The notes beneath the pieces are model-generated. The model did not search any database and was not told the origin of the DNA. It saw nothing but the letters and a program-made list of their open reading frames with translations. Below are positions 1 through 64,000 of a stretch of 64,000 bases of DNA, piece after piece. How positions within the stretch are numbered: the stretch's first letter is position 1; the number at the start of each line of letters is the position of its first letter. This stretch comes from Deltaproteobacteria bacterium GWC2_55_46 (lineage in GTDB: Bacteria; Desulfobacterota; GWC2-55-46), in contig LVEI03000001.1 in NCBI GenBank assembly GCA_001595385.3, positions 434,001 through 498,000 of the forward strand. The letters run 5' to 3'. The translations under genes were made by a program, and so were the position numbers.

Positions 1-23
1 GATGGCTTTTATTGCATTTTTAC

Positions 24-722
24 TCATCTTAAGAGATTGAACTTGAATATATGCCAGAAGGCCGCGATACCGTCCTTCCAGTTTATCTTCTTGCCTTCCT
101 CGTAGGTACGCCCCGCGTATGATATCGATGTCTCGTATATGCGGCACCTCTTCCTGGCGACCTTGGCCGTTATCTCCGGCTCGAAGCCGAACCTGTCCGA
201 CTCAAGCCTTATCTCCTTTAACACCCCGGCCCTGAAGGCCTTGTAGCCGGTCTCCATGTCGGTGAGGTTCAGGTTCGTAAGCATATTCGAGAAAAAGGTC
301 AGTAGCTTGTTCCCTATCATGTGCCAGAAGAAGAGCACCCTGTGCGATTCCCCGCCGATGAACCTTGACCCGTAGACCACGTCAGCCTTTCCGTCGAGTA
401 TCGGCTGGATGAGCTTGGAGTAGTCATTGGGGTCGTACTCGAAGTCCGCGTCCTGCACTATGACGATATCGCCTGTCACCTCTGAGAAGCCGGTCCGGAG
501 GGCCGCGCCCTTTCCCTTATTGAGGTCGTGCATGAGGAGCTTGAGGCGCACCCCCTCATTCCACTCCGCCTGCATGCCCTTCAGCACGTCCCTTGTGCCG
601 TCCCTTGAGAAGTCGTCGACGATGACGATCTCGTCAAGCATGCCTGTTGCGAGCACCCTTTTTATGACCGCGGATATGTACTCCCGTTCATTGTAGACAG
701 GCACGACTACCGAAATGCTCAT
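24..722 (-). CDS. Family 2 glycosyltransferase, dolichol-phosphate-mannose-synthase-like
   Basis: The protein transfers a sugar from a nucleotide donor, probably to a polyprenyl phosphate or glycan acceptor at the cytoplasmic membrane. It opens with the GT-A nucleotide-binding stretch VVVPVYNE, then has DDFSRDGT and the acidic VQDADFEYDP region that binds the divalent cation. A GSRFIGG motif and a METGYKAFR segment are typical of the DPM1/DPG-synthase-like GT2 group. The frame is open to 860, but the ATG at 722 is preceded by AGGT and starts directly at the conserved fold, giving 232 residues. An ATG at 737 is also possible. It is divergent from the cytochrome gene at 887. Substrate is unknown. 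Confidence 0.85.
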   Translation of the reverse strand: MSISVVVPVYNEREYISAVIKRVLATGMLDEIVIVDDFSRDGTRDVLKGMQAEWNEGVRLKLLMHDLNKGKGAALRTGFSEVTGDIVIVQDADFEYDPNDYSKLIQPILDGKADVVYGSRFIGGESHRVLFFWHMIGNKLLTFFSNMLTNLNLTDMETGYKAFRAGVLKEIRLESDRFGFEPEITAKVARKRCRIYETSISYAGRTYEEGKKINWKDGIAAFWHIFKFNLLR

Positions 723-886
723 TTTACCTGCAGGCATCAGTCCGGCTCCGTTATGGTTTTTATTTTTATACAATAAAATCAAAACGAAATCCACTGTCTG
801 CCGTCTTCTCTTGCTGTTTTGTTTTGATATGCGAGCGAAAACTGGTATAATCCCGCGCATCCGGTAAAAACTTTTTGAGGTTGAAG

Positions 887-2029
887 ATGATTAGAAAGGC
901 TGTAATTACGCTACTTATAGCGGCCTTCGGCTGGGCAGCCATTTGCCAGCAGGCCCTTGCCGAGGAGAGCAAGTTCAGGAAGAGCTTCAGGACGAGCTAC
1001 GAGCAGAACAGGTTTGACGCGCTCGGTTTTCTTGTCAGGACCAACAGAGACAAGCTGCCAGGCGAGATACAGTCGCTTATCGACGAGGCCAGGGCAGCCG
1101 AAAGCTTTCCCGAGAAGATGGTCATCCTGGACCTCGCGAACGCCATGGCTACGATGCACAAGGAATGGCACGGGGTGGACACCTTCCTTCCAGAAATAGA
1201 AAAGATGCAGAAGGAAGAGATAAAGAAGGAAGAGTCGAGGAAGGCCGAGATCGAGAAATGGGAAAGGTACGAATCCTTCCCGGGCAACCTGTTGATGAAG
1301 GCAAAGGCGGAGGAGCTGGAGGCCATAGGGCTTTCTCCTGTAATCTTCCCTCACTGGGTCCACAGGATAAACTTCGAGTGCAAGGCCTGCCACCAGGAGC
1401 TCTTCCAGATGAAGAGGTCGGACGCGATAACCATGACAGAGATATTCGAGGGCAAGCTCTGCGGAGCGTGCCATAACGGGAAGGTGGCCTTCGACGCAGC
1501 CGAAAGCTGCGAGATGTGCCACGTTGCCGGCAAACCCGAGGCAGAGCCGCTCGTCTCACCGAAAAAAGCGGATATGAAAAACATAAAGGCCACCGCAGAC
1601 CGTCTCGGCACAGGGCTCGACCTTGACCTGCTGCCCAACAATAAGCTTCCATTCGACAAGTTCGGCAACATAGACTGGACGCTCCTGAGGAAGGCCCAAA
1701 AGCAGCCTATAAAATCGATAAAGAAGGACCCTCCAACGGACGAGACCAGGGATAACGAGATACTCTTCGAGTCGCCGGTACCCTTTGTGAGCCACGTGGT
1801 CTTCAGCCACAAGAAACACTCTGAAATGATCGTCTGCTCATCCTGCCACCAGGAAGTTTTCAGAGAGGATCTCGGCTCGTCAAGGGTCAACATGACCGAG
1901 ATGTCTCGTGGAGCCTCGTGCGGCGCATGCCACGGAAAGGTCTCATTCAAGTTCGCGGACTGCAAGCGCTGCCACTCAAAGCCTGCCGGAGAGACAGCCG
2001 GGGGGATGCTGCTTCGGAAGAAGCGGTAA
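887..2029 (+). CDS. Periplasmic six-heme c-type cytochrome (two c7-type triheme domains)
   Basis: An N-terminal signal peptide (basic start, hydrophobic core, ending near QQALA) predicts export. Six CxxCH heme sites lie at about residues 165, 192, 208, 317, 345 and 359, so there are two groups of three. Each group is preceded by an F-x-H-x-x-H region (FPHWVH and FSHKKH) that would supply distal ligands, as in the cytochrome c7 family. The two triheme modules are joined by a linker of about 100 residues. The frame begins with TTG at 875, but the ATG at 887 has a GAGG ribosome site six bases upstream and is preferred. Likely role: periplasmic electron transfer; partner unknown. Confidence 0.88.
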   Translation: MIRKAVITLLIAAFGWAAICQQALAEESKFRKSFRTSYEQNRFDALGFLVRTNRDKLPGEIQSLIDEARAAESFPEKMVILDLANAMATMHKEWHGVDTFLPEIEKMQKEEIKKEESRKAEIEKWERYESFPGNLLMKAKAEELEAIGLSPVIFPHWVHRINFECKACHQELFQMKRSDAITMTEIFEGKLCGACHNGKVAFDAAESCEMCHVAGKPEAEPLVSPKKADMKNIKATADRLGTGLDLDLLPNNKLPFDKFGNIDWTLLRKAQKQPIKSIKKDPPTDETRDNEILFESPVPFVSHVVFSHKKHSEMIVCSSCHQEVFREDLGSSRVNMTEMSRGASCGACHGKVSFKFADCKRCHSKPAGETAGGMLLRKKR

Positions 2030-2050
2030 GGATGAGCGCTTTAAAAAAAA

Positions 2051-2076
2051 GAAGGCGGGCCATCTGGCCCGCCTTC
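2051..2076 (-). terminator. Rho-independent terminator of copA
   Basis: A perfect 11-bp stem (2051-2061 with 2066-2076) closes a 4-base loop. On the minus strand it is followed by eight T residues (A run at 2043-2050). It sits 20 bases after the copA stop. It may also stop plus-strand reading from the cytochrome gene, although the T run on that side is poor. Confidence 0.85.
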
Positions 2077-2095
2077 GCTCATTTCACTCCGCGCT

Positions 2096-4546
2096 TTAAA
2101 TAGCAGCGGGGGTGAATCTCCTTAAACGGAGAGAATTGCTCACGACGCTTACAGATGAAAGCCCCATCGCCGCCGCCGCGAACATCGGGTCAAGGAGCAC
2201 CCCGAAGAATGGATAGAGCGCGCCGGCCGCGACAGGGATGAGCAGGATGTTGTAGAAGAACGCCCAGAAGAGGTTCTGCTTTATATTCCCGATAGTCGCC
2301 CTGCTCAAGGCGATAGCGGTACCAATGGACCTCAAATCGCCCCCGACAAGGGTTATGTCAGAGGCCTCTATCGCCACGTCCGTCCCTGTGCCTATGGCCA
2401 CCCCTACGTCAGATTGCGCCAGCGCAGGCGCGTCGTTTATGCCGTCGCCCACCATCGCTACGATCTTCCCCTCTGCCTGAAGCCTTTTTACCTCTTTGGC
2501 CTTATCCTCCGGCAGCACCTCAGAAAGTACCCTTTCAACACCAAGCTCTTTCGCGATCGCCATGGCTGTCCTTCTGTTATCACCCGTCATGATGACGGTT
2601 TCAAGCCCCATTCTTTTCAAGACGTCTATCGCCTCTTTCGAGTTCTCCTTGAGCGTGTCGGCAATGGCTATTATCCCTGCCGCCTTCCCGTCGATGGCGA
2701 CGAAAACAGGCGTCTTCCCCTCGTCAGAGAGCCTGTCACCTTCTTCAGCGGCCTTGTACATCGCTATATTCCTGCCCCGCAAGAGCCTCTCCGTGCCCAG
2801 GAGCACGTCTTTCCCGTCCACGCGCGCGGCTATTCCATGGCCTGGAAGCGCTTCGAAGCCCTGAGCGTCAACCGTACTTATCCCAAGCTCGGCGGCCTTT
2901 TTCACGATAGACTCGCCGACCGGGTGCTCAGAGCCCCTCTCGGCTGAGGCGGCGTAGAATAAGAGCTCCTCAACGGTGATGCCTGGGCCGTAGCCAAGCG
3001 GCACGACATCCTTTACGGAAGGACGCCCTTTTGTGAGCGTCCCGGTCTTATCGAGCACGACGGTATCGAGCTTGTGGGCCGTCTCAAGAGACTCCCCTCC
3101 CCTTATGAGGATGCCGAGCTCCGCGCCCTTGCCTGTCCCGACCATTATGGAGGTCGGGGTAGCAAGCCCCATCGCGCACGGGCAGGCTATGATAAGTACG
3201 GCTATGAAGTTAAGCAGCGCTATCGTTGCGGCTGGCGCGGGGCCGAACGAGTACCATGTGATGAAGGTAACGACGGCAATGGCTATGACCGCCGGGACGA
3301 AATAAGAAGCGATGACGTCTGCCAGCCTGGCTATGGGGGGCTTGCTGCCCTGGGCACGCTCCACGAGCCTTATTATCTGCGCGAGCGCGGTATCCTTTCC
3401 GACCTTTGTCGCCCTGAACCTGAACGCGCCTGTGGTATTTATGGTCGCCCCTATGACCTCGTCCCCCTCCTTTTTCTCTACAGGCATGCTCTCGCCGCTT
3501 ATCATCGACTCGTCAACCGACGAATAGCCGGACGTTACGACTCCGTCCACCGGGACCTTCTCCCCCGGCCTCACGGCGACTATCTCTCCGGGGAGGACCT
3601 CATTCGCCGGGATATCTATTTCAGCGCCCTGCCTTACCACACGCGCCGTCCTTGCCTGAAGCCCGATGAGCTTCCTTATGGCCTCGCCTGTCTGCCCCCT
3701 GGCCCTAAGCTCAAGCATCCTGCCAAGGAGTATGAGCGCTATGATAACCGAGGCTGTCTCGAAATAGACCTCCCCGGCAAGGCCGCGCGAGGAGAAAAAG
3801 CCGGGGAAGAGCGTTACGGCTGCGCTAAAAAAGTACGCCGCGGATGTGCCGACAGCGATAAGGGTGTTCATGTCAGCGTACCTGTGCCTTGCGGCCGCCC
3901 ACGCGCCCCTGTAAAAACGCCAGCCGCTCCAGAACTGCACAGGGGTTGCCAGTATAAGCTGCGGGAAATGGTCGCCGAGAAGGTCCGGGGCCCTATCAAG
4001 AAGGCCAATGAGGGAGGCTGCCATGAGAGTGGCCGAGACAAAGGCCGCGAAAAGGAACCTTATACGCAGACCCCGTATCTCTTCATTTTTAACACGGCTG
4101 TCCTTCGCAAGAAGGTCGTCTTCTTTTGCCGGAGGCTCGGCCCTGAAACCGGCGTCAGTTATCGCCTTTACAAGGGCGTCTATCGACACTACCGCGGGCA
4201 GGTAATTTATGTCAGCGCGTCCGGTCGCCAGGTTAACCGACGCGCTTTCGACCCCTTCGACCCTGTCGAGCGCCGCGGTTATCTTGCTTAAGCAGGATGC
4301 GCAGCTCATGCCATGGACCGTTATCGCGACACTTTCTACTACAGAGCCGTAGCCAAGCTCTCTTACAGCCTTTACAAGGTCTTTGATGCTGACCAATTCA
4401 GGGTCGTAGAATATGGATACATTCTCGGCGGCGAAGTTGACCCTGGCTGATACAATGCCGGTTAAATCCGTGAGCCCCTTTTCTATCTTGGCTGCGCACG
4501 AAGCGCAGCCCATCCCTGTTATGGGGAAGCTGACCGTTTTGTGCAA
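2096..4546 (-). CDS. copA: Copper-exporting P1B-type ATPase CopA
   Basis: Pumps Cu(I) out of the cytosol using ATP. Two N-terminal heavy-metal-associated domains carry GMGCASC and GMSCASC. The membrane metal site is the CPC motif in [10 protein letters not shown], typical of Cu(I) P1B-1 pumps. The phosphorylation loop DKTGTLT, the TGDN motif and the hinge [10 protein letters not shown] are all present. The frame opens with TTG at 4570, but the TTG at 4546 has AGGAG nine bases upstream (4556-4560). A promoter-like TATAAT at 4579-4584 would put transcription start near 4571, so 4546 is the better start (816 residues). It is a single-gene unit ending in a strong terminator. Confidence 0.95.
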
Positions 4547-4578
4547 ATCCCGATTCTCCTGAACGTTCAAACTATGTA

Positions 4579-4608
4579 ATTATATCATAGCCGCTTGTTT
4601 AATGTCTC
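4579..4608 (-). promoter_or_regulatory. Candidate sigma-70 promoter of copA
   Basis: On the minus strand TATAAT (4584 to 4579) lies 18 bases downstream of GAGACA (4608 to 4603), a four-of-six match to the -35 consensus. The -10 box overlaps an imperfect palindrome CTATG..CATAG (4572-4590), a possible place for a copper-responsive repressor or MerR-type activator. This is inferred from motif match only. Confidence 0.4.
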
Positions 4609-5032
4609 ACAATGGTATCTGAAATCCGTCGCCTTACAGGCGAAGACTTCCAGTGCGTCTAATGAGATTTTCAAGCTTACGTCCTACGCCAGGCTGAAAG
4701 CGCGATGTCAATTGGAAGCGATGGTGGAAGCGATGGATATTCCCGGTCCCCCTCTTTCCCCCTTTAGAAAAGGGGAAAAATTCAGCCGACTGTTTTTCGA
4801 ACCTGCCGCCTTCCAGGCGGTAGTGGTTCAGTTCTAAAAACCTGTGCTATGACCGGTCGCGAGCGCGATCTTAAGCCCGCGGTTTCCGCTGGGAGCTTCA
4901 ACCGCCGGTTTGCGGGACAGGAGCCCGTCCAGTTCCGGTTACAAGAGTATTTTAGTATTGTCTTAGGCTGTTTACCTATGCTATCTTTTATAGAGATTTT
5001 AACATCTTGCAAGGGACTGCCGGGCGGCCATA
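4609..5032. other. Intergenic region between copA and the radical SAM operon
   Basis: About 420 bases with no convincing gene. It holds the dispersed repeat at 4752-4812. The rest contains short GC-rich hairpins and no riboswitch that I recognise. It must also contain the promoter of the plus-strand operon that begins at 5033; an AT-rich stretch near 4950-5000 is the likely place, but I could not settle on clear -35 and -10 boxes. Confidence 0.5.
4752..4812 (-). repeat. Dispersed composite repeat, copy 1
   Basis: A C-run/G-run hairpin (4759-4775, CCCCTT..AAGGGG) is followed by a 32-base stretch (4781-4812). The reverse complement of that stretch recurs without a mismatch at 56784-56815, again next to a C-run/G-run hairpin. 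The element is a short non-coding interspersed repeat shared over 52 kb in opposite orientation. Confidence 0.75.
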
Positions 5033-6100
5033 ATGGATGAATTCAGGATCGACAGCCACAAGCTCATGTACCATGTTGGCCGGGTGAGCGATTGGCTGAA
5101 AGGTGATAACATCTACCCGCTGTACATGGAAGTCTCGCCCATAGGGGCATGCAACCACAGGTGTACCTACTGCGGTCTCGACTACATGGAATACCAGGCC
5201 CGCTCCCTCGACGCCTCCATCCTGAAAACACGCCTTACAGAGATGGGCAGGCTTGGCCTCAAGTCCATAATGTACGCCGGTGAGGGGGAGCCCTTCCTCC
5301 ACAAGGATATCGCCGGTATCATCAACCACACCAAGGCCTCCGGGATAGACGTCGCCATCACCTCAAACGGGGTGCTCTTCGGCAGAAAGCTCTTTGAGGC
5401 AACACTAGCCTCCATAACATGGATAAAGGTCAGCATAAACGCCGCCACACCGGAGACCTACTCAAAGATACACAGGACAAAGCCAGAGGACTTCCCCAGG
5501 GTAATAGAGAACATAAGAGAGGCCGTGAAGTTCAGGGAGGCCAATAAGCTCTCCTCGACCATCGGCATGCAGATGATACTCCTCCCGGAGAACATTGGAG
5601 AGGCGGTGCTGCTGGCCAGGAAGGCCAAGGAGATAGGCGCCGACTACCTGGTCATCAAGTCCTACTCCCAGCACCTCAAAAGCGTCACACGCCAGTACGA
5701 GGAATTCAAGTACACGGACTTCTACTACCTGAACGACGAGCTCAGGAAGCTATCTGACGCGAAGTTCAACGTAGTCTTCAGGATGAACGCCATGAAGAAG
5801 CTCGAGGAGGGCACAAAGAGGTACGACAGGTGCATGGCCCTGCCCTTCTGGTCGTACATAGACGCCGGCGGCTGCGTCTGGGCCTGCAGCGCCTTCCTGG
5901 GCGACGAAAGGTTCCTCCTGGGCAATATAAACGAAAACAGCTTCGAGCAGATCTGGAAGAGCGACCGGCGCAAGGAAGTGATGGAGTTCGTGGATAAGGA
6001 GCTGGACACCACCGAATGCCGCAGGAACTGCAGGATGGACGAGGTGAACCGCTATCTCTGGGAGCTTAAGCACCCATCCTTGCACGTCAACTTCATCTGA
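5033..6100 (+). CDS. Radical SAM protein with C-terminal SPASM-like cluster region
   Basis: Cys40, Cys44 and Cys47 form the CX3CX2C site that holds the SAM-cleaving 4Fe-4S cluster. It is followed by a GEGEP stretch (SAM amino-group binding). Near the C terminus further cysteines (GGCVWACSAF and TTECRRNCRMD) form a SPASM/twitch-like auxiliary cluster site. Such proteins modify peptides, sugars or small molecules by radical chemistry; the substrate here is unknown. It is the first gene of an eight-gene plus-strand operon, with an 11-base gap to the next gene. Sugar or lipid modification is inferred from the glycosyltransferases downstream. Confidence 0.85.
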   Translation: MDEFRIDSHKLMYHVGRVSDWLKGDNIYPLYMEVSPIGACNHRCTYCGLDYMEYQARSLDASILKTRLTEMGRLGLKSIMYAGEGEPFLHKDIAGIINHTKASGIDVAITSNGVLFGRKLFEATLASITWIKVSINAATPETYSKIHRTKPEDFPRVIENIREAVKFREANKLSSTIGMQMILLPENIGEAVLLARKAKEIGADYLVIKSYSQHLKSVTRQYEEFKYTDFYYLNDELRKLSDAKFNVVFRMNAMKKLEEGTKRYDRCMALPFWSYIDAGGCVWACSAFLGDERFLLGNINENSFEQIWKSDRRKEVMEFVDKELDTTECRRNCRMDEVNRYLWELKHPSLHVNFI

Positions 6101-6111
6101 CCGGAATACCA

Positions 6112-7116
6112 ATGAAAAAAGAGCTCTCAAGATACGGCCTTGGCGCGATAGACGCGAATACGCTTCCCGGACTCCTGAGGAACATGCTGAGGATAAGGAT
6201 GTTCGAGGAGAAGATAGTCGAGCTTTACCCGGAGCAGGAGATGAAGTGCCCGGTGCACCTCTGTATCGGGCAGGAGGCCATAGCCGCCGGTGTCGCCGCC
6301 CACTTGAAAAAAGAGGACTACGTCTTCTCCAACCACAGGGGGCACGGCCACTGCCTTGCCAAGGGCAGCTCCATGAAGCCGCTTTTCGCCGAGTTCTACG
6401 GAAAGGCGACCGGGTGCAGCAAGGGCAAGGGCGGCTCCATGCACCTGATAGACCTCGAGAACGGGATCTTCGGCACCTCCGCGATAGTCGGCGGCGGCAT
6501 ACCGATGGGCGTTGGCGCGGCCCTGGCGTCAAGCATCAAAGGCGAGGAACGTGTCACCGTCATATTCTTCGGCGACGGCGCATATGACGAAGGCGCCTTC
6601 TACGAGTCCTTCAATTTCGCCGCCCTCAAAAAGCTCCCCGTGCTCTTCGTTTGCGAGAACAACTTTTACGCCACCAACTCGCACCAGTCATCAAGGCAGC
6701 CGGGCTGCCGGATATCAGACGCGGCCGCGGCCTTCGACGCGCACGGCAGGTGCATTGACGGCAACAGCGTGCTCGAGGTCTTTGATGCCGCCGGGGACGC
6801 TATTTCGGCGGCGCGCGGCGGCACCGGCCCCTCTCTCATAGAGGCCAGGACTTATAGATGGAAGGGGCACGTGGGGCCTGATGAGGACTGGACCAAGGGC
6901 TGCAGGCCTGAAGAGGAGCTGCGCTTCTGGAAGGAACAGTGCCCCATAAAACGCTTTAAAGAGCTGCTCGTCTCTGACGGCGTCCTGACCGACCGGGAGA
7001 TAGACGATATGGCCTCTTTAATAAGGGCTGAAATAGACGAGGCGGTGGCCTTCGCCAAGGCGAGCCCTTACCCCGCCGCTTCAGAACTCCTTACAGACGT
7101 TTACTTCGAGGCATAA
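6112..7116 (+). CDS. Thiamine-diphosphate-dependent E1 alpha subunit (pyruvate/acetoin dehydrogenase type)
   Basis: Belongs to the alpha subunits of 2-oxo acid dehydrogenase E1 enzymes. The ThDP/Mg motif runs from GDGAYDEG to CENN, with the usual spacing. The CIGQEAIAAGV and SNHRGHGHCLAKG segments are family hallmarks. Length (334 residues) is normal. It is followed after two bases by the matching beta subunit. No E2 lipoyl acyltransferase or E3 gene is present in the window, so the pair may decarboxylate a 2-oxo acid and pass the aldehyde unit to an acceptor other than a dedicated lipoyl domain. That use is inference. Confidence 0.88.
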   Translation: MKKELSRYGLGAIDANTLPGLLRNMLRIRMFEEKIVELYPEQEMKCPVHLCIGQEAIAAGVAAHLKKEDYVFSNHRGHGHCLAKGSSMKPLFAEFYGKATGCSKGKGGSMHLIDLENGIFGTSAIVGGGIPMGVGAALASSIKGEERVTVIFFGDGAYDEGAFYESFNFAALKKLPVLFVCENNFYATNSHQSSRQPGCRISDAAAAFDAHGRCIDGNSVLEVFDAAGDAISAARGGTGPSLIEARTYRWKGHVGPDEDWTKGCRPEEELRFWKEQCPIKRFKELLVSDGVLTDREIDDMASLIRAEIDEAVAFAKASPYPAASELLTDVYFEA

Positions 7117-7118
7117 GG

Positions 7119-8174
7119 ATGCCCTGGACAAAGATATATTCCAATAAGACAGAATTTGAAAAGGCTCTCAAGGAGAACCCGGATCTCCGCGGCCTCACAT
7201 ATAAAGAGGCGATACGCGAGGCGACCGCCCAGCTCCTCTCATCCGACCCGTCGGTATTCGTACTCGGCGAGGGGGTCGATGACTCAGGCGGTGTATTCGG
7301 CACTACCATCGGGCTTCAGGATGAGTTCGGCAAGGCAAGGGTCATGGACTCCCCGCTTGCAGAGAACGGCGTAACCGGCATAGCGGTCGGCGCCGCCGTC
7401 TCCGGCATGAAGCCGATACTCGTCCACATGAGGGTCGACTTCCTCCCCCTCTCCCTCGACCAGATAATGAACCACGCGGCCAAATGGCATTACATGTTCG
7501 GCGGCAAGGTAAACGTGCCGCTTGTCATACGGAGCATAATCGGGCGCGGCTGGGGCTCGGCTGCCCAGCACTCGCAGAGCCTCCAGGCCATGTTCATGAA
7601 CATACCGGGGCTCCGGGTCGTAATGCCGGCTACACCTTATGACGCCAAGGGGTTGCTCATCGCCTCGGTGCGCGACGGTAACCCGGTAGTCTCCATCGAG
7701 CACCGCTGGCTCTACGAGCACACCGGCTATGTGCCGAAAGAGATGTACGAGGTAGAGCTTGGCAAGGCGATAGTCAGAAGGGCAGGCAGGGACATTACCA
7801 TCGTCGCCATATCTCACATGGTGCACGAGGCGATGCAGGCGGCCGATGAGCTCGCCCTTGCCGGCATAGATTGCGAGGTCATCGACCTGCGTACGCTTAA
7901 GCCGATGGACTCAAGTACTGTAGCCGAATCGGTGGCAAAAACAGGGCGGCTCGTAGTCGCGGATACCGGCTGGAAAGATTGTGGTGTAGGCTCGGAGGTC
8001 ATTGCCAGAATAGCTGAGGCCGGACTACTCCTTAAGGCCCCAGCGGCGAGGGTAAACCTCCCTGAGGCCCCGACACCGGCAAGCCCGGTGCTGGAGAAGG
8101 CCTATTACCCGGGAAAAGAGGCGTTGGCTGAGACGGTCAAGAGGGTGCTTGAATATGGAAAAGTCCAGGCTTAG
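7119..8174 (+). CDS. Thiamine-diphosphate-dependent E1 beta subunit (transketolase-like)
   Basis: Partner of the preceding alpha subunit. The conserved beta-subunit segments are visible: VFVLGEGVDDSGGVFG, DSPLAENGVTGIAVGAA, the HSQSLQAMFMNIPGLRV stretch, and the C-terminal transketolase-C fold with EVIDLRTLKPMD. The region before GLTYKEAIREAT is about 25 residues longer than in many beta subunits. Its 3' end overlaps the next gene by 20 bases, which suggests translational coupling. The natural substrate cannot be read from sequence. A conventional acetoin or pyruvate dehydrogenase is the main alternative, but its other subunits are absent here. Confidence 0.87.
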   Translation: MPWTKIYSNKTEFEKALKENPDLRGLTYKEAIREATAQLLSSDPSVFVLGEGVDDSGGVFGTTIGLQDEFGKARVMDSPLAENGVTGIAVGAAVSGMKPILVHMRVDFLPLSLDQIMNHAAKWHYMFGGKVNVPLVIRSIIGRGWGSAAQHSQSLQAMFMNIPGLRVVMPATPYDAKGLLIASVRDGNPVVSIEHRWLYEHTGYVPKEMYEVELGKAIVRRAGRDITIVAISHMVHEAMQAADELALAGIDCEVIDLRTLKPMDSSTVAESVAKTGRLVVADTGWKDCGVGSEVIARIAEAGLLLKAPAARVNLPEAPTPASPVLEKAYYPGKEALAETVKRVLEYGKVQA

Positions 8175-8919
8175 CGTCTCCATAATCGTGCCCTGCTATA
8201 ACGAGGAGGGCAATATCCTCGGCACTATCGGCGCCATCAAGGAAGCGCTTTCCGCCGCCAATACCTTCAGCTCCTATGAGATACTCATCTTTAACGATTG
8301 CAGCGCCGACAATACCGGCAAGATAGCCGAAGAGATAAAAAAAAGCGAAAAAAGCGTACGCGTTATCCACAACCCAAGGAACATGGGCTTCGGCTACAAC
8401 TTCACCGAAGGCGTAAGACAGGCCCGGAAAGACTATATAATAATGGTCCCCGGGGACAACGAGATACCAGCGGAGGCGATAAGGCGTGTATTGAGCCGCG
8501 CTATAGAGGCTGACGTCATAATCCCGTACACCGCCAACCCCGAGGTAAGGCCGCTTTCACGGCGCGTCATATCGAGGGCCTTCGTCGCGCTCATAAACAC
8601 GATGTTCGGCCTGAGCCTCAGGTACTATAACGGCACCTGCCTGATAAAAGCCCCTCTCCTCAAGAAGGTCCCTCTAAAGACCTGGGGCTTCGCCTACATG
8701 GCGGCGATACTCGTGAGGCTCCTGCGCTCCGGGGCGAGCTACTCCGAGGTCGGCATAGATATAGCGCAGAGGAGCTCGGGCAGGACAAAGGCCTTCGCCT
8801 TAAGGAACATCGTAAGCGTTATAAAGGCCATACTGACGCTTTTCTGGGACGTAAGGGTAAAAGAGAGGTCGAATTACAGATCGAGGCCAGTTAGGCCGGA
8901 GGCGAAGACGGCAAGTTGA
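8155..8919 (+). CDS. Family 2 glycosyltransferase
   Basis: A GT-A fold transferase: VSIIVPCYNEEGN at the N terminus, FNDCSADNT, and a VPGDNEIP motif where DXD is usually found. The middle contains a hydrophobic stretch (RAFVALINTMFGLSL) and the C-terminal half lacks strong transmembrane helices. TTG at 8149 is in frame, but ATG at 8155 is preferred. The gene overlaps the E1 beta gene by 20 bases and its TGA overlaps the start of the next gene, so it is embedded in the operon. It probably adds a sugar to a lipid-linked intermediate; donor and acceptor are unknown. Confidence 0.85.
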   Translation: MEKSRLSVSIIVPCYNEEGNILGTIGAIKEALSAANTFSSYEILIFNDCSADNTGKIAEEIKKSEKSVRVIHNPRNMGFGYNFTEGVRQARKDYIIMVPGDNEIPAEAIRRVLSRAIEADVIIPYTANPEVRPLSRRVISRAFVALINTMFGLSLRYYNGTCLIKAPLLKKVPLKTWGFAYMAAILVRLLRSGASYSEVGIDIAQRSSGRTKAFALRNIVSVIKAILTLFWDVRVKERSNYRSRPVRPEAKTAS

Positions 8920-10400
8920 AGATACTTTTCGTTATAAAGGACGTAGAGTATATCGACCCCATGGGGATCATGCTCCTTTCAGCGCTCGCGAAGGAGAAGG
9001 GGCACCAGACGGCCCTCGCCGTAATGGCGGATGGAAACCTCAGGGAGAAGGTAAGGGAGTACGGCCCTCAAGTCGTCGCCTTCAGCGCCAAGACGGGCGA
9101 ACACAAGTACTATCTCGCCGCCAACAACCAGGTAAAGGCCATAAACAAGGATATCTTTACGGTGATGGGCGGGCCGCACGCCACCTTCTTCCCTGACATA
9201 GTGGCGAAATACGATATCGACGCCATCTGCATCGGAGAGGGCGACGACGCGTGGCCGGAGCTGTTGACCGCGCTCTCCGAAAACAAGCCCGTCGACGGCA
9301 TCCCCAACATAATCACGAAAAAGAGCTTCAACGCCGGCACGCCGCCGGTCATACGCGAAAGGAGGAGGTCGATAGACGACCTGCCTTTCCTCGACCGCGA
9401 CCTCGTCTATTCCGCCACGCGCCTCGCAAGGTTCCCGATGCGGAGCTTCATGGTCTCGCGCGGCTGCCCCTACAAATGCACATACTGCTTCAACCACAAG
9501 TACAACATGCTCTACAAGGGCAAGGGGCCTCTGTATTCGCGCATGAGCGTCGACAGGGCGCTGACAGAGCTGAAGGAGCTGAAGAGAAAGTACGAGACCC
9601 AGTTCATAAAGTTCTACGACGACATCTTTATCATGAAGGACGACCAATGGCTTGACGAGTTCTCGGAGAGATACCCGCGCGAGATAGGGGTCCCCTTCCA
9701 CTGCCTCATGAGGGCGAACCTTCTTACCGAGTCCATCCTGCTGAAACTTAAAAAGGCGGGGCTCGCCTCGATGAGCATGTCGATAGAGCACGGCAACGAC
9801 AAGACAAGGAACGAGGTCCTTAAAAGGAACATGACGAAGGAGACGCTCATCGAGGCCTTTGACCTTTGCCAGAAGCACGGGGTGCCGACCTTCTCCAACA
9901 CCATATTCGCGATACCCGGCACGTCCATTGCGGAGGACATCGAGTCCCTCGACCTGAACCTGAGCTGCCGCGTGACCTTCGGCGAGTTCCCGCTCTTCTT
10001 CCCTTACCCGAAGACCGAGCTTGCCGAGTACGCCATATCAAGGGGGGACTTCGACGGGGACTTTGACAAGCTCCACATGAGCTACCAGTCGACCTCTCCC
10101 CTCACCTGCTTTACCGAAGAGGAGAAAAAGCTCCAGAGGAACCTGTCTCTCCTGTCAACGCTCTGCCTGTGGATGCCGTCGCTCCGCAACCTTGTCGTAA
10201 AAAGGCTCATCTACCTGCCCCTTGACGGCCTATACTTCGTCCTCTATTACCTTGTGAAGGCTTACCTGGTAAAGACCAGGATATACCCCATGAAGTTCAC
10301 GTTCCTCAACACCCTGAGAGGCATCTACGAAAGCTTCGTGCTTGAGAAGTTCAAGCATACGGAGGAGATAGTAACGAAGGACGAGATGAGCAAGGTCTGA
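8916..10400 (+). CDS. B12-binding-domain radical SAM protein
   Basis: The N-terminal ~130 residues form a cobalamin-binding Rossmann fold (MGIMLLSALAKEKGH, VVAFSAKTGE, VMGGPHATFFPD, CIGEGDDAW). The radical SAM core follows, with Cys184, Cys188 and Cys191 in SRGCPYKCTYCF. This is the class B domain order, whose members methylate or rearrange unactivated carbons, in pathways such as hopanoids and antibiotics. The C-terminal part carries hydrophobic segments (LIYLPLDGLYFVLYYLVKAY) that suggest membrane association. TTG at 8916 overlaps the preceding stop (TTGA). The substrate is unknown, but a lipid or lipid-linked sugar fits the context. Confidence 0.88.
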   Translation: MKILFVIKDVEYIDPMGIMLLSALAKEKGHQTALAVMADGNLREKVREYGPQVVAFSAKTGEHKYYLAANNQVKAINKDIFTVMGGPHATFFPDIVAKYDIDAICIGEGDDAWPELLTALSENKPVDGIPNIITKKSFNAGTPPVIRERRRSIDDLPFLDRDLVYSATRLARFPMRSFMVSRGCPYKCTYCFNHKYNMLYKGKGPLYSRMSVDRALTELKELKRKYETQFIKFYDDIFIMKDDQWLDEFSERYPREIGVPFHCLMRANLLTESILLKLKKAGLASMSMSIEHGNDKTRNEVLKRNMTKETLIEAFDLCQKHGVPTFSNTIFAIPGTSIAEDIESLDLNLSCRVTFGEFPLFFPYPKTELAEYAISRGDFDGDFDKLHMSYQSTSPLTCFTEEEKKLQRNLSLLSTLCLWMPSLRNLVVKRLIYLPLDGLYFVLYYLVKAYLVKTRIYPMKFTFLNTLRGIYESFVLEKFKHTEEIVTKDEMSKV

Positions 10401-10892
10401 GTGAGGCCGCGCGACCACGTAATAGCCGGCGCGGCGGGGGCCGCGGCGCTCTCTCCCTTCATCGGCTGGGGCGAGAGCCTGGTCTTCATGGCGGCCTCGG
10501 TCTTAATAGACGTGGACCATTACCTCGATTTCCTCTGGCACAACCGATTCACGGACTTTAGCCTCAAGGGGATGTTCAGGTACCACGCATGGCTTAAGGA
10601 AAGGTGGCTCAAGCCAGAGTTCCTCAACATCGAGGTATTTCACACGGCCGAGTTCCTCGTGCCGCTCCTGGCCCTTTCGTACCGGCTTGGTTCGGGGCCG
10701 CTTTTCGCATTATGGCTCGGCTTCTTCTTCCATGCGGCTGTTGACGCGATATATCTTTCGGCTAACAGGGTCCCCTTCATAAGGGCCCACTCCTTCGCCG
10801 AGTACTTCATAAGGAGACGCAGGCTCGAAAAACGGGGCCTCAGGCCCGCTCTGCTCTACCTCGAAGCGGTAAAAATGACAAGGGAGGATTAA
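10401..10892 (+). CDS. Small membrane protein, possible YdjM-type metal-dependent hydrolase
   Basis: A 163-residue protein with hydrophobic segments near residues 10-35, 85-100 and 103-120. Its acidic/histidine motifs resemble the YdjM/DUF457 family of inner-membrane putative hydrolases: an early His (RDHVIAG), IDVDHYLDFLWH and FFFHAAVDAIY. GTG at 10401 follows the previous stop without a gap and the next gene begins eight bases on. I cannot assign a reaction. In this operon it might act on a lipid-linked product, but that rests on position only. Confidence 0.55.
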   Translation: MRPRDHVIAGAAGAAALSPFIGWGESLVFMAASVLIDVDHYLDFLWHNRFTDFSLKGMFRYHAWLKERWLKPEFLNIEVFHTAEFLVPLLALSYRLGSGPLFALWLGFFFHAAVDAIYLSANRVPFIRAHSFAEYFIRRRRLEKRGLRPALLYLEAVKMTRED

Positions 10893-10900
10893 ACCTGTAT

Positions 10901-11830
10901 ATGGCAAGGGAGAAGACGCTCATCATAAAACTCGGCTACTCCGAGACTCTCGTCGGGGAGATAAGCCGTAAGACCAGCCTCGGGGACGTGCTCCGGAGCA
11001 CCGTCCTCCTGCCGCATTTCAAGGACGCCCGCATAACCTGGCTGGTCGACGAGAAGGCCATAGCGCTCCTTAAGGGCAACCCCTACATAGAAAGGATCAT
11101 GCCCTACGACCTGACCTCGATATTGCAGCTCAGGGCCGAGAGGTTCGATACCATTATAAACCTGGAGAAGGTCGCTGGCATCTGCGCCTTCGCCGACTCG
11201 CTAAACGCCTGGCGGAGGTTCGGCTTCAGGTTCGACCCGGAGGAAGGCGACGCCAAGGCCTACGACGGCTCCCAGCACGTGCTTGACCTCTGCCTTAACG
11301 AGAAGGAGAAGCTATCCAACAAGAAGTACTGGGAAGACTTCCTCTTCGAGATGGTCGGGAGCAAATGGCGGGGAGAGATACCGATAATAGGATACAAGCC
11401 TCAGTCAAAAGAGGTCTACGACATAGGCTTCAACTTCAACGTCGGCGAGAAGTGGCCCGTAAAGGCGTGGCCCCTTGAGTACTGGAAGGAGCTTGAGGCG
11501 GCGATAGGCTCCAGATACTCGATATCATGGCAGCAGGGGCTCAAATCCATAGAAGAATATATCGAATGGATAAATTCCTGCAAGCTCATAGTCACCAACG
11601 ACAGCCTGGGCCTCCATATCGCCCACGCCCTCGACAAGAAGATAATAGCGCTCTTTGGCCCGACGCTCTCCAGCGAGGTCTATGTAAAGAACGGGGTAAA
11701 GCTCCTTCCGGAGGCGGAGTACGACTGCCTCCCTTGCATGTCGACCAGCTGCAGCAGACCCAGGCCATGCATGTACGACATAAGCACAGCGACCGTCCTC
11801 AAGGAGATAAAAAAACTTCTGCCGGAGTAG
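10901..11830 (+). CDS. Family 9 glycosyltransferase (heptosyltransferase-like)
   Basis: GT-B type protein related to ADP-heptose:LPS heptosyltransferases. Visible features are the N-terminal KTSLGDVLRSTVLLPHFK segment (GDx2xTxxxxxxLK pattern), the C-terminal donor-site region CKLIVTNDSLGLHIAHAL, and IALFGPTLSSEV. Near the end a cysteine-rich segment (CLPCMSTSCSRPRPCMYD) resembles the short cysteine motif often seen in these enzymes. ATG at 10901 is 13 bases after AGGGAGG. It likely adds a heptose or other sugar to a lipopolysaccharide-like acceptor. It is co-transcribed with the radical SAM genes. Confidence 0.82.
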   Translation: MAREKTLIIKLGYSETLVGEISRKTSLGDVLRSTVLLPHFKDARITWLVDEKAIALLKGNPYIERIMPYDLTSILQLRAERFDTIINLEKVAGICAFADSLNAWRRFGFRFDPEEGDAKAYDGSQHVLDLCLNEKEKLSNKKYWEDFLFEMVGSKWRGEIPIIGYKPQSKEVYDIGFNFNVGEKWPVKAWPLEYWKELEAAIGSRYSISWQQGLKSIEEYIEWINSCKLIVTNDSLGLHIAHALDKKIIALFGPTLSSEVYVKNGVKLLPEAEYDCLPCMSTSCSRPRPCMYDISTATVLKEIKKLLPE

Positions 11831-11835
11831 ACCAG

Positions 11836-12735
11836 ATGGAACTCAAGCCGATAAAGATACCGGAGCATTACAATTACATAGCCGCCTTCCTGACGCTGGC
11901 CTGCAACCTGAAGTGCAGCTACTGCATAAACCACTACGGCAAGGACGGGTTTACGAAAAAGCACCTGACAGGCGAGGAGTGGGTCAGGGGGCTCAACAGG
12001 ATAATCTCCAGGGACGACTTGCCGCTCACGCTGCAGGGCGGCGAGCCGAGCCTGCACAAGGACTTCATATACATAATAAACAACCTGAAGCCCGAGCTGC
12101 ACATCGACATCCTCACCAATCTGCAGTTCGACATCGAAAGGTTCATAAAAGAGGTCGACCCGAACAGGCTCCGCCGGAACGCCCCTTACGCCTCGATAAG
12201 GGTGAGCTACCACCCGGAGCAGATGGAGCTCGACCCTCTCGTCAAGAAAGTCCTCCGCATGCAGGACGCCGGCTTCTCCATCGGCATCTGGGGGGTGCTG
12301 CACCCCTCTCAGGACAAGATAGTGAGGGAGGCGCAGGAGAAGTGCGTCAAGTCAGGGATTGACTTCCGCTTCAAGGAGTTCCTCGGCGAGTACGAGGGGC
12401 AGATGTACGGGACCTTCAAGTACGAGGGGGCGTGTGACAAGACCTTCGAAGAGACCGTGCTTTGCAAGACCACGGAGCTCATCATGGGTTGCGGCGGCGG
12501 GGTCTACAAATGCCACAGCGACCTATACGAAGGCAGGGAACCGATAGGCAACATCACCGACCCTGATTACTCGCTTGAGGACATCTACCACGTATGCGAG
12601 GCTTACGGCAGGTGCAACCCCTGCGACATAAAGGTCAAGACCAACCGCTTTCAACAGTTCGGCCACACTTCCGTCGATATAAAGGAGATACCGGGCGGGT
12701 TCAAGGTCAAGAACCTTTACGAGACGACCACGTAA
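11836..12735 (+). CDS. Radical SAM protein
   Basis: Cys23, Cys27 and Cys30 (LACNLKCSYCIN) form the canonical cluster site, followed by LQGGEPSLH, the GGEP motif that contacts SAM. Further cysteines near residues 200-260 (GACDKTF, MGCGGGVYKCH, YGRCNPCDIK) could hold an auxiliary cluster. The frame is open far upstream into the GT9 gene, but the ATG at 11836, five bases after the GT9 stop, starts at the conserved region and gives 299 residues. It is the last gene of the operon; a mobile-looking DUF559 islet follows. Function is unknown; it is the third radical SAM enzyme of this operon. Confidence 0.82.
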   Translation: MELKPIKIPEHYNYIAAFLTLACNLKCSYCINHYGKDGFTKKHLTGEEWVRGLNRIISRDDLPLTLQGGEPSLHKDFIYIINNLKPELHIDILTNLQFDIERFIKEVDPNRLRRNAPYASIRVSYHPEQMELDPLVKKVLRMQDAGFSIGIWGVLHPSQDKIVREAQEKCVKSGIDFRFKEFLGEYEGQMYGTFKYEGACDKTFEETVLCKTTELIMGCGGGVYKCHSDLYEGREPIGNITDPDYSLEDIYHVCEAYGRCNPCDIKVKTNRFQQFGHTSVDIKEIPGGFKVKNLYETTT

Positions 12736-12765
12736 ACCCCCTTTTCTAAAGGGGACCAATGTGAT

Positions 12766-12810
12766 CTTCCCCCTTTCCTAAAGGGGGACTGAGGGGGATT
12801 ACCAATCGGC
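12766..12810 (+). repeat. 45-base direct repeat, left copy
   Basis: It contains the palindrome CCCCCTTTCCTAAAGGGGG, then a second G run, and ends in ACCAATCGGC. It matches 13213-13257 at 44 of 45 positions (one C/G difference). The two copies are in the same orientation on either side of the DUF559 gene. Confidence 0.85.
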
Positions 12811-12822
12811 CGAGTTCCTTCT

Positions 12823-13170
12823 ATGGTCTATTACAATATCCGTCTGAAGAAATATGCACGCGAACTCAGGAATAACCCGACCGAGACTGAAAAACTGCTA
12901 TGGTCACGATTGAGAAACAGGCAACTGAAGGGGAAACAGGTCTACAGGCAAAAGATAATCGGCGATTACATCGTGGATTTCTACTGCCCTAATGCAAAGC
13001 TAATCATTGAGGTTGATGGTGGGCAACACTACACTGAAGAGGGATTAAGAAAAGATAAAATCAGAGATGCTTATATCGAAAAACAGGGGTTTAAGGTCAT
13101 AAGGTTTTCAGATGTCGACGTATTATCGAACATCGAAAGTGTGATAGAGACTATATACGAAAACATGTAA
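12823..13170 (+). CDS. DUF559 family endonuclease-like protein
   Basis: A 115-residue single-domain protein of the DUF559 family, which adopts a Vsr/PD-(D/E)XK-like nuclease fold. Family signatures are visible in order: ARELRNNPTETEKLLW (about 12-27), RQKIIGDYIVDFYC, and LIIEVDGGQHY, with the likely metal ligands Asp in YIVDFYC and Glu/Asp in IEVDG. Codon use is rich in A/T-ending codons, unlike the C/G-ending neighbours, which suggests transfer. There is no clear ribosome site before the ATG. It is a complete gene, flanked by direct repeats and followed directly by a terminator-like hairpin. A homing-type or repeat-targeting nuclease role is possible but unproven. Confidence 0.8.
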   Translation: MVYYNIRLKKYARELRNNPTETEKLLWSRLRNRQLKGKQVYRQKIIGDYIVDFYCPNAKLIIEVDGGQHYTEEGLRKDKIRDAYIEKQGFKVIRFSDVDVLSNIESVIETIYENM

Positions 13171-13179
13171 TCTCCCCTG

Positions 13180-13207
13180 CCCCTCTTTAGAAAAGAGGGG
13201 TTTTTTT
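13180..13207 (+). terminator. Terminator-like hairpin after the DUF559 gene
   Basis: Stem CCCCTCTT (13180-13187) pairs with AAGAGGGG (13193-13200), followed by seven T residues. It begins ten bases after the stop of the DUF559 gene. The hairpin is part of the 30-base repeat found again at 13270-13299, so it serves both as a repeat and as a probable terminator. Confidence 0.65.
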
Positions 13208-13212
13208 ATGCG

Positions 13213-13257
13213 CTTCCCCCTTTCCTAAAGGGGGAGTGAGGGGGATTACCAATCGGC
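13213..13257 (+). repeat. 45-base direct repeat, right copy
   Basis: Second copy of the repeat at 12766-12810, with one difference. It lies just downstream of the DUF559 gene and its terminator hairpin. Confidence 0.85.
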
Positions 13258-13269
13258 TATCAAAAAAAA

Positions 13270-13309
13270 TCTCCACTGCCCCTCTTTAGAAAAGAGGGGT
13301 TTGTTTTTT
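13270..13309 (+). repeat. Second copy of the 30-base C-run/G-run hairpin
   Basis: Positions 13270-13299 match 13171-13200 at 29 of 30 positions and fold into the same CCCCTCTT/AAGAGGGG hairpin followed by a T-rich run. The repeat ends at the stop codon of the pilin gene on the other strand. Confidence 0.75.
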
Positions 13310-13737
13310 CAACAGTGGCTGCCGTCAGCCCAGGTGCAGGCGCTTGGGCTTATCCATGTGAGAGGGGATTTTCCTGGCCCGGCGTTCGAGTTCTCCACAG
13401 TGACCACGAAAGAGTCCGAGACACCTGTGCCGCCTGCCGTTACTTCGAGCGTATTATCCCTGCTCGCGCTCACCGAATTGAGCCCAATGGCGAATGTAGC
13501 GGGGCCGGTCATCGACGGGATGACAACATAGGTCTGGTTCTCTGTCTTGTAGTTCTCTTCCATTATGACAGTGTTCTTGGCGTCCGATAGCATGCTGAGC
13601 CTCGTGGCGCTCTGGATGTAGGCCTGGAACCTGGGGACCGCTATCGCCGCCAGTATCGCCAGTATAGCGACCACAAGCAGCAGCTCTACCAGCGTAAAGC
13701 CCCTGTCCTGTCCGTGCATGCCACCAATGCTTCTCAT
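13309..13737 (-). CDS. Type IV prepilin-like protein (second pilin)
   Basis: A short basic leader ending in glycine is followed by FTLVELLLVVAILAILAA, the class III signal cut by the prepilin peptidase, with the conserved Glu5 of the mature protein. The mature part is about 130 residues and ends in SACTWADGSHC, two cysteines that could form a C-terminal disulfide loop. ATG at 13737 overlaps the TGA of the upstream membrane TPR gene (ATGA), so translation is coupled to it; a GTG at 13740 is a less likely start. It may be a minor or alternative pilin, or the substrate of the protein encoded upstream. Confidence 0.88.
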   Translation of the reverse strand: MRSIGGMHGQDRGFTLVELLLVVAILAILAAIAVPRFQAYIQSATRLSMLSDAKNTVIMEENYKTENQTYVVIPSMTGPATFAIGLNSVSASRDNTLEVTAGGTGVSDSFVVTVENSNAGPGKSPLTWISPSACTWADGSHC

Positions 13738-15434
13738 CACTCGCTCCGTAAGGGTTCCGCCACGCCTAAAGCCCTTGCCTGCCTGAGGCTTATATCGGCC
13801 TTTGCCTGGTCCCCTGCTTTCATGTAAGCCATAGCCATATTATAATATGCCCCGCCGTTTTTAGGGTCCGCCTTGACCGCCCTGTTGAAATCATCTATGG
13901 CCAGGTCGAACTTCCCCGCCTTGTAATAGGTAAAACCCCTGTTATTGTAGGCTCTATCAAAGAAAGGGTCGAGGGATATCGCCCTGCTGAACTCCTGGAC
14001 AGAATCGTCCAGCCTGCCCTGTACGCCATAGACGATCCCCAGCTCGTTATATGCCTTTGAGTATAGCGGATTCAAGCTTATCGCTCTCTTTAGGTCTTCC
14101 ACAGCTGCAGCGTACTCACCTGACGACTGAAAAGCGCTCCCCCTGTAGAGGTAGGCCTTTGGCAGCGATGGGAATAGCCCTATCTCATGCGTCCATAAGG
14201 AGACAGAGTCCTTCCATACGCGCTGTTGGTTTACGGTCAGGACCAAAAGCGCGCCAAAAGCCAGCAGCGCCGTTGCAGCAGTCATATTTTTTAGCGCACG
14301 AGCATGCAACCGGGCGTAGAAAAAGGCCAGAGCCGCCCCTGCCAGGATAAAAAAGCCGAGGCTTGGAAGATACATGTACCTGTCAGCGGCAGACTGCGCG
14401 CCCACGTGAACTAAGCCAATGACAGGGATGAGTGTCAATATGAAATAAATCCATACCGAAGCGAGTATCTTAGACCGATAAAGGCATAGCGCCGATATGG
14501 CGACGAACAGAATGGCTGCTGATATGTACTCAAACCCGTAAACCTCCTCCACACCCGGGTACGGATAGAACGGGGCGAGGCCGGAGGGCCAGATGAGCTT
14601 CCAGAGATAGAAGACATAGCTCTTTACAGCTACAAGCAGGCGAGCCGGCAGAGGCGTCACCTCAAGCGGGACCATAGCCCCGCTATCGTCCTGGGCGATT
14701 ATCGTCGCGGTGGCAGAAAATACGCTAATGACGAAGAATGGTATCTTTGCATAAAGTAAGGCCGAGATATCGTGCTTGAGCCCCTTTATCCTCTCAAGGG
14801 GATAATAATCGAGTATAAGGAGAACGAGAGGAAGGGTCATCGCCATAGGTTTGCTCATCAAGGCAAGCGTAAATAATACGATCGAGATGGCGTAAAAGAG
14901 CTTCCTCCTTGAATTGAAAGATTCGTTATATCTTAAATAGAATATGAGGCTTGAAAGAAAAAAGAGGCCATAGAGCACATCCTTCCTCTCCGAGACCCAC
15001 GCAACAGACTCCACGTGCAGAGGATGTATGGCGAAGAGCGCGGCGGCGACTACTGCGGCGATCATACTCCTGAGGCCGGGAAGCCCGGCAATCCTGGCAA
15101 GCATTATCGTAAGGACCAGGACGAGGGCCGCATTGGCCGCGTGAAGGATGACATTGGTAAGATGGTAGACGAACGGGTCTTTTCCGCCGACAGTATAGTC
15201 AAGGGAATAGGAGATCCATGTGAGCGGGTGCCAGTTGGCGGCATCGTTCGTGGTGAACGCCCACTTTATGAAGGAGAGATCGATGGCGCCCATCATAGGG
15301 TTATCGTAGATGTAGAGGCCGTCGTCCCAGTTGACGAAGGCGCTTCCCAGGGACGGGAGATAGGCAACAAAGGCCAGCAATGCGGCACCAGCTGCCGCAA
15401 GAGCCACGTTACGTCTGTTCATCTGCCTGGTCAT
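13737..15434 (-). CDS. Polytopic membrane TPR protein, TMTC/O-mannosyltransferase-like
   Basis: The N-terminal ~390 residues hold about ten hydrophobic segments. Near residue 36 there is an NWDDGLYI motif, the acidic loop typical of GT-C glycosyltransferases, followed by WHPLTWISYSLDY and HPLHVESVAWVSERKD. The C-terminal ~150 residues form about four TPR repeats (AYLYRGSAFQSSGEY, AYNELGIVYGVQGRLDD, AYNNRGFTYYKAGKFD, AYYNMAMAYMKAGDQ). This layout is like TMTC-type protein O-mannosyltransferases. Its place between two prepilin genes, with an ATGA junction to the second, suggests it glycosylates pilin, but this is inference. Confidence 0.8.
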   Translation of the reverse strand: MTRQMNRRNVALAAAGAALLAFVAYLPSLGSAFVNWDDGLYIYDNPMMGAIDLSFIKWAFTTNDAANWHPLTWISYSLDYTVGGKDPFVYHLTNVILHAANAALVLVLTIMLARIAGLPGLRSMIAAVVAAALFAIHPLHVESVAWVSERKDVLYGLFFLSSLIFYLRYNESFNSRRKLFYAISIVLFTLALMSKPMAMTLPLVLLILDYYPLERIKGLKHDISALLYAKIPFFVISVFSATATIIAQDDSGAMVPLEVTPLPARLLVAVKSYVFYLWKLIWPSGLAPFYPYPGVEEVYGFEYISAAILFVAISALCLYRSKILASVWIYFILTLIPVIGLVHVGAQSAADRYMYLPSLGFFILAGAALAFFYARLHARALKNMTAATALLAFGALLVLTVNQQRVWKDSVSLWTHEIGLFPSLPKAYLYRGSAFQSSGEYAAAVEDLKRAISLNPLYSKAYNELGIVYGVQGRLDDSVQEFSRAISLDPFFDRAYNNRGFTYYKAGKFDLAIDDFNRAVKADPKNGGAYYNMAMAYMKAGDQAKADISLRQARALGVAEPLRSE

Positions 15435-15465
15435 ATCTTTTCAGGGCTTGAGGCTAAGCTTAAAT

Positions 15466-15495
15466 GAATAGAGGGACCCGTGGGTCCCTCTATTC
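15466..15495 (-). terminator. Hairpin terminator after pilA
   Basis: A perfect 14-bp stem (15466-15479 with 15482-15495) with a two-base gap as loop. It lies between the pilA stop (15524) and the next gene start (15434). The T run after it on the minus strand is weak, so partial readthrough into the TPR/pilin pair is likely. Confidence 0.65.
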
Positions 15496-15523
15496 TCTCT
15501 TCCGTTCAGGCGTTAAGCCCTTA

Positions 15524-15919
15524 TTACGGGTTCGGGGACGACTTGGTAAGCGTACCCACGTTGCTGATTGTGGCGTCGGTCACGTCCCACGCGGCAGGCG
15601 CGGCAATCGTAAAGACACCAGCGGAGGCGTCTATTGTGCCGGTGCAGGTCACGCTAGCTGAAGCCTGATAGCCGGGAACTTCAGCGGCGACTGCACAATC
15701 GGAAGTCCCCTCTGGGCTATCCGAGAGGTAAGCCATCGCGGCCGTGTAGGCGTTCTTGGCGTCAGAGTTGAGGGTAGCGGCATAACCCCTCTTCCTGTAG
15801 GCTGAGAACTGCGGGATGGCTATCGCCGCCAGTATGGCTATGATAGCGACGACTATCAGAAGCTCGACCAGCGTGAAGCCATCTTCCCTCTTGATCTTCC
15901 TTGCGAACTGTTGCAGCAT
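15524..15919 (-). CDS. pilA: Major type IV pilin PilA
   Basis: A 14-residue leader ending in REDG is followed by FTLVELLIVVAIIAILAA, the prepilin peptidase site and N-terminal polymerisation helix; the mature pilin is about 117 residues. The helix continues into IPQFSAYRKRGYAATLNSDAKNAY, as in Geobacter-type pilins, but the globular end is longer than in the short conductive pilins. ATG at 15919 has AAGGAGG at 15927-15933; the frame is open further upstream but lacks a better start. It is transcribed from a sigma-54 promoter at 16013-16029, and pilR/pilS are directly upstream in the genome. Confidence 0.93.
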   Translation of the reverse strand: MLQQFARKIKREDGFTLVELLIVVAIIAILAAIAIPQFSAYRKRGYAATLNSDAKNAYTAAMAYLSDSPEGTSDCAVAAEVPGYQASASVTCTGTIDASAGVFTIAAPAAWDVTDATISNVGTLTKSSPNP

Positions 15920-16012
15920 TTTGTTTCCTCCTTTCGGCCTTTGAGTGATATTTACATACATTTCGGAAAAACAGATGGGAACTTTACAACAATTATCTTG
16001 ATTCTTTAATAA

Positions 16013-16029
16013 TGCATCTGGCGTGCCAA
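16013..16029 (-). promoter_or_regulatory. Sigma-54 promoter of pilA
   Basis: On the minus strand the sequence TTGGCACG-CCAG-ATGCA matches the -24/-12 consensus. It has the invariant GG and GC separated by exactly ten bases (GG at 16027-16026, GC at 16015-16014). Transcription would start near 16002, leaving a leader of about 83 bases before pilA. PilR, an activator of this promoter class, is encoded next door. Confidence 0.85.
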
Positions 16030-16101
16030 TAAGCAAAGTACTTTAAATTCAACAACTTACAAAAATCATACGAAATCAAGCTCCGAAGAAGTAACAATTT
16101 T

Positions 16102-16128
16102 TGTCAGTCAAGATGACATTTTATGTCA
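16102..16128 (-). promoter_or_regulatory. Candidate PilR binding sites upstream of pilA
   Basis: Three TGTCA-type half sites lie together: TGTCA at 16102, TGACA at 16114 and TGTCA at 16124. They are 100-125 bases upstream of the predicted transcription start, the usual distance for an enhancer-binding activator. TGTC repeats are known PilR contact sites in Pseudomonas; their use here is inferred. Confidence 0.5.
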
Positions 16129-16214
16129 AAAAAACGCTAATGAGAGATTTAGCAACAGGACCGTCTGAATGTTGGTCTTATAGCCAGGGGCGACGATCTT
16201 ATCCTGATATCTGC

Positions 16215-17618
16215 TCAGTCCTCATGGATGGCATACTTGCTGAGCTTGTATCTCATCGACCTGAAAGAGAGACCAAGAAGCTCCGCGGCCCTTTTCTTTA
16301 CTCCACCCGCTTTCTTGAGGGCATCGGTTATTATCGCCTTTTCAAAATCCTCGACGGTCTTTTCAAGGTCCATCCCTCCATCAGGGACGCCAAGGCCCTG
16401 CGCGCCGACAGGCACGACGGAGAGCGCCGGAAGAGACGGCTGAGGCGCCCTCAGATGGTCCGGCAGACTTTCAAGGGCCGCCTCTGTACCCTCTTCAAGG
16501 GTAACAGAGCGCTCGATGATATTTTCAAGCTCCCTGACGTTGCCTGAATAATCATAGTCCATAAGAGAGCGCATGGCCTCTTCAGATATCTTTTTTACGT
16601 CCTTGGCAAGTGCCTTGTTGTACTTCTCTAAAAAATGCCTGCAAAGGTGTGGGATATCCTCCTTGCGCTCCCTGAGAGGCGGCATGGCGATCCTTATGAC
16701 GTTTAGCCTGTAGAAGAGGTCTTCACGGAACCTCCCCGCCTTTACCTCTGATTCGACATCCCTGTTTGACGCGGCGACAAGCCTTATATCGACGCTTATG
16801 TCGTTGCCCCCGCCGACACGCCTGAAGCTCCTCTCCTGTATGAAACGCAGGAGCTTCACCTGCAGATGCAGCGGCAGCTCGGTTATCTCATCGAGGAAGA
16901 GGGTCCCGCCGTCGGCCTGCTCCGCAAGCCCTTCCCTGCTGGCCACGGCGCCGGTAAAAGCCCCCCTCACATGGCCGAAGAGCTCGCTTTCAAGGAGGTT
17001 TTCAGGTATCGCCCCGCAATTGACCGCAACGAAAGGCCTATCCTTCCTGTCGCTCTCGTTGTGTATGGCCCTGGCGATAAGCTCTTTCCCGGTGCCGCTC
17101 TCCCCGCTTATGAAGACGTTGGTCCTTGTCTTGGCAACGCTCATTATGAGAGAGTAGACCTCGGCCATCCTCGGGCTTGTGCCTATGATATTGGAGAAGC
17201 CGAGCCTGGATTTAAGCTCGTTTTTGAGGAGCCTGTTCTCGCGCTCCAGCCTCTTAAGCTCCAGCGCCTTCCTTACGGTGAACTTTACCTCGTCTATATT
17301 GAAGGGCTTGGTGAAATAATCGTAAGCGCCAGCCTTCATCGCGTCGATGGCCGTCTCAACGGAGGCGTAGGCGGTTATCATCACGACGAGGGCTTCGGGG
17401 TCCATTTCCTTCATGGCCTTAAGGAAGTCCACCCCGCCCATCACGGGCATCCTTACGTCAGAGATGACGAGGTCGGCCCCGCGGCTCTTTATCTCTTCGA
17501 GGGCGACAGGGGCCGATTCCACCCCCAACGCGTCATACCCTTCCTTCCTGAGCATTATCTCAAGGAAGTCCCTCATGTCCTTTTCGTCGTCAACTATTAT
17601 TATACGCTGTTTGCTCAT
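16215..17618 (-). CDS. pilR: Sigma-54-dependent response regulator PilR
   Basis: Domain order is receiver, AAA+ sigma-54 activator, and Fis-type helix-turn-helix. The receiver has the acidic pair Asp10/Asp11 and phospho-acceptor Asp54 (VISDVRMP). The AAA+ domain shows Walker A GESGTGKE, GAFTGA (the sigma-54 contact loop) and GGTLFLDEI. The C terminus (KRAAELLGLSFRSMRYKLSKY) is the DNA-binding helix-turn-helix. Length of 467 is typical. It follows pilS by nine bases and sits just before pilA, which has a sigma-54 promoter. Function: activates pilA when phosphorylated by PilS. Confidence 0.93.
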   Translation of the reverse strand: MSKQRIIIVDDEKDMRDFLEIMLRKEGYDALGVESAPVALEEIKSRGADLVISDVRMPVMGGVDFLKAMKEMDPEALVVMITAYASVETAIDAMKAGAYDYFTKPFNIDEVKFTVRKALELKRLERENRLLKNELKSRLGFSNIIGTSPRMAEVYSLIMSVAKTRTNVFISGESGTGKELIARAIHNESDRKDRPFVAVNCGAIPENLLESELFGHVRGAFTGAVASREGLAEQADGGTLFLDEITELPLHLQVKLLRFIQERSFRRVGGGNDISVDIRLVAASNRDVESEVKAGRFREDLFYRLNVIRIAMPPLRERKEDIPHLCRHFLEKYNKALAKDVKKISEEAMRSLMDYDYSGNVRELENIIERSVTLEEGTEAALESLPDHLRAPQPSLPALSVVPVGAQGLGVPDGGMDLEKTVEDFEKAIITDALKKAGGVKKRAAELLGLSFRSMRYKLSKYAIHED

Positions 17619-17627
17619 AGTAACCCG

Positions 17628-19295
17628 CTAAGTAAGAACTGCCCGCTCCTCGATAGGGAGCAATATCCTGAACGTAGCCCCATTGCCAGAAACGCTTAAA
17701 ACCTCTATAAAGCCGTTATGGCTCTGTATTATCCTGTGGACTATAGCGAGGCCAAGGCCGGTGCCCCTGTCCTTCGTGGAAAAGAACGGGTCGAATATCT
17801 TCTTTATGTCCGCTGGCCTGATACCGGCCCCAGTGTCAGCCACCGTCACCTCGACGAAGCCGGCCCCGTCCTTGTCATGCAAGATGCCGCCTTTCGTGGT
17901 ATAGCCTGTAGAGACAGTAAGCCGCCCGCCCGCCTCCATCGCGTGGGCCGCGTTCACGAAGAGGTTCCAGAAGACCTGCCCCAGCTGCCTGGGGTCTCCG
18001 TGGAGCCGGAAGCTGTCGCTTACATGCGTCTCTATGCTTATCCGCGACGCCTCAGGGCAGTTCCTGAAGACCTTTACGGTCTCGTTTATTATGGCCGAAA
18101 GGTCGACTGTCTCGCGAGGCTCTCTGGCGGGCTTGGCGAAAAGGAGGTAGTCGGTTATAAGCAGGTTCAGCCGGTCGGTCTCACGGAGTATTATGTCCAT
18201 GAGCCTCCTGTCGTCGCCGGTGGGGTCGCTATCCTGCCTGAGCATCTGTATCGAGCCGCTTATCGAGGCGAGCGGGTTCCTTATCTCGTGGGCTATGCCT
18301 ACTGAAAGCTCTCCGAGGGCCTTCATCCTCTCGTCCCTCTGGAGCGCCTCCTCCATCTCACGGAGCCGCGTGAGGTCCTGGAATATTATTATGCTGTCAA
18401 CGTCACCGCCCTGCCCCTGCGATATGGTAAAGCCCAGGTATATCTCCTCCCCTGTCTTCTTCCTGAACTTCTCCTCGACCCTGACCCCGCTCATGGCGTA
18501 CTCAAACCCCTTGCCGAGCATGCCCGGGAATATCTCCTCTACGCCCCTGTAATAGACCTCCCGGAGGGTATAGCCGGTGACGTTCTCGGCCTCGCGGTTG
18601 AAGGACGTTATGCGCATCCTGTCGTCAAGCGTCATTATGCCGCTCGTGATGTTCTCCACTATCTGCCTGTTCAGCGCCTCGAGCCGTTCGTAGTCGATCC
18701 CCTTCTCCTCAAGCTCCCTTTCGACCTTTGCCGTCCTCTCGGCGAGGTACCCCGCGAGGTAAGCGACCGTAAAGAAGGCGAGTATGTTCGTGGAGACGGT
18801 CATGAAGACGTCTTCCCACGCCGGGGCGAAAGGGGCGCTTATGAGCTTGTGTTTTATCGGCAGCATCCTGTAGAAGTCCATGTCGATGAGGACCCCGTAG
18901 GCGATGCTGGAGACGGAGGCCGCGTAGAAGCCTCCGCGCTTGTTAAGGAGTATCGCGGCCCCGATAACGGTAAGTGGATAGAGGGCTGGCAGATAGCTTT
19001 CAGTGCCGCCGGTTATATAGACGATTATCGTGGCGAGGGCTATATCGACGGTAAGCTGCGCGTAAGTAAAGAGTTTGAGGTTCCTGACCCTGTTGAGTAG
19101 CAGGGCATAGAGAATGGTGAGGAAGCCTACCGCGGCCACGATGACGTAGAGCGGGAAGAAGTTCACCCTCGAAAAGGAGAACTCCCTTACCTGGAACCAT
19201 GCGGTAACGCCCAGGAAGGCAAGGGCAAGCACCACCCTCAATATCATCATGGCCAGGAGCCTGGCCCTGAGGACCTTCTGGGGGTATGCCTGCAT
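17628..19295 (-). CDS. pilS: Sensor histidine kinase PilS
   Basis: About six transmembrane helices occupy the first 190 residues (for example LLAMMILRVVLALAFLGVTA). A coiled segment and a PAS domain follow (VENITSGIMTLDDRMRITSF). Then come HisKA with the phospho-acceptor in VGIAHEIRNPLASI and HATPase with NLFVNAAHAM, DTGAGI and DRGTGLGLAIV. This matches PilS, the membrane kinase that senses pilin in the membrane and phosphorylates PilR. Its neighbours pilC upstream and pilR downstream support the call. Confidence 0.92.
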   Translation of the reverse strand: MQAYPQKVLRARLLAMMILRVVLALAFLGVTAWFQVREFSFSRVNFFPLYVIVAAVGFLTILYALLLNRVRNLKLFTYAQLTVDIALATIIVYITGGTESYLPALYPLTVIGAAILLNKRGGFYAASVSSIAYGVLIDMDFYRMLPIKHKLISAPFAPAWEDVFMTVSTNILAFFTVAYLAGYLAERTAKVERELEEKGIDYERLEALNRQIVENITSGIMTLDDRMRITSFNREAENVTGYTLREVYYRGVEEIFPGMLGKGFEYAMSGVRVEEKFRKKTGEEIYLGFTISQGQGGDVDSIIIFQDLTRLREMEEALQRDERMKALGELSVGIAHEIRNPLASISGSIQMLRQDSDPTGDDRRLMDIILRETDRLNLLITDYLLFAKPAREPRETVDLSAIINETVKVFRNCPEASRISIETHVSDSFRLHGDPRQLGQVFWNLFVNAAHAMEAGGRLTVSTGYTTKGGILHDKDGAGFVEVTVADTGAGIRPADIKKIFDPFFSTKDRGTGLGLAIVHRIIQSHNGFIEVLSVSGNGATFRILLPIEERAVLT

Positions 19296-19303
19296 CCTGG
19301 CCC

Positions 19304-20524
19304 TTAGCTTCCGGCTGCGCCGGCTATCTGGAATATCGGGAGATAGAGCGCTATGACAAGGCCTCCGACGACGATGCCGAGGAAGGCCATCAGCAATGGC
19401 TCGATAAGGGAGGTCAGCGCCTCGACGGCCTGGTCGACCTCCTCTTCGTAAAAGTCCGCTATCTTCGTGAGCATGGTATCTAGCGCGCCGGTTGACTCTC
19501 CCACAGCTATCATCTGGGTCACCATGCCGGGGAAGACCTTTGTCTCCATAAGCGGGTCGGCAAGGGTCTTGCCCTGGCTGAGCGAGGTGCGCGCCTTGAG
19601 GACCGCCTCTTCTATGATGACGTTCCCGGCGGTCTTGGAGACTATCTCAAGCCCTTCGAGTATAGGCACTCCGCTTGAGAGCATCGTGCCGAGCGTCCTC
19701 GTGAACCTGGCGACGGCGGTCTTTCTTATGAGGTCGCCAAGCACCGGGAGCTTAAGGAAGGTCTTGTCCATGACCCTGCGCCCCTTGGGGGTCTTATAGG
19801 CCCTGTTGAGACCAACTCCTATGCCTACGCCGGTGGCGATGATGGCGTACCAGTAGGACTTAAGTACGTTGCTCATCTTGACGACCATCTGGGTCGGCGC
19901 CGGCAGGGCCTGGCCGAAGCCGGAGAACATATCCTCGAATATGGGGACGACCCAGAGAAGCAGGCCGCTTACTACAAGCGAGGCTATGACGATGACCGCG
20001 GTCGGGTAGGTCATCGCGCTCTTTACCTTGCCCTTGAGCTTCTCGGATTTCTCAAGGAAGGACGATAGCCTGTTAAGTATGGTATCGAGGATGCCGCCGA
20101 TCTCTCCGGCGGCTATGAGGTTGACGTAAAGGTCGTCGAATACCTTCGGGTGCTTCTTGAGCGCGTCGGCGAATGTCGAGCCGCCTTCTACAGAGGATTT
20201 CACGTCGAGGAGGACCTTCTTGAACTCGGCGTTCTCCTGCTGGCTCGCGAGGATATCAAGGCACTGCACGAGCGGGAGGCCGGCGTCTATCATCGTGGCG
20301 AACTGGCGGCTGAAGATGACTATGTCCTTTGTCTTGACGCCCTTGCCAAGGCCGGGTATCTTTATATCGGAGAGCGCGAACCCCGCCTTCTTCTGCGAGA
20401 TGGAGGCGGGCATTATCTGCTGGCGCCTCAAGGCAGCGGTTGCCTGGGCGAGGCTCGCCGCCTCTATTTCCCCCTTTTTCCCATCCCCGCTGAGTGTCCT
20501 GCCGCTGTAGACGAAAATAGGCAT
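19304..20524 (-). CDS. pilC: Type IV pilus inner-membrane platform protein PilC
   Basis: The 406-residue protein has two copies of the type II secretion F domain (FSRQFATMIDAGLPLVQCL and FTRTLGTMLSSGVPILEGL). Its three membrane helices are the usual ones, including PTAVIVIASLVVSGLLLWVV and a last one in LLMAFLGIVVGGLVIALYL. PilC is the platform that couples the PilB and PilT motors to pilin assembly. It begins three bases after pilT. Length is normal and no lesion is seen. Confidence 0.95.
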   Translation of the reverse strand: MPIFVYSGRTLSGDGKKGEIEAASLAQATAALRRQQIMPASISQKKAGFALSDIKIPGLGKGVKTKDIVIFSRQFATMIDAGLPLVQCLDILASQQENAEFKKVLLDVKSSVEGGSTFADALKKHPKVFDDLYVNLIAAGEIGGILDTILNRLSSFLEKSEKLKGKVKSAMTYPTAVIVIASLVVSGLLLWVVPIFEDMFSGFGQALPAPTQMVVKMSNVLKSYWYAIIATGVGIGVGLNRAYKTPKGRRVMDKTFLKLPVLGDLIRKTAVARFTRTLGTMLSSGVPILEGLEIVSKTAGNVIIEEAVLKARTSLSQGKTLADPLMETKVFPGMVTQMIAVGESTGALDTMLTKIADFYEEEVDQAVEALTSLIEPLLMAFLGIVVGGLVIALYLPIFQIAGAAGS

Positions 20525-20527
20525 GGC

Positions 20528-21649
20528 TTACATCGTCCTCCCTGTTGGCGCGCCGGTCCTCAACACGCCAGCGTTAACGAGCATCTGGCGGAGCTCATCA
20601 GGCTCCTGGCTCCTCCCGAGGGCCTCCTCGAGGGTAATAAGCCTCCTGGAGTAAAGGCTCATGAGGCTCTGGTTCATGGTCTGCATCCCGAACTTTGCCT
20701 GGCCAACCTGCATCTGCGAGTAAATCTGGTGTATCTTGTCCTCCCTGATGAGGTTCCTTATGGCGGCGTTCGGCACCATCACCTCGAGCGATATGACCCT
20801 GCCCTTGCCGTCAGCCCTGGGTATCAATAGCTGCGAGAGCACCCCTTCGAGGACGAAGGAGAGCTGCGCCCTTACCTGCGGCTGCTGGTCAGCGGGAAAT
20901 ACGTCCACGATCCTGTTTATGGTCTGCACGCATGAGTTGGTGTGAAGGGTCGCGAAACAAAGGTGGCCCGTCTCGGCGATGGTGAGCGCGGTCTCGATGG
21001 TCTCCATGTCCCTTAGCTCTCCGAGGAGCACCACGTCCGGGTCCTGCCTGAGGATATACTTCAACGCCTTTTTGAAGGCGTGCGTGTCGTACCCGACCTC
21101 CCTCTGGTTCACGAGCGCCATCTTGGAGTTATGGAGGTACTCTATAGGGTCCTCGACGGTTATTATGTGCTCTGCCCTTTCGGTGTTTATCTTGTCTATG
21201 ATTGACGCGAGCGTCGTGGACTTGCCGCTCCCGGTGGGGCCAGTGACGAGTACGAGGCCGCGCGGCTTCTTCGAAAGGTCTTCCATTATGGGCGGAAGGC
21301 CAAGCTCCTGGAAGGACATGATCTTAAAGGGGATGGTCCTGAAGGCGCCGGCCACGGTGCCCCTCTGGACGAAGAGGTTGCCCCTGAAACGGGAGAGGCC
21401 CTTGATGCCGAATGAGAAATCCAGCTCGTTTTCCTCTTCGAACTTATGCTTCTGGGCGTCTGTCAGAATGGAGTAGCAGAGCTGCTTTGATTCAATGCCT
21501 GTTAACGCCGGGGTGCTCATCGGGGCCAGTTTGCCGTGAAGCCTTATCCTCGGAGGCGAGCCAGCCGTTATATGCAAATCGCTTCCGCCCTGGTCGATCA
21601 TCACCCGCAGAAGCTCCTGAATATTGTATTTATTGCCTTCAACCGCCAT
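20528..21649 (-). CDS. pilT: Type IV pilus retraction ATPase PilT
   Basis: Secretion ATPase of the PilT group: Walker A GPTGSGKST, the AIRNLIREDKIHQIYSQMQ segment and the C-terminal region with ALGRSQEPDELRQML are diagnostic. The Asp box (ILRQDPDVVLLGELRD) and His box (AETGHLCFATLHTN) are complete. The frame is open to 21748, but ATG at 21649 has GGGAGAGG upstream and begins at the conserved region, giving 373 residues. It powers pilus retraction and twitching. It lies 112 bases downstream of pilB. Confidence 0.94.
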   Translation of the reverse strand: MAVEGNKYNIQELLRVMIDQGGSDLHITAGSPPRIRLHGKLAPMSTPALTGIESKQLCYSILTDAQKHKFEEENELDFSFGIKGLSRFRGNLFVQRGTVAGAFRTIPFKIMSFQELGLPPIMEDLSKKPRGLVLVTGPTGSGKSTTLASIIDKINTERAEHIITVEDPIEYLHNSKMALVNQREVGYDTHAFKKALKYILRQDPDVVLLGELRDMETIETALTIAETGHLCFATLHTNSCVQTINRIVDVFPADQQPQVRAQLSFVLEGVLSQLLIPRADGKGRVISLEVMVPNAAIRNLIREDKIHQIYSQMQVGQAKFGMQTMNQSLMSLYSRRLITLEEALGRSQEPDELRQMLVNAGVLRTGAPTGRTM

Positions 21650-21761
21650 GAACCTCTCCCCCTTAAGTTGCACGTTCTTACGCAGTCTACCTGAAAATCT
21701 TAGATAATAAAGCGCTCCGGCGTAAGGACAAAAGTTACAAGGCCGCAATAAAGTCCCGGCC

Positions 21762-23459
21762 TCAGTCGGCCATGGTCACCCTCAAGACCTCTTCGAGAGT
21801 CGTGACACCCTCGCCAGCCTTGGTCACGCCGCTCATCCTCAAGCTCTTCATCCCGTCTTTTATGGCCGCCCTCTTTATCTCGACCGAGGAGGCCCCGTTA
21901 AGGACCAGGTCTTTTATCGTATCGGTAAACGGCATTACCTCGTAGAGGGCGATCCTGCCCTTGTAGCCGCTCCCTCCGCACGTGGCGCAGCCGTTCCCCT
22001 TGCATATCTCCATTTTTTTGGCCTCCTCTGGCGTGACACCCAGGTCAAGGAGCACCTTTTCAGCTATCGGTGCCTTTACCCTGCAGTCCTTGCAGATCTT
22101 CCTGGCAAGCCTCTGCGCCAATATGAGGTTGCATGACGACGATACGAGGAAAGGCTCTATGCCCATGTTAAGCAGCCTGTTTACAGTCGAGGGCGCGTCG
22201 TTGGTATGGAGGGTGGAAAGCACCAGGTGGCCGGTAAGGGCCGCCTTTATCGCTATCTCGGCAGTTTCGTAGTCCCTTACCTCTCCGACCATTATGATGT
22301 CCGGGTCCTGACGCAGGAAACTCCTCAATGACGCCGCGAAGTTAAGCCCGATGTCCTCATGCATCTGGACCTGGTTGATGCCCATGAGGTTGAACTCGAC
22401 CGGGTCTTCAGCCGTGGATATGTTCTCGCTTATCTTGTTAAGCTCGGACAACGCCGAGTAGAGCGTAGTAGTCTTTCCGCTTCCGGTGGGGCCCGTTACC
22501 AGCACGATGCCCCAAGGCCTGTGAATGGCACCCATGAAGTCTTTTAATGCCTTCTCCTCGAATCCGAGCTTGGTCATGTCGAGCTGGAGGTTCGCTTTAT
22601 CGAGGAGCCTGCAGCAGACCTTCTCGCCAAAAAGGGTGGGAAGGACCGAGACCCTGTAGTCCATCTCCTTGTTCTTCGAGAGCTTGAGCTTTATCCTGCC
22701 GTCCTGCGGGAGCCTCCTCTCGGCGATGTCCAGGTTGCTCATTATCTTTATCCTGGAGACTATCGCGTTCTTGAGCTTCATGGGAGGCTTCATCACCTCC
22801 ATCAGGACGCCGTCTATCCTGTACCGTACGCGGAAGTGCTTTTCGTAAGGCTCGATGTGTATGTCGCTCGCGCCCTTTTTTATGGCGTCGGTCAGGATGA
22901 GGTTGACGAGCTTTACAACAGGCGCGTCCTCTACCGCCTTCTTGAGGTCCGAGAGGTCTACCTCTTCCTCTTCCTTGATGACCTCCATCTCGCCCTCGTC
23001 GAACTCCGTGAGCACCCCTTCGAGGCCCATCTCAGGGGTCTCGTAATACTTCTCGATGGCGCTCTTTATGGCGGTGTCAGAGGCCACAAGCGGCTCGACG
23101 TTATAGCCAGTGAGGAACTTTATGTCGTCTATGGCGAATATATTCGAGGGGTCGGCCATCGCGACGACCAGTGTAGAGCCGGTCCTGGTGACCGGTATTA
23201 CCTGGTATTTCTGGGCAACGTCCTCAGGGATGAGCTTTACTATCTCGTGGTCTACTTCCTGGACGGAAAGGTCAATGGTGGGGATACCGTACTGCCTGCT
23301 TAAAAAAGAGGTGAGGTCCTTTTCGGTAATATAGCCGAGCTTCGCGAGGTTAAAGCCAAGCCTTCCCCCGCTCTTTTTCTGCTCATCTATCGCCTTCTTC
23401 AGCTGCTCCGGCGTGATGAGTCTTTCCCTTAGAAGAAGCTCGCCTATCCTGTCTGTCAT
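21762..23459 (-). CDS. pilB: Type IV pilus assembly ATPase PilB
   Basis: The N-terminal MshEN/GSPII-E domain (IGELLLRERLITPEQL) precedes the secretion ATPase core with Walker A GPTGSGKTT, the Asp box and the His box. A tetracysteine zinc site (CKDC and CATC) lies near the C terminus, as in PilB. A TTG at 23483 is in frame, but ATG at 23459, preceded by AGGGA, is the likely start (565 residues). It drives pilin polymerisation. It is the first gene of pilB-pilT-pilC-pilS-pilR. Confidence 0.95.
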   Translation of the reverse strand: MTDRIGELLLRERLITPEQLKKAIDEQKKSGGRLGFNLAKLGYITEKDLTSFLSRQYGIPTIDLSVQEVDHEIVKLIPEDVAQKYQVIPVTRTGSTLVVAMADPSNIFAIDDIKFLTGYNVEPLVASDTAIKSAIEKYYETPEMGLEGVLTEFDEGEMEVIKEEEEVDLSDLKKAVEDAPVVKLVNLILTDAIKKGASDIHIEPYEKHFRVRYRIDGVLMEVMKPPMKLKNAIVSRIKIMSNLDIAERRLPQDGRIKLKLSKNKEMDYRVSVLPTLFGEKVCCRLLDKANLQLDMTKLGFEEKALKDFMGAIHRPWGIVLVTGPTGSGKTTTLYSALSELNKISENISTAEDPVEFNLMGINQVQMHEDIGLNFAASLRSFLRQDPDIIMVGEVRDYETAEIAIKAALTGHLVLSTLHTNDAPSTVNRLLNMGIEPFLVSSSCNLILAQRLARKICKDCRVKAPIAEKVLLDLGVTPEEAKKMEICKGNGCATCGGSGYKGRIALYEVMPFTDTIKDLVLNGASSVEIKRAAIKDGMKSLRMSGVTKAGEGVTTLEEVLRVTMAD

Positions 23460-23478
23460 CGTCCCTGATAGTTTGAGT

Positions 23479-23491
23479 GACAAAAATTGTC
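23479..23491. promoter_or_regulatory. Palindrome upstream of pilB
   Basis: GACAA-AAA-TTGTC is a perfect inverted repeat 20 bases upstream of the pilB start. Its half sites resemble the TGTCA sites upstream of pilA. It may be an operator of the pil operon. Confidence 0.35.
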
Positions 23492-23597
23492 GTTAGTATC
23501 GTATTAAATTAAGTCCCTGATGTCAAGGTAAATAGGCCGTCAGATATTGGCGCTAACGGCCCGAAAATAAAGGAGATTAAGGGCTTTCCGGGCACAT

Positions 23598-23972
23598 TCA
23601 GGCGTATTTTACTGCGGTGTTTACTATTTCCTCGGAGAAAAAGGGCTTCCTGATGTAGACGTCTATCATCCCCTCTTTTACCCCCTCGAAGATAGCCTTG
23701 TCCGCATCCTTGAAATAGCCTGTAAAGAGCACAACCTTAGCGCCTGGCTTCCTCTTCCTGATCTGCCTGAACGTCTCCAGGCCGCTCATGGCCGGCATCA
23801 CCATGTCCAGGAATATCAAGGAATAATCAGCAGTTTCAAGCTTCTGAAGCGCCTCGCTCCCGGATGTAGCGTAGCTTGCCTCAAACCCCGCGTCCTTGAG
23901 CATCTCTGACATGCCTATGCCGACAGTCTCCTCGTCGTCCACGATGAGGACCTTTTTCGCCATTTGGGCCAT
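23598..23972 (-). CDS. Single-domain response regulator (CheY-like)
   Basis: A stand-alone receiver domain of 124 residues. It has the acidic pocket VDDEETVG, the phospho-acceptor Asp in SLIFLDMVMP, Thr in VVLFTGYF and Lys in IRKPF. There is no output domain, so it must signal by protein contact. ATG at 23972 is preferred because AGGAGG lies eight bases upstream. It follows the heme-binding histidine kinase gene by 144 bases on the same strand and is the probable partner. Confidence 0.87.
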   Translation of the reverse strand: MAQMAKKVLIVDDEETVGIGMSEMLKDAGFEASYATSGSEALQKLETADYSLIFLDMVMPAMSGLETFRQIRKRKPGAKVVLFTGYFKDADKAIFEGVKEGMIDVYIRKPFFSEEIVNTAVKYA

Positions 23973-24116
23973 AAACCAGCCTCCTTTTATATCGGCATCT
24001 ATCACGATACCTTGAAAAACATTTGAAGCTCCGCGGAAGAGCGCGGGGAATTGTCGACATGCAATGGAAAATAGGACCATTGCATGTCTGCTTGCTTGAC
24101 CCCGCCGCGGGCCTGT

Positions 24117-26078
24117 TCACTCCCCCTTGTGAACAGGGAGGGATATCCTGAAGACAGCCCCGCCGCAAGGGTGCTCTTCGACCGAGATCTTCCCGCCGTG
24201 CTCCTTTATTATGCTCTGCGAGATGGAAAGGCCAAGCCCGATATTGTGCCCGCCTCCCTTCTCCTTTGTCGTAAAGAACGGGTCGAATATCTTATCCCTG
24301 ATATCCGGGGGCACCCCTGGGCCCGTGTCACGGAACTCCGCCGTCGAATACCTGTTGCCATTGTCTTCCGTCACCAGCGTCTTGATGAATATACTGCCGC
24401 TTCCGCCTATGGCGTCCCTCGCGTTCTTGAGTATGTTGAGTATTACCTCCATTATCTGCCCCTTGTTGCCCAAGACCTGCGGCAGCTCTCTGTCGAACTG
24501 CTCCACTATCTCTATGCCCCTGGTCTTTATCTCAGAGGTGAATATGGTGAGCGTGCCCCTTACGGCCTCGTTCAGGAACATCGGGGCAAAGCCGGCCTTC
24601 GACGGCCTGGAATAGGTGAGCATGTCGAGTATTATGTACTTCGACCTCACGGCCGCGTCCTTTATCTTATCGAGCAGGAAGTAGCTTGGGTTCTCCTTGC
24701 CGAGCCTGGACATGAGCACCTCTGTTATGGAGAGGATGCCGGCAAGGGGGCTGTTGAGCTCATGGGCGATCCCCGCCCCCATCTCGCCGAGGCTTACGAG
24801 CTTTGCCGACTGGATGAGCCTCTGCTCGGAAAGCTGAAGCCTTCCGTACGCCTCTACAAGATCTCTTAGGGACCTGTCAAGCTCGGAGGTCCTTTTTTGA
24901 ACGGTCCCCTCAAGCTCCTGAACGTGCCTTCTAATCGTCTCCTCAAAGCCCTTTCTCTCTGATATGTCCCTCCATATCTCCTGTACGCACTTCCTGTCCT
25001 TTAACTCCAGGACCGATGCGGCGACCTCTACCGGCACCGTAGATCCGTCCTTTCTCCTGACCAGCGCTTCATGCAGGTAGCCTTTGCCTTCGGCTGTCCA
25101 CCTTGAGACCGCCTCCCTGTAATCGGCTATGGCAGGGGCCTCGTAGAGGCTCTCCGGAGATAACCCGAGGAGCTCTTCCCTCGAGTAACCGAGGAGGCGG
25201 GAAGCGGCAGGGTTGGCCTCTACATATTTCATGGTATCGAGGTCGATGAGCACGATGACGTCGGTTGCCGCATTGACGAGCTTCGAGTACTTCTCACTCA
25301 AGTCCCTGATCTCGGAGGTACTTCTCAACAGTGTGTCGGCCATCCTGTCGAAGGCCTCGCCGACCAGCTCAAGCTCGTCCCCGGTCTTGATCCCCACCCT
25401 GAAATCGAGCCTGCCCTCCGAGAGCGACTCGGCGGCTTCTTTTAACCTGGCAAGCGGGGCAAGCATGCGCCTGTGGACGAGCGCGAGCACGGCTAAAGAG
25501 ATAGCCAGCAGTATGCCCCCTCCCAACAAGAGGAACTCCAGGTTATGCGATGCTATTATCTCTTCATATCCCTTGAGCGACACGTAAAGCGAAACGGCTA
25601 CAGAGACAGCCCCCAGGACCTCGCCCTCCCTGGCCCTGTGGCAGCTCAAGCACCCCCGCTCAGCGAAGACGGGCCTTACGCTGCGCGCCACCATATAGCC
25701 CTTTTCTACCTCGTATATCCCGGTCGACCCCTTGCCTGCCAATGCCATCCTGTCAATCTCATCGACCGGGCCCTCGTCCAATTCGACGCCATACTGCCTG
25801 TCTATCGCTTCGCCGTGCATGACCCGTAAATCCTCGATGCCAGGCAGCTGCCTGTACCTTTCTATGATAGCCTTGTTCTCGGCGCGGCCTCCGCCGAGGC
25901 GCATGGAGATATGAAGCTGTTCGAAGATGGCCGCGGAAAGTTTACCGGCCTCTCCGAGCGCCACCTCCTCAAGGAGCGTCGAGCTCGACCACCGGTCAAC
26001 GTACATAAGCGCCAGCAGGCCGGCGATAAGGATAGTCCCTATGTAAAGGGTAAACCTTTTGGTAAGGTTGATACGCAT
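24117..26078 (-). CDS. Membrane sensor histidine kinase with periplasmic c-type heme site
   Basis: Order: transmembrane helix (about 11-26), a periplasmic domain ending in a CLSCH heme c motif (DUF3365/Tll0287-like), a second helix, HAMP, PAS, HisKA and HATPase. The phospho-acceptor His is in GAGIAHELNSPLAG, and the catalytic domain shows NILKNARDAI, DTGPGVP and GLGLSIS. A bound heme suggests that it senses redox state, oxygen, NO or a similar ligand. It is followed by a single-domain response regulator gene on the same strand. The heme attachment is a motif-based inference. Confidence 0.88.
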   Translation of the reverse strand: MRINLTKRFTLYIGTILIAGLLALMYVDRWSSSTLLEEVALGEAGKLSAAIFEQLHISMRLGGGRAENKAIIERYRQLPGIEDLRVMHGEAIDRQYGVELDEGPVDEIDRMALAGKGSTGIYEVEKGYMVARSVRPVFAERGCLSCHRAREGEVLGAVSVAVSLYVSLKGYEEIIASHNLEFLLLGGGILLAISLAVLALVHRRMLAPLARLKEAAESLSEGRLDFRVGIKTGDELELVGEAFDRMADTLLRSTSEIRDLSEKYSKLVNAATDVIVLIDLDTMKYVEANPAASRLLGYSREELLGLSPESLYEAPAIADYREAVSRWTAEGKGYLHEALVRRKDGSTVPVEVAASVLELKDRKCVQEIWRDISERKGFEETIRRHVQELEGTVQKRTSELDRSLRDLVEAYGRLQLSEQRLIQSAKLVSLGEMGAGIAHELNSPLAGILSITEVLMSRLGKENPSYFLLDKIKDAAVRSKYIILDMLTYSRPSKAGFAPMFLNEAVRGTLTIFTSEIKTRGIEIVEQFDRELPQVLGNKGQIMEVILNILKNARDAIGGSGSIFIKTLVTEDNGNRYSTAEFRDTGPGVPPDIRDKIFDPFFTTKEKGGGHNIGLGLSISQSIIKEHGGKISVEEHPCGGAVFRISLPVHKGE

Positions 26079-26178
26079 ACTGGGGAGCTACGCTCCTGTC
26101 AGGGGTTTTTGAGGGTTTGCGGGGAAGAGGCCAAGGACGATGTCGCTGTGGGAATTCTATCGACGAACTGCTGACTTG

Positions 26179-26748
26179 TCAATTTTCAGCGGCCTTTTCA
26201 GCCCTGAAAAACCCGATGAAATAATCGATACCTGACCACATGGTCAGTATGAACGCGACGGAGAGCAGTATGGCGCCGGCAAGATGGAAGTCAAAGCCGT
26301 AATAGGTGTAGTGGACAAGGAGCGGGACAAGGCAGACTATCTGGGATATCGTCTTGAACTTTCCAAGGCGGCTTGCAGCTATGACAACACCCGCGTCAGA
26401 GGCTATGGCGCGGAGCCCCGTTACAGCTATCTCCCTTCCTATCATGAGGGCGACCACCCAGGCAGGCACCCTGCCGAGCGGAATGAGCATTATGAAAGCG
26501 GTAGTGATGAGGAGCTTGTCGGCGAGCGGGTCGAGGAACTTGCCGAGCGAAGTGACGATCCCCCTCTTTCTCGCCACATATCCGTCGAGCCAGTCTGTCG
26601 TGCATACGAGCGCGAAGAAGACGGCAGAGGCGAGGCTCATGCCCTTGCCGGGCGAAAGAAGCATCAAAACAAATACCGGGGCTGTAACTATCCTGATAAG
26701 AGAGATGCTGTTGGGAAGGTTCCAGCGGGGCTCTGTTCCGTTGCGCAT
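26179..26748 (-). CDS. pgsA: CDP-diacylglycerol-glycerol-3-phosphate 3-phosphatidyltransferase
   Basis: Makes phosphatidylglycerol phosphate, the committed step to phosphatidylglycerol and cardiolipin, in the inner membrane. The CDP-alcohol phosphotransferase motif D-G-x2-A-R-x8-G-x3-D-x3-D is complete (DGYVARKR..GKFLDPLADK). N-terminal NLPNSISLIRI and about four hydrophobic helices fit PgsA. Length of 189 is normal. It follows the lytic transglycosylase gene by six bases, so the two are co-transcribed. Confidence 0.93.
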   Translation of the reverse strand: MRNGTEPRWNLPNSISLIRIVTAPVFVLMLLSPGKGMSLASAVFFALVCTTDWLDGYVARKRGIVTSLGKFLDPLADKLLITTAFIMLIPLGRVPAWVVALMIGREIAVTGLRAIASDAGVVIAASRLGKFKTISQIVCLVPLLVHYTYYGFDFHLAGAILLSVAFILTMWSGIDYFIGFFRAEKAAEN

Positions 26749-26754
26749 AAAGGC

Positions 26755-27357
26755 CTATTGGGTCCCTGCGCTGTATTGGTCATAGTAACGGAGGACCCTT
26801 TTTACGTAAGTCTGTGTCTCGGCATATGGGGGGATGGTACCATACCTCAAGACGGCGTTCTCTCCAGCGTTATAAGCCGCTACCGCCAACGGCACCTGCC
26901 AGTTGAACATGGTAAGGAGCTTGCTCAGGTACTTTATGCCTCCTTCCACGTTCTCCTCCGGGTCATGGATGTTCTTGACCCCCATCCTGGAGGCCGTTTT
27001 AGGCATAAGCTGCATGAGCCCCCTCGCGCCCTTGCTGGATACAGCCGTATGGTCGAAGTCGGATTCTGCCTTCACGATGGCCTTAACGAGGGTCGGGTCT
27101 ATGCCGTACCTCTGCGAGGTGCTCCTTATCATATCATCGAACTTCTGCCTGGAGACCTTCTTGTAGGCAGGGTTCATGGGAGAGAGCAGCGACGGCCTCC
27201 TCTCCACCATCATCCACCTGTACTTCGCGGAGGTCGGCACGTTGGTGATATGGATAGTGCCTTCCTCGTCGGTGTACTGGAAGAAATCAGCCCTGACAAC
27301 CGCTGGCAAGGCGAGCGCCGCTATAATTATCAGAATGAGAAAAAACGGTCTGGTCAT
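26755..27357 (-). CDS. Lytic murein transglycosylase (DUF4124 plus SLT domain)
   Basis: Signal peptide (hydrophobic FFLILIIIAALALPAVV, cut near RAD), then a DUF4124-like segment (FFQYTDEEGTIHITNVP), then a soluble-lytic-transglycosylase catalytic domain. The catalytic Glu is in VKAESDFDH, followed by GLMQLMP and AYNAGENAV. It cleaves peptidoglycan in the periplasm, for turnover or to open space for envelope machines. The frame is open to 27495, but the ATG at 27357 begins the signal peptide and is chosen, giving 200 residues. It may be co-transcribed with pgsA. Confidence 0.87.
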   Translation of the reverse strand: MTRPFFLILIIIAALALPAVVRADFFQYTDEEGTIHITNVPTSAKYRWMMVERRPSLLSPMNPAYKKVSRQKFDDMIRSTSQRYGIDPTLVKAIVKAESDFDHTAVSSKGARGLMQLMPKTASRMGVKNIHDPEENVEGGIKYLSKLLTMFNWQVPLAVAAYNAGENAVLRYGTIPPYAETQTYVKRVLRYYDQYSAGTQ

Positions 27358-27746
27358 ATTCTGTCTTTGCCTGTTTAGCAGGCCTGTATTAGCGGTAGAC
27401 TTCTCATCGTTACGTTGAGAATCACGCTCAAACCGGCAGAATACCTCAAATATTCTATACCGGCAAAGTGGAAAGGGCAAGTTTTTTCTCTTCATTAGCT
27501 GAGTCTCTCAATTTGAAAATTGACAAATAGCGTCTCTTATCATACTCTGAAATTCCCGGTATTCATATCGTAAAAGTCACAGGAAATATTTAATTTTTTT
27601 TTCAGGCTATCTCTAAAAATCAGGTATTTTTTCTGAGGCCAAGGAAGGGCGGGAATAAAAAGCGCAGCATATACAATAATATGTGAGCATTTTTATTTTT
27701 GCCCTGACGTAGCGATCAGGAAAAAGAACAATCTTTAGAGGCAGCC
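27358..27746. other. AT-rich intergenic region between divergent lytic transglycosylase and nadB genes
   Basis: No gene is supported here. The region is clearly more AT-rich than its surroundings and should hold two divergent promoters. A TTGACA hexamer lies at 27519-27524 on the plus strand, with a poor -10 (TACTCT) 17 bases on; I do not regard it as firm. No known riboswitch was recognised. Confidence 0.4.
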
Positions 27747-29360
27747 TTGAGCGTCAGGAGCATTTTGGAGACAAAGTCTGATTTTCTCATCATAGGCAGC
27801 GGCATCGCCGGGCTAACGTTCGCCCTCAAGGCGGCCTCGTCAGGCAGCGTCGCGCTTGTGACCAAGCGGGGTTTGAGCGAATCCGCCACCTACTATGCCC
27901 AGGGCGGGATAGCGTCCGTTATAAGCGCCGAGGACACCTTTGACGCGCACATAAAAGACACGCTTTACGCGGGGGCCGGCCTCTGCGACAGAGATATAGC
28001 AGAGCTGGTGGTACGGGACGGCCCGGCGAGGATACAGGACCTCATTGCGCTCGGGGTCAAGTTCTCCATCAGGCAAGAGAACGGCCATGAGCTCGACCTC
28101 GGCAAGGAGGGCGGCCATTCCAAGCGAAGGATCGTCCACGCCGAGGACCTTACAGGCAGGGCGGTCGAAAACGCGCTTGTAGCGGCGGTAAGGGCGCACA
28201 CTGGCATAACAGTCTACGAAGAGCATATAGCCATAGACCTCATACCGCATTCAAAATTCGTCTCCCCGTCTGGCAAAGAGGCGGTCTGGGGCGCCTATGT
28301 CCTCGATAAGGGCACGGGAGAGGTCTCTACCTTCCTCGCAAGGGCCACAGTGCTGGCCACGGGAGGGGCAGGCAAGGTCTATCTCTATACCAGCAACCCT
28401 GACATAGCCACAGGCGATGGGCTTGCAATGGGCTACCGCGTTGGCGCGGAGGTCGCCAACATGGAGTTCATCCAGTTCCACCCGACCTGCCTTTACCATC
28501 CAAGGGCCAAGAGCTTCCTCATATCAGAGGCGGTACGCGGAGAAGGCGGGGTGCTGCGCCTCAAGGACGGCACGCCTTTCATGAAGACGCACCACCAGAT
28601 GGCAGACCTTGCCCCGAGGGACATAGTAGCGAGGGCTATAGACTACGAGCTAAAAAAGAGCGGGGACGACTGCGTCTACCTGGACATAAGCGGCAAGCCG
28701 GCCGATTTCGTCCGCGCCCGCTTCCCGAACCTCTACAAAAAGTGCCTTGAGTTCGGCTTTGACATGACCAAAGAGCCCATCCCGGTAGTCCCGGCAGCCC
28801 ATTACACCTGCGGCGGCTTGAAGACCGACAACAACGGCAGGACAAGCGTCGGGAGGCTCTACGCCATAGGCGAGGTCGCCTGGACCGGACTTCACGGGGC
28901 CAACCGCCTCGCCTCCAACTCGCTCCTTGAGGCCCTTGTCTTCGCTGACAGGGCCTCAGCCCACGCGAGCCTCATGATAAAGGCCGACAAAGACGAAGTG
29001 CCTCTGATACCGCGGTGGCAGACAGGCGGGGCTATAGTGAGCGACGAGGCGGTTGTGATCACCCAGAACTGGGACGAGATAAGGCGGTTCATGTGGAACT
29101 ACGTCGGGATCGTCCGCTCGGACAGAAGACTTGAACGGGCCGACAGGAGGATATCGCTTTTAAAGAACGAGATAAACGAGTATTACTGGGATTTTACCAT
29201 CACCAACAACCTCGTGGAACTGAGGAACATCGCCACCGTAGCCGAGCTTATCATAAAGTCGGCCAGGATGAGGAAGGAGTCCAGGGGCCTTCATTACAAC
29301 ATGGACTACCCTGGAAAAGATGATGAGAACTTCCTTAAAGATACTATTCTAACTATTTAA
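27747..29360 (+). CDS. nadB: L-aspartate oxidase
   Basis: FAD enzyme that oxidises L-aspartate to iminoaspartate, the first step of NAD biosynthesis. The dinucleotide-binding motif IIGSGIAGLTFALKA is at the N terminus. The AQGGIASV, EFIQFHPTCLY, HYTCGGLKTD and GANRLASNSLLEALVF segments are typical. The HPT/HYTCGG residues separate it from quinone-linked fumarate reductase subunits. The start is TTG at 27747; a second TTG at 27765 with a nearby AGGAG is possible. nadA and nadC are not in the window. Confidence 0.93.
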   Translation: MSVRSILETKSDFLIIGSGIAGLTFALKAASSGSVALVTKRGLSESATYYAQGGIASVISAEDTFDAHIKDTLYAGAGLCDRDIAELVVRDGPARIQDLIALGVKFSIRQENGHELDLGKEGGHSKRRIVHAEDLTGRAVENALVAAVRAHTGITVYEEHIAIDLIPHSKFVSPSGKEAVWGAYVLDKGTGEVSTFLARATVLATGGAGKVYLYTSNPDIATGDGLAMGYRVGAEVANMEFIQFHPTCLYHPRAKSFLISEAVRGEGGVLRLKDGTPFMKTHHQMADLAPRDIVARAIDYELKKSGDDCVYLDISGKPADFVRARFPNLYKKCLEFGFDMTKEPIPVVPAAHYTCGGLKTDNNGRTSVGRLYAIGEVAWTGLHGANRLASNSLLEALVFADRASAHASLMIKADKDEVPLIPRWQTGGAIVSDEAVVITQNWDEIRRFMWNYVGIVRSDRRLERADRRISLLKNEINEYYWDFTITNNLVELRNIATVAELIIKSARMRKESRGLHYNMDYPGKDDENFLKDTILTI

Positions 29361-29377
29361 AATCAAAGGACTATCTA

Positions 29378-30439
29378 TCACCTTGCCGGGTGGAGCCTTA
29401 CTGTCACGACAGTGCCCTTGTCCTTGGCGCTATCCACCTCTATCTCACCACCGTGGTCCTGGATTATCCGGTAAGTTATGGTAAGGCCCATGCCAGCGCC
29501 CTCGAACTTGGTCGACTGAAACGGGTTGAATATCTTCCTTACCTCTTCCTTTGTCATCCCGACTCCGTTGTCGGTTATCCTGATAATGAGCGTCTCATCG
29601 GCCACCGGCGCCGTCTCAACCGTTATGACCCCGTTTGTCTCTATCGCCTCGACCGAGTTCTGGAGGATATTGAAGAGCGCCATCTTCATATTCCCATAGT
29701 CGTAGTTCACCGGCGGCGCGTCTGGCATAAGGTTCTGCCGTACCTCGATAGTCTTCCCCTGCCCTTCGATAAATTCCCTTATTTCGTTTGTGGCTTCAGC
29801 AACTACCTTGTTTAAATCCCCTTTTACGAGGGTAGATACGAGGATCCTTTTGTACTCGTCGATCCTTTCGATCATCCGTTCAAGCCTCTCAACGGACTTT
29901 ATTATCCATTGGGCGTACTCCCTGTGCTGCGGTTCTGTCTCGTGCTCAAAAAGGCGCCTCGCTATGCCTCCGATCGCCGTAAGCGGGTTCCTTATCTCGT
30001 GTGCTATGCCGTCGACCATCTCGCCAAGGGCGGCGACCTTCTCGGTCTCCCTGAGTTTTGTCTGCAGCGCCCGCATCCTCAAAAGGGATTTGACCCTCGC
30101 TGAGACCTCCAGGAGGCTGTAAGGCTTGTTTATATAGTCCTCGGCCCCGACCTCAAAACCCAGCACCTTGTCCTCTACCTCTGCCCTTCCTGTGAGCATT
30201 ATGACAGGTATGTACCTCGTCTCTTCCCTTGACTTAAGGTGGCGCAAGGCCTCGTACCCGTCCATCCGGGGCATCATCACGTCCATTATTATGAGGTCCG
30301 GATGAAAGCTGGTCACCTGCTGCAAGGCCTCGATACCGTTTCTGGCAGTGGCCAGCTCATAGCCATCCCTGTCGAGCTTGGCAGACAGGAGCGCCAGGTT
30401 CCGCTCGTCATCGTCAACGGCAAGGATACGCGGTTTCAT
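29378..30439 (-). CDS. Response regulator-histidine kinase fusion (receiver first)
   Basis: The receiver domain comes first (VDDDERN, phospho-acceptor Asp in LIIMDVMMP, Thr in MLTGRA, Lys in YINKPY). It is followed by HisKA with the His in VDGIAHEIRNPLTAI and a HATPase with DNGVGM and GAGMGLTI. There are no transmembrane helices, so it is cytoplasmic. This inverted receiver-kinase order suggests a kinase switched by phosphorylation from another kinase. It stands alone, converging on nadB, and a cognate partner is not evident. Confidence 0.88.
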   Translation of the reverse strand: MKPRILAVDDDERNLALLSAKLDRDGYELATARNGIEALQQVTSFHPDLIIMDVMMPRMDGYEALRHLKSREETRYIPVIMLTGRAEVEDKVLGFEVGAEDYINKPYSLLEVSARVKSLLRMRALQTKLRETEKVAALGEMVDGIAHEIRNPLTAIGGIARRLFEHETEPQHREYAQWIIKSVERLERMIERIDEYKRILVSTLVKGDLNKVVAEATNEIREFIEGQGKTIEVRQNLMPDAPPVNYDYGNMKMALFNILQNSVEAIETNGVITVETAPVADETLIIRITDNGVGMTKEEVRKIFNPFQSTKFEGAGMGLTITYRIIQDHGGEIEVDSAKDKGTVVTVRLHPAR

Positions 30440-30977
30440 AATATATCCCTGCCTTCCTTCAGATTATTCAAATTCGCCTCCTTGACGCCCATACCGCCTT
30501 CCCCGGCCAACCTTGCCATATTACAGCCCTTTTCCAATTATACAACGCATCCCGCGGCCCCGCCTTCATAATGAGCCATCCTTGAATGAGTACGTTTTAG
30601 AGATTTAGCCTATTAAAATTTACTCAATAATTACACCTATATTGATGCCTAGTCAAGAATCTTTCTTGGATGGTGATTAAAAGTGATCAGGAGGAAAAAT
30701 CTCAGGGGTCGCTTTTGATGGACTGTACGAGTAAGGCTATATGGGCTTTGGCTTTATATCTTTATGCCTCATCCAAGGCGCTGGGGCCTGTTTGACCAGG
30801 CCCCAGCCAATAACAGTTTAGCCGGGCTAAAAAAACACAGAGTTTGTTCAGGCTGCTTAAAAAACCATATGCGAGGCCCCAATTAAATCGGGAAGCGAGA
30901 ATGAGGCGTACTCATTATGTACGCCGCAATGGCTGGCTTCTGGAGCCAACGACGCGGATGGACTTGATTCATGCCTG
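30440..30977. other. Non-coding region with several hairpins
   Basis: About 540 bases with no supported gene. It holds a long hairpin (30780-30790 pairing with 30797-30807) that lacks a T run on either side. It also has a smaller one, GGCGTAC/GTACGCC (30905-30911 with 30919-30925), inside a GC-mixed block that ends next to the outer-membrane protein gene at 30978. The block 30860-30970 looks structured and could be a repeat unit or a 3' regulatory element. No known RNA family was recognised. Confidence 0.4.
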
Positions 30978-31727
30978 TTAAAAATCAGCCCTGAGCATCA
31001 CGAAGGGCCCCTTTACGGTCAGGTCCGCGAGGTCGTCGTCGCTTTCAAGGTGGAGCTTAAAGATCCTGTAGCCGCCGGATATCACAACAAACGGCGCTGG
31101 CTTCAGGTTCACCATCGCCTCGCCATCGATGATATAAGCCTCGCTTCCGATGCCCATGCCCGTGACCTCTCCCCCGACGCTCAGGAGGAATGGAAGCCCG
31201 ACCTGGGCCGCTATGCCGACCGTGGGTATCGGCGCCTTGAAGCTCTCGGTCTCATCGAGGCCGGCTGACGGGGCCGTGAGGCTCGCCTCTCCGTCAAAGT
31301 ACTTTATCTCGAATATCACACCCAGGCGGTTGTTGAGCGTATCGATGAAATCGTACTCGTATCCAAGCCGGTGATAGCCCATCTTAAGCTCGGATTGAAC
31401 ATCGGTCGAGGCCGAGTAGGTCTCGCCGTTAAAGACTATGTTCTGGGTAGTGGTCTTGCTGCCGTTCCATTTTAGCGGCATATACCCGTACCTTATCTTG
31501 TGGCTCCCCAGCTCAAGGGTTATCCTTGCATCCAGAAAATCATCGTCCTCGACCCCGAGGTCGTCGGTTAAGTCTATCTCCGTTCCGCTTGTCCCGCCTT
31601 CAGTTACCTTGACCGTGCCGTCGAGGTCTGTAAACCAGTACCTTCCCTCGATATCGACGACAGCGAAAGCCATGGAACCGGTAAAGAGCACCAACATGAA
31701 CGCGAACAAAAAAGAGAGCTTTTTCAC
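30978..31727 (-). CDS. Outer-membrane beta-barrel protein, unknown function
   Basis: GTG start at 31727 has GGAGG seven bases upstream. A signal peptide (MKKLSFLFAFMLVLFTGSMAF) precedes a mature part built of alternating hydrophobic/polar strands ending in aromatic residues (IRYGYMPLKW, LGYEYDF, FEIKYFDG). The C terminus ends in LRADF, the terminal Phe that directs BAM-dependent insertion. It is the last gene of the LPP20/CsgG-like cluster, 50 bases after the LPP20-like gene. A pore or anchoring role in that complex is an inference. Confidence 0.7.
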   Translation of the reverse strand: MKKLSFLFAFMLVLFTGSMAFAVVDIEGRYWFTDLDGTVKVTEGGTSGTEIDLTDDLGVEDDDFLDARITLELGSHKIRYGYMPLKWNGSKTTTQNIVFNGETYSASTDVQSELKMGYHRLGYEYDFIDTLNNRLGVIFEIKYFDGEASLTAPSAGLDETESFKAPIPTVGIAAQVGLPFLLSVGGEVTGMGIGSEAYIIDGEAMVNLKPAPFVVISGGYRIFKLHLESDDDLADLTVKGPFVMLRADF

Positions 31728-31776
31728 AGACGACCTCCAGCTTTTATTATAGACCCGATTGCCTTATTCCAACGTC

Positions 31777-32601
31777 TCAGTTCAACACAAAGACGACCCT
31801 CGCGGCCTCGAAAAATCCGCCGGTCTGGTTCGCCGAGAAGACCATCACCGCCTCTTCCGGCGCAAGCTCGACGTCGGTACCCCTTACAACGCCGCTCGCC
31901 TTAACGACAAGAGGGTTCTTTGAGCCCCTCGCAGCGAGGATGGACATTGCCTCATCGATGCCGCTGGTATAACCCGCGGCGCCCCTTGAGGCGATAACCT
32001 CCCGCGCCACCTTTGACGGGTCATATATAGCCTCTCCGCCTTTTGTGATTATCCTGTTTATGAGCGCAGGCTTCATTTCCAGCTCCCGCGCGTCGATTAT
32101 CAGCCCATCATAGCCCATGGCAGAGGCCGCCCCAGCAGGCTGGAAGGGCGGCATGGCGACCTCTCCTGAAAGTAGCGGGATAAGAGATCCGGCTATGCCC
32201 TGCAAGGGAACGGTTACGTAAACTGCCGCCATGGCGGCAGCGGGGTCGTAGACCTCTTTTACGACCCGCGCCCCCGTTACTACGCCCTCTACAGAGGTAC
32301 GCACTACGTCCGATGAGGCGGCCGCATCCTTGACCGTCGTCTCCCCGGTGACCGCGACCCCGTTAAGTATCTCCGCCACTTCCCTCAACGCCGTTATCTT
32401 TGCCGCCCTCAGGGCGAGCATCCTCTTTTGCGCGGGTGAGATTGGCTTATCAGGGGCCGCACCCTCGCCTTTTACCATAACCCCACCTGCCATAAAGGCC
32501 TGTTTTGGGTCGAGCGTCTCCTGCGGCATATCGGTCAAGCCCGCCCAGGACGCGACGGCAAAGGCCAGCATGAAGACGGGCAATAGAAATATCTTACACA
32601 T
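31777..32601 (-). CDS. LPP20/FlgP-like exported protein
   Basis: ATG at 32601 is preceded by GGAGG; the frame is open to 32631. An N-terminal hydrophobic signal segment (IFLLPVFMLAFAVASWA) predicts export. The KRMLALRAAKITALREVAE stretch and following repeat, with VTGETTVKD and VEGVVTGARVV, match the LPP20 domain seen in FlgP and many envelope lipoproteins. No lipobox cysteine follows the signal, so it is probably soluble or bound to a partner. The second half (GLIIDARELEMKPALI) is also found in LPP20-type proteins. It is co-transcribed with the CsgG-like gene. Confidence 0.7.
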   Translation of the reverse strand: MCKIFLLPVFMLAFAVASWAGLTDMPQETLDPKQAFMAGGVMVKGEGAAPDKPISPAQKRMLALRAAKITALREVAEILNGVAVTGETTVKDAAASSDVVRTSVEGVVTGARVVKEVYDPAAAMAAVYVTVPLQGIAGSLIPLLSGEVAMPPFQPAGAASAMGYDGLIIDARELEMKPALINRIITKGGEAIYDPSKVAREVIASRGAAGYTSGIDEAMSILAARGSKNPLVVKASGVVRGTDVELAPEEAVMVFSANQTGGFFEAARVVFVLN

Positions 32602-32636
32602 CAAGTCCTCCGTCAGGCTACTTCCAAACATTGTCC

Positions 32637-33827
32637 TTAATAGATATTCAACTGATGGCGAAGCGCCCTTATCGCCATTATCGCCTCGGCCCCGTCCACA
32701 GGCTCATCCGGCCTGAATTCGCCTGAAAGCCCGGTCTCCATCAGGTTCCTTGTGGTCACGCTCATAATGGCGTTGTACCAGGGCGAAGAGGTCTCAACGT
32801 CAGGGAATGGCGAGTTCCTGTGCCCTAAAAACGCCGAGGCAATCTTTGCGTTGCCCGTAAGCTTTATCACTATGTCCTCGAGGGCCAATGCCAGCTCTTT
32901 TCTCTTTACCGGCTCTTCGGGCCTGAAAAGATACGCGCGAGTGCTCTCGTCATAGACAGGCTCAAGGCCGCGGACGCCCCACTTGACCATCGATGAGACC
33001 TCTTCCCTGAACGGGCTTGAAAGGACGTCAGCCGGGACAAACGGCGGCTCCTTCGCTTTTTCAGGGATGCGTCCCGCGAAAAGCTTATCGACCTTTATCT
33101 CGTCTACGAAAAGGGCGGCCATATCGGCCCTGGTAACCGTATCCCTCAGGGCTATCCCCTTTCCGATGTCACCGAGCGTTATGCCGGAAAGGGCCCTTAC
33201 GGCCTTATCTGTCCTCTTCCACGCCACGTCAGATGGTCCGTGCCACCTGCCCTCCTGCCTTGAGTTAAGGACTTGAGCGAAGCGCTCCCTTGCCTGCTGG
33301 AACTCCCTGGCCTCCATGTAGGCGATCCCCATGAAGTAATCGGCAGACTCCCTTGCCTGATAGTATGGGAGCTTAACGGGATCGACCTTGAGCTTCAGGG
33401 CTCCCCTGTAGCTCTTCTCAACGTCCTTTAGCCAGCCATTGCCCTTAAGTATGCTGTCTACCCTCATGGAAGCGAGCCTCCACGCGAACTCGTCCTCAGG
33501 GGTATCGGCATTTTTTTTCGCTGCCTTTAGTTCTCCGTATACTTTTTTTACCTCTTGGCTACGGTATTTATCATCCTTTACGTCCCTGGCCTTGAACGCC
33601 ATGGCAATGGCGGCTCCTGCGTGCGCGGGCGAGTACTTCTCATCGCACCAGGAGGAACGGCTGAACTTTTCGGCGGCGGCATCGGTTTTGCCTGCCTCAA
33701 GCAGCTCCATGCCGGTGAGATAATGGTGGGCCGGGTTGTCCTCTGGCGCCGTGCACCTTACTGGCGTCTTCGAGCAGGAGAAGATAAATACAACGAGGAG
33801 GAGCGCAAGGGCTGAAAGCTTCCTCAT
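32637..33827 (-). CDS. Lipoprotein with repeat region and C-terminal SLH-like domains
   Basis: A signal peptide with a cysteine at a lipobox-like site (VVFIFSCSK) predicts a lipoprotein. A tetratricopeptide-like helical region covers about residues 25-190 (YLTGMELLEAGKTDAAAEKF, YFMGIAYMEAREFQQARERF). Two S-layer-homology-like segments follow, near residues 215-300 and 300-396 (VTRADMAALF, FPDVETSSPWYNAIM, GEFRPDEPVDGAEA). SLH domains bind cell-wall polymers or peptidoglycan-linked glycans. It sits between the CsgG-like and LPP20-like genes with small gaps, suggesting a peptidoglycan-contacting part of the same complex. Confidence 0.72.
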   Translation of the reverse strand: MRKLSALALLLVVFIFSCSKTPVRCTAPEDNPAHHYLTGMELLEAGKTDAAAEKFSRSSWCDEKYSPAHAGAAIAMAFKARDVKDDKYRSQEVKKVYGELKAAKKNADTPEDEFAWRLASMRVDSILKGNGWLKDVEKSYRGALKLKVDPVKLPYYQARESADYFMGIAYMEAREFQQARERFAQVLNSRQEGRWHGPSDVAWKRTDKAVRALSGITLGDIGKGIALRDTVTRADMAALFVDEIKVDKLFAGRIPEKAKEPPFVPADVLSSPFREEVSSMVKWGVRGLEPVYDESTRAYLFRPEEPVKRKELALALEDIVIKLTGNAKIASAFLGHRNSPFPDVETSSPWYNAIMSVTTRNLMETGLSGEFRPDEPVDGAEAIMAIRALRHQLNIY

Positions 33828-33838
33828 CTCAGGGCCTC

Positions 33839-34798
33839 CTATTTTTTCACCTTTATCACGTCCCCAGCCTTAAAGCCCGTACCAGAGCTGACCTTGGCCT
33901 CGGAGATCATCTCGCCCTGGTGCTCTGCAAGAGTTACCTCACCGATGAGCTTCTCCCTCTTGCCGATCACCCTGCCGGTATCCGGGTCAACGAGGTCGGC
34001 CCCCGGCCTGTAGACAGAGAAGACGGTGCCCGGGTCGAGCCTGCTCCTGGTCCCGGCCCTCACGGTAACGCTCGAACCGTCTACGTCAAGGACCTTCCCC
34101 TGGAAAGGCAGCTGGTTCAGCTTGGCGACCATCTTGGTCATGGCCTTTGTGAGCGCGTCACGGAGCGCTCCGTCCCTTAGCCCCGGGTCAGCCGTTGCCT
34201 TTGAGCCAAGGCCGAGGATACCTCCGGTCGTCTTCGCGTACTCACCCATGCCGGATTCGGCTACAAGGCTCTTGCCGGTAGCGACATCTACGAGAGAGTA
34301 GTCTACCTGCACCCTCGCTATGTGCTTTTTCTTCTGGGTGATGATCCTCTCTACCGACTCTTCTACCTCGGCATAGGAGGTCACTGAGCCTGATATCCTG
34401 AAGTCGAGCGACTCATACCCGGCTCCCGCGTCCTTCAATCCCTTTTTCACTGCCCCGGTCTGCTGAAGCTCAATCAGCCTCTCCTGCTGCTTGAACTCCT
34501 CTTTCGTGACGACTATCGGCTCAAGCCCCGAGTTCTTGACTATCGTCCTCAGTATGTCGGTGGCGGCCTCGCCGACGCCTATGGTCCTGCTCGGCGTCTT
34601 GTTCTCGAACTCGAGTATGGCGATATTGTACTCAGGCCCCCTGTACAGGGCGCCTTCAGCCTCAAGCTCCCTGGTCTGCTTGGTCAGTGTCACGTCGTCC
34701 TTTACAGCCCCTGTGGTCTTTATGCCGCAGCCTGCGGCAAGGCCACCGATGGTTAACACAAACAACAACATGATGCTCTTTATCGTCTTTCCCGTCAT
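33839..34798 (-). CDS. CsgG-like outer-membrane lipoprotein with FlgT-C-like end
   Basis: The signal peptide ends in a lipobox, GLAAGC. The middle part matches the CsgG/curli assembly family (YNIAILEFENKTPSRTIG, ATDILRTIVKNSG, ISGSVTSYAEVE). CsgG forms the nonameric outer-membrane channel for curli subunits. The last ~85 residues (GKVLDVDGSSVTVRAG, VFSVYRPG, GFKAGDVIKV) resemble the C-terminal domain of the flagellar H-ring protein FlgT rather than a plain CsgG. ATG at 34798 has AAGGAGG upstream. No curli subunit genes are nearby, so its cargo, if any, is unknown. Confidence 0.75.
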   Translation of the reverse strand: MTGKTIKSIMLLFVLTIGGLAAGCGIKTTGAVKDDVTLTKQTRELEAEGALYRGPEYNIAILEFENKTPSRTIGVGEAATDILRTIVKNSGLEPIVVTKEEFKQQERLIELQQTGAVKKGLKDAGAGYESLDFRISGSVTSYAEVEESVERIITQKKKHIARVQVDYSLVDVATGKSLVAESGMGEYAKTTGGILGLGSKATADPGLRDGALRDALTKAMTKMVAKLNQLPFQGKVLDVDGSSVTVRAGTRSRLDPGTVFSVYRPGADLVDPDTGRVIGKREKLIGEVTLAEHQGEMISEAKVSSGTGFKAGDVIKVKK

Positions 34799-34800
34799 CT

Positions 34801-35535
34801 CTACCTCCTTTGGTCCCTATCATCACGCTGCATAGGCCTTCCCGGCCCTGATGGCAGCCTCGCCATTACCCAGTTCATCATGCTCTCTGTCTCAAGCCAG
34901 AGGTGGACGCCAAGGGCCTTGGTCAGGAGCTTCTCGCCAAGAGATATCGCGGCGGCGTCCTCAGCTTTTTTTGTCGCCCCCGCCCTGATTACCCGCCAGT
35001 CCCTCAGCCCCTCTATTTCATCGAGCCCCTGTATGGCGCTGAAGGCCTCAAGGCCGTCATCCATCGCCTCTTTAAGCACCGTTACGCCGACCCCGGCCTT
35101 TGTCCCTGCGATGACACTTTTGACGCCCAGGCCCCTGGACCAGATGACAGCCCCGGTCCTGGTGTCTACCAGCTTGAATCCGGCCCTGACCTTCTTGACG
35201 TTATAAAAGCCCGTCGTGATGTCGTCGAAGTTCAATACGTAGCCGTATATCACGCCGTCTACCCCAAGTACCTCGCCAAGCTGTGCCGGGTTAGTCATCT
35301 CAAGCTGAGAGCCAAGGGTTATGCCCATCTGGTTCAAGAGCAGCTCGTCTACCTCTTTTAAAGGCATCACCCTGTAATGCCTGTGCTCTATCCTCTTCTG
35401 GAATTGCTCCCTTATCTCCTTCGGCCCGCCGACGTCGTTCGTGGCGTTGTAGAACGGAAGCACCGCTACCGTGTATACCGGGTTCGACAGGTCCGGCGGA
35501 TACTTCGGCAAATGAGCGGCGCATGACGCCAGCAA
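34801..35535 (-). CDS. GNA1162-family lipoprotein (non-canonical start suspected)
   Basis: The protein resembles GNA1162/DUF799 outer-membrane lipoproteins (YTVAVLPFYNATNDVGGP, FQKRIEHRHYRVMPLKEVDELL, VDGVIYGYVLNFDD). The first standard start codon is TTG at 35535, but that leaves only four residues before a lipobox cysteine (LLASC). The open frame upstream encodes the missing signal peptide, PKGLLLIALIFLLASC. Its only start-like codons with a ribosome site (GAGG at 35581-35584) are ATC at 35571 or ATT at 35577. The true start is therefore probably upstream of 35535. It lies between the FlgT-N-like and CsgG-like genes. Confidence 0.75.
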   Translation of the reverse strand: MLASCAAHLPKYPPDLSNPVYTVAVLPFYNATNDVGGPKEIREQFQKRIEHRHYRVMPLKEVDELLLNQMGITLGSQLEMTNPAQLGEVLGVDGVIYGYVLNFDDITTGFYNVKKVRAGFKLVDTRTGAVIWSRGLGVKSVIAGTKAGVGVTVLKEAMDDGLEAFSAIQGLDEIEGLRDWRVIRAGATKKAEDAAAISLGEKLLTKALGVHLWLETESMMNWVMARLPSGPGRPMQRDDRDQRR

Positions 35536-35582
35536 AAAGATGAGCGCGATTAATAAAAGACCCTTCGGGATGTGAATATACC

Positions 35583-36767
35583 TCAGTTGCCGGCCTCCAC
35601 CTCGATGGTATTCTGGGTAGCGCCGGTCACCCTGAAGCCCTCAAGCCTCGATATCTCGTCGGCTATCGCCTGGGCGGCGACCCTGGATTCTACCTCAAAT
35701 GCGGCAACCCCTTCCACGAAGCTCCTCTGGTAAAGGGCCGCTATGCCCCTTACCCTCGACTTAAGGAGCCTTTTGAACTCGACTACATCATCGTAATCCG
35801 CGCCCTTAAGTGTTATCCTGACCGTTGCTGGCCCGGACCATTTTGAGGTTATCTGGGAGATAAGGCCTTTAGCCAGCTCCGCGGATGCCTTCGAAAGGGC
35901 TTCGGCGGCACCTGTTCGCTCAGAGATATGCCTTGATGTGCCGTACCCCTTCGCCGACGCGATGACGCTTCCGTCATCGACCCTCACAGCCTCTGCCGTT
36001 ATGTCGGCGAGATAAGTGCCAACGGTGCCGCCAGCGCTTGCCCCCTGCCTTACAGAGGCCTTGCCGAATACCACTACTTCGGCTTGAAGGCCCTTGCCTG
36101 TCTCCCTTGCAAACAGGCTTGAAACATCGGCTGCGCCGTAGCCTTCGGCTATATCTTTTTTTTCAGCGCTCGCGGTTGTATCAACGACGCTAAACCCTCT
36201 GGCGATGAATATCTCCTTGAGGGCGGCCTCCGAATCGGGCATATCTATCGCTTCACGCGACTGCCACCAGGATGAGTATGAACTGCTTTCCATGCTCTTT
36301 TCGGCTATCATGAAGAGCACCCTGGGGCGTTCGGCCTTTCTCTGGAGAAGCCCCATGGCGTCGAGATCGCCTTCGATGTCCCCGGTTGCGACATTGGCCC
36401 TGACTGTAACCTGGTAGGTATCACCGGAACGGGCTTCGCCTGTAACCGCGTAATTGACGACATAGCCCTGGGTCCTGCTATAGACGCTGTCCCTCAAGAC
36501 CTCATAACTTTCGACAACCGTCTCGGAAGAGATGATCGTCCCTACAGCCTGCTCTACGGCGTTCCTCAGGGCTTCGGCTATGGCGCTGTCACGGGCCATG
36601 GCTGCGTTGCCCCCCTGGATAGCGGAGGACCCGGTCGCGTTTATTGTTATCGACTTCTCTGCTGCTTGAATGTTTGCGAGGAAGAAAAAAGAGTATAGAA
36701 AAGAGAGGATAACTATTGAAAGGAGGGTTCTGGACGCCAGTCCAGGGCCCCAGGTCTTTCCAGTCAT
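35583..36767 (-). CDS. FlgT-N-like exported protein
   Basis: Signal peptide (LSIVILSFLYSFFFLANIQAA) and a domain typical of the FlgT N terminus and LPP20 proteins: INATGSSAIQGGNAAMARDSAI, followed by ALRNAVEQAVGTII and VNYAVTGEARSGDTYQVTVRA. The second half (VLFMIAEKSME to VVVFGKASVR) is a TolB-N/CsgG-like fold, and the third (VRITLKGADYDD) a small alpha/beta domain. It heads the six-gene envelope operon, with a GGAGG-type ribosome site. In Vibrio, FlgT builds the flagellar H ring; no flagellar genes occur here. Confidence 0.7.
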   Translation of the reverse strand: MTGKTWGPGLASRTLLSIVILSFLYSFFFLANIQAAEKSITINATGSSAIQGGNAAMARDSAIAEALRNAVEQAVGTIISSETVVESYEVLRDSVYSRTQGYVVNYAVTGEARSGDTYQVTVRANVATGDIEGDLDAMGLLQRKAERPRVLFMIAEKSMESSSYSSWWQSREAIDMPDSEAALKEIFIARGFSVVDTTASAEKKDIAEGYGAADVSSLFARETGKGLQAEVVVFGKASVRQGASAGGTVGTYLADITAEAVRVDDGSVIASAKGYGTSRHISERTGAAEALSKASAELAKGLISQITSKWSGPATVRITLKGADYDDVVEFKRLLKSRVRGIAALYQRSFVEGVAAFEVESRVAAQAIADEISRLEGFRVTGATQNTIEVEAGN

Positions 36768-36922
36768 AAAATCCTCCAGAATCTTATACGGCCTTAAAGA
36801 GCCGCCCGGGGGTAAATACCCACAAGTTATACCACAAATACATCTTCAAGTCTAATTACCGAAGCAATAAATACAGCGGCTGACTTCACACACAGGCAGG
36901 ATGGGGCTTAAGGACGATGAGT

Positions 36923-38098
36923 CTAGTCCCCCGTCTTAAAATCCTTTTTTACGGCCTCCATCGCTTCCGGGTTAAAGAGCAGCTCGATGGCCGTGAGCCC
37001 CAAGGCCTTTACGCCTTCGATGAGCGCCCTGTGGCCGTCCGGGGTGATGGTTGCGTCAGCGAACTCGTGGGTGTGGATGTTTATGCCGTCCCTTATGGGC
37101 ACATGCGGATGGATGGTGGGTATGACCTGAGAGACGTTGCCTATATCGGATGAGCCGACGTTCTTCTCAGCGGCCTCAGTGGCTTCCGCCAATCCAAGCT
37201 CTTTAAGAGAGCGCCTGTAGACATCCGCGAAGGCCATGTTTATCTTCATCGGGGCATTGAGGTCCCCGGCCTCAACCGCCTCAAGGGTGCAGCCCGTGGC
37301 CGATGCCGCGCCCCTGGCGCAGTTTATGACACGCTCCCTTACTGAAGCAAGCTCGGTTAAGTCCTTCGCCCTTACGTAAAAGCTCGCCGAGGCCCTCTCC
37401 GGGATTATGTTCGGGGCCTTGCCGCCGTCCGTTATTATGCCGTGCACTCTGACATCGCCTCTTAGCTGCTGACGCAGTAACCCTACTGAGTTAAAGAGCA
37501 GTATTACGGCGTCAAGGGCGTTTATCCCCTCTTCTGGATAGGCAGAGGCATGGCTTGACCTGCCGTGGAAGGTAAAGTTGAGCCTCACGAGGCCGAGGAA
37601 GTGCTTCACGACCTTTCTCTTTGACGATCCGTGCACCATCATCGCGGCGTCGATATCGTCAAAGACGCCGGCCTTTATCATCTCTATCTTTCCCTTGCCA
37701 AGCTCCTCAGCTGGCGTGCCGAGCACCATGAGCGTGCCCTGCCCCGGCTTTAAAGGGCCGGAAAGCGCCATGGCAAGGGCCGCGCCAGCGCCGATGGAAG
37801 CGGTCCCCGCTATATTATGGCCGCAGGCGTGGCCTATTCCGGGGAGCGCGTCCATCTCTGCGAGAATGGCCACAGCGGGCCTTCCGGCGCCAAGGGTCGC
37901 CCTGAATGCCGTCGGCATACCGGCAATACCTGCTTCAACAACAAAGCCCGCCTCCTTGAGCAGGGCCCGCATCGCGGACGAAGTCTTCTCCTCCTTTAGC
38001 CCCAGCTCAGGGTTCCTGTAAAAACAGTCGCTAAGCTCGGTAAGCCTTCCGGCTAACGCGTCAGCTCCCCTTAGAAATTCCTCCCTGACCTTTAACAT
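36923..38098 (-). CDS. M20 family amidohydrolase/aminoacylase
   Basis: Zinc hydrolase of the peptidase M20D group (HipO/AbgA-like). The HACGHN motif supplies metal ligands, and PAEELGKGK carries the catalytic and metal-binding acidic pair. Segments such as GRSSHASAYPEEGINALDAV and VRVHGIITDGGKAPNIIP are typical. It probably removes acyl groups from amino acids or cleaves amide conjugates in the cytosol. It stands alone between the envelope operon and sat. The physiological substrate is not known. Confidence 0.88.
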   Translation of the reverse strand: MLKVREEFLRGADALAGRLTELSDCFYRNPELGLKEEKTSSAMRALLKEAGFVVEAGIAGMPTAFRATLGAGRPAVAILAEMDALPGIGHACGHNIAGTASIGAGAALAMALSGPLKPGQGTLMVLGTPAEELGKGKIEMIKAGVFDDIDAAMMVHGSSKRKVVKHFLGLVRLNFTFHGRSSHASAYPEEGINALDAVILLFNSVGLLRQQLRGDVRVHGIITDGGKAPNIIPERASASFYVRAKDLTELASVRERVINCARGAASATGCTLEAVEAGDLNAPMKINMAFADVYRRSLKELGLAEATEAAEKNVGSSDIGNVSQVIPTIHPHVPIRDGINIHTHEFADATITPDGHRALIEGVKALGLTAIELLFNPEAMEAVKKDFKTGD

Positions 38099-38160
38099 AC
38101 AAGTTCAGTCTCCCCTTGGCTTTTGATAATACTGTACGGATGGACCTGGCATGCAAAAAG

Positions 38161-38193
38161 ATGACGGGCCGCCCCGAAAGGGCGGCCCGTCAT
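38161..38193 (-). terminator. Rho-independent terminator of the sulfate-assimilation operon
   Basis: A perfect 14-bp stem (38161-38174 with 38180-38193) with a five-base loop. On the minus strand it is followed by CTTTTTGC. It begins eight bases after the sat stop. Confidence 0.9.
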
Positions 38194-38200
38194 CTGCTCG

Positions 38201-39367
38201 TTACTGTGGCTGGCCCTGCATAGCCTCTATGAGTATCCTGGCGACCTCAGGCCTGCTGAACTCAGGCGGAGGGTATACGCCTGTACGGAGCATCTCCCTC
38301 ACCTTTGTCCCCGAGAGGACGACATGCTCGGAGGAATCGTGCGGGCAGGTCTTGTACGAGGCCATGCCGCCGCACTTCTTGCAGTAGAAGGTGTGGTCGA
38401 AGAAGAGCGGAGTTATGCCGATGGCCTGCGGGTCGAAGTTCTCAAAGATGTAATGCGCGTCAAAGGTGCCGTAGTAGTTGCCCACTCCGGCGTGGTCCCT
38501 GCCTATTATGAAGTGGGTGCAGCCGTAATTCTTCCTTATGAGGGCGTGGAAGACCGCTTCCTTGGGACCCGCGTACCTCATGGCCGCCGGGTTCACGACG
38601 AGCGCGACCCTGTCCTTCGGATAGTAGTTCTCTATCAGGGCCTTGTAGCACCTCATCCTGACCGAGGCCGGGATATCGTCCCCCTTGGTCTCGCCGACGA
38701 GCGGGTGTATGAGTATGCCGTCGACTATCTCAAGGGCGCTCTTCTGTATGTACTCGTGCGCCCTGTGTATCGGGTTCCTGGTCTGGAAACCGACCACCCT
38801 CTTCCAGCCCTTCTCGTTGAAAAGGGCCCTTGTGTCCCTGGGGTCGAGCCTCTCTTCGATGAACTCGGTATGCTCGGGCCTCTTTACGAGCGATATCTTC
38901 CCGCCGAGCAGCATGTCGCCCATCTCGTACACCTTCTTTACGCCGGGGTGCTTGTCCTCAGCGGTGCCGTAGACCTGGATTGCCTCCTTCTCCTTGTCAT
39001 GGGCGAATATCTCGTCTATGCGCATGGTGGCGAGTATCTCGCCCTCTCCGTTGGCAAGGGCCACTTCCATCCCGACCTTGAGCGCCTTGGCCTCCTCGCC
39101 CGTGGCAGAAAGGGTTATGGGCATCGTCCACGGAAGCCCGTTTTTAAGGTGCATGGTGTCCATCACCGCGTGATAGTCGTCCTTGCACATGAAGCCCTCG
39201 ATCGGGCTGAAGGCGCCTATGGATATCATCTCGATATCGGATATCTCGCGGTCGTTGAGGGTAAGCTTCTTAAGCTCCTTTGCCCTCTTCGCCGTCTCTT
39301 CCCGTTCCTTTCCTTCAAGGGCCCTGTTCACCAGCACCCCGCCATGCGGCCTTATGAGTCCTTCCAC
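38201..39367 (-). CDS. sat: ATP sulfurylase (sulfate adenylyltransferase)
   Basis: Joins sulfate to ATP to make adenylyl sulfate (APS). Family motifs QTRNPIHRAHEY and GRDHAGVG (both contact ATP) and the PUA-like N-terminal half are complete. The C-terminal part has the cysteine-rich FYCKKCGGMASYKTCPH insert, a zinc-ribbon-like motif found in many bacterial and archaeal Sat proteins. GTG at 39367 is preceded by AGGAGGT at normal spacing. It is the last gene of the operon, after cysH. With DASS and CysH upstream, an assimilatory role is more likely than a dissimilatory one. Confidence 0.95.
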   Translation of the reverse strand: MEGLIRPHGGVLVNRALEGKEREETAKRAKELKKLTLNDREISDIEMISIGAFSPIEGFMCKDDYHAVMDTMHLKNGLPWTMPITLSATGEEAKALKVGMEVALANGEGEILATMRIDEIFAHDKEKEAIQVYGTAEDKHPGVKKVYEMGDMLLGGKISLVKRPEHTEFIEERLDPRDTRALFNEKGWKRVVGFQTRNPIHRAHEYIQKSALEIVDGILIHPLVGETKGDDIPASVRMRCYKALIENYYPKDRVALVVNPAAMRYAGPKEAVFHALIRKNYGCTHFIIGRDHAGVGNYYGTFDAHYIFENFDPQAIGITPLFFDHTFYCKKCGGMASYKTCPHDSSEHVVLSGTKVREMLRTGVYPPPEFSRPEVARILIEAMQGQPQ

Positions 39368-39407
39368 TTGCTGCTACCTCCTCATATTATTCGTAAGAAT
39401 CTTTTCC

Positions 39408-40106
39408 TTACTTATGCAGACCGCATTCGGTCTTCTGAAAGCCGGCCCACCTGCCTGCCCTCGGGTCATCTCCGGGCATGACAGGACGCGTGCAGGGCTC
39501 GCATCCGATAGAGGGGTAGTTCTTGTCATGGAGCGAGCAGTATGGGACGTTGTTCTTCCTGATATACTCCCATACATCCTGCGAGGTCCATCTGACGAGC
39601 GGGTTGATCTTGACGAGGCCGAACTTTGCGTCCCAGCTTACTACAGGCGCGTTTGCCCTCGTGGGGGCCTGATCGCGCCTGATGCCGGTTATCCAGCACT
39701 TGAGCCCTGAGAGGGCCTCGGCCAAGGGGACCATCTTCCTTATGTTGCAGCACTTGTCCGGCTCCTTCTTCCAGAGCTCGGGGCCGAACTCCGCGGCCAT
39801 CTCTTCCAGTGTGGTCTTCGCGCCGTATTTCTCAAGCGTCACCCCGTACCTCTGCATGAGCTTCTCCTTCACCTCATGTGATTCCTTGAAGAGAAGATCG
39901 GTATCGAGGTAGAAGACCCTCGCGTCGGGCTTTATCTTCGTCAGCATATCCATCAGGGCCACGTCCTCCGCGCCGAAGCTGCAAGCAAGCGAAAGCTCGC
40001 CGGTCGCGAAGTTCTCTACAGCCCACCTTATCGCCTCTTCCGGGGCCTTGCCCTCAAGACCATCGCTAATCTTTTTAAGTTCTTCCTCTGTCCACGCCTT
40101 TGACAT
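39408..40106 (-). CDS. cysH: APS/PAPS reductase (FeS type)
   Basis: Reduces adenylyl sulfate to sulfite with thioredoxin. Cys119-Cys120 and Cys202-x2-Cys205 are the four ligands of the 4Fe-4S cluster that marks APS-using enzymes. The catalytic cysteine is in the C-terminal ECGLH (about residue 228). No APS kinase (cysC) gene lies nearby, which fits direct use of APS. ATG at 40106 lies inside the end of the universal-stress-protein gene, overlapping it by 32 bases. It precedes sat in the operon. Confidence 0.93.
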   Translation of the reverse strand: MSKAWTEEELKKISDGLEGKAPEEAIRWAVENFATGELSLACSFGAEDVALMDMLTKIKPDARVFYLDTDLLFKESHEVKEKLMQRYGVTLEKYGAKTTLEEMAAEFGPELWKKEPDKCCNIRKMVPLAEALSGLKCWITGIRRDQAPTRANAPVVSWDAKFGLVKINPLVRWTSQDVWEYIRKNNVPYCSLHDKNYPSIGCEPCTRPVMPGDDPRAGRWAGFQKTECGLHK

Positions 40107-40599
40107 CTCCCTTTTCCTCCTTTATAGGTTCCTGGGTGTCGGTAAAGACGACAACTTCGCAGGAGGCCTTCTCGGCTATATCGTCCGCGAAGCTCCTGGA
40201 GAAGTATTTGAAGAACGCCCTTCTCTTCCTCTTTACAAGCACCGCCGTGGTTATTTCCATCTTCTCTATTATGGAGAGCACCTTCTCAACCGGCTCCCCT
40301 CGCTCAAGGAGGGGCTCGAAGGCTACCCCTTCCTCCATCGCCTTTATCTGCACCTTGCCGAGCTCCTCGTATCCCCTCTGCCTGTACTCTTTCATTATCG
40401 CCTCGGATACCTGGGCAGAGGGCTTGTCCCCGATGAAGCCTATATCGGTGAAGGTATCGAAGACGTCACTTGCGGCGCCTGTCTCGAGGAGGTAGAGGGC
40501 GATGAGCGCGCCGTTACAGTCCTTCGCCTTCTTAACGGCGAAAGTGACGGCCTCTTGGGCCTTGGCATGTCCGGAGAGTACCAGGAGCACCTTTTTCAT
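40075..40599 (-). CDS. Universal stress protein family protein
   Basis: An UspA-like alpha/beta domain (KKVLLVLSGHAKAQEAVTFAV at the start; VEKVLSIIEKMEITTAVLVKRKRRA near the middle), 174 residues. The usual nucleotide-binding GxxG motif is not clear, so ATP binding is uncertain. The gene lies one base after the DASS transporter gene and overlaps cysH by 32 bases, so it is translationally linked to sulfate assimilation. Co-encoded UspA domains often regulate transporters; here that role is inference. Confidence 0.75.
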   Translation of the reverse strand: MKKVLLVLSGHAKAQEAVTFAVKKAKDCNGALIALYLLETGAASDVFDTFTDIGFIGDKPSAQVSEAIMKEYRQRGYEELGKVQIKAMEEGVAFEPLLERGEPVEKVLSIIEKMEITTAVLVKRKRRAFFKYFSRSFADDIAEKASCEVVVFTDTQEPIKEEKGDVKGVDRGRT

Positions 40600-40600
40600 G

Positions 40601-42028
40601 TCAATACCCCATGCCTATAAGAGGCCACCAGTACGCCGCCACAAGGTTGAAGGTTATCCACGCCACCACGGTCATTATAACGCCGCCCTTTATCATGTCC
40701 CGTACCGTAACGTAGTTGGACGATACGGCTATGGCGTTTGCCGGGGTCGACATAGGGAACATGAAGGCCAATCCAGCCGGAACGGCTACCGCGAAGGTGA
40801 CGACCGACGGCTCGATCGACAGGCTCTGGGCCAGCCCGATGCTCACCGGCAGCAGCACCGCTATGACGGCCGCGTTGCTCATCGCCTCTGTCATCATAAT
40901 CGCGAGTAACGAAAATACCGCGAAGATCGTCCACGGGCTCACTGCCCACGCCCCGACCGCCCCTTTTACGAGCCACTGGGCGGCCCCGCTCCGGTCGAGC
41001 GCGGTCCCCAGTATTATGGCCCCGCCGTACATGAGTATTATACCCCAATTGACGTATTCCTCTATATCTTTCCATCTTACGAGCTTAAAGACAAAGAGGG
41101 CCACTACCGAGCTGAGGGCGATCGTCGCCAGTCCCATCCTGGCGCCGAGGAACATCCAGGCCGCGATCGTAACGGCCAGCACGCCGCCAACGGCGTATTC
41201 GGAAAAACTTATCTTTCCAAGACCCTTGAGCCTTTTAATGATGACCTGGCGGGCGTTCTCGACCCCTGTTATGTCTACCGGATAGATCCTCGTAAGGAGG
41301 AAAAACCCGACAAAGAGCATGATGACAACCAGCGGCAGGACAGCTATGGTGTAGTCGAGAAACCCTATGGTATCCCCGGTCGTCTCCTTGAGTATGCCTA
41401 TCGCGAGAGGCACCCTCGCGCCCCCAAGGAAGGTGGCCACCCCGCCGATGACGCACCCCCACGCCAGAGAAAAGAAGAGGAGCTTGCCGTAATTGGACTG
41501 CCCTGGCTTGAGCCCAAGCGCCTTTGATATCTCGAGCACGATGGGAAAGAGCATCGCGGCCACGGCGTGCTCGGACATGAAAAACGACAGTATAGCCGCC
41601 AGGAGGAATATGCTCACAAGGAGCTTTTTCGGCGAATGGCCGTACCTCTTCATTATGTTAAGCGCTATCCTGTTCGAGAGGCCGGAGTGCATTACAGCGC
41701 CGGCGAGTATGAACGCGCCGAGGATGAAGAATACCGCCTCATTGCCGAAAAGGCCGTAGGTCTCCTTATGAGGGAGTATCCCGAGCACAGGCACAAGGAC
41801 GATGGCGAAAAGGCTCGTTATGGCCAGCGGCACCACGTTTGTGACCCAGAGGACGAGGCAGAGAAGGAATACGGCTATGGCCTTCTGCCCCTCGGGAGCG
41901 AGGCCTGCCGGCGCCGGCATGGTTATGAAATAAAGGAATAAAAGAGCGAGTATGAAAAAGAAAAGAGGCCTTACCGCCTTAAGCGCCAGTATCAGCCAGA
42001 TGGGCCGGGTATCTATCTCTATGCTCAC
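40601..42028 (-). CDS. DASS/SLC13-family anion transporter (probable sulfate importer)
   Basis: Around twelve transmembrane segments with DASS-family signatures (FILGAFILAGAVMHSGLSNRIAL, SEHAVAAMLFPIVLEI, AEAMSNAAVIAVLLPVSIG; the SNT-like motif is modified). GTG at 42028, seven bases after CCGGAG (42036-42041), is better than the TTG at 42079 that would overlap the previous gene; the protein has 475 residues. Sulfate as substrate is inferred from the sat and cysH genes in the same operon; dicarboxylates are the other usual substrate of this family. Confidence 0.82.
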   Translation of the reverse strand: MSIEIDTRPIWLILALKAVRPLFFFILALLFLYFITMPAPAGLAPEGQKAIAVFLLCLVLWVTNVVPLAITSLFAIVLVPVLGILPHKETYGLFGNEAVFFILGAFILAGAVMHSGLSNRIALNIMKRYGHSPKKLLVSIFLLAAILSFFMSEHAVAAMLFPIVLEISKALGLKPGQSNYGKLLFFSLAWGCVIGGVATFLGGARVPLAIGILKETTGDTIGFLDYTIAVLPLVVIMLFVGFFLLTRIYPVDITGVENARQVIIKRLKGLGKISFSEYAVGGVLAVTIAAWMFLGARMGLATIALSSVVALFVFKLVRWKDIEEYVNWGIILMYGGAIILGTALDRSGAAQWLVKGAVGAWAVSPWTIFAVFSLLAIMMTEAMSNAAVIAVLLPVSIGLAQSLSIEPSVVTFAVAVPAGLAFMFPMSTPANAIAVSSNYVTVRDMIKGGVIMTVVAWITFNLVAAYWWPLIGMGY

Positions 42029-42047
42029 AAAACGGCTCCGGAAACTT

Positions 42048-43241
42048 TCAGTGCTTTGTCGGGTCAGGGTCCTTGTCAACGACCCTGAGCTTCCTTCTCA
42101 GGGACGAGAGTCCCCACGCTGTCCTCATGCCGATCTTCGATTTATAGAAGCTCTCGATTATGCCGCCCTTTGATTCATCCACCAGGCCCCGTATCTCAGC
42201 CGGGGTCGTCACCATGCTCAGGTCCCGCACCCAGTTGAGGTTCACCTTCTTTTTCTTCACGGCCTTGTACAGGTGCTTGTAGACCGGGAGTATTATCTCG
42301 GTGGTAAGCGGAGAGATGCTCAAGTCCTTCTCCGATGAGGGCCTGTATATGGGGAGTATCGGCACTACCCCGATATCGGTCAGAAAGTCTATCCCCATGC
42401 ACGTCGACCCCGGCGGCTCAAGGCCCACTATGAGGTGGGATGCTACGGTGCCGTTCGGGAAGATCTTCGCGGCGTAGCCCAGCGCCTCGATATATCTTTT
42501 TCTGCCGATGAGCGCCGCCCTGCCGGGGCATATTATCTCAAAGAGCTCCTTGTCGAATATCTCGATATTGAAAAGGAGCGAATCAGCCCCAATGGCGTAC
42601 GTCTCGTCTATCCAGCGGTTCTCCCTGGGCGGAAGGGCCTCTACCGCCACAAGACAGTTGAATGTCTTCTTTATCGCGCTTATGTATGGCCTCAGGAACT
42701 CTATGCCGCCGTCGTCCCCGGGGCTAAAGCCGATGGACAGGTAGATTGTCTTCGAGGCCCCTTCCTTCAGGACCGCCTCGACGGTCTCTATGACCTCCTC
42801 TACCGTATAGTCGCGCCCTGCGCCGCCAGAGACGTTAAAGTTGCCGGCGCAGTACTTGCACTCTATGCTCCTGTTGAAGAAGTCGCATCTTTTCGAGGGG
42901 GTCACGACCGTGTAGCTGCCGTGGACTGTAGCTATCTCTGAGAAAGGCACTCCCGTAGAGGTCTTCCTGCCGTAGAAGGCGGGCCGTGGCACAAGCTCGA
43001 CAGCCACCTCTCCATTGCCGTCGGTTATGGTGTAGGTCTCTCCCCTTCTTTTCAAGGTATAAGGAGAACCCTTGGTGAACTCTTCCCTGCACGGGATATT
43101 GACAAGGGTGTTCTGCGGAAGGAGTATGTCTATCCCGGAACATCCGCACGCCCACGCCTTTACCACGGGGTCGTCCATCCTTATCCCGCGGAGCATCAGG
43201 TCTATCTTGAGCGAGGCCGGGTTGTCCAGGTATCTGCCCAT
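42048..43241 (-). CDS. Radical SAM-like protein with unusual CX8CX2C site
   Basis: Cys119, Cys128 and Cys131 (RCDFFNRSIECKYC) look like a cluster-binding motif, but the first spacing is eight residues rather than three. A TIM-barrel-like body follows, with IYLSIGFSPGDDGGIEF, LVAVEALPP and SHLIVGLEPPGS. The layout resembles biotin-synthase-like radical SAM proteins with variant motifs. It lies between the MoeB-like gene (18 bases upstream) and the DASS transporter (20 bases downstream), so it belongs to the sulfur operon. The reaction is unknown; a step in sulfur or cofactor metabolism is a guess from context. Confidence 0.75.
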   Translation of the reverse strand: MGRYLDNPASLKIDLMLRGIRMDDPVVKAWACGCSGIDILLPQNTLVNIPCREEFTKGSPYTLKRRGETYTITDGNGEVAVELVPRPAFYGRKTSTGVPFSEIATVHGSYTVVTPSKRCDFFNRSIECKYCAGNFNVSGGAGRDYTVEEVIETVEAVLKEGASKTIYLSIGFSPGDDGGIEFLRPYISAIKKTFNCLVAVEALPPRENRWIDETYAIGADSLLFNIEIFDKELFEIICPGRAALIGRKRYIEALGYAAKIFPNGTVASHLIVGLEPPGSTCMGIDFLTDIGVVPILPIYRPSSEKDLSISPLTTEIILPVYKHLYKAVKKKKVNLNWVRDLSMVTTPAEIRGLVDESKGGIIESFYKSKIGMRTAWGLSSLRRKLRVVDKDPDPTKH

Positions 43242-43259
43242 CTATATCCTATTCTATTA

Positions 43260-44087
43260 TCACTTCTCGCAAGTAGCGGCTGTCCTCAATTCGCAGGCCT
43301 GTTCCTCATATGCCACAAGCTCGCGTATGGTGGCCTTGTCTCCGCAAAGGCCGCACTCAGGGTCCTTCCTGACCTTCACCTTCCTGAAGGTCATCTTGAG
43401 GGCGTCGAATATCATGAGATGGCCTTCAAGGGTGTCGCCTATGCCCAAAAGGAGCTTGACCGTCTCTACAGCCTGCAGTACCCCTATGACGCCTGCAAGC
43501 GCCCCAAGGACGCCAGCCTCCTGGCAGCTAGGCACCAGCCCCTTTGGGGGAGGCTCAGGGTACAGGCACCTGTAGCACGGGAAGCCCCTCCTGGGGTTAA
43601 AGACCGATACCTGGCCGTCGAACCTGAACATCGACCCCGAGACGAGCGGCTTTTGCTCGAAATACGCGGCGTCGTTCATGAGGAACCTCGTCGGGAAGTT
43701 GTCGCTCCCGTCGAGAACCACGTCATAGTCCCTGATTATGTCCCTGATATTCTCGACGTTCAGCCGCCCGTGGAACGGCACGACATTTACGTCCGGGTTC
43801 AATTTATTTATGGTCTCCATGGCCGAATGGACCTTCGGCATGCCGACCCTGTCGTTATTGTGGATTATCTGGCGCTGGAGGTTGCTTAAGTCCACGCAGT
43901 CGCCGTCAGCTATGCCTATCGTCCCGACACCTGCCGCGGCGAGGTACATTAGCGACGGAGAGCCGAGGCCGCCTGCGCCCAGGACAAAGACCTTGCTCTT
44001 AAGAAGCTTTGCCTGCCCCTTGCCGCCCACTTCGGGCAATATTATGTGCCTTGAATACCGTTCGATCTGCTCTTCTGTGAAGTCCAT
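43260..44087 (-). CDS. MoeB/ThiF/HesA family sulfur-carrier adenylyltransferase
   Basis: E1-like enzyme that adenylates the C-terminal glycine of a ThiS/MoaD-type sulfur carrier. The nucleotide-binding motif GAGGLGSPS is near residue 38. DYDVVLDGSDNFPTRF and NRDLSNLQRQ-like DLSNLQRQIIHND are conserved. CYRCLYPE and CGLCGDKA supply the zinc cysteines. It has no rhodanese domain, so sulfur must come from a partner. The likely carrier is the CysO/HcyS-like protein of the same island, although the MoaD of the molybdopterin cluster near 59.7 kb is also possible. It precedes the unusual radical SAM gene. Confidence 0.9.
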   Translation of the reverse strand: MDFTEEQIERYSRHIILPEVGGKGQAKLLKSKVFVLGAGGLGSPSLMYLAAAGVGTIGIADGDCVDLSNLQRQIIHNNDRVGMPKVHSAMETINKLNPDVNVVPFHGRLNVENIRDIIRDYDVVLDGSDNFPTRFLMNDAAYFEQKPLVSGSMFRFDGQVSVFNPRRGFPCYRCLYPEPPPKGLVPSCQEAGVLGALAGVIGVLQAVETVKLLLGIGDTLEGHLMIFDALKMTFRKVKVRKDPECGLCGDKATIRELVAYEEQACELRTAATCEK

Positions 44088-44125
44088 TTTCCTTAAAACC
44101 CTCCCGTCCGTAATGCAAAAAAAGC

Positions 44126-44140
44126 CCCTTGCAGGGGCAG
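44126..44140 (-). terminator. Terminator after the JAMM protease gene
   Basis: A short GCCCCT/AGGGGC stem (44126-44131 with 44135-44140) is followed on the minus strand by seven T residues. It lies 40 bases after the JAMM gene stop and before the MoeB-like gene. Confidence 0.6.
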
Positions 44141-44180
44141 AGGTAGATACTGGATATCAAATCCTATCGTTTTTGAACCG

Positions 44181-44627
44181 TCAGATGATCTTTATCTTCT
44201 CTTCCTTGAAGGAAGCGTTCTCGTCCTCGATGCCCCAGCTCCTCGCGGATACGTCCTTGCCGCCTGCCACAGAGATTATGATGTAAGAGTACCCGGGCTG
44301 CGCCCATTCCCTGTCGGTGGCCGAGGGCTTGTCGGGGTGGTCGGGGTGCGAGTGATAGAAGCCCATGACGTCCATCCCCTGCGTCCTGGCTATCTTGTCA
44401 ATAAGATTAAGCTCCTTCGGGTCTATCATATACCTGTCATGGGCCCTGTCGTTGTTGGCGTTGGTCGCCCTGTGCGACTCGAAGACCTTTGGCGCGTGGT
44501 AGGTCGTGCCTACAAGCACCCCGCAGCACTCGTTGGGGTACGCCTCCTTCGCGTGGTTTATTATCTCGTCATATACCGACTTCGATATCTGTATTACGCT
44601 TTTGCCGAGGCCGAGAAAGGATATCAC
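44181..44627 (-). CDS. JAMM/MPN+ metalloprotease (Mec+/HcyD-like)
   Basis: Zinc peptidase with the complete JAMM motif: Glu33 (PNECCG), His92-x-His94 and Asp105 (YHSHPDHPDKPSATD). Homologues linked to sulfur carriers either remove residues after the C-terminal Gly-Gly of the carrier (HcyD in Wolinella) or release cysteine from CysO-Cys (Mec in mycobacteria). The carrier gene here ends in GGVS, so a trimming role fits. GTG at 44627 has a GAAGGAG ribosome site ten bases upstream. It follows the cysteine synthase gene by 50 bases. Confidence 0.9.
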   Translation of the reverse strand: MISFLGLGKSVIQISKSVYDEIINHAKEAYPNECCGVLVGTTYHAPKVFESHRATNANNDRAHDRYMIDPKELNLIDKIARTQGMDVMGFYHSHPDHPDKPSATDREWAQPGYSYIIISVAGGKDVSARSWGIEDENASFKEEKIKII

Positions 44628-44677
44628 GGAAATATCGCTCCTTCTTTAATTAAGACGGGCCGCCTTTCGGCCGGCTG

Positions 44678-45631
44678 TTATAACTCCCACAGGCGGGTGG
44701 AGAGGTACTTGTCCCCGCCGTCAGGGAAGATCACGACTATAAGGCCTTTCTTGAGCTTCCTTGCGACCTCAAGCGCCCCCCACATGGCCGCGCCAGAGGA
44801 CTGGCCTACCAGTAGGCCCTCCTCCCTGGCAAGCCTCTTTACCATGGTATAGGACTCTTCCGTGGGGGCCGGGGCCTTCTCATCAAGCTCGTCCTCGTGG
44901 TAGATGCCAGGGACGATGGACGAGGCCATGTGCTTCAAGCCCTCGAGGCCGTGGAAGGCGGCAGCCGGCTCTACGGCTACTACGCGTATATCCTTATTGA
45001 ATTCCTTGAGCCTCCTGCCAGTGCCCATGATGGTGCCGCCGGTGCCGATAGAGGCGACGAAATGCGTTATCCTGCCCTCGGTCTGCTCTATTATCTCAAC
45101 TCCGGTGCCGTTGAAGTGCGCGAGAGGGTTTGACGGGTTGTTGTACTGGTCGAGCTTGCAGTACTTCTCCGGGTTGTCGACGTATAGCTTCCAGGCGAGC
45201 CTTATCGCCCCGTCAGAGCCCTCGAGAGGGTTTGAGTAGACGACCTTCGCGCCAAAGGCGTGGAGTATCTTCTTCCTCTCCTCGCTTACGTTGGCAGGGA
45301 CCACGAGCTCTACCTGGTAGCCCTTCACGGCCCCTATCCAGGCATAGGCTATGCCGGTATTGCCGGAGGTCGAGTCAAGTATGACCTTCTCCTTCGTGAG
45401 CCTGCCGCTCGTCTCTGCGTCGAGTATCATACTGAGGGCGGCCCTGTCCTTTACCGACCCTCCCGGGTTGTAGCCCTCCAACTTGACATAGACCTCTACC
45501 TCAGGAGGCAGGTTTTTTGTGATGTTGTTTATCTTTACAAGCGGTGTATTGCCAACAAGGTCCAGAACCGAGCCCTTTATAGCGGAGAATGCCTTCTGCG
45601 GGGCAGCCTCAAGCAGCCTTTGTCCTCTCAT
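44678..45631 (-). CDS. cysM: Cysteine synthase (CysK/CysM family)
   Basis: PLP enzyme that replaces the acyl or phosphate group of an activated serine by sulfur. The PLP lysine lies in GGSVKDRAALSM, with LDSTSGNTGIAYA and the GTGGTIMGTGR phosphate loop. Its genomic partners (carrier protein, JAMM protease, MoeB-like enzyme) recall the mycobacterial CysM, which takes sulfur from thiocarboxylated CysO. It might also use free sulfide made by the nearby sulfite reductase. Length of 317 is normal. It is separated from the NIL gene by a terminator and thus has its own promoter. Confidence 0.92.
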   Translation of the reverse strand: MRGQRLLEAAPQKAFSAIKGSVLDLVGNTPLVKINNITKNLPPEVEVYVKLEGYNPGGSVKDRAALSMILDAETSGRLTKEKVILDSTSGNTGIAYAWIGAVKGYQVELVVPANVSEERKKILHAFGAKVVYSNPLEGSDGAIRLAWKLYVDNPEKYCKLDQYNNPSNPLAHFNGTGVEIIEQTEGRITHFVASIGTGGTIMGTGRRLKEFNKDIRVVAVEPAAAFHGLEGLKHMASSIVPGIYHEDELDEKAPAPTEESYTMVKRLAREEGLLVGQSSGAAMWGALEVARKLKKGLIVVIFPDGGDKYLSTRLWEL

Positions 45632-45791
45632 AACCCATTACCTCCCCACGGGGGGTGAACTTTACAACTCAAAACCGCTGAAACAGCAATGGAAAAACGG
45701 CAATGGAATACCTTAGTAAGCTTCTCAAGCTTATAATACCTTACTAACTCTGTCAAGATATTTTGGCCAAGATAGCAAGGGCAGGTAAAAA

Positions 45792-45827
45792 AAAGGGAAC
45801 CCCATCCTGTACGGCGGGGTTCCCTTT
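45792..45827 (-). terminator. Rho-independent terminator after the carrier/NIL genes
   Basis: A 12-bp stem (45792-45803 with 45816-45827), loop of 12 bases, followed on the minus strand by a run of T residues (A run at 45787-45794). It ends the SiR-TusA-carrier-NIL transcript. Confidence 0.85.
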
Positions 45828-45899
45828 GCAAATCAAGTGTTTCCGAAAAAAACTACCCCAAAAGAGCCGGGGCAGTCTATCCCAGGAAAAACTCTCCGG

Positions 45900-46136
45900 C
45901 TACTCGATGATACCCAGCTCGATGGGCTCTACCTTGACGCCCTTTTCGATGAAGAACTGTATCGCCTTCTCTATCTCCTCCGGCTCACCTTCAAGCTCGA
46001 GGGCAACAAGACCTATCTTGTCAGACACGCTCGCCTGCCTGATATTGGTCATGACGTTGAAGTTCTTGCCGACGTAGTAAAGAAGCGGCTCCTTTACCTG
46101 CTCTTTCGGGTAGGTGAGATAGACCCTTTTCTTCAA
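45900..46136 (-). CDS. Stand-alone NIL domain protein
   Basis: A 78-residue single NIL domain (KKRVYLTYPKEQVKEPLLYYVG to VKVEPIELGIIE). NIL domains are found on methionine ABC transporter ATPases, where they bind methionine, and as small proteins in sulfur-amino-acid gene clusters of archaea and Deltaproteobacteria. It overlaps the carrier gene by four bases (ATGA-type junction), so it is made with it. A role in homocysteine or methionine synthesis, as binder or allosteric sensor, is inferred. Confidence 0.82.
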   Translation of the reverse strand: MKKRVYLTYPKEQVKEPLLYYVGKNFNVMTNIRQASVSDKIGLVALELEGEPEEIEKAIQFFIEKGVKVEPIELGIIE

Positions 46137-46414
46137 GATACGCCTCCGGCGATGGCTGGGATTATGGAGAGCTCGTCGTTTTCCCTGAGCGCGGTCTCCA
46201 TATTTTCCTTGAACCTTATATCCTCGTCATTGAGGTATATGTTCACGAACCTGCGGAGCTTGCCATTGTCCTCGCAGATCCTCTCCTTGAGCCCCGGGTA
46301 GTTCCTCTCGAGGTCTTCTATTATCTCGGCGACATTCGCGCCTGAGGCGGTAACCTCGTCAGAGCCGTTCGTGAGCTTGCGGAGCGGGGTCGGAATCCTC
46401 ACCTTTACAGCCAT
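46133..46414 (-). CDS. ThiS/MoaD-family sulfur carrier, CysO/HcyS-like, ending in GGVS
   Basis: A ubiquitin-fold carrier of 93 residues. The start VRIPTPLRKLTNGSD and the middle RRFVNIYLNDEDIRF closely resemble mycobacterial CysO. The end is AIAGGVS: the Gly90-Gly91 pair needed for thiocarboxylate formation is followed by two extra residues. They would have to be removed before adenylation by the MoeB-like enzyme, and the nearby JAMM protease is the natural candidate. The carrier would deliver sulfur to a PLP enzyme making cysteine or homocysteine. Confidence 0.9.
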   Translation of the reverse strand: MAVKVRIPTPLRKLTNGSDEVTASGANVAEIIEDLERNYPGLKERICEDNGKLRRFVNIYLNDEDIRFKENMETALRENDELSIIPAIAGGVS

Positions 46415-46459
46415 CTTCTGTCCTCCTGATTTCGAAAATTGGGCGTAGCCTTGACCTTA

Positions 46460-46705
46460 TTAAGAGCCCCTCTGAACCTTCAGCCTGAAGCTGTCGCCTT
46501 CACGCTTGACCTCGACGATCTTGTGCCCCTCGTCCTTTATGGACTTTGGCACGTTCTGTATGGGGTCTCCGGAATCGAGTATCACCTCAAGCACCTCGCC
46601 AGGGCTCATGGTCTCGAGCTTGAGCTTGGTCTTGACGAAGTTGATGGGGCATAGCACCCCCCTTAAATCGAGTGTGGCTTGCGTCTTGATATCGGTATCG
46701 GACAT
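46460..46705 (-). CDS. tusA: TusA-family sulfurtransferase
   Basis: Small 81-residue protein with the TusA signature LDLRGVLCPINFVKTK; Cys19 followed by Pro is the persulfide-carrying residue. It moves sulfur between donors and acceptors. The gene lies four bases downstream of the sulfite reductase and just before the carrier protein, so it could relay sulfur to the activated carrier. Similar small proteins serve tRNA thiolation elsewhere, but the context here is sulfur assimilation. Confidence 0.87.
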   Translation of the reverse strand: MSDTDIKTQATLDLRGVLCPINFVKTKLKLETMSPGEVLEVILDSGDPIQNVPKSIKDEGHKIVEVKREGDSFRLKVQRGS

Positions 46706-46709
46706 CTTC

Positions 46710-47678
46710 TCACCCTTGCGCGGCAGCGGCCGACTGGTTATTCTGGAATACGGGCTCCATGAACTTGAGATAGTTCTCCAGGCCCACCCTCTCTATAGCT
46801 GTCCCTATCCTTTCGCCCCTCTTGCCGTTGGCGTTGTACCATTCAACCGTCATCCTTACGGCGTCGGCGACCTTTTCATCCGGGAGGAACTTGCATACCT
46901 CCTTGGCCTCCATGGGGTGCCTGCCATGCTTGCCGCCGACCCTCACGGTATGGCCGTATTTCCCGGCCTTCCATGCCTCTGTCGGGCATGCCCTAATGCA
47001 GTCGCCGCAGTAGATGCACTTCATCGGGTCGAATATTGGCTTGCCTGTATCAGGGTCGGACTCTATAGCGCCCTCTTTGCAGGCCGGGGCGCAAAGTGTG
47101 CAGCCGGTGCAGTCCGCCTCCACCCAGACCGGGTCGACTACGCCCTGAAAGCCCAGGTCCATCTCCTTGGTCCTGGAGCAGTCTATGGGGCAGCCGGAAA
47201 AGCAGGTCTTGAACTTGTGCGGCGTAGGGGTGCCGAAGAACTTCTCGTCGACCATCTGCGCGAGCCCCTGCGTGTCTGTGAGCCCGTTCGGGTTGTACTC
47301 GCAGCCGCCGCAAGCGGTCGGGACCCTCACTCTCGGGCCGCAGGAGGCGACCTTCTGCCCGACCTTCTCAAGGTCGGCCACAAGGGCGTTGAAGTCCTTG
47401 TAATCGACGTACAGTATCTCGAGCGACTGGCGGTAAGAGAGGTGGACGACCCCCTTTTTGCTGTATTTTTGCGCCAGCTTCGATATCTCAACGAGCTTAT
47501 CGGTGGTAAGCTTGCCGCCAGGGCACCTGAGCCTTACGGTAAAAAGGTCCTTCTGCTTCTGCTTTATGAAACCGCCGGACTTGAGGTCGTTGAAATCCAT
47601 CTTCTGCGCTGGGCCTTCGATGGAGACAGTCACTTTGTTTGACTTATCTTCGATGAAATGGTCGGTCATATCCTGCAA
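46710..47678 (-). CDS. Siroheme sulfite reductase with ferredoxin domain
   Basis: Reduces sulfite to sulfide with six electrons. The siroheme/4Fe-4S ligands are in TACGGCEYNPNG and CFSGCPIDCSR (C-x3-C). Two further 4Fe-4S ferredoxin motifs (CTGCTLCAPACKEG and CIYCGDCIRACP) follow. The N-terminal ferrodoxin-like half contains VRLRCPGGKLTTDKL. At 322 residues it is like the small AsrC-type or Fsr-like assimilatory enzymes, not the DsrAB type. It lies after thrC and a weak terminator and starts the SiR-TusA-carrier-NIL unit. With CysH it completes reduction of sulfate to sulfide. Confidence 0.9.
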   Translation of the reverse strand: MQDMTDHFIEDKSNKVTVSIEGPAQKMDFNDLKSGGFIKQKQKDLFTVRLRCPGGKLTTDKLVEISKLAQKYSKKGVVHLSYRQSLEILYVDYKDFNALVADLEKVGQKVASCGPRVRVPTACGGCEYNPNGLTDTQGLAQMVDEKFFGTPTPHKFKTCFSGCPIDCSRTKEMDLGFQGVVDPVWVEADCTGCTLCAPACKEGAIESDPDTGKPIFDPMKCIYCGDCIRACPTEAWKAGKYGHTVRVGGKHGRHPMEAKEVCKFLPDEKVADAVRMTVEWYNANGKRGERIGTAIERVGLENYLKFMEPVFQNNQSAAAAQG

Positions 47679-47718
47679 GGTTCCTTTCCCCTGGAAAACT
47701 TAGGTATTTGGCACAAAA

Positions 47719-47735
47719 GGACGGCTGAACCGTCC
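47719..47735 (-). terminator. Weak terminator between thrC and sulfite reductase
   Basis: A 6-bp stem (47719-47724 with 47730-47735) followed on the minus strand by four T residues. It lies 52 bases after the thrC stop and may only partly stop transcription, allowing the riboswitch to affect the genes downstream. Confidence 0.5.
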
Positions 47736-47786
47736 CAATGCTCAATCATACCAGAAAAAACTTGAGAAATAGAAGCGAAAAAATCC

Positions 47787-49040
47787 TCAACCCTTTACCG
47801 CGTACTCTTTCCCGTTGGCCTTGACCAGGTCGTCGAACTCCTGCAGCCTTGCGTTGATGACGGTAGGCTGGCCTATCTTCCCGTGGAGAGCCTCCTGGGT
47901 TTTAAGCCCGTTGCCGGTTATGCAGATGACTATTGATTCGTCCTTTGGTATCCTGCCGGCCTCGATGAGCTTCTTTGTCGTCCCGAGGGTAACGCCTCCG
48001 GCGGTCTCGGCGAATATCCCCTCTGTTTCGGCCAGGAGCTTCATCGCCTCTATTATCTCCTCATCCGTAACGCACTCGCCCCAGCCGCCCGAGTCCCTCA
48101 TGACCTTCGCCGAGTAGTATCCGTCGGCCGGGTTGCCGATTGCTAAAGACTTGGCTATCGTATTGGGCCTCACCGGGCGTATGAGCTCGCTCCCCTCCTT
48201 GACGGCGTTCACTATCGGGGAGCACCCGGCGGCCTGGGCGCCGTAGAACCTGGTCGTGTTCTCCGGCACAAAGCCCAGTGTGTGAAGCTCCTTGAAGGCC
48301 TTGTGTATCTTGGTTATGAGAGAGCCTCCGGCCATAGGCACGACTATGTGCTTCGGGAGCGTCCATCCGAGCTGCTCCGCTATCTCGTAGCCGAAGGTCT
48401 TGGAGCCTTCGGCGTAATAGGGCCTGATGTTGATGTTCACGAAGGCCCAGCCGTATTTCCCGGCTATCTCGCTGCAGAGCCTGTTCACTTCGTCGTATGT
48501 GCCCTTTATGGCGACGACGTTTGCGCCGTAGACGAGCGTGCCGAGTATCTTTGTCTGCTCAAGGTCGTACGGGATGAATACAAAACTCTCCATGCCGCAG
48601 GCCGCGGCGTTGGCCGCCACGGAGTTGGCGAGGTTGCCTGTAGAGGCGCACGCCGCTATCTTGAAGCCCATCTCCCTGGCCCTCGATATCGCCACAGATA
48701 CGACCCTGTCCTTGAACGAAAGCGTCGGGTAGTTGACCGCGTCGTTTTTTACGTAGACCTCTTTCACGCCGATGGCCTTCGCGAGGTTATCTGCCTTTAT
48801 CAGCGGGGTGAACCCGACCTGGGCGCCTACCGTTGGCTCGCCCTCTATCGGAAGGAGCTCCTTGTATCTCCACATGTTCGGCGCCCTTTTCTCTATCTTC
48901 TCCCTGGTGAGGACGCCCTTTATCTTCTCGTACTCGTATACGACCTCAAGAGGGCCGAAACACAGCTCGCAAACATGGAGCGCCTCTTTCGGGTATTCCT
49001 TTCCGCACTCCCTGCATTTCAACGCCTTCATGTAACTCAT
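47787..49040 (-). CDS. thrC: Threonine synthase (PLP-dependent, zinc-ribbon type)
   Basis: PLP enzyme that converts O-phosphohomoserine to threonine. The N terminus has a zinc ribbon (Cys9, Cys12, Cys24, Cys27). The PLP lysine lies in YPTLSFKDRVVSVAI, and CASTGNLANSVAANAAACG is the phosphate-binding loop. It begins after a ribosome site (GGAGGAG) and is directly downstream of a SAM-I riboswitch. SAM riboswitches normally control methionine, cysteine or SAM genes, so a ThrC under this control could act on O-phosphohomoserine in sulfur metabolism. Plain threonine synthesis is the default call. Confidence 0.9.
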   Translation of the reverse strand: MSYMKALKCRECGKEYPKEALHVCELCFGPLEVVYEYEKIKGVLTREKIEKRAPNMWRYKELLPIEGEPTVGAQVGFTPLIKADNLAKAIGVKEVYVKNDAVNYPTLSFKDRVVSVAISRAREMGFKIAACASTGNLANSVAANAAACGMESFVFIPYDLEQTKILGTLVYGANVVAIKGTYDEVNRLCSEIAGKYGWAFVNINIRPYYAEGSKTFGYEIAEQLGWTLPKHIVVPMAGGSLITKIHKAFKELHTLGFVPENTTRFYGAQAAGCSPIVNAVKEGSELIRPVRPNTIAKSLAIGNPADGYYSAKVMRDSGGWGECVTDEEIIEAMKLLAETEGIFAETAGGVTLGTTKKLIEAGRIPKDESIVICITGNGLKTQEALHGKIGQPTVINARLQEFDDLVKANGKEYAVKG

Positions 49041-49088
49041 TTAACCTCTCCTCCTTTTATCCTCCGGCACAAAGCCCAAGAACCGAAC

Positions 49089-49250
49089 AAAAAAAAACCC
49101 CTTCTTATGATAAGAAGAGGCTCCGCTTAAAACCCTTTCTTATCTTCCAAGGCTAAAAAACCTTGCTGGAATTAGCACCTGGCGCTCCGCCAAAGGCGGA
49201 ACCGGTTGCTGTGGCTTCACAGGGCCAGTCCCTCTGCCACTCTCGATAAG
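49089..49250 (-). promoter_or_regulatory. SAM-I (S-box) riboswitch with terminator/antiterminator
   Basis: Read on the minus strand, the aptamer (49250 to 49139) begins CTTATCGAGAGTGGCAGAGG, then GACTGGCCC, GAAGCCACAGCAACC, GGTGCTAATTCCAGCA, and closes with GATAAG, so P1 forms between 49245-49250 and 49139-49144. An intrinsic terminator follows (stem arms 49112-49121 and 49099-49108, then a long T run). Its 5' arm contains CTTCTTATC, which can instead pair with GATAAGAA of the aptamer closing strand. SAM binding would free the terminator and switch thrC off. Confidence 0.95.
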
Positions 49251-49351
49251 ATTACCGATATTAAATTATCGTACAGATTTATAATACAACTCTCCCTGGG
49301 TGTCAAGGGCTTTTTGCCTGGGCTGCCCCCCTTAAGTCCGTCCATTGCCTT

Positions 49352-49756
49352 CTATTTTATGTGGCAGGCCATGCAGAGCCTGCTGGCGGTATTGTCAATT
49401 ATAAGGAGCGGATCAGGCTGGGAGCCATCCCTTGTCATGGAGTCCGCCTCGTGCTCACCGGCCTTATATTGGGTATGGCAGGTACCGCAGCCGATCTTCC
49501 CTTCCGGAAGCCTTATCGACGGGTCAAGGAAGGGTATGCTTACAAGGGCTGGGTTCCCACTTGAGGCCAGGGCGTAGTCAACGCCTATAGGATGGTCGCA
49601 GTCAGCCTCATGGCAGAGGAGCGCCCCCCTTACGGATATCTCATTGTGGCAGCCCAGGCATTCCATCGACTCCTGGTCAAGGAACGCATCCAGGCAATGG
49701 GCCGGGACCGGCATAAGCGCAAGGAGGCAAAAAGCAAGAAGAAGCCTGACCGCCAT
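49352..49756 (-). CDS. Small periplasmic triheme cytochrome c
   Basis: Signal peptide (MAVRLLLAFCLLALMPVPAHC) and three CxxCH heme sites (CLGCH, CGTCH, CMACH) in a 134-residue protein. The doubled CXXCH-type spacing and extra histidines (LLCHEADCDHPIG) are typical of small cytochromes linked to larger multiheme proteins. It is not preceded by a close gene on the same strand and follows the thrC riboswitch region. It probably shuttles electrons in the periplasm; the partner is unknown. Confidence 0.85.
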   Translation of the reverse strand: MAVRLLLAFCLLALMPVPAHCLDAFLDQESMECLGCHNEISVRGALLCHEADCDHPIGVDYALASSGNPALVSIPFLDPSIRLPEGKIGCGTCHTQYKAGEHEADSMTRDGSQPDPLLIIDNTASRLCMACHIK

Positions 49757-49813
49757 ACCTTATATCCTTTGTTATTACATGTTGCTTCAAAACTCAAAAT
49801 CATGTTCAGCCTG

Positions 49814-50737
49814 CTAAAACTTGTAGTTGACCCCTAACATTATGGCTTTCGAATCCCAGTTCACGTCGTTAAGCGGCGTATCGGAGGCGGTGCCGTCCGA
49901 GAAATAGGTCCTGTCCGTGCCATCGGAAGCTGACCAGTCCTGGAGGTCGAACCTGCCGGCGAGCGACCAGTTCCTCTCCATAGCATACTCGGCCCCGAGC
50001 GAAATGACAACCCCCGTGCCTGTTGCCCAGTGCTCAAAGCTTACCGGGTGGGCGAAATCAGTCCTCAGGTTCCAGTCGGCCTCAGCCCTGTAGTAGGCGA
50101 GGTGGTACTCGAAAGAGCCCAAAAGCGACAGCTTCCTGTAGGAGTAAGATAGGTCTACCCCGGCCCACGGCCCTGCCCAGCGGGCCTCGTAGGTGCTGTC
50201 GAGGCCGCTGAACGGCCCGACGTCCCCTGTGGGCGAGATGGTCTGAAAGCCGTCCGTCAGGGTGAGGTTCTGCTTATGATAAGAGAGGCCCGCTACCGGT
50301 ATTATATCCAGGGCCCCGGCCGGTGTGGCAAACCTGAAGAGGTACCCCATACCGGCGGAGAAGTCCCAGAGCGAGCCATCGTCCGTTTTATTGTTGGACC
50401 GCGAGTACTCAAGTGTCCTGTTGTCTCCCCTGTAGTCAGAGTCCTGGTTCTCTCCGCTTGTGATGAAGGCATACCCGGCGTAACTCCTTATATATACGCG
50501 GTCGAGGTATATCCTCGCCTTTGCCATGGCCTGGTAGCTTTCAAGGTCCGTCCACGTAAGCTCTGAGAGGACGTTGACGACGTTCCCATACGGAGACACG
50601 CCGGATATGTTCCAGTCAAGGTTATCGACCCTCTTCCCGGCGGAGAATTCGATTTTAGATATTTCATCGGCGGCGCTGGCACCGTTGAGGAAAAAGAGCG
50701 TTACCGCCGCAACCGTCAAAACAAGGCACTTCTTCAT
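49814..50737 (-). CDS. Outer-membrane beta-barrel, omptin/Pom-like
   Basis: Signal peptide (MKKCLVLTVAAVTLFFLNGASA) followed by a barrel of alternating polar/aromatic strands (VDNLDWNISG, VLSELTWTDL, RSYAGYAFITSG, MGYLFRF, WAGVDLSYSY). The C terminus ends in LGVNYKF, the Phe-terminated strand used for barrel insertion. The LDWNI and ELTWTD pattern resembles omptin-like and Pom-type porins. Whether the omptin catalytic Asp/His residues are conserved could not be confirmed. It is 12-20 bases apart from the regulator gene. Confidence 0.6.
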   Translation of the reverse strand: MKKCLVLTVAAVTLFFLNGASAADEISKIEFSAGKRVDNLDWNISGVSPYGNVVNVLSELTWTDLESYQAMAKARIYLDRVYIRSYAGYAFITSGENQDSDYRGDNRTLEYSRSNNKTDDGSLWDFSAGMGYLFRFATPAGALDIIPVAGLSYHKQNLTLTDGFQTISPTGDVGPFSGLDSTYEARWAGPWAGVDLSYSYRKLSLLGSFEYHLAYYRAEADWNLRTDFAHPVSFEHWATGTGVVISLGAEYAMERNWSLAGRFDLQDWSASDGTDRTYFSDGTASDTPLNDVNWDSKAIMLGVNYKF

Positions 50738-50754
50738 CTCAAACCTCTTGTCTG

Positions 50755-51069
50755 TTAAAGGCCATCATCAATGATGCCGAACCTGGTCTCGCTTATCCCT
50801 TCAGACCTGCAGACAGGGCACCTGGAGGGGGTCTTGAGCCTATCCCGTTTTCTGAAGACAAAGCCGCATTCCATGCATTTTGAAGGATCAACGACAAACA
50901 AAGGGCCCCCATGCCCTCCCCTGGGGGTTGACCTTGAGATATGAGGCAGGTGATAGATGACATCCTTCTCGCTTATGCCTACCGCCTTTGATATATCCCT
51001 GGCGGTAAGCATATTGCCCTTCAAAGCCTCTATTATCCTCTGGCGGATTGTAAGATCTGATTGGCTCAC
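50755..51069 (-). CDS. HTH-Zn-ribbon transcriptional regulator (COG3357-like)
   Basis: A 104-residue protein with an N-terminal winged-helix segment (LTIRQRIIEALKGNMLTARDI to KDVIYHLPHI) and a C-terminal zinc ribbon (CMECGFVF and CPVCRSEG). This is the architecture of COG3357 predicted regulators, which bind DNA through the HTH and probably sense metals or redox via the cysteines. It is followed on the same strand by the omptin-like barrel gene 17 bases away. Target genes are unknown. Confidence 0.72.
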   Translation of the reverse strand: MSQSDLTIRQRIIEALKGNMLTARDISKAVGISEKDVIYHLPHISRSTPRGGHGGPLFVVDPSKCMECGFVFRKRDRLKTPSRCPVCRSEGISETRFGIIDDGL

Positions 51070-51263
51070 AGGCGGATAAGGTACGGGAACTGGAATTGGT
51101 CAGGAGAAAGAAGAAACCGTCAAAGGGTTCAAACGACAGATGGAGTATACCACAGTCTGGCTTAACCGCAAAGGTATTCTGGATTTTTCTTTAACTGAGG
51201 TAAAAGGGAAAAACCAAAGAAGTCAAATGCTTGAAGGATGTCATAAAGAGAAGGTATGAGATA

Positions 51264-51291
51264 TTGAGCGCCCATAGAAAGGGGCGCTCAA
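51264..51291. terminator. Long hairpin downstream of ppaC
   Basis: A 10-bp stem (51264-51273 with 51282-51291) lies 25 bases after the pyrophosphatase stop. On the plus strand a T run begins about nine bases after the stem; on the minus strand there is none. It is a possible terminator or structured 3' end. Confidence 0.35.
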
Positions 51292-51315
51292 TGGACTTGT
51301 TTTTTCAGCAGCCTC

Positions 51316-52980
51316 TTAATAGACCTCGTTAAAAACGCTCAGAACATGCGGCAGGAGCTGCTTTTTCCTTGAGATCACATTTTTAAGCTCAAATACGCTC
51401 TCCTTGAGCCTCGGGTAATCGAGCTTGCAGATGACCTCCTTTTCGCCGGTGGCCAGAAGAAGCGATGTGCCAAGGGTGATATCCGTAACGAGCAGAGCGG
51501 AGAGCTTCAACTCCTTTTTATCCCGGGCCTTGACGAGCTCGTCCATGAGCTTTTGCGCCTCTGAATGGAACTCGTCGAAGCCGATAGTCTCGACCTGGCC
51601 GATGCCGAACTTCTTGCCCTTGGCCTCGAATACCTTGAAGTCGCTCCCGACGACCGCCTCCGGCCCCCTCTTGCTTATGCTCGCCGTCGAGCCGAAGATT
51701 TCTGCCCCGTATGTGTTATGGTCAAGGCCCGCCCTCTCCTCAAGCCATTTGACTATTTCCCTGTCGCGCTCCGTGGTCGTGGGCGACCTCAGTATCACGG
51801 TGTCAGAAAGGACCCCTCCGAGGAGGATACCGGCTACCTCCTTCTTTATGGGGGCGTCCTTCCTCCTGTAGAGCTCGGATACGAGCGTCGAGGTAGAGCC
51901 GACAGGCTCGCAGATGAAGGATATGGGCAGCGTGCAGTTGAAATTGCCTATCCTGTGGTGGTCGACGACCTCGACTATATTTACCTTCTCCGCCCCGTCC
52001 ACGGCCTGCGAAATCTCGTTATGGTCGACGAGGACCAGGTTCGTGCCGGCGGGCTTCAATATGTCGGACTTTGTTATGACGCCCTGCATGACCCCGTTCC
52101 CGTCGAGGACTATCAGCCCGGCCGCGGCGGCGGCCTTTGACTTTAAGCTCTCGACCAGGTCATCCGGAGATACAGTCTCAAAGCTCCTCTCGCATACCAT
52201 GTAAGCCGGGGTGCTGACCCTCACGAGGATCGAGGTCGTGGCCGAGTCGAAAGGAGATACTATTATGCTTACGCCGCGCTCTTTCGCCGCCTTCACAACG
52301 CATTCATCAACGTCGAAGCCGCCTGATATGATGAGAAGGCCGACGCCCTTCTCAACGGCCCTCTTCTGTATATCAGCCCTGTCGCCGACTATCAGGGCGC
52401 ACTTGCCGGGGTCCTCCTGACCGAGTATGTAAAGGAAGGCCTCCTCTGACATCGCGCCGATGTAGACTGTGAGTGTTATCTCTTTAGAGCCGAGGGTGTC
52501 GTTTTTGACCCTCGCGCCAAGGGTTGCGATGATATTTCCAAGCGAGGTAGTGACCTCTATCGAGTGCTCGGCCTCAAGATACCTCTTGGCAAGCTCCATG
52601 AGGGTGAGTACGCCCTTGGGCCTGCCGTCCCCGTCGAGCACCGGCATGAACCTGACCTGCTCCTCCCTCATAAGCTCAAGGACCTTGTGGAATGGGGTCT
52701 GCTCTGTAACTGTGACGACCCCGGTTGACATGATGTCCTTTGCCCTGGGATGCACGTCCGAGATATACCTTGGAGGCTCGACGTTATTGTACTTGAGTAT
52801 GAACTCGGTCTGCGGGTTCAGGTCACCGGCGCGGGCCGGGACGAACGCCCCCTCGCCGAGGGCGCTCTTAAGCTCCGCAAGGCCTATGGCAGAGCAGACA
52901 GAATCAGAATCAGGGTTCTTGTGTCCGATAACGTATACCGCTTCCTTAGCCATTGACGCCGCTTTTTCCTTTCCGTCCAT
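51316..52980 (-). CDS. ppaC: CBS/DRTGG-domain family II inorganic pyrophosphatase
   Basis: Manganese-dependent pyrophosphatase of the DHH family. Catalytic motifs GHKNPDSDSV and VDHHRIGN are present in the split phosphoesterase domain. Inserted between them are two CBS domains (one from about residue 75 and one near 250-310, the latter with ITKSDIL) flanking a DRTGG domain (about residues 190-240). These inserts bind adenine nucleotides and regulate activity. A length of 554 is right for this long form. It hydrolyses PPi to phosphate, driving biosynthesis. An ATG at 52953 is an alternative start. Confidence 0.93.
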   Translation of the reverse strand: MDGKEKAASMAKEAVYVIGHKNPDSDSVCSAIGLAELKSALGEGAFVPARAGDLNPQTEFILKYNNVEPPRYISDVHPRAKDIMSTGVVTVTEQTPFHKVLELMREEQVRFMPVLDGDGRPKGVLTLMELAKRYLEAEHSIEVTTSLGNIIATLGARVKNDTLGSKEITLTVYIGAMSEEAFLYILGQEDPGKCALIVGDRADIQKRAVEKGVGLLIISGGFDVDECVVKAAKERGVSIIVSPFDSATTSILVRVSTPAYMVCERSFETVSPDDLVESLKSKAAAAAGLIVLDGNGVMQGVITKSDILKPAGTNLVLVDHNEISQAVDGAEKVNIVEVVDHHRIGNFNCTLPISFICEPVGSTSTLVSELYRRKDAPIKKEVAGILLGGVLSDTVILRSPTTTERDREIVKWLEERAGLDHNTYGAEIFGSTASISKRGPEAVVGSDFKVFEAKGKKFGIGQVETIGFDEFHSEAQKLMDELVKARDKKELKLSALLVTDITLGTSLLLATGEKEVICKLDYPRLKESVFELKNVISRKKQLLPHVLSVFNEVY

Positions 52981-53150
52981 AACTTATTAGTTTATTTAGG
53001 ATTTTAACCCTTTGTACCGCTTCAGGCAACAGAAAACGCTTTGTATGAGGGAGGTATTACCTCCTCACCTTACTCCTGTCACCCATGGGGAGAGGATATA
53101 AAATAAAAATACCGCGACAGCCGGTATAGCCGCGGCATCAGGTCTTTATA

Positions 53151-54737
53151 TTATAGACTGTGCTCTTTGGTCCTGTTGAAGACGATATCCGGCCACTGCT
53201 CTATCGTGTAGTTGAGCTGCCACTCGCTCGGCGCGAGGTAGGTAAGGTTCCCCTCGGTATCCCTCGCAAGGCGCATGACGTTTTTCTTCTCGAACTCTTC
53301 TATCTTCTTTCTCTCCCCGTCTATCCAGCGCGCCCTCTGCGCCTCTACACCTTCATATGCGGCCTCTACACCGTACTCGTCCCTGAGCCTCGCTATCGTC
53401 ACGTCGAACTGAAGCGCCCCAACGGCCCCGAGTATGTAGTCGTTCCCCATAAGGGGCCTGAAGACCTGGACAGCGCCCTCTTCGGTCAGCTGCTCAAGCC
53501 CCTTCTGCAATTGCTTTACCTTGAGCGGGTTCTTGAGTATAACGCGCCTGAAGTGCTCCGGGGCGAAGCTCGGTATGCCGGTGAACTTCAAGGGCTCTTT
53601 TTCGGTGAATGTATCGCCTATCTTTATCGTGCCGTGGTTGTGTATGCCGATGATGTCTCCTGAGAAGGCCTCTTCGACGTTCGTCCTGTCCTGCGCCATG
53701 AATATGGTGGCGTTCGATAGTATCAGCTCTTTGCCTATCCTGTGGTGCATGACCCTCATGCCGCGTGTGAACCTGCCCGAGCATATCCTTATGAAGGCGA
53801 TCCTGTCCCTGTGCGCCGGGTCCATGTTCGCCTGTATCTTGAAGGCGAAGCCGGTAAAGGGCTCTTCATACGGCGACACTATCCTTTCGACGGCGGCCCT
53901 GGGGCCGGGGGATGGGGCAAGCTCTACAAAGGCGTCGAGGAGTTCCTTAACGCCAAAGTTGTTGATGGCGCTCCCGAAGAATACCGGCGACTGGCTGCCC
54001 TTCAGGTAATCCCCGATGTCGAACGGGTTTGCCGCGCCATGCAGGAGCTCTATATCGTGCCTCAGTTCCGCGGCCTGTTTTCCCACCAGTTCATCGAGCC
54101 TGGGGTCGGCGATGTCGGTTATGACGATGCCGTCGGCGTCCCTCTTCTCCTGTCCAGGGGTAAACAGGTGCAGCTCCTTCTTGTAGAGGTTATAGACCCC
54201 CTTGAAGGCCTTGCCAGAGCCAATGGGCCATGAAAGAGGGGTACATTCAATTTGAAGCTTATCCTCGATCTGGGAGAGTATATCGAGCGGGTCCATGCCC
54301 TCGCGGTCGAGCTTGTTGATGAAGGTGATGACAGGGGTGTTCCTCATGCGGCATACGCCCATGAGCTTCTCGGTCTGCGGCTCAACGCCCTTTGCGGAGT
54401 CTATGACCATGAGGGCGCTGTCTACGGCAGTCAAGACCCTGTAGGTATCCTCCGAGAAGTCCTGGTGGCCTGGGGTGTCGAGAAGGTTCACCTCAAAATC
54501 ACGGTAATTGAACTTCATCACCGAGGTGGTAACGGAGATGCCCCTCTCCTTCTCAATCGCCATCCAGTCGCTCGTGGCGTGGCGTGAGGCCTTCCTTGCC
54601 TTGACCGCGCCCGCGAGCTGAATGGCCCCGCCGTAAAGGAGGAGCTTTTCAGTGAGCGTGGTCTTACCGGCGTCCGGGTGGCTTATTATGCCGAAGGTCC
54701 TGCGCCTGTCGACCTCTTTTTGGAAATGCTTTGCCAT
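53151..54737 (-). CDS. prfC: Peptide chain release factor 3
   Basis: GTPase that recycles RF1/RF2 from the ribosome. The G1 motif [11 protein letters not shown]3 LDTPGHQDF and G4 [10 protein letters not shown] are intact. The long N-terminal extension of the frame (to 54785) is not conserved; the ATG at 54737 with AGAGAAG upstream begins the real protein of 528 residues, as in Escherichia coli RF3. It is a single gene downstream of a terminator. The DTFTEKEP and [15 protein letters not shown] regions fit the RF3 C terminus. Confidence 0.94.
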
Positions 54738-54765
54738 CTTCTCTTTCTGCTTTAAGGAATAAAAA

Positions 54766-54786
54766 AATGGGCCTGGGAGGCCCATT
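54766..54786 (-). terminator. Terminator between the zinc transporter and prfC
   Basis: A 9-bp stem (54766-54774 with 54778-54786) followed on the minus strand by a run of seven T residues (54761-54767). It ends the ZIP transporter transcript just before the prfC start. Confidence 0.75.
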
Positions 54787-54887
54787 AATTATCAGGGATT
54801 ATACAATATCGGGGTAAAGGGGTCAACGGAGAAAGCGTTTGGGCAGCCGGAAATCCCCAAACCATGCCTTGCTGTCTGAGCTTCCTT

Positions 54888-55787
54888 TCACTTCATCAAG
54901 AGCAGGCTCAACGCCATCAGCCCCATCCCTGACACAAGCCCGAATATGCTGTCATGCCCTTTGCCGTATGCCCGGCTCGTGGGCAGGAGGCCGTCAAGGC
55001 TGATATAGACCATGACGCCGGCTATGCCGCCGAACATGACCCCCATTACCTGCGGAGGCACTCCCCCGCCGTTGCCGACGATCAACCAAAGTATAAGGTA
55101 GGCCGCTATCGCGCCGACAGGCTCCGCAAGCCCGCTCAATACCGAATATGCAAATGCCTTGCGCCGGTTCCCGGTAGCGTAATAGATGGGCACCGACACG
55201 CTTATGCCCTCGGGGATATTGTGGAGCGCTATCGCTACGGCTATGGCTATTCCTACGCCAGGGCTTTGCAGGGCGGCTAAAAATGTAGCGAGCCCCTCAG
55301 GAAAGTTGTGTATCGCTATCGCCAGGGCCGTAAAGAGGCCCATGCGAAGGAGCCTTGTATTGTGTTTGCCGTGGTCGTGCATGCCTGAATCGGCATTTCG
55401 CGAGCCTTCTGCTATTGCAGCGAAATCCGGCATTGGAGCGGATGAATTATGCAGCGGCGCCGTCTCGGCGTTAGGGTGCGTCTCATGGGGGTTCTTCGCC
55501 GCCGGGACAAGATTATCTATAAGGCCGATAAGCAGAATGCCGCCGAAAAAAGAAGCAGCGTTGACCCAGTGCCCCCAATAGCCCCCGTAAGCGTCGGTGA
55601 GCGCGCTGGTCCCCTTTACGAATATCTCTACAAAAGAAACATATAGCATGACCCCTGCGGAGAAGCCGGTCGATACCGAAAGAAACCGGTAGTTCGTCCG
55701 CCTCGCGAAAAAAGCTATCGCACTGCCGATGCCGGTTGCCATGCCAGCAAGGACCGTAAGCCCCAGCGCAAACCAGATATCCGTCAT
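54888..55787 (-). CDS. zupT: ZIP-family zinc/metal transporter
   Basis: Eight predicted helices with the ZIP signature in TM4-TM5: [16 protein letters not shown] and [17 protein letters not shown], both carrying the metal-coordinating HNxPEG motif. A histidine-rich loop ([16 protein letters not shown]) between TM3 and TM4 is typical. It imports zinc or other divalent metals across the inner membrane. Length of 299 is close to ZupT. The upstream region is divergent from the outer-membrane protein gene at 56103. Substrate preference beyond zinc is not visible. Confidence 0.9.
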
Positions 55788-56102
55788 ATCATACCTCCGG
55801 GAACCTCGCTCTTGTTCAACTCACCTCCTCATCATTTTATATCATTTTTTGATTTTAAATGGGGCGAGGCAAAAAAAACCGCGCCGCGCGATAAGGGAAG
55901 GAAGCTTTAGCGAGCGCCTCAAAAGTCCGACAGGTTGCCAAAAAGGCCTTCAAAAGACGTGTTCAGGCTTTAACCCTTAACCCGATTTATAAAGGCCGCT
56001 CCCTTGACGGGCAGGAAAACGCCCTTTATCTTTATATTGATTACGACGGCGCCATAAGTGTCCGTCTGGCCAGCATAAGACACACCTTCAGGAGGTAATC
56101 AG
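55788..56102. other. Intergenic region between zupT and the outer-membrane protein gene
   Basis: About 315 bases without a supported gene. It includes an A-tract next to a GC-rich palindromic stretch (CGCGCCGCGCG, near 55880-55890) and a ribosome site (AGGAGG) just before 56103. It should hold the two divergent promoters. No known regulatory RNA is recognised. Confidence 0.4.
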
Positions 56103-56654
56103 ATGGAAAGATCCGCAATCAAAGCTCTGCTTGAGACTGCGAATAAAATAAAGACGCTCGCCATCTCCGTCTTCATATTCGTTGCCCTTTTTGCTGGAAA
56201 CGCGCTTGCAGAAGATGCGTCCGCAGATCTCTCTGACTCAATGCCTGCCGGAAACTTCCGCGCCGGCATAGGCGCCGGCATACCTTACGGCGGCATAGGC
56301 GCCAACCTCGAGGCTATCATGGGAAGGTACTTTGCCGCCACAGCCGGGGCAGGCGTACTGGACGGCGAGCTTGGATGGGTCGGGGGCTTGAGGCTCTATC
56401 CACTTGGAAGGGACTCGGAGGTCTCCCCGAGGCTTTCAGCCTATTACGGGACTGTCGCGGTCATCGAATGGTCAAACGGCGGCAAGGAAACTGACACAGG
56501 CATCGCATACGCGATTGGAGCGGATTGGAGGCCCCAGCCCTCTTACAGCGCGGATATTGAGCTACTCTATATAGATTACGACACGCCCCAGGGATTTACC
56601 AGAGAAGATGACGAAGACCTCAAGGCGGTGGTAGGGTTTGGGTTTTATTTCTGA
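56103..56654 (+). CDS. Exported outer-membrane-like protein, unknown function
   Basis: A signal peptide (LAISVFIFVALFAGNALA) is followed by about 145 residues of beta-rich sequence with repeated glycines (GAGIPYGGIGANLEAIMG, YFAATAGAGVLDGEL, GGLRLYPLG). The C terminus ends in VVGFGFYF, a Phe-terminated strand as in small eight-stranded outer-membrane barrels. ATG at 56103 has AGGAGG at the right distance. It stands alone, with a repeat-rich region downstream. I do not recognise a defined family. Confidence 0.65.
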   Translation: MERSAIKALLETANKIKTLAISVFIFVALFAGNALAEDASADLSDSMPAGNFRAGIGAGIPYGGIGANLEAIMGRYFAATAGAGVLDGELGWVGGLRLYPLGRDSEVSPRLSAYYGTVAVIEWSNGGKETDTGIAYAIGADWRPQPSYSADIELLYIDYDTPQGFTREDDEDLKAVVGFGFYF

Positions 56655-56783
56655 CAAAATCACCCTGGTTCATGGCTTTAGCATTTGTCTTTCATACAAA
56701 CGGGGCATAAGCGAAGCGAGCATAAGGCTGGAGGCGGGGCGAGCGAGGAGGATGGAGGCAGAGAGCGAGCGTAGCCTTTGCCC

Positions 56784-56910
56784 AAGGCGGCAGGTTCGAA
56801 AAACAGTCGGCTGAAAGCCCGCCTGAAATCTCCCCCTTTTCCAAAGGGGGAGTAAGGGGGATTATAAACCCTTCAAAGATAATCTCCCCTGCCCCCTCTT
56901 TAGGAAAGAG
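56784..56910 (+). repeat. Dispersed composite repeat, copy 2, with C-run hairpins
   Basis: The first 32 bases (56784-56815) are the perfect reverse complement of 4781-4812. They are followed by two C-run/G-run palindromic stretches (near 56831-56850 and 56888-56914) of the kind seen around the DUF559 gene (CCCCCTTTTCCAAAGGGGG). No gene lies between them, so this copy is repeat only. Confidence 0.75.
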
Positions 56911-56916
56911 GGGGAC

Positions 56917-56955
56917 CAGCTTGGTAGGGTGCGCTGTGCGCACCCTACCAAGCTG
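56917..56955. repeat. REP-like palindrome 1
   Basis: A perfect 18-base inverted repeat around a TGT centre, with the core GGTAGGGTGCGC. It belongs to the same family as the palindromes at 57059-57087 and 58497-58550, which all share GTGCGC. Confidence 0.8.
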
Positions 56956-57295
56956 ACATAGGGTGGTTTAGCGTGGTCTCAGACCCGACCGGCGCGGCTT
57001 TTGGGCCCTGGCAGCCGAAAAAAGGCAAATAGGATAAGACAAAACAAAGTGGTCAAATATATATGGTGCGCAGAGCGCACCATATATGACTGTAAAGAAA
57101 TCCAGACAGCCTTCATCTCCCGACATCATTCGCCCCATCGCATGTAACTCACTGATTTATCATGAAAATCCTTTCAAATGGCACTCTTCTGGTTTGTCGG
57201 TATTCATTACACGCCGCTTCAGTAACTCAGCGTCGCAGTTATCTTAACAAAAAAACCATCATGATATTAAGCAGTTAGAGGCAGCTGGCACTCTC
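56956..57295. other. Non-coding region upstream of the PEP-CTERM gene
   Basis: No gene is supported. It includes the REP palindrome at 57059-57087 and an AT-rich stretch toward the sigma-54 promoter at 57296. Together with the repeats before and after the gene it forms a repeat-rich islet. Confidence 0.45.
57059..57087. repeat. REP-like palindrome 2
   Basis: A perfect 13-base inverted repeat (ATATATGGTGCGC and its complement) around AGA. It shares the GGTGCGC core with the palindromes at 56917 and 58497. Confidence 0.78.
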
Positions 57296-57311
57296 CGGCA
57301 CGCAATTTGCT
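57296..57311 (+). promoter_or_regulatory. Sigma-54 promoter of the PEP-CTERM gene
   Basis: CGGCACG-CAAT-TTGCT matches the -24/-12 consensus, with GG (57297-57298) and GC (57309-57310) exactly ten bases apart. Transcription would start near 57322, 29 bases before the ATG. PEP-CTERM/exosortase systems are often run by a sigma-54 activator (PrsR), so this fits known regulation. Confidence 0.75.
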
Positions 57312-57350
57312 TATTAATCCTATCGACTACCGAAAAAAAGGAGAGCGAAG

Positions 57351-58172
57351 ATGAAGAGACTGTTCATGCTGTCTGCAATGGCGATTGCGCTTACTGCTGC
57401 AAGCGAGGCCGGTGCAATATCAATAACCCAGACCAACAGCGCCTCAGCTCTCGGAGCCGCGCTTGGCGGTGTTACCGTGACATCGGTTTCAGGCGACGCC
57501 AGCCAGTTCGGCACATTCACAAACTCTTCCGGGCTCTGGGGCATTGGAAGCGGCGTAGTCCTCTCGACCGGAAATGTCAACAATTACAATGACGGGCCGA
57601 ATACGATTGGAAGTAAGAGTACGAATTACGGTACCGCAGGACAGGCAGACCTTACTGGACTGGCGGGATATACAACTTATGACGCCGCGCTGCTGCTCTT
57701 CGATTTCGTGGCAGGCAACACCCAGTTCAGCTTTGATTTTGTTTTCGGCTCAGACGAATACCCCGAATATGTAGGTTCCCAGTTCAATGATGTGTTCGGG
57801 GCGTTTTTTGGCGGAGCTGGGGGCACCAATGTCACTTACGATCAGTTTGGGAACCCTATTACGATAAATTCGGCCTGGATGAGCAGTCCCACAGGCACAG
57901 AGCTTGACGGCGCAACCATCCTGCTTTCTACAACAGTCGGAGGCCTCACCGTCGGCAATACCTATTCTCTCATGTTCGGTATTGCGGACACCTATGACCA
58001 CATCTACGACAGCACTGTCTACATCAGCAACTTCAGGTTCACGAGCGGGCAGGATGTGGGCACGAACCCGACCCAGAACAATCCGGTTCCTGAGCCCTCC
58101 ACGATTATCCTCCTCGGCACAGGGCTTGCCGGACTCGGCTACTATGCCAGGAAGAGACAGAGGAAGTCATAA
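57351..58172 (+). CDS. PEP-CTERM protein with choice-of-anchor-L-like domain
   Basis: Signal peptide (MKRLFMLSAMAIALTAAS), then a ~200-residue extracellular domain (GVTVTSVSGDASQFGTFTNS, FDFVFGSDEYPEYVGSQFND, GADVFGAFFGG-type segment FNDVFGAFFGGAGG) as in choice-of-anchor L proteins. The C terminus carries VPEPSTIILLGTGLAG, a membrane helix and the basic tail RKRQRKS. That is the PEP-CTERM signal recognised and cut by exosortase during export to the cell surface or exopolysaccharide. A strong ribosome site (AAGGAGAG) precedes the ATG. No exosortase gene is in the window. Confidence 0.9.
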   Translation: MKRLFMLSAMAIALTAASEAGAISITQTNSASALGAALGGVTVTSVSGDASQFGTFTNSSGLWGIGSGVVLSTGNVNNYNDGPNTIGSKSTNYGTAGQADLTGLAGYTTYDAALLLFDFVAGNTQFSFDFVFGSDEYPEYVGSQFNDVFGAFFGGAGGTNVTYDQFGNPITINSAWMSSPTGTELDGATILLSTTVGGLTVGNTYSLMFGIADTYDHIYDSTVYISNFRFTSGQDVGTNPTQNNPVPEPSTIILLGTGLAGLGYYARKRQRKS

Positions 58173-58247
58173 TAGACCGGCAAGTCTCGCTGTTTTTGAT
58201 ACGGAAGCTTCAGGCCAGCTTCGTAGATACCGTTTTGCCTGTCAAGC

Positions 58248-58468
58248 CTAAATTGATCCAATTTTTGGATTGAACGGCTTTCGGGTTTTTATTACGCCAT
58301 AGATTATGTGAACTAGTTTCCTCATCACGGCGCAGACGATGACTTTGCCGTTTTTGCTGTTCTCCTTGAGGCGGCGTTGGAAAACTGAGACGACCGGATT
58401 GAATCTCTTCTTAGCCTCGCGTTGCCTGTCTTACAGAGCCGTGGTTTGCCTTTCACGGATGTGCCTGA
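58248..58468 (-). pseudogene. IS110-family transposase remnant (C-terminal part)
   Basis: Read from 58468 downward in one frame, the sequence encodes SGTSVKGKPRLCKTGNARLR. A second frame then continues with RFNPVVSVFQRRLKE, KVIVCAVMRKLVHIIYGV and KPFNPK before TAG at 58248. Both parts match the C-terminal end of IS110/IS1111 transposases. About ten residues are missing between them together with a frameshift, and the N-terminal two thirds of the gene are absent. It is a dead fragment of an insertion sequence. Confidence 0.8.
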
Positions 58469-58496
58469 GATTTTGTCCCGATGTTTTATATTTTTT

Positions 58497-58550
58497 AATG
58501 GTGCGCAGAGCGCACCCTACGAAGCTGTAGGGTGCGCTCTGCGCACCATT
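58497..58550. repeat. REP-like palindrome 3, perfect 24-base arms
   Basis: An exact 24-base inverted repeat (58497-58520 with 58527-58550) around a six-base centre. It includes GGTGCGCAGAGCGCACC, itself a palindrome, giving a complex hairpin. It lies next to the IS110 remnant. Confidence 0.85.
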
Positions 58551-58606
58551 TTTTACTCTGCCTCTATGCCATTAAACTCAATAACGCCTCCGCCCCAATC
58601 CGGAGA

Positions 58607-59095
58607 TTACGGCGTCGCGCACTCGGAGGGACTGCCTTTTATCTTCTCAATGGTGTGATTCAAGGCTGGCATTACTACGGCGAGGTTCTCCCTTACGGCC
58701 CTGGGGCTTCCGGGTAGGTTTATTATAAGCGAACACTTCCTTATCCCGCAGACAGCGCGGGATATCATGGCGTTTGGCGTCTTCTTGAGGCTCTCGGCAC
58801 GCATGGCCTCTGCCATGCCGGGTAGCTCCCTTTCTATCACCGCCTTTGTGGCCTCAGGCGTAACGTCCCTGGGAGTCACCCCCGTGCCGCCGGTCGTAAG
58901 TATCAGATCGTATCCGATGTCGGCGTATTCGATGAGCTTGGCCTTTATAACGTCGACCTCGTCAGGGATGACCTCATAGGCCTTTACCTCGGCGGGGAGC
59001 TCTTTTATCATGCGCTCTATCTCCCTGCCGCTTAAGTCCTCCCTCTCCCCGCGAGCTCCCTTGTCGCTCATTGTGAGTATGCCTACGGTTACCAT
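58607..59095 (-). CDS. mog: Molybdenum cofactor biosynthesis protein MogA/MoaB
   Basis: Adenylates molybdopterin before molybdenum insertion. The MoCF-binding motif TTGGTGVTPRDVTPEAT, the start VGILTMSDKGARGEREDLSG and GSPRAVRENL are typical of the MogA/MoaB family. The frame opens at 59131, but ATG at 59095, preceded by GAGG and just after the moaE stop, is the better start (162 residues). It is the last gene of the cluster that contains moaD and moaE. Confidence 0.9.
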   Translation of the reverse strand: MVTVGILTMSDKGARGEREDLSGREIERMIKELPAEVKAYEVIPDEVDVIKAKLIEYADIGYDLILTTGGTGVTPRDVTPEATKAVIERELPGMAEAMRAESLKKTPNAMISRAVCGIRKCSLIINLPGSPRAVRENLAVVMPALNHTIEKIKGSPSECATP

Positions 59096-59102
59096 ATCTT
59101 CC

Positions 59103-59528
59103 TCACGGCGTCTCAGAGACCCAGACATCACCCTTGCCTGTCGTCTCGCGCTTCCATATCGGGGTCGTCCTCTTAAGCTCTGTTATCGCCCACTCGCAGG
59201 CCATGAAGGCGTCGTTACGGTGGGCCGACGCGGCGACTATAAGGACGATGTTCTCCCCTATATCGATCTTGCCGACCCTGTGGACTATGCCAATCTCTAT
59301 AATGTCGAAGTTCTTAAGCGCCCTCTCCCTTATATCGGCAAGCTTCTTCTCGGCCATGCCGGGGTAGTGCTCGAAATCGAGGCCTGTTATGGTCTCACCC
59401 TTCGAGAAATCGCGCGCGGCCCCTAAAAAGACGACCACGCCTCCGATGCCCTTTGAGGCGGCCATGACCAGCTCTACCTCTTTATCTATCGAAAAGTCCT
59501 CATTCTGTATCCTTGCGAGCTGAGACAT
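59103..59528 (-). CDS. moaE: Molybdopterin synthase large subunit MoaE
   Basis: Forms the dithiolene of molybdopterin together with MoaD. Conserved segments GIGGVVVFLGAARDFSKGE, LDFEHYPGMAEKKL, VHRVGKIDIGENIVLIVAASAHR and KRTTPIWKRE are present, including the active-site lysines near the C terminus. Length of 141 is normal. It follows moaD by 79 bases; the gap has a fragment of the common GTGAGCGAAGCGAAGC-type repeat. mogA follows after seven bases. Confidence 0.94.
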   Translation of the reverse strand: MSQLARIQNEDFSIDKEVELVMAASKGIGGVVVFLGAARDFSKGETITGLDFEHYPGMAEKKLADIRERALKNFDIIEIGIVHRVGKIDIGENIVLIVAASAHRNDAFMACEWAITELKRTTPIWKRETTGKGDVWVSETP

Positions 59529-59607
59529 TTTTCATCCCTGAGAAAATTTTTGTTAAGGAATCTCTGATTAATTCGCGATTGTACGTCATTGTGAGCGAAG
59601 CGAAGCA

Positions 59608-59856
59608 CTACCCGCCTGAGAACGGGGGCAGAAAGCCCACCTCGTCACCGTCTGTAACAATGGTGTCGTTCCTGGCGAACTCCTGGTTAACCGCGATAAG
59701 GAGTGAGCGGCTGTCGATAAGCGTCGAAAGCCCCGGAAAATCCCTCTTTATAAAAGACTTAAGCTCCTCCACTGTGATGGGGGAGCTTACATCGTACTCC
59801 TTGACCTCTGTTTTTGCCAGCCCCTTGAGCATGGCGAAGAACCTTACCGTTATCAT
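59608..59856 (-). CDS. moaD: Molybdopterin synthase sulfur carrier MoaD
   Basis: An 82-residue ubiquitin-fold carrier ending in FLPPFSGG, the Gly-Gly tail that carries the thiocarboxylate. The start VRFFAMLKGLAKTEV and EFARNDTIVTDGDEVGFLPP are typical of MoaD. ATG at 59856 overlaps the stop of the large GAF-domain gene (ATGA, four bases), so it is coupled to it. The MoeB-like enzyme of the sulfur island is a candidate activator. Confidence 0.92.
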   Translation of the reverse strand: MITVRFFAMLKGLAKTEVKEYDVSSPITVEELKSFIKRDFPGLSTLIDSRSLLIAVNQEFARNDTIVTDGDEVGFLPPFSGG

Positions 59857-62183
59857 GGGTGCGCTTGCTTGTACTCCGGGTCATAGGGCCGGTTCACATC
59901 CAGCCTGCCCCTGTTGGAGGCCTTGGCGAAAAGCTCCTTGAAAGAGTCGCCGTCCCTCGGGAAGATCGAATAGCCGTAAAGGATATCGGTCTTGCCCTCG
60001 GAGAAGGCCTTCTTGAAAGAGTCTTCGTTCGCGATGACCTCGGTTATCGAATAAAGGAGCCTCGTTACCTTCTCGTCTGTGTCGAGGAAGAGGAAGCCGA
60101 AGGTCTCCTCGTTAAGCCTTACGACGACGTCGAAGCTCCGCGTCTTTCTCCTGATGTGTCCTACGAGCACGGATTCGAACTCGGCCTTGCCGGAGCCGAA
60201 GTCCTTGAGCCCCGCTATGCGGACTGTGGCGAGCACAAGGCCCCTGTCAAAGCGCCTTGCCCGGTTTAGCTCCTCGTCGACCCTCTGCTCGAATATCTGC
60301 AGCGGCGGCGGCCCTGAGGCCACGGCCTCTTTCCTTAATTCCATCGGCTCGGGCGTCTTTATGTTCAGGAGGGATTTCTCGGCGTAGACCGAGAACCGCG
60401 CGAGTATCTCTCCGTCCTGCTTTGAGAAGGCGCACGGGAAAAGCGAGTTGTCTCCGGTCTTGTTGAAAAGCGACAGCACACCAGCCACCTCGTCATCGAC
60501 TAAAAGCGGCCTTGAGATGACCGACCTGATGTAGGGGCTGGCGTCTTCCGAGAACTCGCGGGAGACCGGCTCTTTTCTCCGGAGGACCTCCATCACAGTC
60601 TCCTTCTCGAACGGCAGGAAGTACTCCCGCACCTTGGCGTCGTCAAGTCCGAAGGTGGCGGCTGTCTGGAACCTCTTCGAGCCTGCCTGTTTTATGCGAA
60701 GCAGCGACCCTTCGGCCCCGAGTATCGCCGCCGGGGTTGTTGCGATGATGGTGACGAGCCTTTTCGGGTCTTTTATCGATATCATCTCGAGGCCCGCCTC
60801 GTCCACGGCGAACATCTTCCGCGAGCGCATCTTCTCTCTTTCGTTCTGCTTGTGCTTCCATACGCTCTCGGCGAGAAGCGTTCTTATGTCTTTCAGGAAA
60901 GATTCATGGTAGACCGAAAGGCCCTGGTGCGAGATTATCTGCCCGTTCAGGGTGCCTACGAGCTGCCCCTTCGCTATCATCGGAAGGGACATGTAAACCC
61001 GCTTCGTGTGCCCGTGCTCTGTCCTATCTACGAGGAAGGTGTCGGCCATGCCCTCAAGGGAAGAGCCCTCGATGCCTTCGCCCGGCCTCAAGGTCAATAG
61101 CCCGATGCCCTTGCTGTCCCTTATGCTCGAAGCCTGGAGCATGAGCCTGCCTGAGTCGTCGTCATAAATATAGATAAAACAGGTGAGCCCCGGTATTATC
61201 TCGACGAGTCGCTTTGCGACCGCGCCAAGGCGCCGCTCCAGCGGTATCTGGGTGGACATGATCGAGTCCACCTCTTTCCAGAAGGTGAACTTAGCCGAGT
61301 CCACCCGGAGGCTTTCGTACTCGTTCGACCTCTGTATGACCTCAGCCGCAAGCCCCGCAAGGCTTGAAAGGAAGCCGAGGTCGTCTTCGGTAAATACGTG
61401 CACCGATTCGCTCGAACTTACGTTTATTACGCCTATCACATCGCCCTTTACGACAAGCGGGACGCTCATCGCGCTCTTTACGTCGCTCCTCTCCATCGGC
61501 CTGGAGAATTCCCCTGTCCTGGCCTTGCCGCTTATAAGGAGCGGCTTCCCGGTCTGGGCGACCTTGCCGGATACGCCCTCGCCCATGGAGACCCTGATCT
61601 TTCTTACTACCTCCTCATCCATGCCCTTGGCTATCTCGACCCGAAGCATATTCTCTTCGTTTATGAGCATGATGGAGCCGCGCTCGGCCATGGTCGATTC
61701 TGTGGCGAGCTTCAAGATCACGGAGAGCAGCTCTTTTCTGTCGATTGAAAGCCTTACGGCGTCGACTATCTCGCGGAAGGCTGAAAGGAGGTTCATCTGC
61801 TCGTGTATCTTGTCCTGCCCAGGGCCTTCCTGAGGCGTGGAAGTCCTTACCCCCCAGAGAAGGCGCGTGGAAAGGGGGCCGAGCTTCTCGACGTCCCTGA
61901 ACTCCGGGGCTTCGAGAAACTTCTCGGTAGAGTGGTCCTGAAGGGCGTTTACGATTATATCTACGCGCGCCTTCTTTATCTTTTCAAGATCGGTCGTTAT
62001 CTCGATATTGAACTTGGGCGGAATGCGGTAGCCGAGCTCCTTCAATTTAAAGAGCATGGCGTTTGGGTTCGGATCGGCTATGAGGCAGACCTTGCTCCGC
62101 CTGTCTGAAAGGAGCACGGGCAGGAGCTTTAGCCCCTCTTTATTGGCGCCGATTATGGCTATGTTCTTGACTTCCCCTGCCAT
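59853..62183 (-). CDS. GAF-domain protein with Rossmann-like start and degenerate GGDEF end
   Basis: A 776-residue cytoplasmic protein. Residues 1-110 look like a Rossmann-type nucleotide-binding fold (IAIIGANKEGLKLLPVL, VCLIADPNPNAM). Three GAF-type domains follow (about 150-290, 310-470 and 480-620; GEGVSGKVAQTGKPLL, GQLVGTLNGQII, DDEVAGVLSLFNKTG). The C-terminal ~140 residues resemble a diguanylate cyclase fold (RRFDRGLVLATVRI, FDVVVRLNEETFGFLF), but the catalytic GGDEF is missing, so it is probably a sensor only. It overlaps moaD by four bases. Confidence 0.72.
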   Translation of the reverse strand: MAGEVKNIAIIGANKEGLKLLPVLLSDRRSKVCLIADPNPNAMLFKLKELGYRIPPKFNIEITTDLEKIKKARVDIIVNALQDHSTEKFLEAPEFRDVEKLGPLSTRLLWGVRTSTPQEGPGQDKIHEQMNLLSAFREIVDAVRLSIDRKELLSVILKLATESTMAERGSIMLINEENMLRVEIAKGMDEEVVRKIRVSMGEGVSGKVAQTGKPLLISGKARTGEFSRPMERSDVKSAMSVPLVVKGDVIGVINVSSSESVHVFTEDDLGFLSSLAGLAAEVIQRSNEYESLRVDSAKFTFWKEVDSIMSTQIPLERRLGAVAKRLVEIIPGLTCFIYIYDDDSGRLMLQASSIRDSKGIGLLTLRPGEGIEGSSLEGMADTFLVDRTEHGHTKRVYMSLPMIAKGQLVGTLNGQIISHQGLSVYHESFLKDIRTLLAESVWKHKQNEREKMRSRKMFAVDEAGLEMISIKDPKRLVTIIATTPAAILGAEGSLLRIKQAGSKRFQTAATFGLDDAKVREYFLPFEKETVMEVLRRKEPVSREFSEDASPYIRSVISRPLLVDDEVAGVLSLFNKTGDNSLFPCAFSKQDGEILARFSVYAEKSLLNIKTPEPMELRKEAVASGPPPLQIFEQRVDEELNRARRFDRGLVLATVRIAGLKDFGSGKAEFESVLVGHIRRKTRSFDVVVRLNEETFGFLFLDTDEKVTRLLYSITEVIANEDSFKKAFSEGKTDILYGYSIFPRDGDSFKELFAKASNRGRLDVNRPYDPEYKQAHP

Positions 62184-62185
62184 CC

Positions 62186-62590
62186 TCAGACCTTCTCCAG
62201 TATGCCAAGCTCAAGGAGCCTGTTCATAAGCCTTATAGACTCGATGTCGCCGACGTTGCCGCCATGCTCGATCCCCTTGCCCCTGGCCTCGTCGAGCCTC
62301 CTCAAGCCCTCGAGGATAAGCCCCTCTGGAGATTCGCTGATGGTCCTCTCAGGGCTCGGGGTGTCAGGCTCGACCTCGAACTCGCCGTCCTTCCACGAAA
62401 GGAGCTGGTAGAAGGCATCCGGGCCTGTAAGGTCCCTGAAGGCGGCGTGGACTATCAGGCCGTCTTTTATATAGACACGTCCATAGCCATGCTCTGAGCC
62501 CAGGTGCACGGCTACCGTCTTCCTCTCGGCATTGAATATCTGGACGATGTCCACCAGGCCCATGTCCTTGAGCCTGCCCTTTACTCCCAC
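62186..62590 (-). CDS. DUF4388 domain protein
   Basis: A 134-residue protein with one DUF4388 domain (GRLKDMGLVDIVQIFNAERKT, VYIKDGLIVHAAFRDLTG, AFYQLLSWKDGEFEV), found in signalling proteins of Deltaproteobacteria and related groups. The frame begins with TTG at 62614, but GTG at 62590, five bases after GGGAGG, is preferred. Two bases separate it from the GAF protein, so the two are co-translated. A role in the same signalling pathway is inferred. Confidence 0.75.
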   Translation of the reverse strand: MGVKGRLKDMGLVDIVQIFNAERKTVAVHLGSEHGYGRVYIKDGLIVHAAFRDLTGPDAFYQLLSWKDGEFEVEPDTPSPERTISESPEGLILEGLRRLDEARGKGIEHGGNVGDIESIRLMNRLLELGILEKV

Positions 62591-62686
62591 GGGAGCCTCC
62601 CAGGGGGGTCTCAAATACCCCCTTTTTCCACGTCTATTCTATCCCAAAGACAAGATTTTATCTATCACTAATTATTTAAGAAAAGG

Positions 62687-63943
62687 CTACTCCCGTATCT
62701 GCCCTTCTCCGTAGATTATAAACTTCTGGGTGGTAAGCTCCTCAAGGCCCATAGGCCCGAAGGCGTGTATCTTGGTGGTGGAAATACCTATCTCCGCGCC
62801 AAGGCCGAGCTGGAAGCCGTCTGAAAACCTCGTTGACGCATTCACAAGGACGGTCGATGAGTTGACCTCGCGCAAAAACCTCTGAGAGTTGGCGTAATCG
62901 CTCGTTACTATCGACTCTGTATGTAGAGAGCCATACCTGTTGATATGGTCTACAGCCTCGTCAAGACCGTCCACCACCTTTACGGCCAGGATGAGGTCAA
63001 GGTACTCGGCGGACCAGTCTTCGACTGTAGCCGCCTTTATATCTTGCACTACCTGCCTTGTCCTCTCGCATCCCCTTACCTCCACCCCTGCCGCCCTGTA
63101 CTTCTCCAACATCGCCGGCAGGAACTTTCCGGCTATATCCTTATGGACAAGGAGCGTTTCCATGGAGTTGCATACCCCCGGCCTTTGCACCTTGGCGTTG
63201 AAGGCTATCCTTTCGGCCATGTCGATATCCGCAGAAGAGTCTATAAATACATGGCAGACGCCCTTATAGTGCTTTATTACCGGTATCTTTGAGTTCTCGA
63301 CCACGAACCTTATAAGCCCCTCCCCGCCCCTGGGGATTATGAGGTCTATATACTCCTCAAGCTTGAGCATCTCAAGTATCGCTTCCCTGTCCGTGGTCGG
63401 TATTACCTGTATCGAGCGCGAAGGCACGCCAGAGGCCTCGCAAGCCTCATTGAGTATTTTGGCTATCGCGTTGTTCGAGTTTATGGCCTCGCTCCCCCCG
63501 CGAAGCACCACAGCGTTCCCGGATTTCAAGCAAAGTCCGGCGGCGTCAGCCGTGACGTTCGGCCTGGACTCATAGATGATGCCGATGACACCGATAGGGA
63601 TCCTCATCCTGCCGACCATGAGGCCGTTCGGCCTCTTCCACATCTTCGTCACCTCTCCGACAGGGTCGGGTAGCGCCGCAACCTCACGGAGCCCGGCGGC
63701 CATCGTAGCGATGACCTTATCCGAGAGGGTAAGCCTTTCTATCATGGCCTTCGTAAGCCCCTTCTTCTCAGCGGCCTCGATGTCCTTTTTGTTCTCTTCC
63801 TTTAAAAAAGCGGCGGCGGCCACAACCCCGTCTGCCATCTTAAGAAGCGCCCTGTTCTTCGCGGCGCTCTCTAGCTTCGCCAAACCGAAAGAGGCCTGTC
63901 TCGCGGCCTTTGCTATTTCAAGAACCCCATCCTTCACAGACAT
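62687..63943 (-). CDS. proA: Gamma-glutamyl phosphate reductase
   Basis: Second enzyme of proline synthesis; reduces gamma-glutamyl phosphate to glutamate semialdehyde with NADPH. The aldehyde-dehydrogenase-like fold shows [20 protein letters not shown], the catalytic cysteine in [16 protein letters not shown], and [23 protein letters not shown] near the C terminus. Length of 418 is normal. proB, often upstream, may lie just outside the window past 64,000. It begins 57 bases before the window end. Confidence 0.95.
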
Positions 63944-64000
63944 GAAAATCTCCTTGAGAAAACAGGTATAACTACCCTGTTTTTCAGTGATTTTTTATTC

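Follow-up and report, generated by a model that had tools for sequence, protein, structure and literature searches.

Among the described systems closest to the locus analyzed here are the flagellar H ring of Vibrio, built from FlgO, FlgP and FlgT (PDB 3w1e, 8z5n), and the FlgP-type proteins of Helicobacter (FapH/Lpp20/FlgP) and Campylobacter (the FlgP basal disk), which are flagellar accessories in Campylobacterota. The outer-membrane barrier of Helicobacter is impaired when FapH is lost (PMC11756786), and in C. jejuni the ring-forming hairpin of FlgP has been placed in the stretch following the SHS2 helix (PMC12222027). Related comparisons are offered by the CsgG curli pore, the PelC dodecamer and MCE transporters. 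PqiC forms a toroid that receives the MCE protein PqiB; the PqiC homologue XCC0632 is encoded in an operon of mlaFE and MCE genes (PMC10897342).

The window is a stretch of 64,000 nucleotides from Deltaproteobacteria bacterium GWC2_55_46, a member of an uncultured lineage. An initial annotation had recognized in it six minus-strand genes for H-ring/CsgG-type proteins and an outer-membrane barrel, and coordinates, profiles, conservation and dN/dS all bear this out. The conserved six-gene operon suggests an undescribed envelope ring machine. No description of it was found in the open-access literature searched, an absence that is itself weak evidence.

Results

A conserved six-gene operon

All six ORFs lie on the minus strand between 30978 and 36767, with gaps of 2-50 bp (Table 1). 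Families were assigned using Pfam and NCBIfam profiles with curated cut-offs, and questions about whole genomes were addressed by searching for families. The CsgG-like protein was found in 48 of the 63 genomes of the class, mean column identities of the operon proteins range from 36 to 63%, and dN (0.15-0.41) is far below dS (1.2-2.4). The operon is therefore not a chance arrangement, and all six genes are under purifying selection.

Table 1. Features of the operon and its surroundings in the window
Feature	Position	Strand	Basis
FlgT-like secreted protein, 394 aa	35583..36767	-	Pfam FlgT_N and AlphaFold model
FlgT-like protein, SHS2/FlgT_N domain	about residues 39-137
FlgT-like protein, TolB-N/PelC-like middle domain	about residues 145-310
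FlgT-like protein, C-terminal beta-alpha-beta-beta-alpha-beta domain	residues 314-392
GNA1162-like putative lipoprotein, about 261 aa from proposed CTG	34801..35586	-	Pfam and lipobox in sequence
CsgG/FlgT-like putative lipoprotein, 319 aa	33839..34798	-	Lipobox Cys24, TsaP match, fold match
CsgG-like protein, FlgT-C/TsaP-like small barrel domain after FlgT-M/CsgG/PelC fold	about residues 232-319
TPR-SLH putative lipoprotein, 396 aa	32637..33827	-	SLH, weak TPR, invariant Cys18
FlgP-type LPP20 secreted protein, 284 aa	31777..32631	-	LPP20 and FlgP profile matches
Outer-membrane beta-barrel, 249 aa	30978..31727	-	TIGR04219 below cut-off; kept in relatives
Response regulator fused to histidine kinase	29378..30439	-	Pfam; synteny
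Type IV pilus cluster	16215-23483

Judging from their signal sequences, the GNA1162-like, CsgG-like and TPR-SLH proteins look like lipoproteins, as initially annotated. This appearance is limited to those three: the FlgT-like, LPP20 and barrel proteins lack a lipobox and carry ordinary signal peptides. The listed start of the GNA1162-like gene, a TTG at 35535, gives 244 aa and truncates the signal. The gene probably starts instead at the CTG at 35586-35584, which overlaps the stop codon of the FlgT-like gene (CTGA) and restores a lipoprotein signal ending in LLAS-C. Scans of the operon region for promoters and terminators returned nothing useful above shuffles, with the exception of a strong hairpin-T site upstream of it at 38195-38159. 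The window further contains a type IV pilus cluster (16215-23483) that the initial annotation of the operon had left unmentioned.

Resemblance to ring-forming proteins

The FlgT-like protein matches Pfam FlgT_N above cut-off (E 7e-9), and its profile also matches Campylobacter FlgP (7e-5). Its AlphaFold model (pLDDT 82) has FlgT as top PDB match (E 4.5e-9), so that in predicted fold the protein resembles the N plus M domains of FlgT; residues 79-102, which correspond to the ring-forming hairpin stretch, have low pLDDT and are not confidently folded in this monomer model. The LPP20 protein falls just below the Pfam LPP20 cut-off (E 0.001), and its profile matches the FlgP proteins of Campylobacter (9hmf, 5e-15) and Vibrio (8z5n, 2e-9); its C-terminal half is conserved and uncharacterized. 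Both SHS2 proteins align with C. jejuni FlgP without gaps past the SHS2 helix.

The CsgG-like protein reaches 18.8 bits against the Pfam CsgG cut-off of 20.8 (E 0.001; 19.1 bits in the genome search), and CsgG was absent from the matches of its profile to PDB sequences. Its lipobox cysteine is invariant in the alignment of relatives, and its C-terminus matches TsaP (1.8e-5); F1-ATPase matches of the same domain were attributed to a common small barrel. The best PDB match of its model is FlgT (Z 16.1 over 241 residues), followed by CsgG (Z about 14; Z about 13-14 for the CsgG/PelC core fold) and the DUF330/PqiC-family protein XCC0632 (Z 13). In predicted fold the protein thus resembles the middle plus C domains of FlgT. 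The likeness to PqiC is of fold only, as no operon protein matched the DUF330 (ABC_trans_aux) sequence family at E up to 1. The resemblance to FlgT, FlgP and CsgG initially proposed is accordingly real by profile and predicted fold, both models having FlgT as top match and the CsgG-like one resembling CsgG as well.

The GNA1162-like protein belongs to PF05643 (E 8.5e-12; 45.5 bits against a cut-off of 25.9), and its profile matches neisserial GNA1162 (4hrv, 1e-12). It differs from that lipoprotein in being longer and in sharing an operon with FlgT/FlgP-type genes; we know of no function established for GNA1162 itself. The TPR-SLH protein has an SLH match above cut-off (E 6.6e-12) and is the only SLH match in the window genome; its TPR match is weak. 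From these domains it is likely a peptidoglycan or wall anchor. The barrel protein matches TIGR04219 below cut-off (E 1.8e-21).

Like the Vibrio H ring, the operon combines FlgT-N/M/C-type domains with a FlgP-type protein, and both belong to the outer membrane and periplasm. However, the FlgT domains are split over two proteins, the FlgP-type subunit is larger than FlgP and lacks a lipobox, and no operon protein matched the FlgO family at E up to 1, a GNA1162-like lipoprotein standing in that place. The operon also adds an SLH lipoprotein and a barrel, and it occurs without flagella. With the FlgP-type proteins of Helicobacter and Campylobacter it shares the SHS2 fold family at the outer membrane, but not the flagellar role. 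FlgI is absent from seven near-complete operon-bearing genomes (G008, G009, G011, G012, G034, G048 and G051), so the operon is flagellum-independent, and homologous operons do not always sit beside flagellar genes. In the window genome FlgI lies about 380 kb from the operon. The operon is thus non-flagellar, as first suggested.

Linkage to a second MCE/Mla transporter

In most relatives the ring genes are followed on the same strand by a second, phospholipid-type MCE/Mla ABC system, consisting of MlaE2-F2-D2, a TPR lipoprotein and a regulator/kinase (RRHK). MlaE2 is present in 29 of the 45 operon-bearing genomes but in none of the 14 that lack the operon (Fisher p 2e-5), and it lies 4.9-8.2 kb from the GNA1162-like gene in all 23 cases where both are on one contig. 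The 16 operon genomes that lack MlaE2 nest among those bearing it, indicating about three losses. Part of this linkage is inherited block synteny. The ring-MCE unit is still together in families (G031, G048, G051 and G054) that have lost the sulfate, NadB and pilus genes as its neighbors. A search for partner machines thus found the second MCE/Mla transporter adjoining the operon in most relatives, while pilus genes proved not to be constant neighbors.

The window gene cluster contains no MlaE permease, ABC ATPase or MCE protein, MlaEFD2 is absent from the window genome, and no trace of MlaD2 or of the TPR gene is left in the gap at 30440-30978. In relatives, the MCE unit ends with the counterpart of the regulator/kinase that lies beyond this gap. 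The window lineage has lost MlaE2-F2-D2 and the TPR lipoprotein while keeping the ring operon and the kinase, and transport therefore cannot be the whole function there.

MlaD2 consists of an MCE domain and about 160 predicted helical residues, with no barrel, while the MlaD remaining in the window genome is of the long type (512 aa), with a C-terminal stretch that reads as a barrel (compare PMC10665443). As in PqiABC and XCC0632-type systems, a TolB-N/PelC-like outer-membrane lipoprotein is linked to an MCE transporter, but the operon encodes several ring-type proteins rather than one, none a DUF330 sequence match, and the window genome has lost the MCE genes. As in Veillonella-type MlaEFD with a long transenvelope MlaD, MlaA and MlaC are not nearby and MlaD2 bears a helical extension; it differs in that MlaD2 has no C-terminal barrel and a separate barrel and ring operon adjoin.

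Discussion

Every family that the operon proteins resemble (FlgT, FlgP, CsgG, PelC and DUF330) has ring-forming members, although fold matches are no proof of function. We tentatively favor, at a little under even confidence, a non-flagellar, H-ring-like outer-membrane scaffold that was ancestrally the outer-membrane end of the second MCE lipid transporter. The CsgG/FlgT- and GNA1162-type lipoproteins would anchor in the outer membrane and be joined by the FlgT-N and FlgP-type proteins to form at least one ring. A tether to the cell wall would be provided by the TPR-SLH lipoprotein, and a membrane-spanning part by the barrel. In the ancestral state the ring would have served an ABC transporter powered by MlaE2-F2, with MlaD2 extending towards the outer membrane and docking on the ring in roughly the manner of PqiB and the PqiC toroid. 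Since MlaEFD2 was lost in the window lineage, the ring there must either work together with the long-MlaD system that remains or act alone, perhaps in wall anchoring or envelope integrity.

The MCE/Mla link favors a part in lipid traffic or in maintaining the outer membrane over one in protein export. A CsgG-like secretion pore for protein or polysaccharide, of the curli, HfaB or Pel kind, is very unlikely. The CsgG and PelC folds and the dedicated barrel would suit it, but the CsgG match is below cut-off in Pfam and missing from the PDB-sequence search, and residues 140-160, at the position of the first CsgG membrane hairpin, are conserved and charge-rich (9 of 21). Among the window proteins scanned, neither csgA/E/F nor Pel/Wza-type genes adjoin the operon, in agreement with the initial remark that curli genes are missing here. 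The CsgG-like protein thus shares its core fold with CsgG and PelC but differs in the charged hairpin region, the extra FlgT-C/TsaP-like domain and its gene neighborhood. Of the originally suggested undescribed outer-membrane ring or export system, the likeness to ring proteins is supported by profiles and models, and export is not.

That TsaP-like domain, together with the PilB/PilT/PilC/PilS/PilR genes 7.5 kb downstream, raises the alternative of a type IV pilus accessory, a TsaP-like ring around the pilus secretin. Pilus genes remain near the operon in G002, G007, G014, G015, G016, G028, G035 and G040, and some relatives have a prepilin-like gene upstream (L033). We regard this as improbable and, from the synteny comparison, rank it lower: the operon surroundings examined in G008, G009, G031 and G048 (and the shorter ones in G051 and G054), where ring genes and MlaEFD2 are together, showed no pilus genes. 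The operon also encodes neither a LysM domain nor a secretin, and in the conserved block an opposite-strand NadB gene and unrelated genes intervene. A further alternative, unlikely yet deserving consideration, is a stand-alone lipoprotein complex for envelope maintenance or peptidoglycan regulation (LpoB/Lpp20-like), with no pore or transport and only a secondary MCE linkage. Two observations speak against the favored reading: 16 of the 45 operon genomes lack MlaE2, and the FlgT-GNA-CsgG core is also found, away from any MCE genes, in Nitrospirota, Nitrospinota and others. The stand-alone alternative would fit the isolated three-gene core of Nitrospira defluvii and further MAGs, and the fact that the window genus keeps the operon under purifying selection without MCE genes. 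LpoB is among the weak matches, and the SLH protein suggests wall contact. It leaves unexplained, however, that MlaE2 is confined to genomes with the operon, always next to it, and that the barrel is conserved.

The broader reading, which we hold to be rather doubtful, is a trans-envelope lipid conduit of a new class. In it an H-ring-like assembly of FlgT-, FlgP-, CsgG- and GNA1162-type proteins, bringing its own barrel and a wall anchor, would serve an MCE needle that has no barrel as its port in the outer membrane, and would be the non-flagellar relative that could have given rise, by recruitment, to flagellar H rings. How MCE transporters reach or open onto the outer membrane beyond the E. 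coli paradigm is an open question, and it has been asked whether accessory proteins help long MlaD bridges (PMC10665443). The operon supplies named candidates for an MCE accessory role, with clear genetic linkage. It also places FlgT/FlgP-type proteins in a flagellum-free setting, which bears on the origin of flagellar H rings and basal disks. As the three-gene core reaches organisms such as N. defluvii, the operon may matter well past the window lineage.

Operon structure and protein identities

The window genome comprises 2.79 Mb in three contigs. MAGs of uncultured Deltaproteobacteria, among them GWA2_54_12, GWA2_55_10 and GWB2_55_19, are its close relatives in a named collection, and the CsgG-like protein is present in 48 of the 63 genomes of the class. 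Open reading frame positions and family scans confirmed the run of six closely packed genes in the initial annotation, with a spacing of 2-50 bp. FlgT_N, GNA1162-like and SLH domains scored above the curated cut-offs in these scans, CsgG and LPP20 slightly under theirs, and the barrel gene, of TIGR04219 type, also under its cut-off. Judged from the sequence, the GNA-like gene most likely starts at a CTG overlapping the upstream TGA stop, which would restore the lipoprotein signal; three of the six proteins carry a lipobox whose cysteine is invariant or nearly so. Purifying selection on the operon genes is strong in comparison with congeners (dN 0.15-0.41; dS 1.2-2.4, near saturation).

Features of the window and of related loci
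Feature	Location	Observation
Ring operon	window 30978-36767 (-)	six ORFs
GNA-like gene start	window 35584-35586	probable CTG start
LPP20 protein, C-terminal half	window 31777-32120	well conserved, motif KPALINR; no Pfam family match
Type IV pilus cluster	window 16215-23483	PilR, PilS, PilC, PilT, PilB-like; syntenic with ring operon within the family, synteny not found in more distant families
Barrel	window 49814-50737	match to Protochlamydia outer membrane protein family Pom, 1e-69
PEP-CTERM protein	window 57351-58172	PEP-CTERM motif
Prepilin-like (N_methyl) gene	L033:6797-7276 (relative)	directly upstream of FlgT-like gene; in several relatives, not in window
GNA1162 fusion, family f11	L047:8345-9775, L047:11624-14086	GNA1162 domain fused to DUF4412-like domain; second protein (820 aa; GNA1162, beta-helix and TPR parts) adjoins operon
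Canonical MlaD, window genome	L137:4818-6356 (C1, ~1.139 Mb)	512 aa; MCE domain, long helical stretch

A model of the CsgG-like protein built from 32 relatives (pLDDT 74) had Vibrio FlgT as its top PDB match (Foldseek E 7e-15; Z 16.1 over 241 residues, model residues 39-319), followed by CsgG (Z ~14), then PelC and the DUF330 protein XCC0632 (Z ~13); its C-terminal part also matches TsaP in sequence. FlgT was likewise the top match of the FlgT-like protein (pLDDT 82; E 4.5e-9), whose middle domain is structurally near PelC, CsgG and TolB-N. By profile the LPP20 protein is FlgP-type, and the second operon gene matches GNA1162. The operon therefore holds counterparts of FlgT-N, FlgT-M, FlgT-C and FlgP, allotted among the proteins differently than in Vibrio.

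In the FlgP/FlgT SHS2 family, ring formation is reported to accompany the insertion of a hairpin behind the SHS2 helix (PMC12222027). Both SHS2 proteins of the operon align without gaps to Campylobacter FlgP across this stretch. Since the FlgT-like monomer model has low confidence there, we only infer that the operon proteins form rings.

Independence from the flagellum

FlgI is an essential P-ring protein. It is missing from several near-complete operon-bearing genomes, for example G009, G012, G048 and G051 (100% completeness), bearing out the description of the operon as non-flagellar. Other operon-bearing genomes have FlgI; that of the window genome is encoded at 86 kb, far from the operon at ~465-471 kb. 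No flagellar or curli genes were seen among the window proteins scanned.

Link to a second MCE system

Downstream of the ring genes, relatives encode MlaE, an ABC ATPase, an MCE protein, a TPR lipoprotein and a response regulator/kinase. MlaE searches of 59 relatives gave two score groups, canonical (257-297 bits, nearly everywhere) versus divergent (198-233 bits). Of the 45 operon-bearing genomes, 29 have the divergent MlaE2, versus none of the 14 that lack the operon (Fisher p 2e-5, a descriptive value as related genomes were counted as independent). In all 23 genomes with both genes on one contig, MlaE2 and the GNA gene are 4.9-8.2 kb apart; the remaining six genomes are fragmented assemblies with the two genes on separate contigs. 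In two families synteny extends over a larger block (sulfate genes, ring operon, MCE unit, NadB, pilus genes), so adjacency by itself could reflect inheritance. In more distant families (G031, G048, G051, G054), however, ring and MCE genes still stand together, and the stretches read there no longer contain the flanking blocks.

A FlgT-GNA-CsgG core also occurs in Nitrospirota (including Nitrospira defluvii and Manganitrophus), Nitrospinota, a Geobacteraceae MAG and gammaproteobacterial MAGs, and GNA-CsgG is kept in Gallionella-type MAGs, although some MAG contig assignments may be wrong. Because this core is often stand-alone, its association with MCE genes is characteristic of the window's class and does not extend to the core in general.

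The only MlaE and MlaD of the window genome are the canonical ones. In the CsgG-like protein tree, MlaE2-less genomes are nested among MlaE2 genomes, with about three changes. Some members of the genus (L055, L114) kept the TPR gene and kinase, others (L057, L058, the window) the kinase alone; the window gap holds no remnants of the lost MCE-unit genes. As the ring genes are still under selection after this loss, they do something without MlaEFD2 in the window lineage.

MlaD2 (L033) has ~340 aa, with an MCE domain and ~160 residues predicted to be coiled-coil-like by weak family matches. It has no barrel, unlike the canonical MlaD of the window genome, which has a barrel-like C-terminal stretch and is similar to the long type of Veillonella (PMC10665443). 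By analogy, the products of the ring operon may provide MlaD2 with an outer-membrane port, and the SLH lipoprotein may serve as wall anchor. The initial proposal of an undescribed outer-membrane ring or export system holds in part: the operon is H-ring-type, non-flagellar and apparently undescribed, but a role in lipid or envelope maintenance is more likely than one in export.
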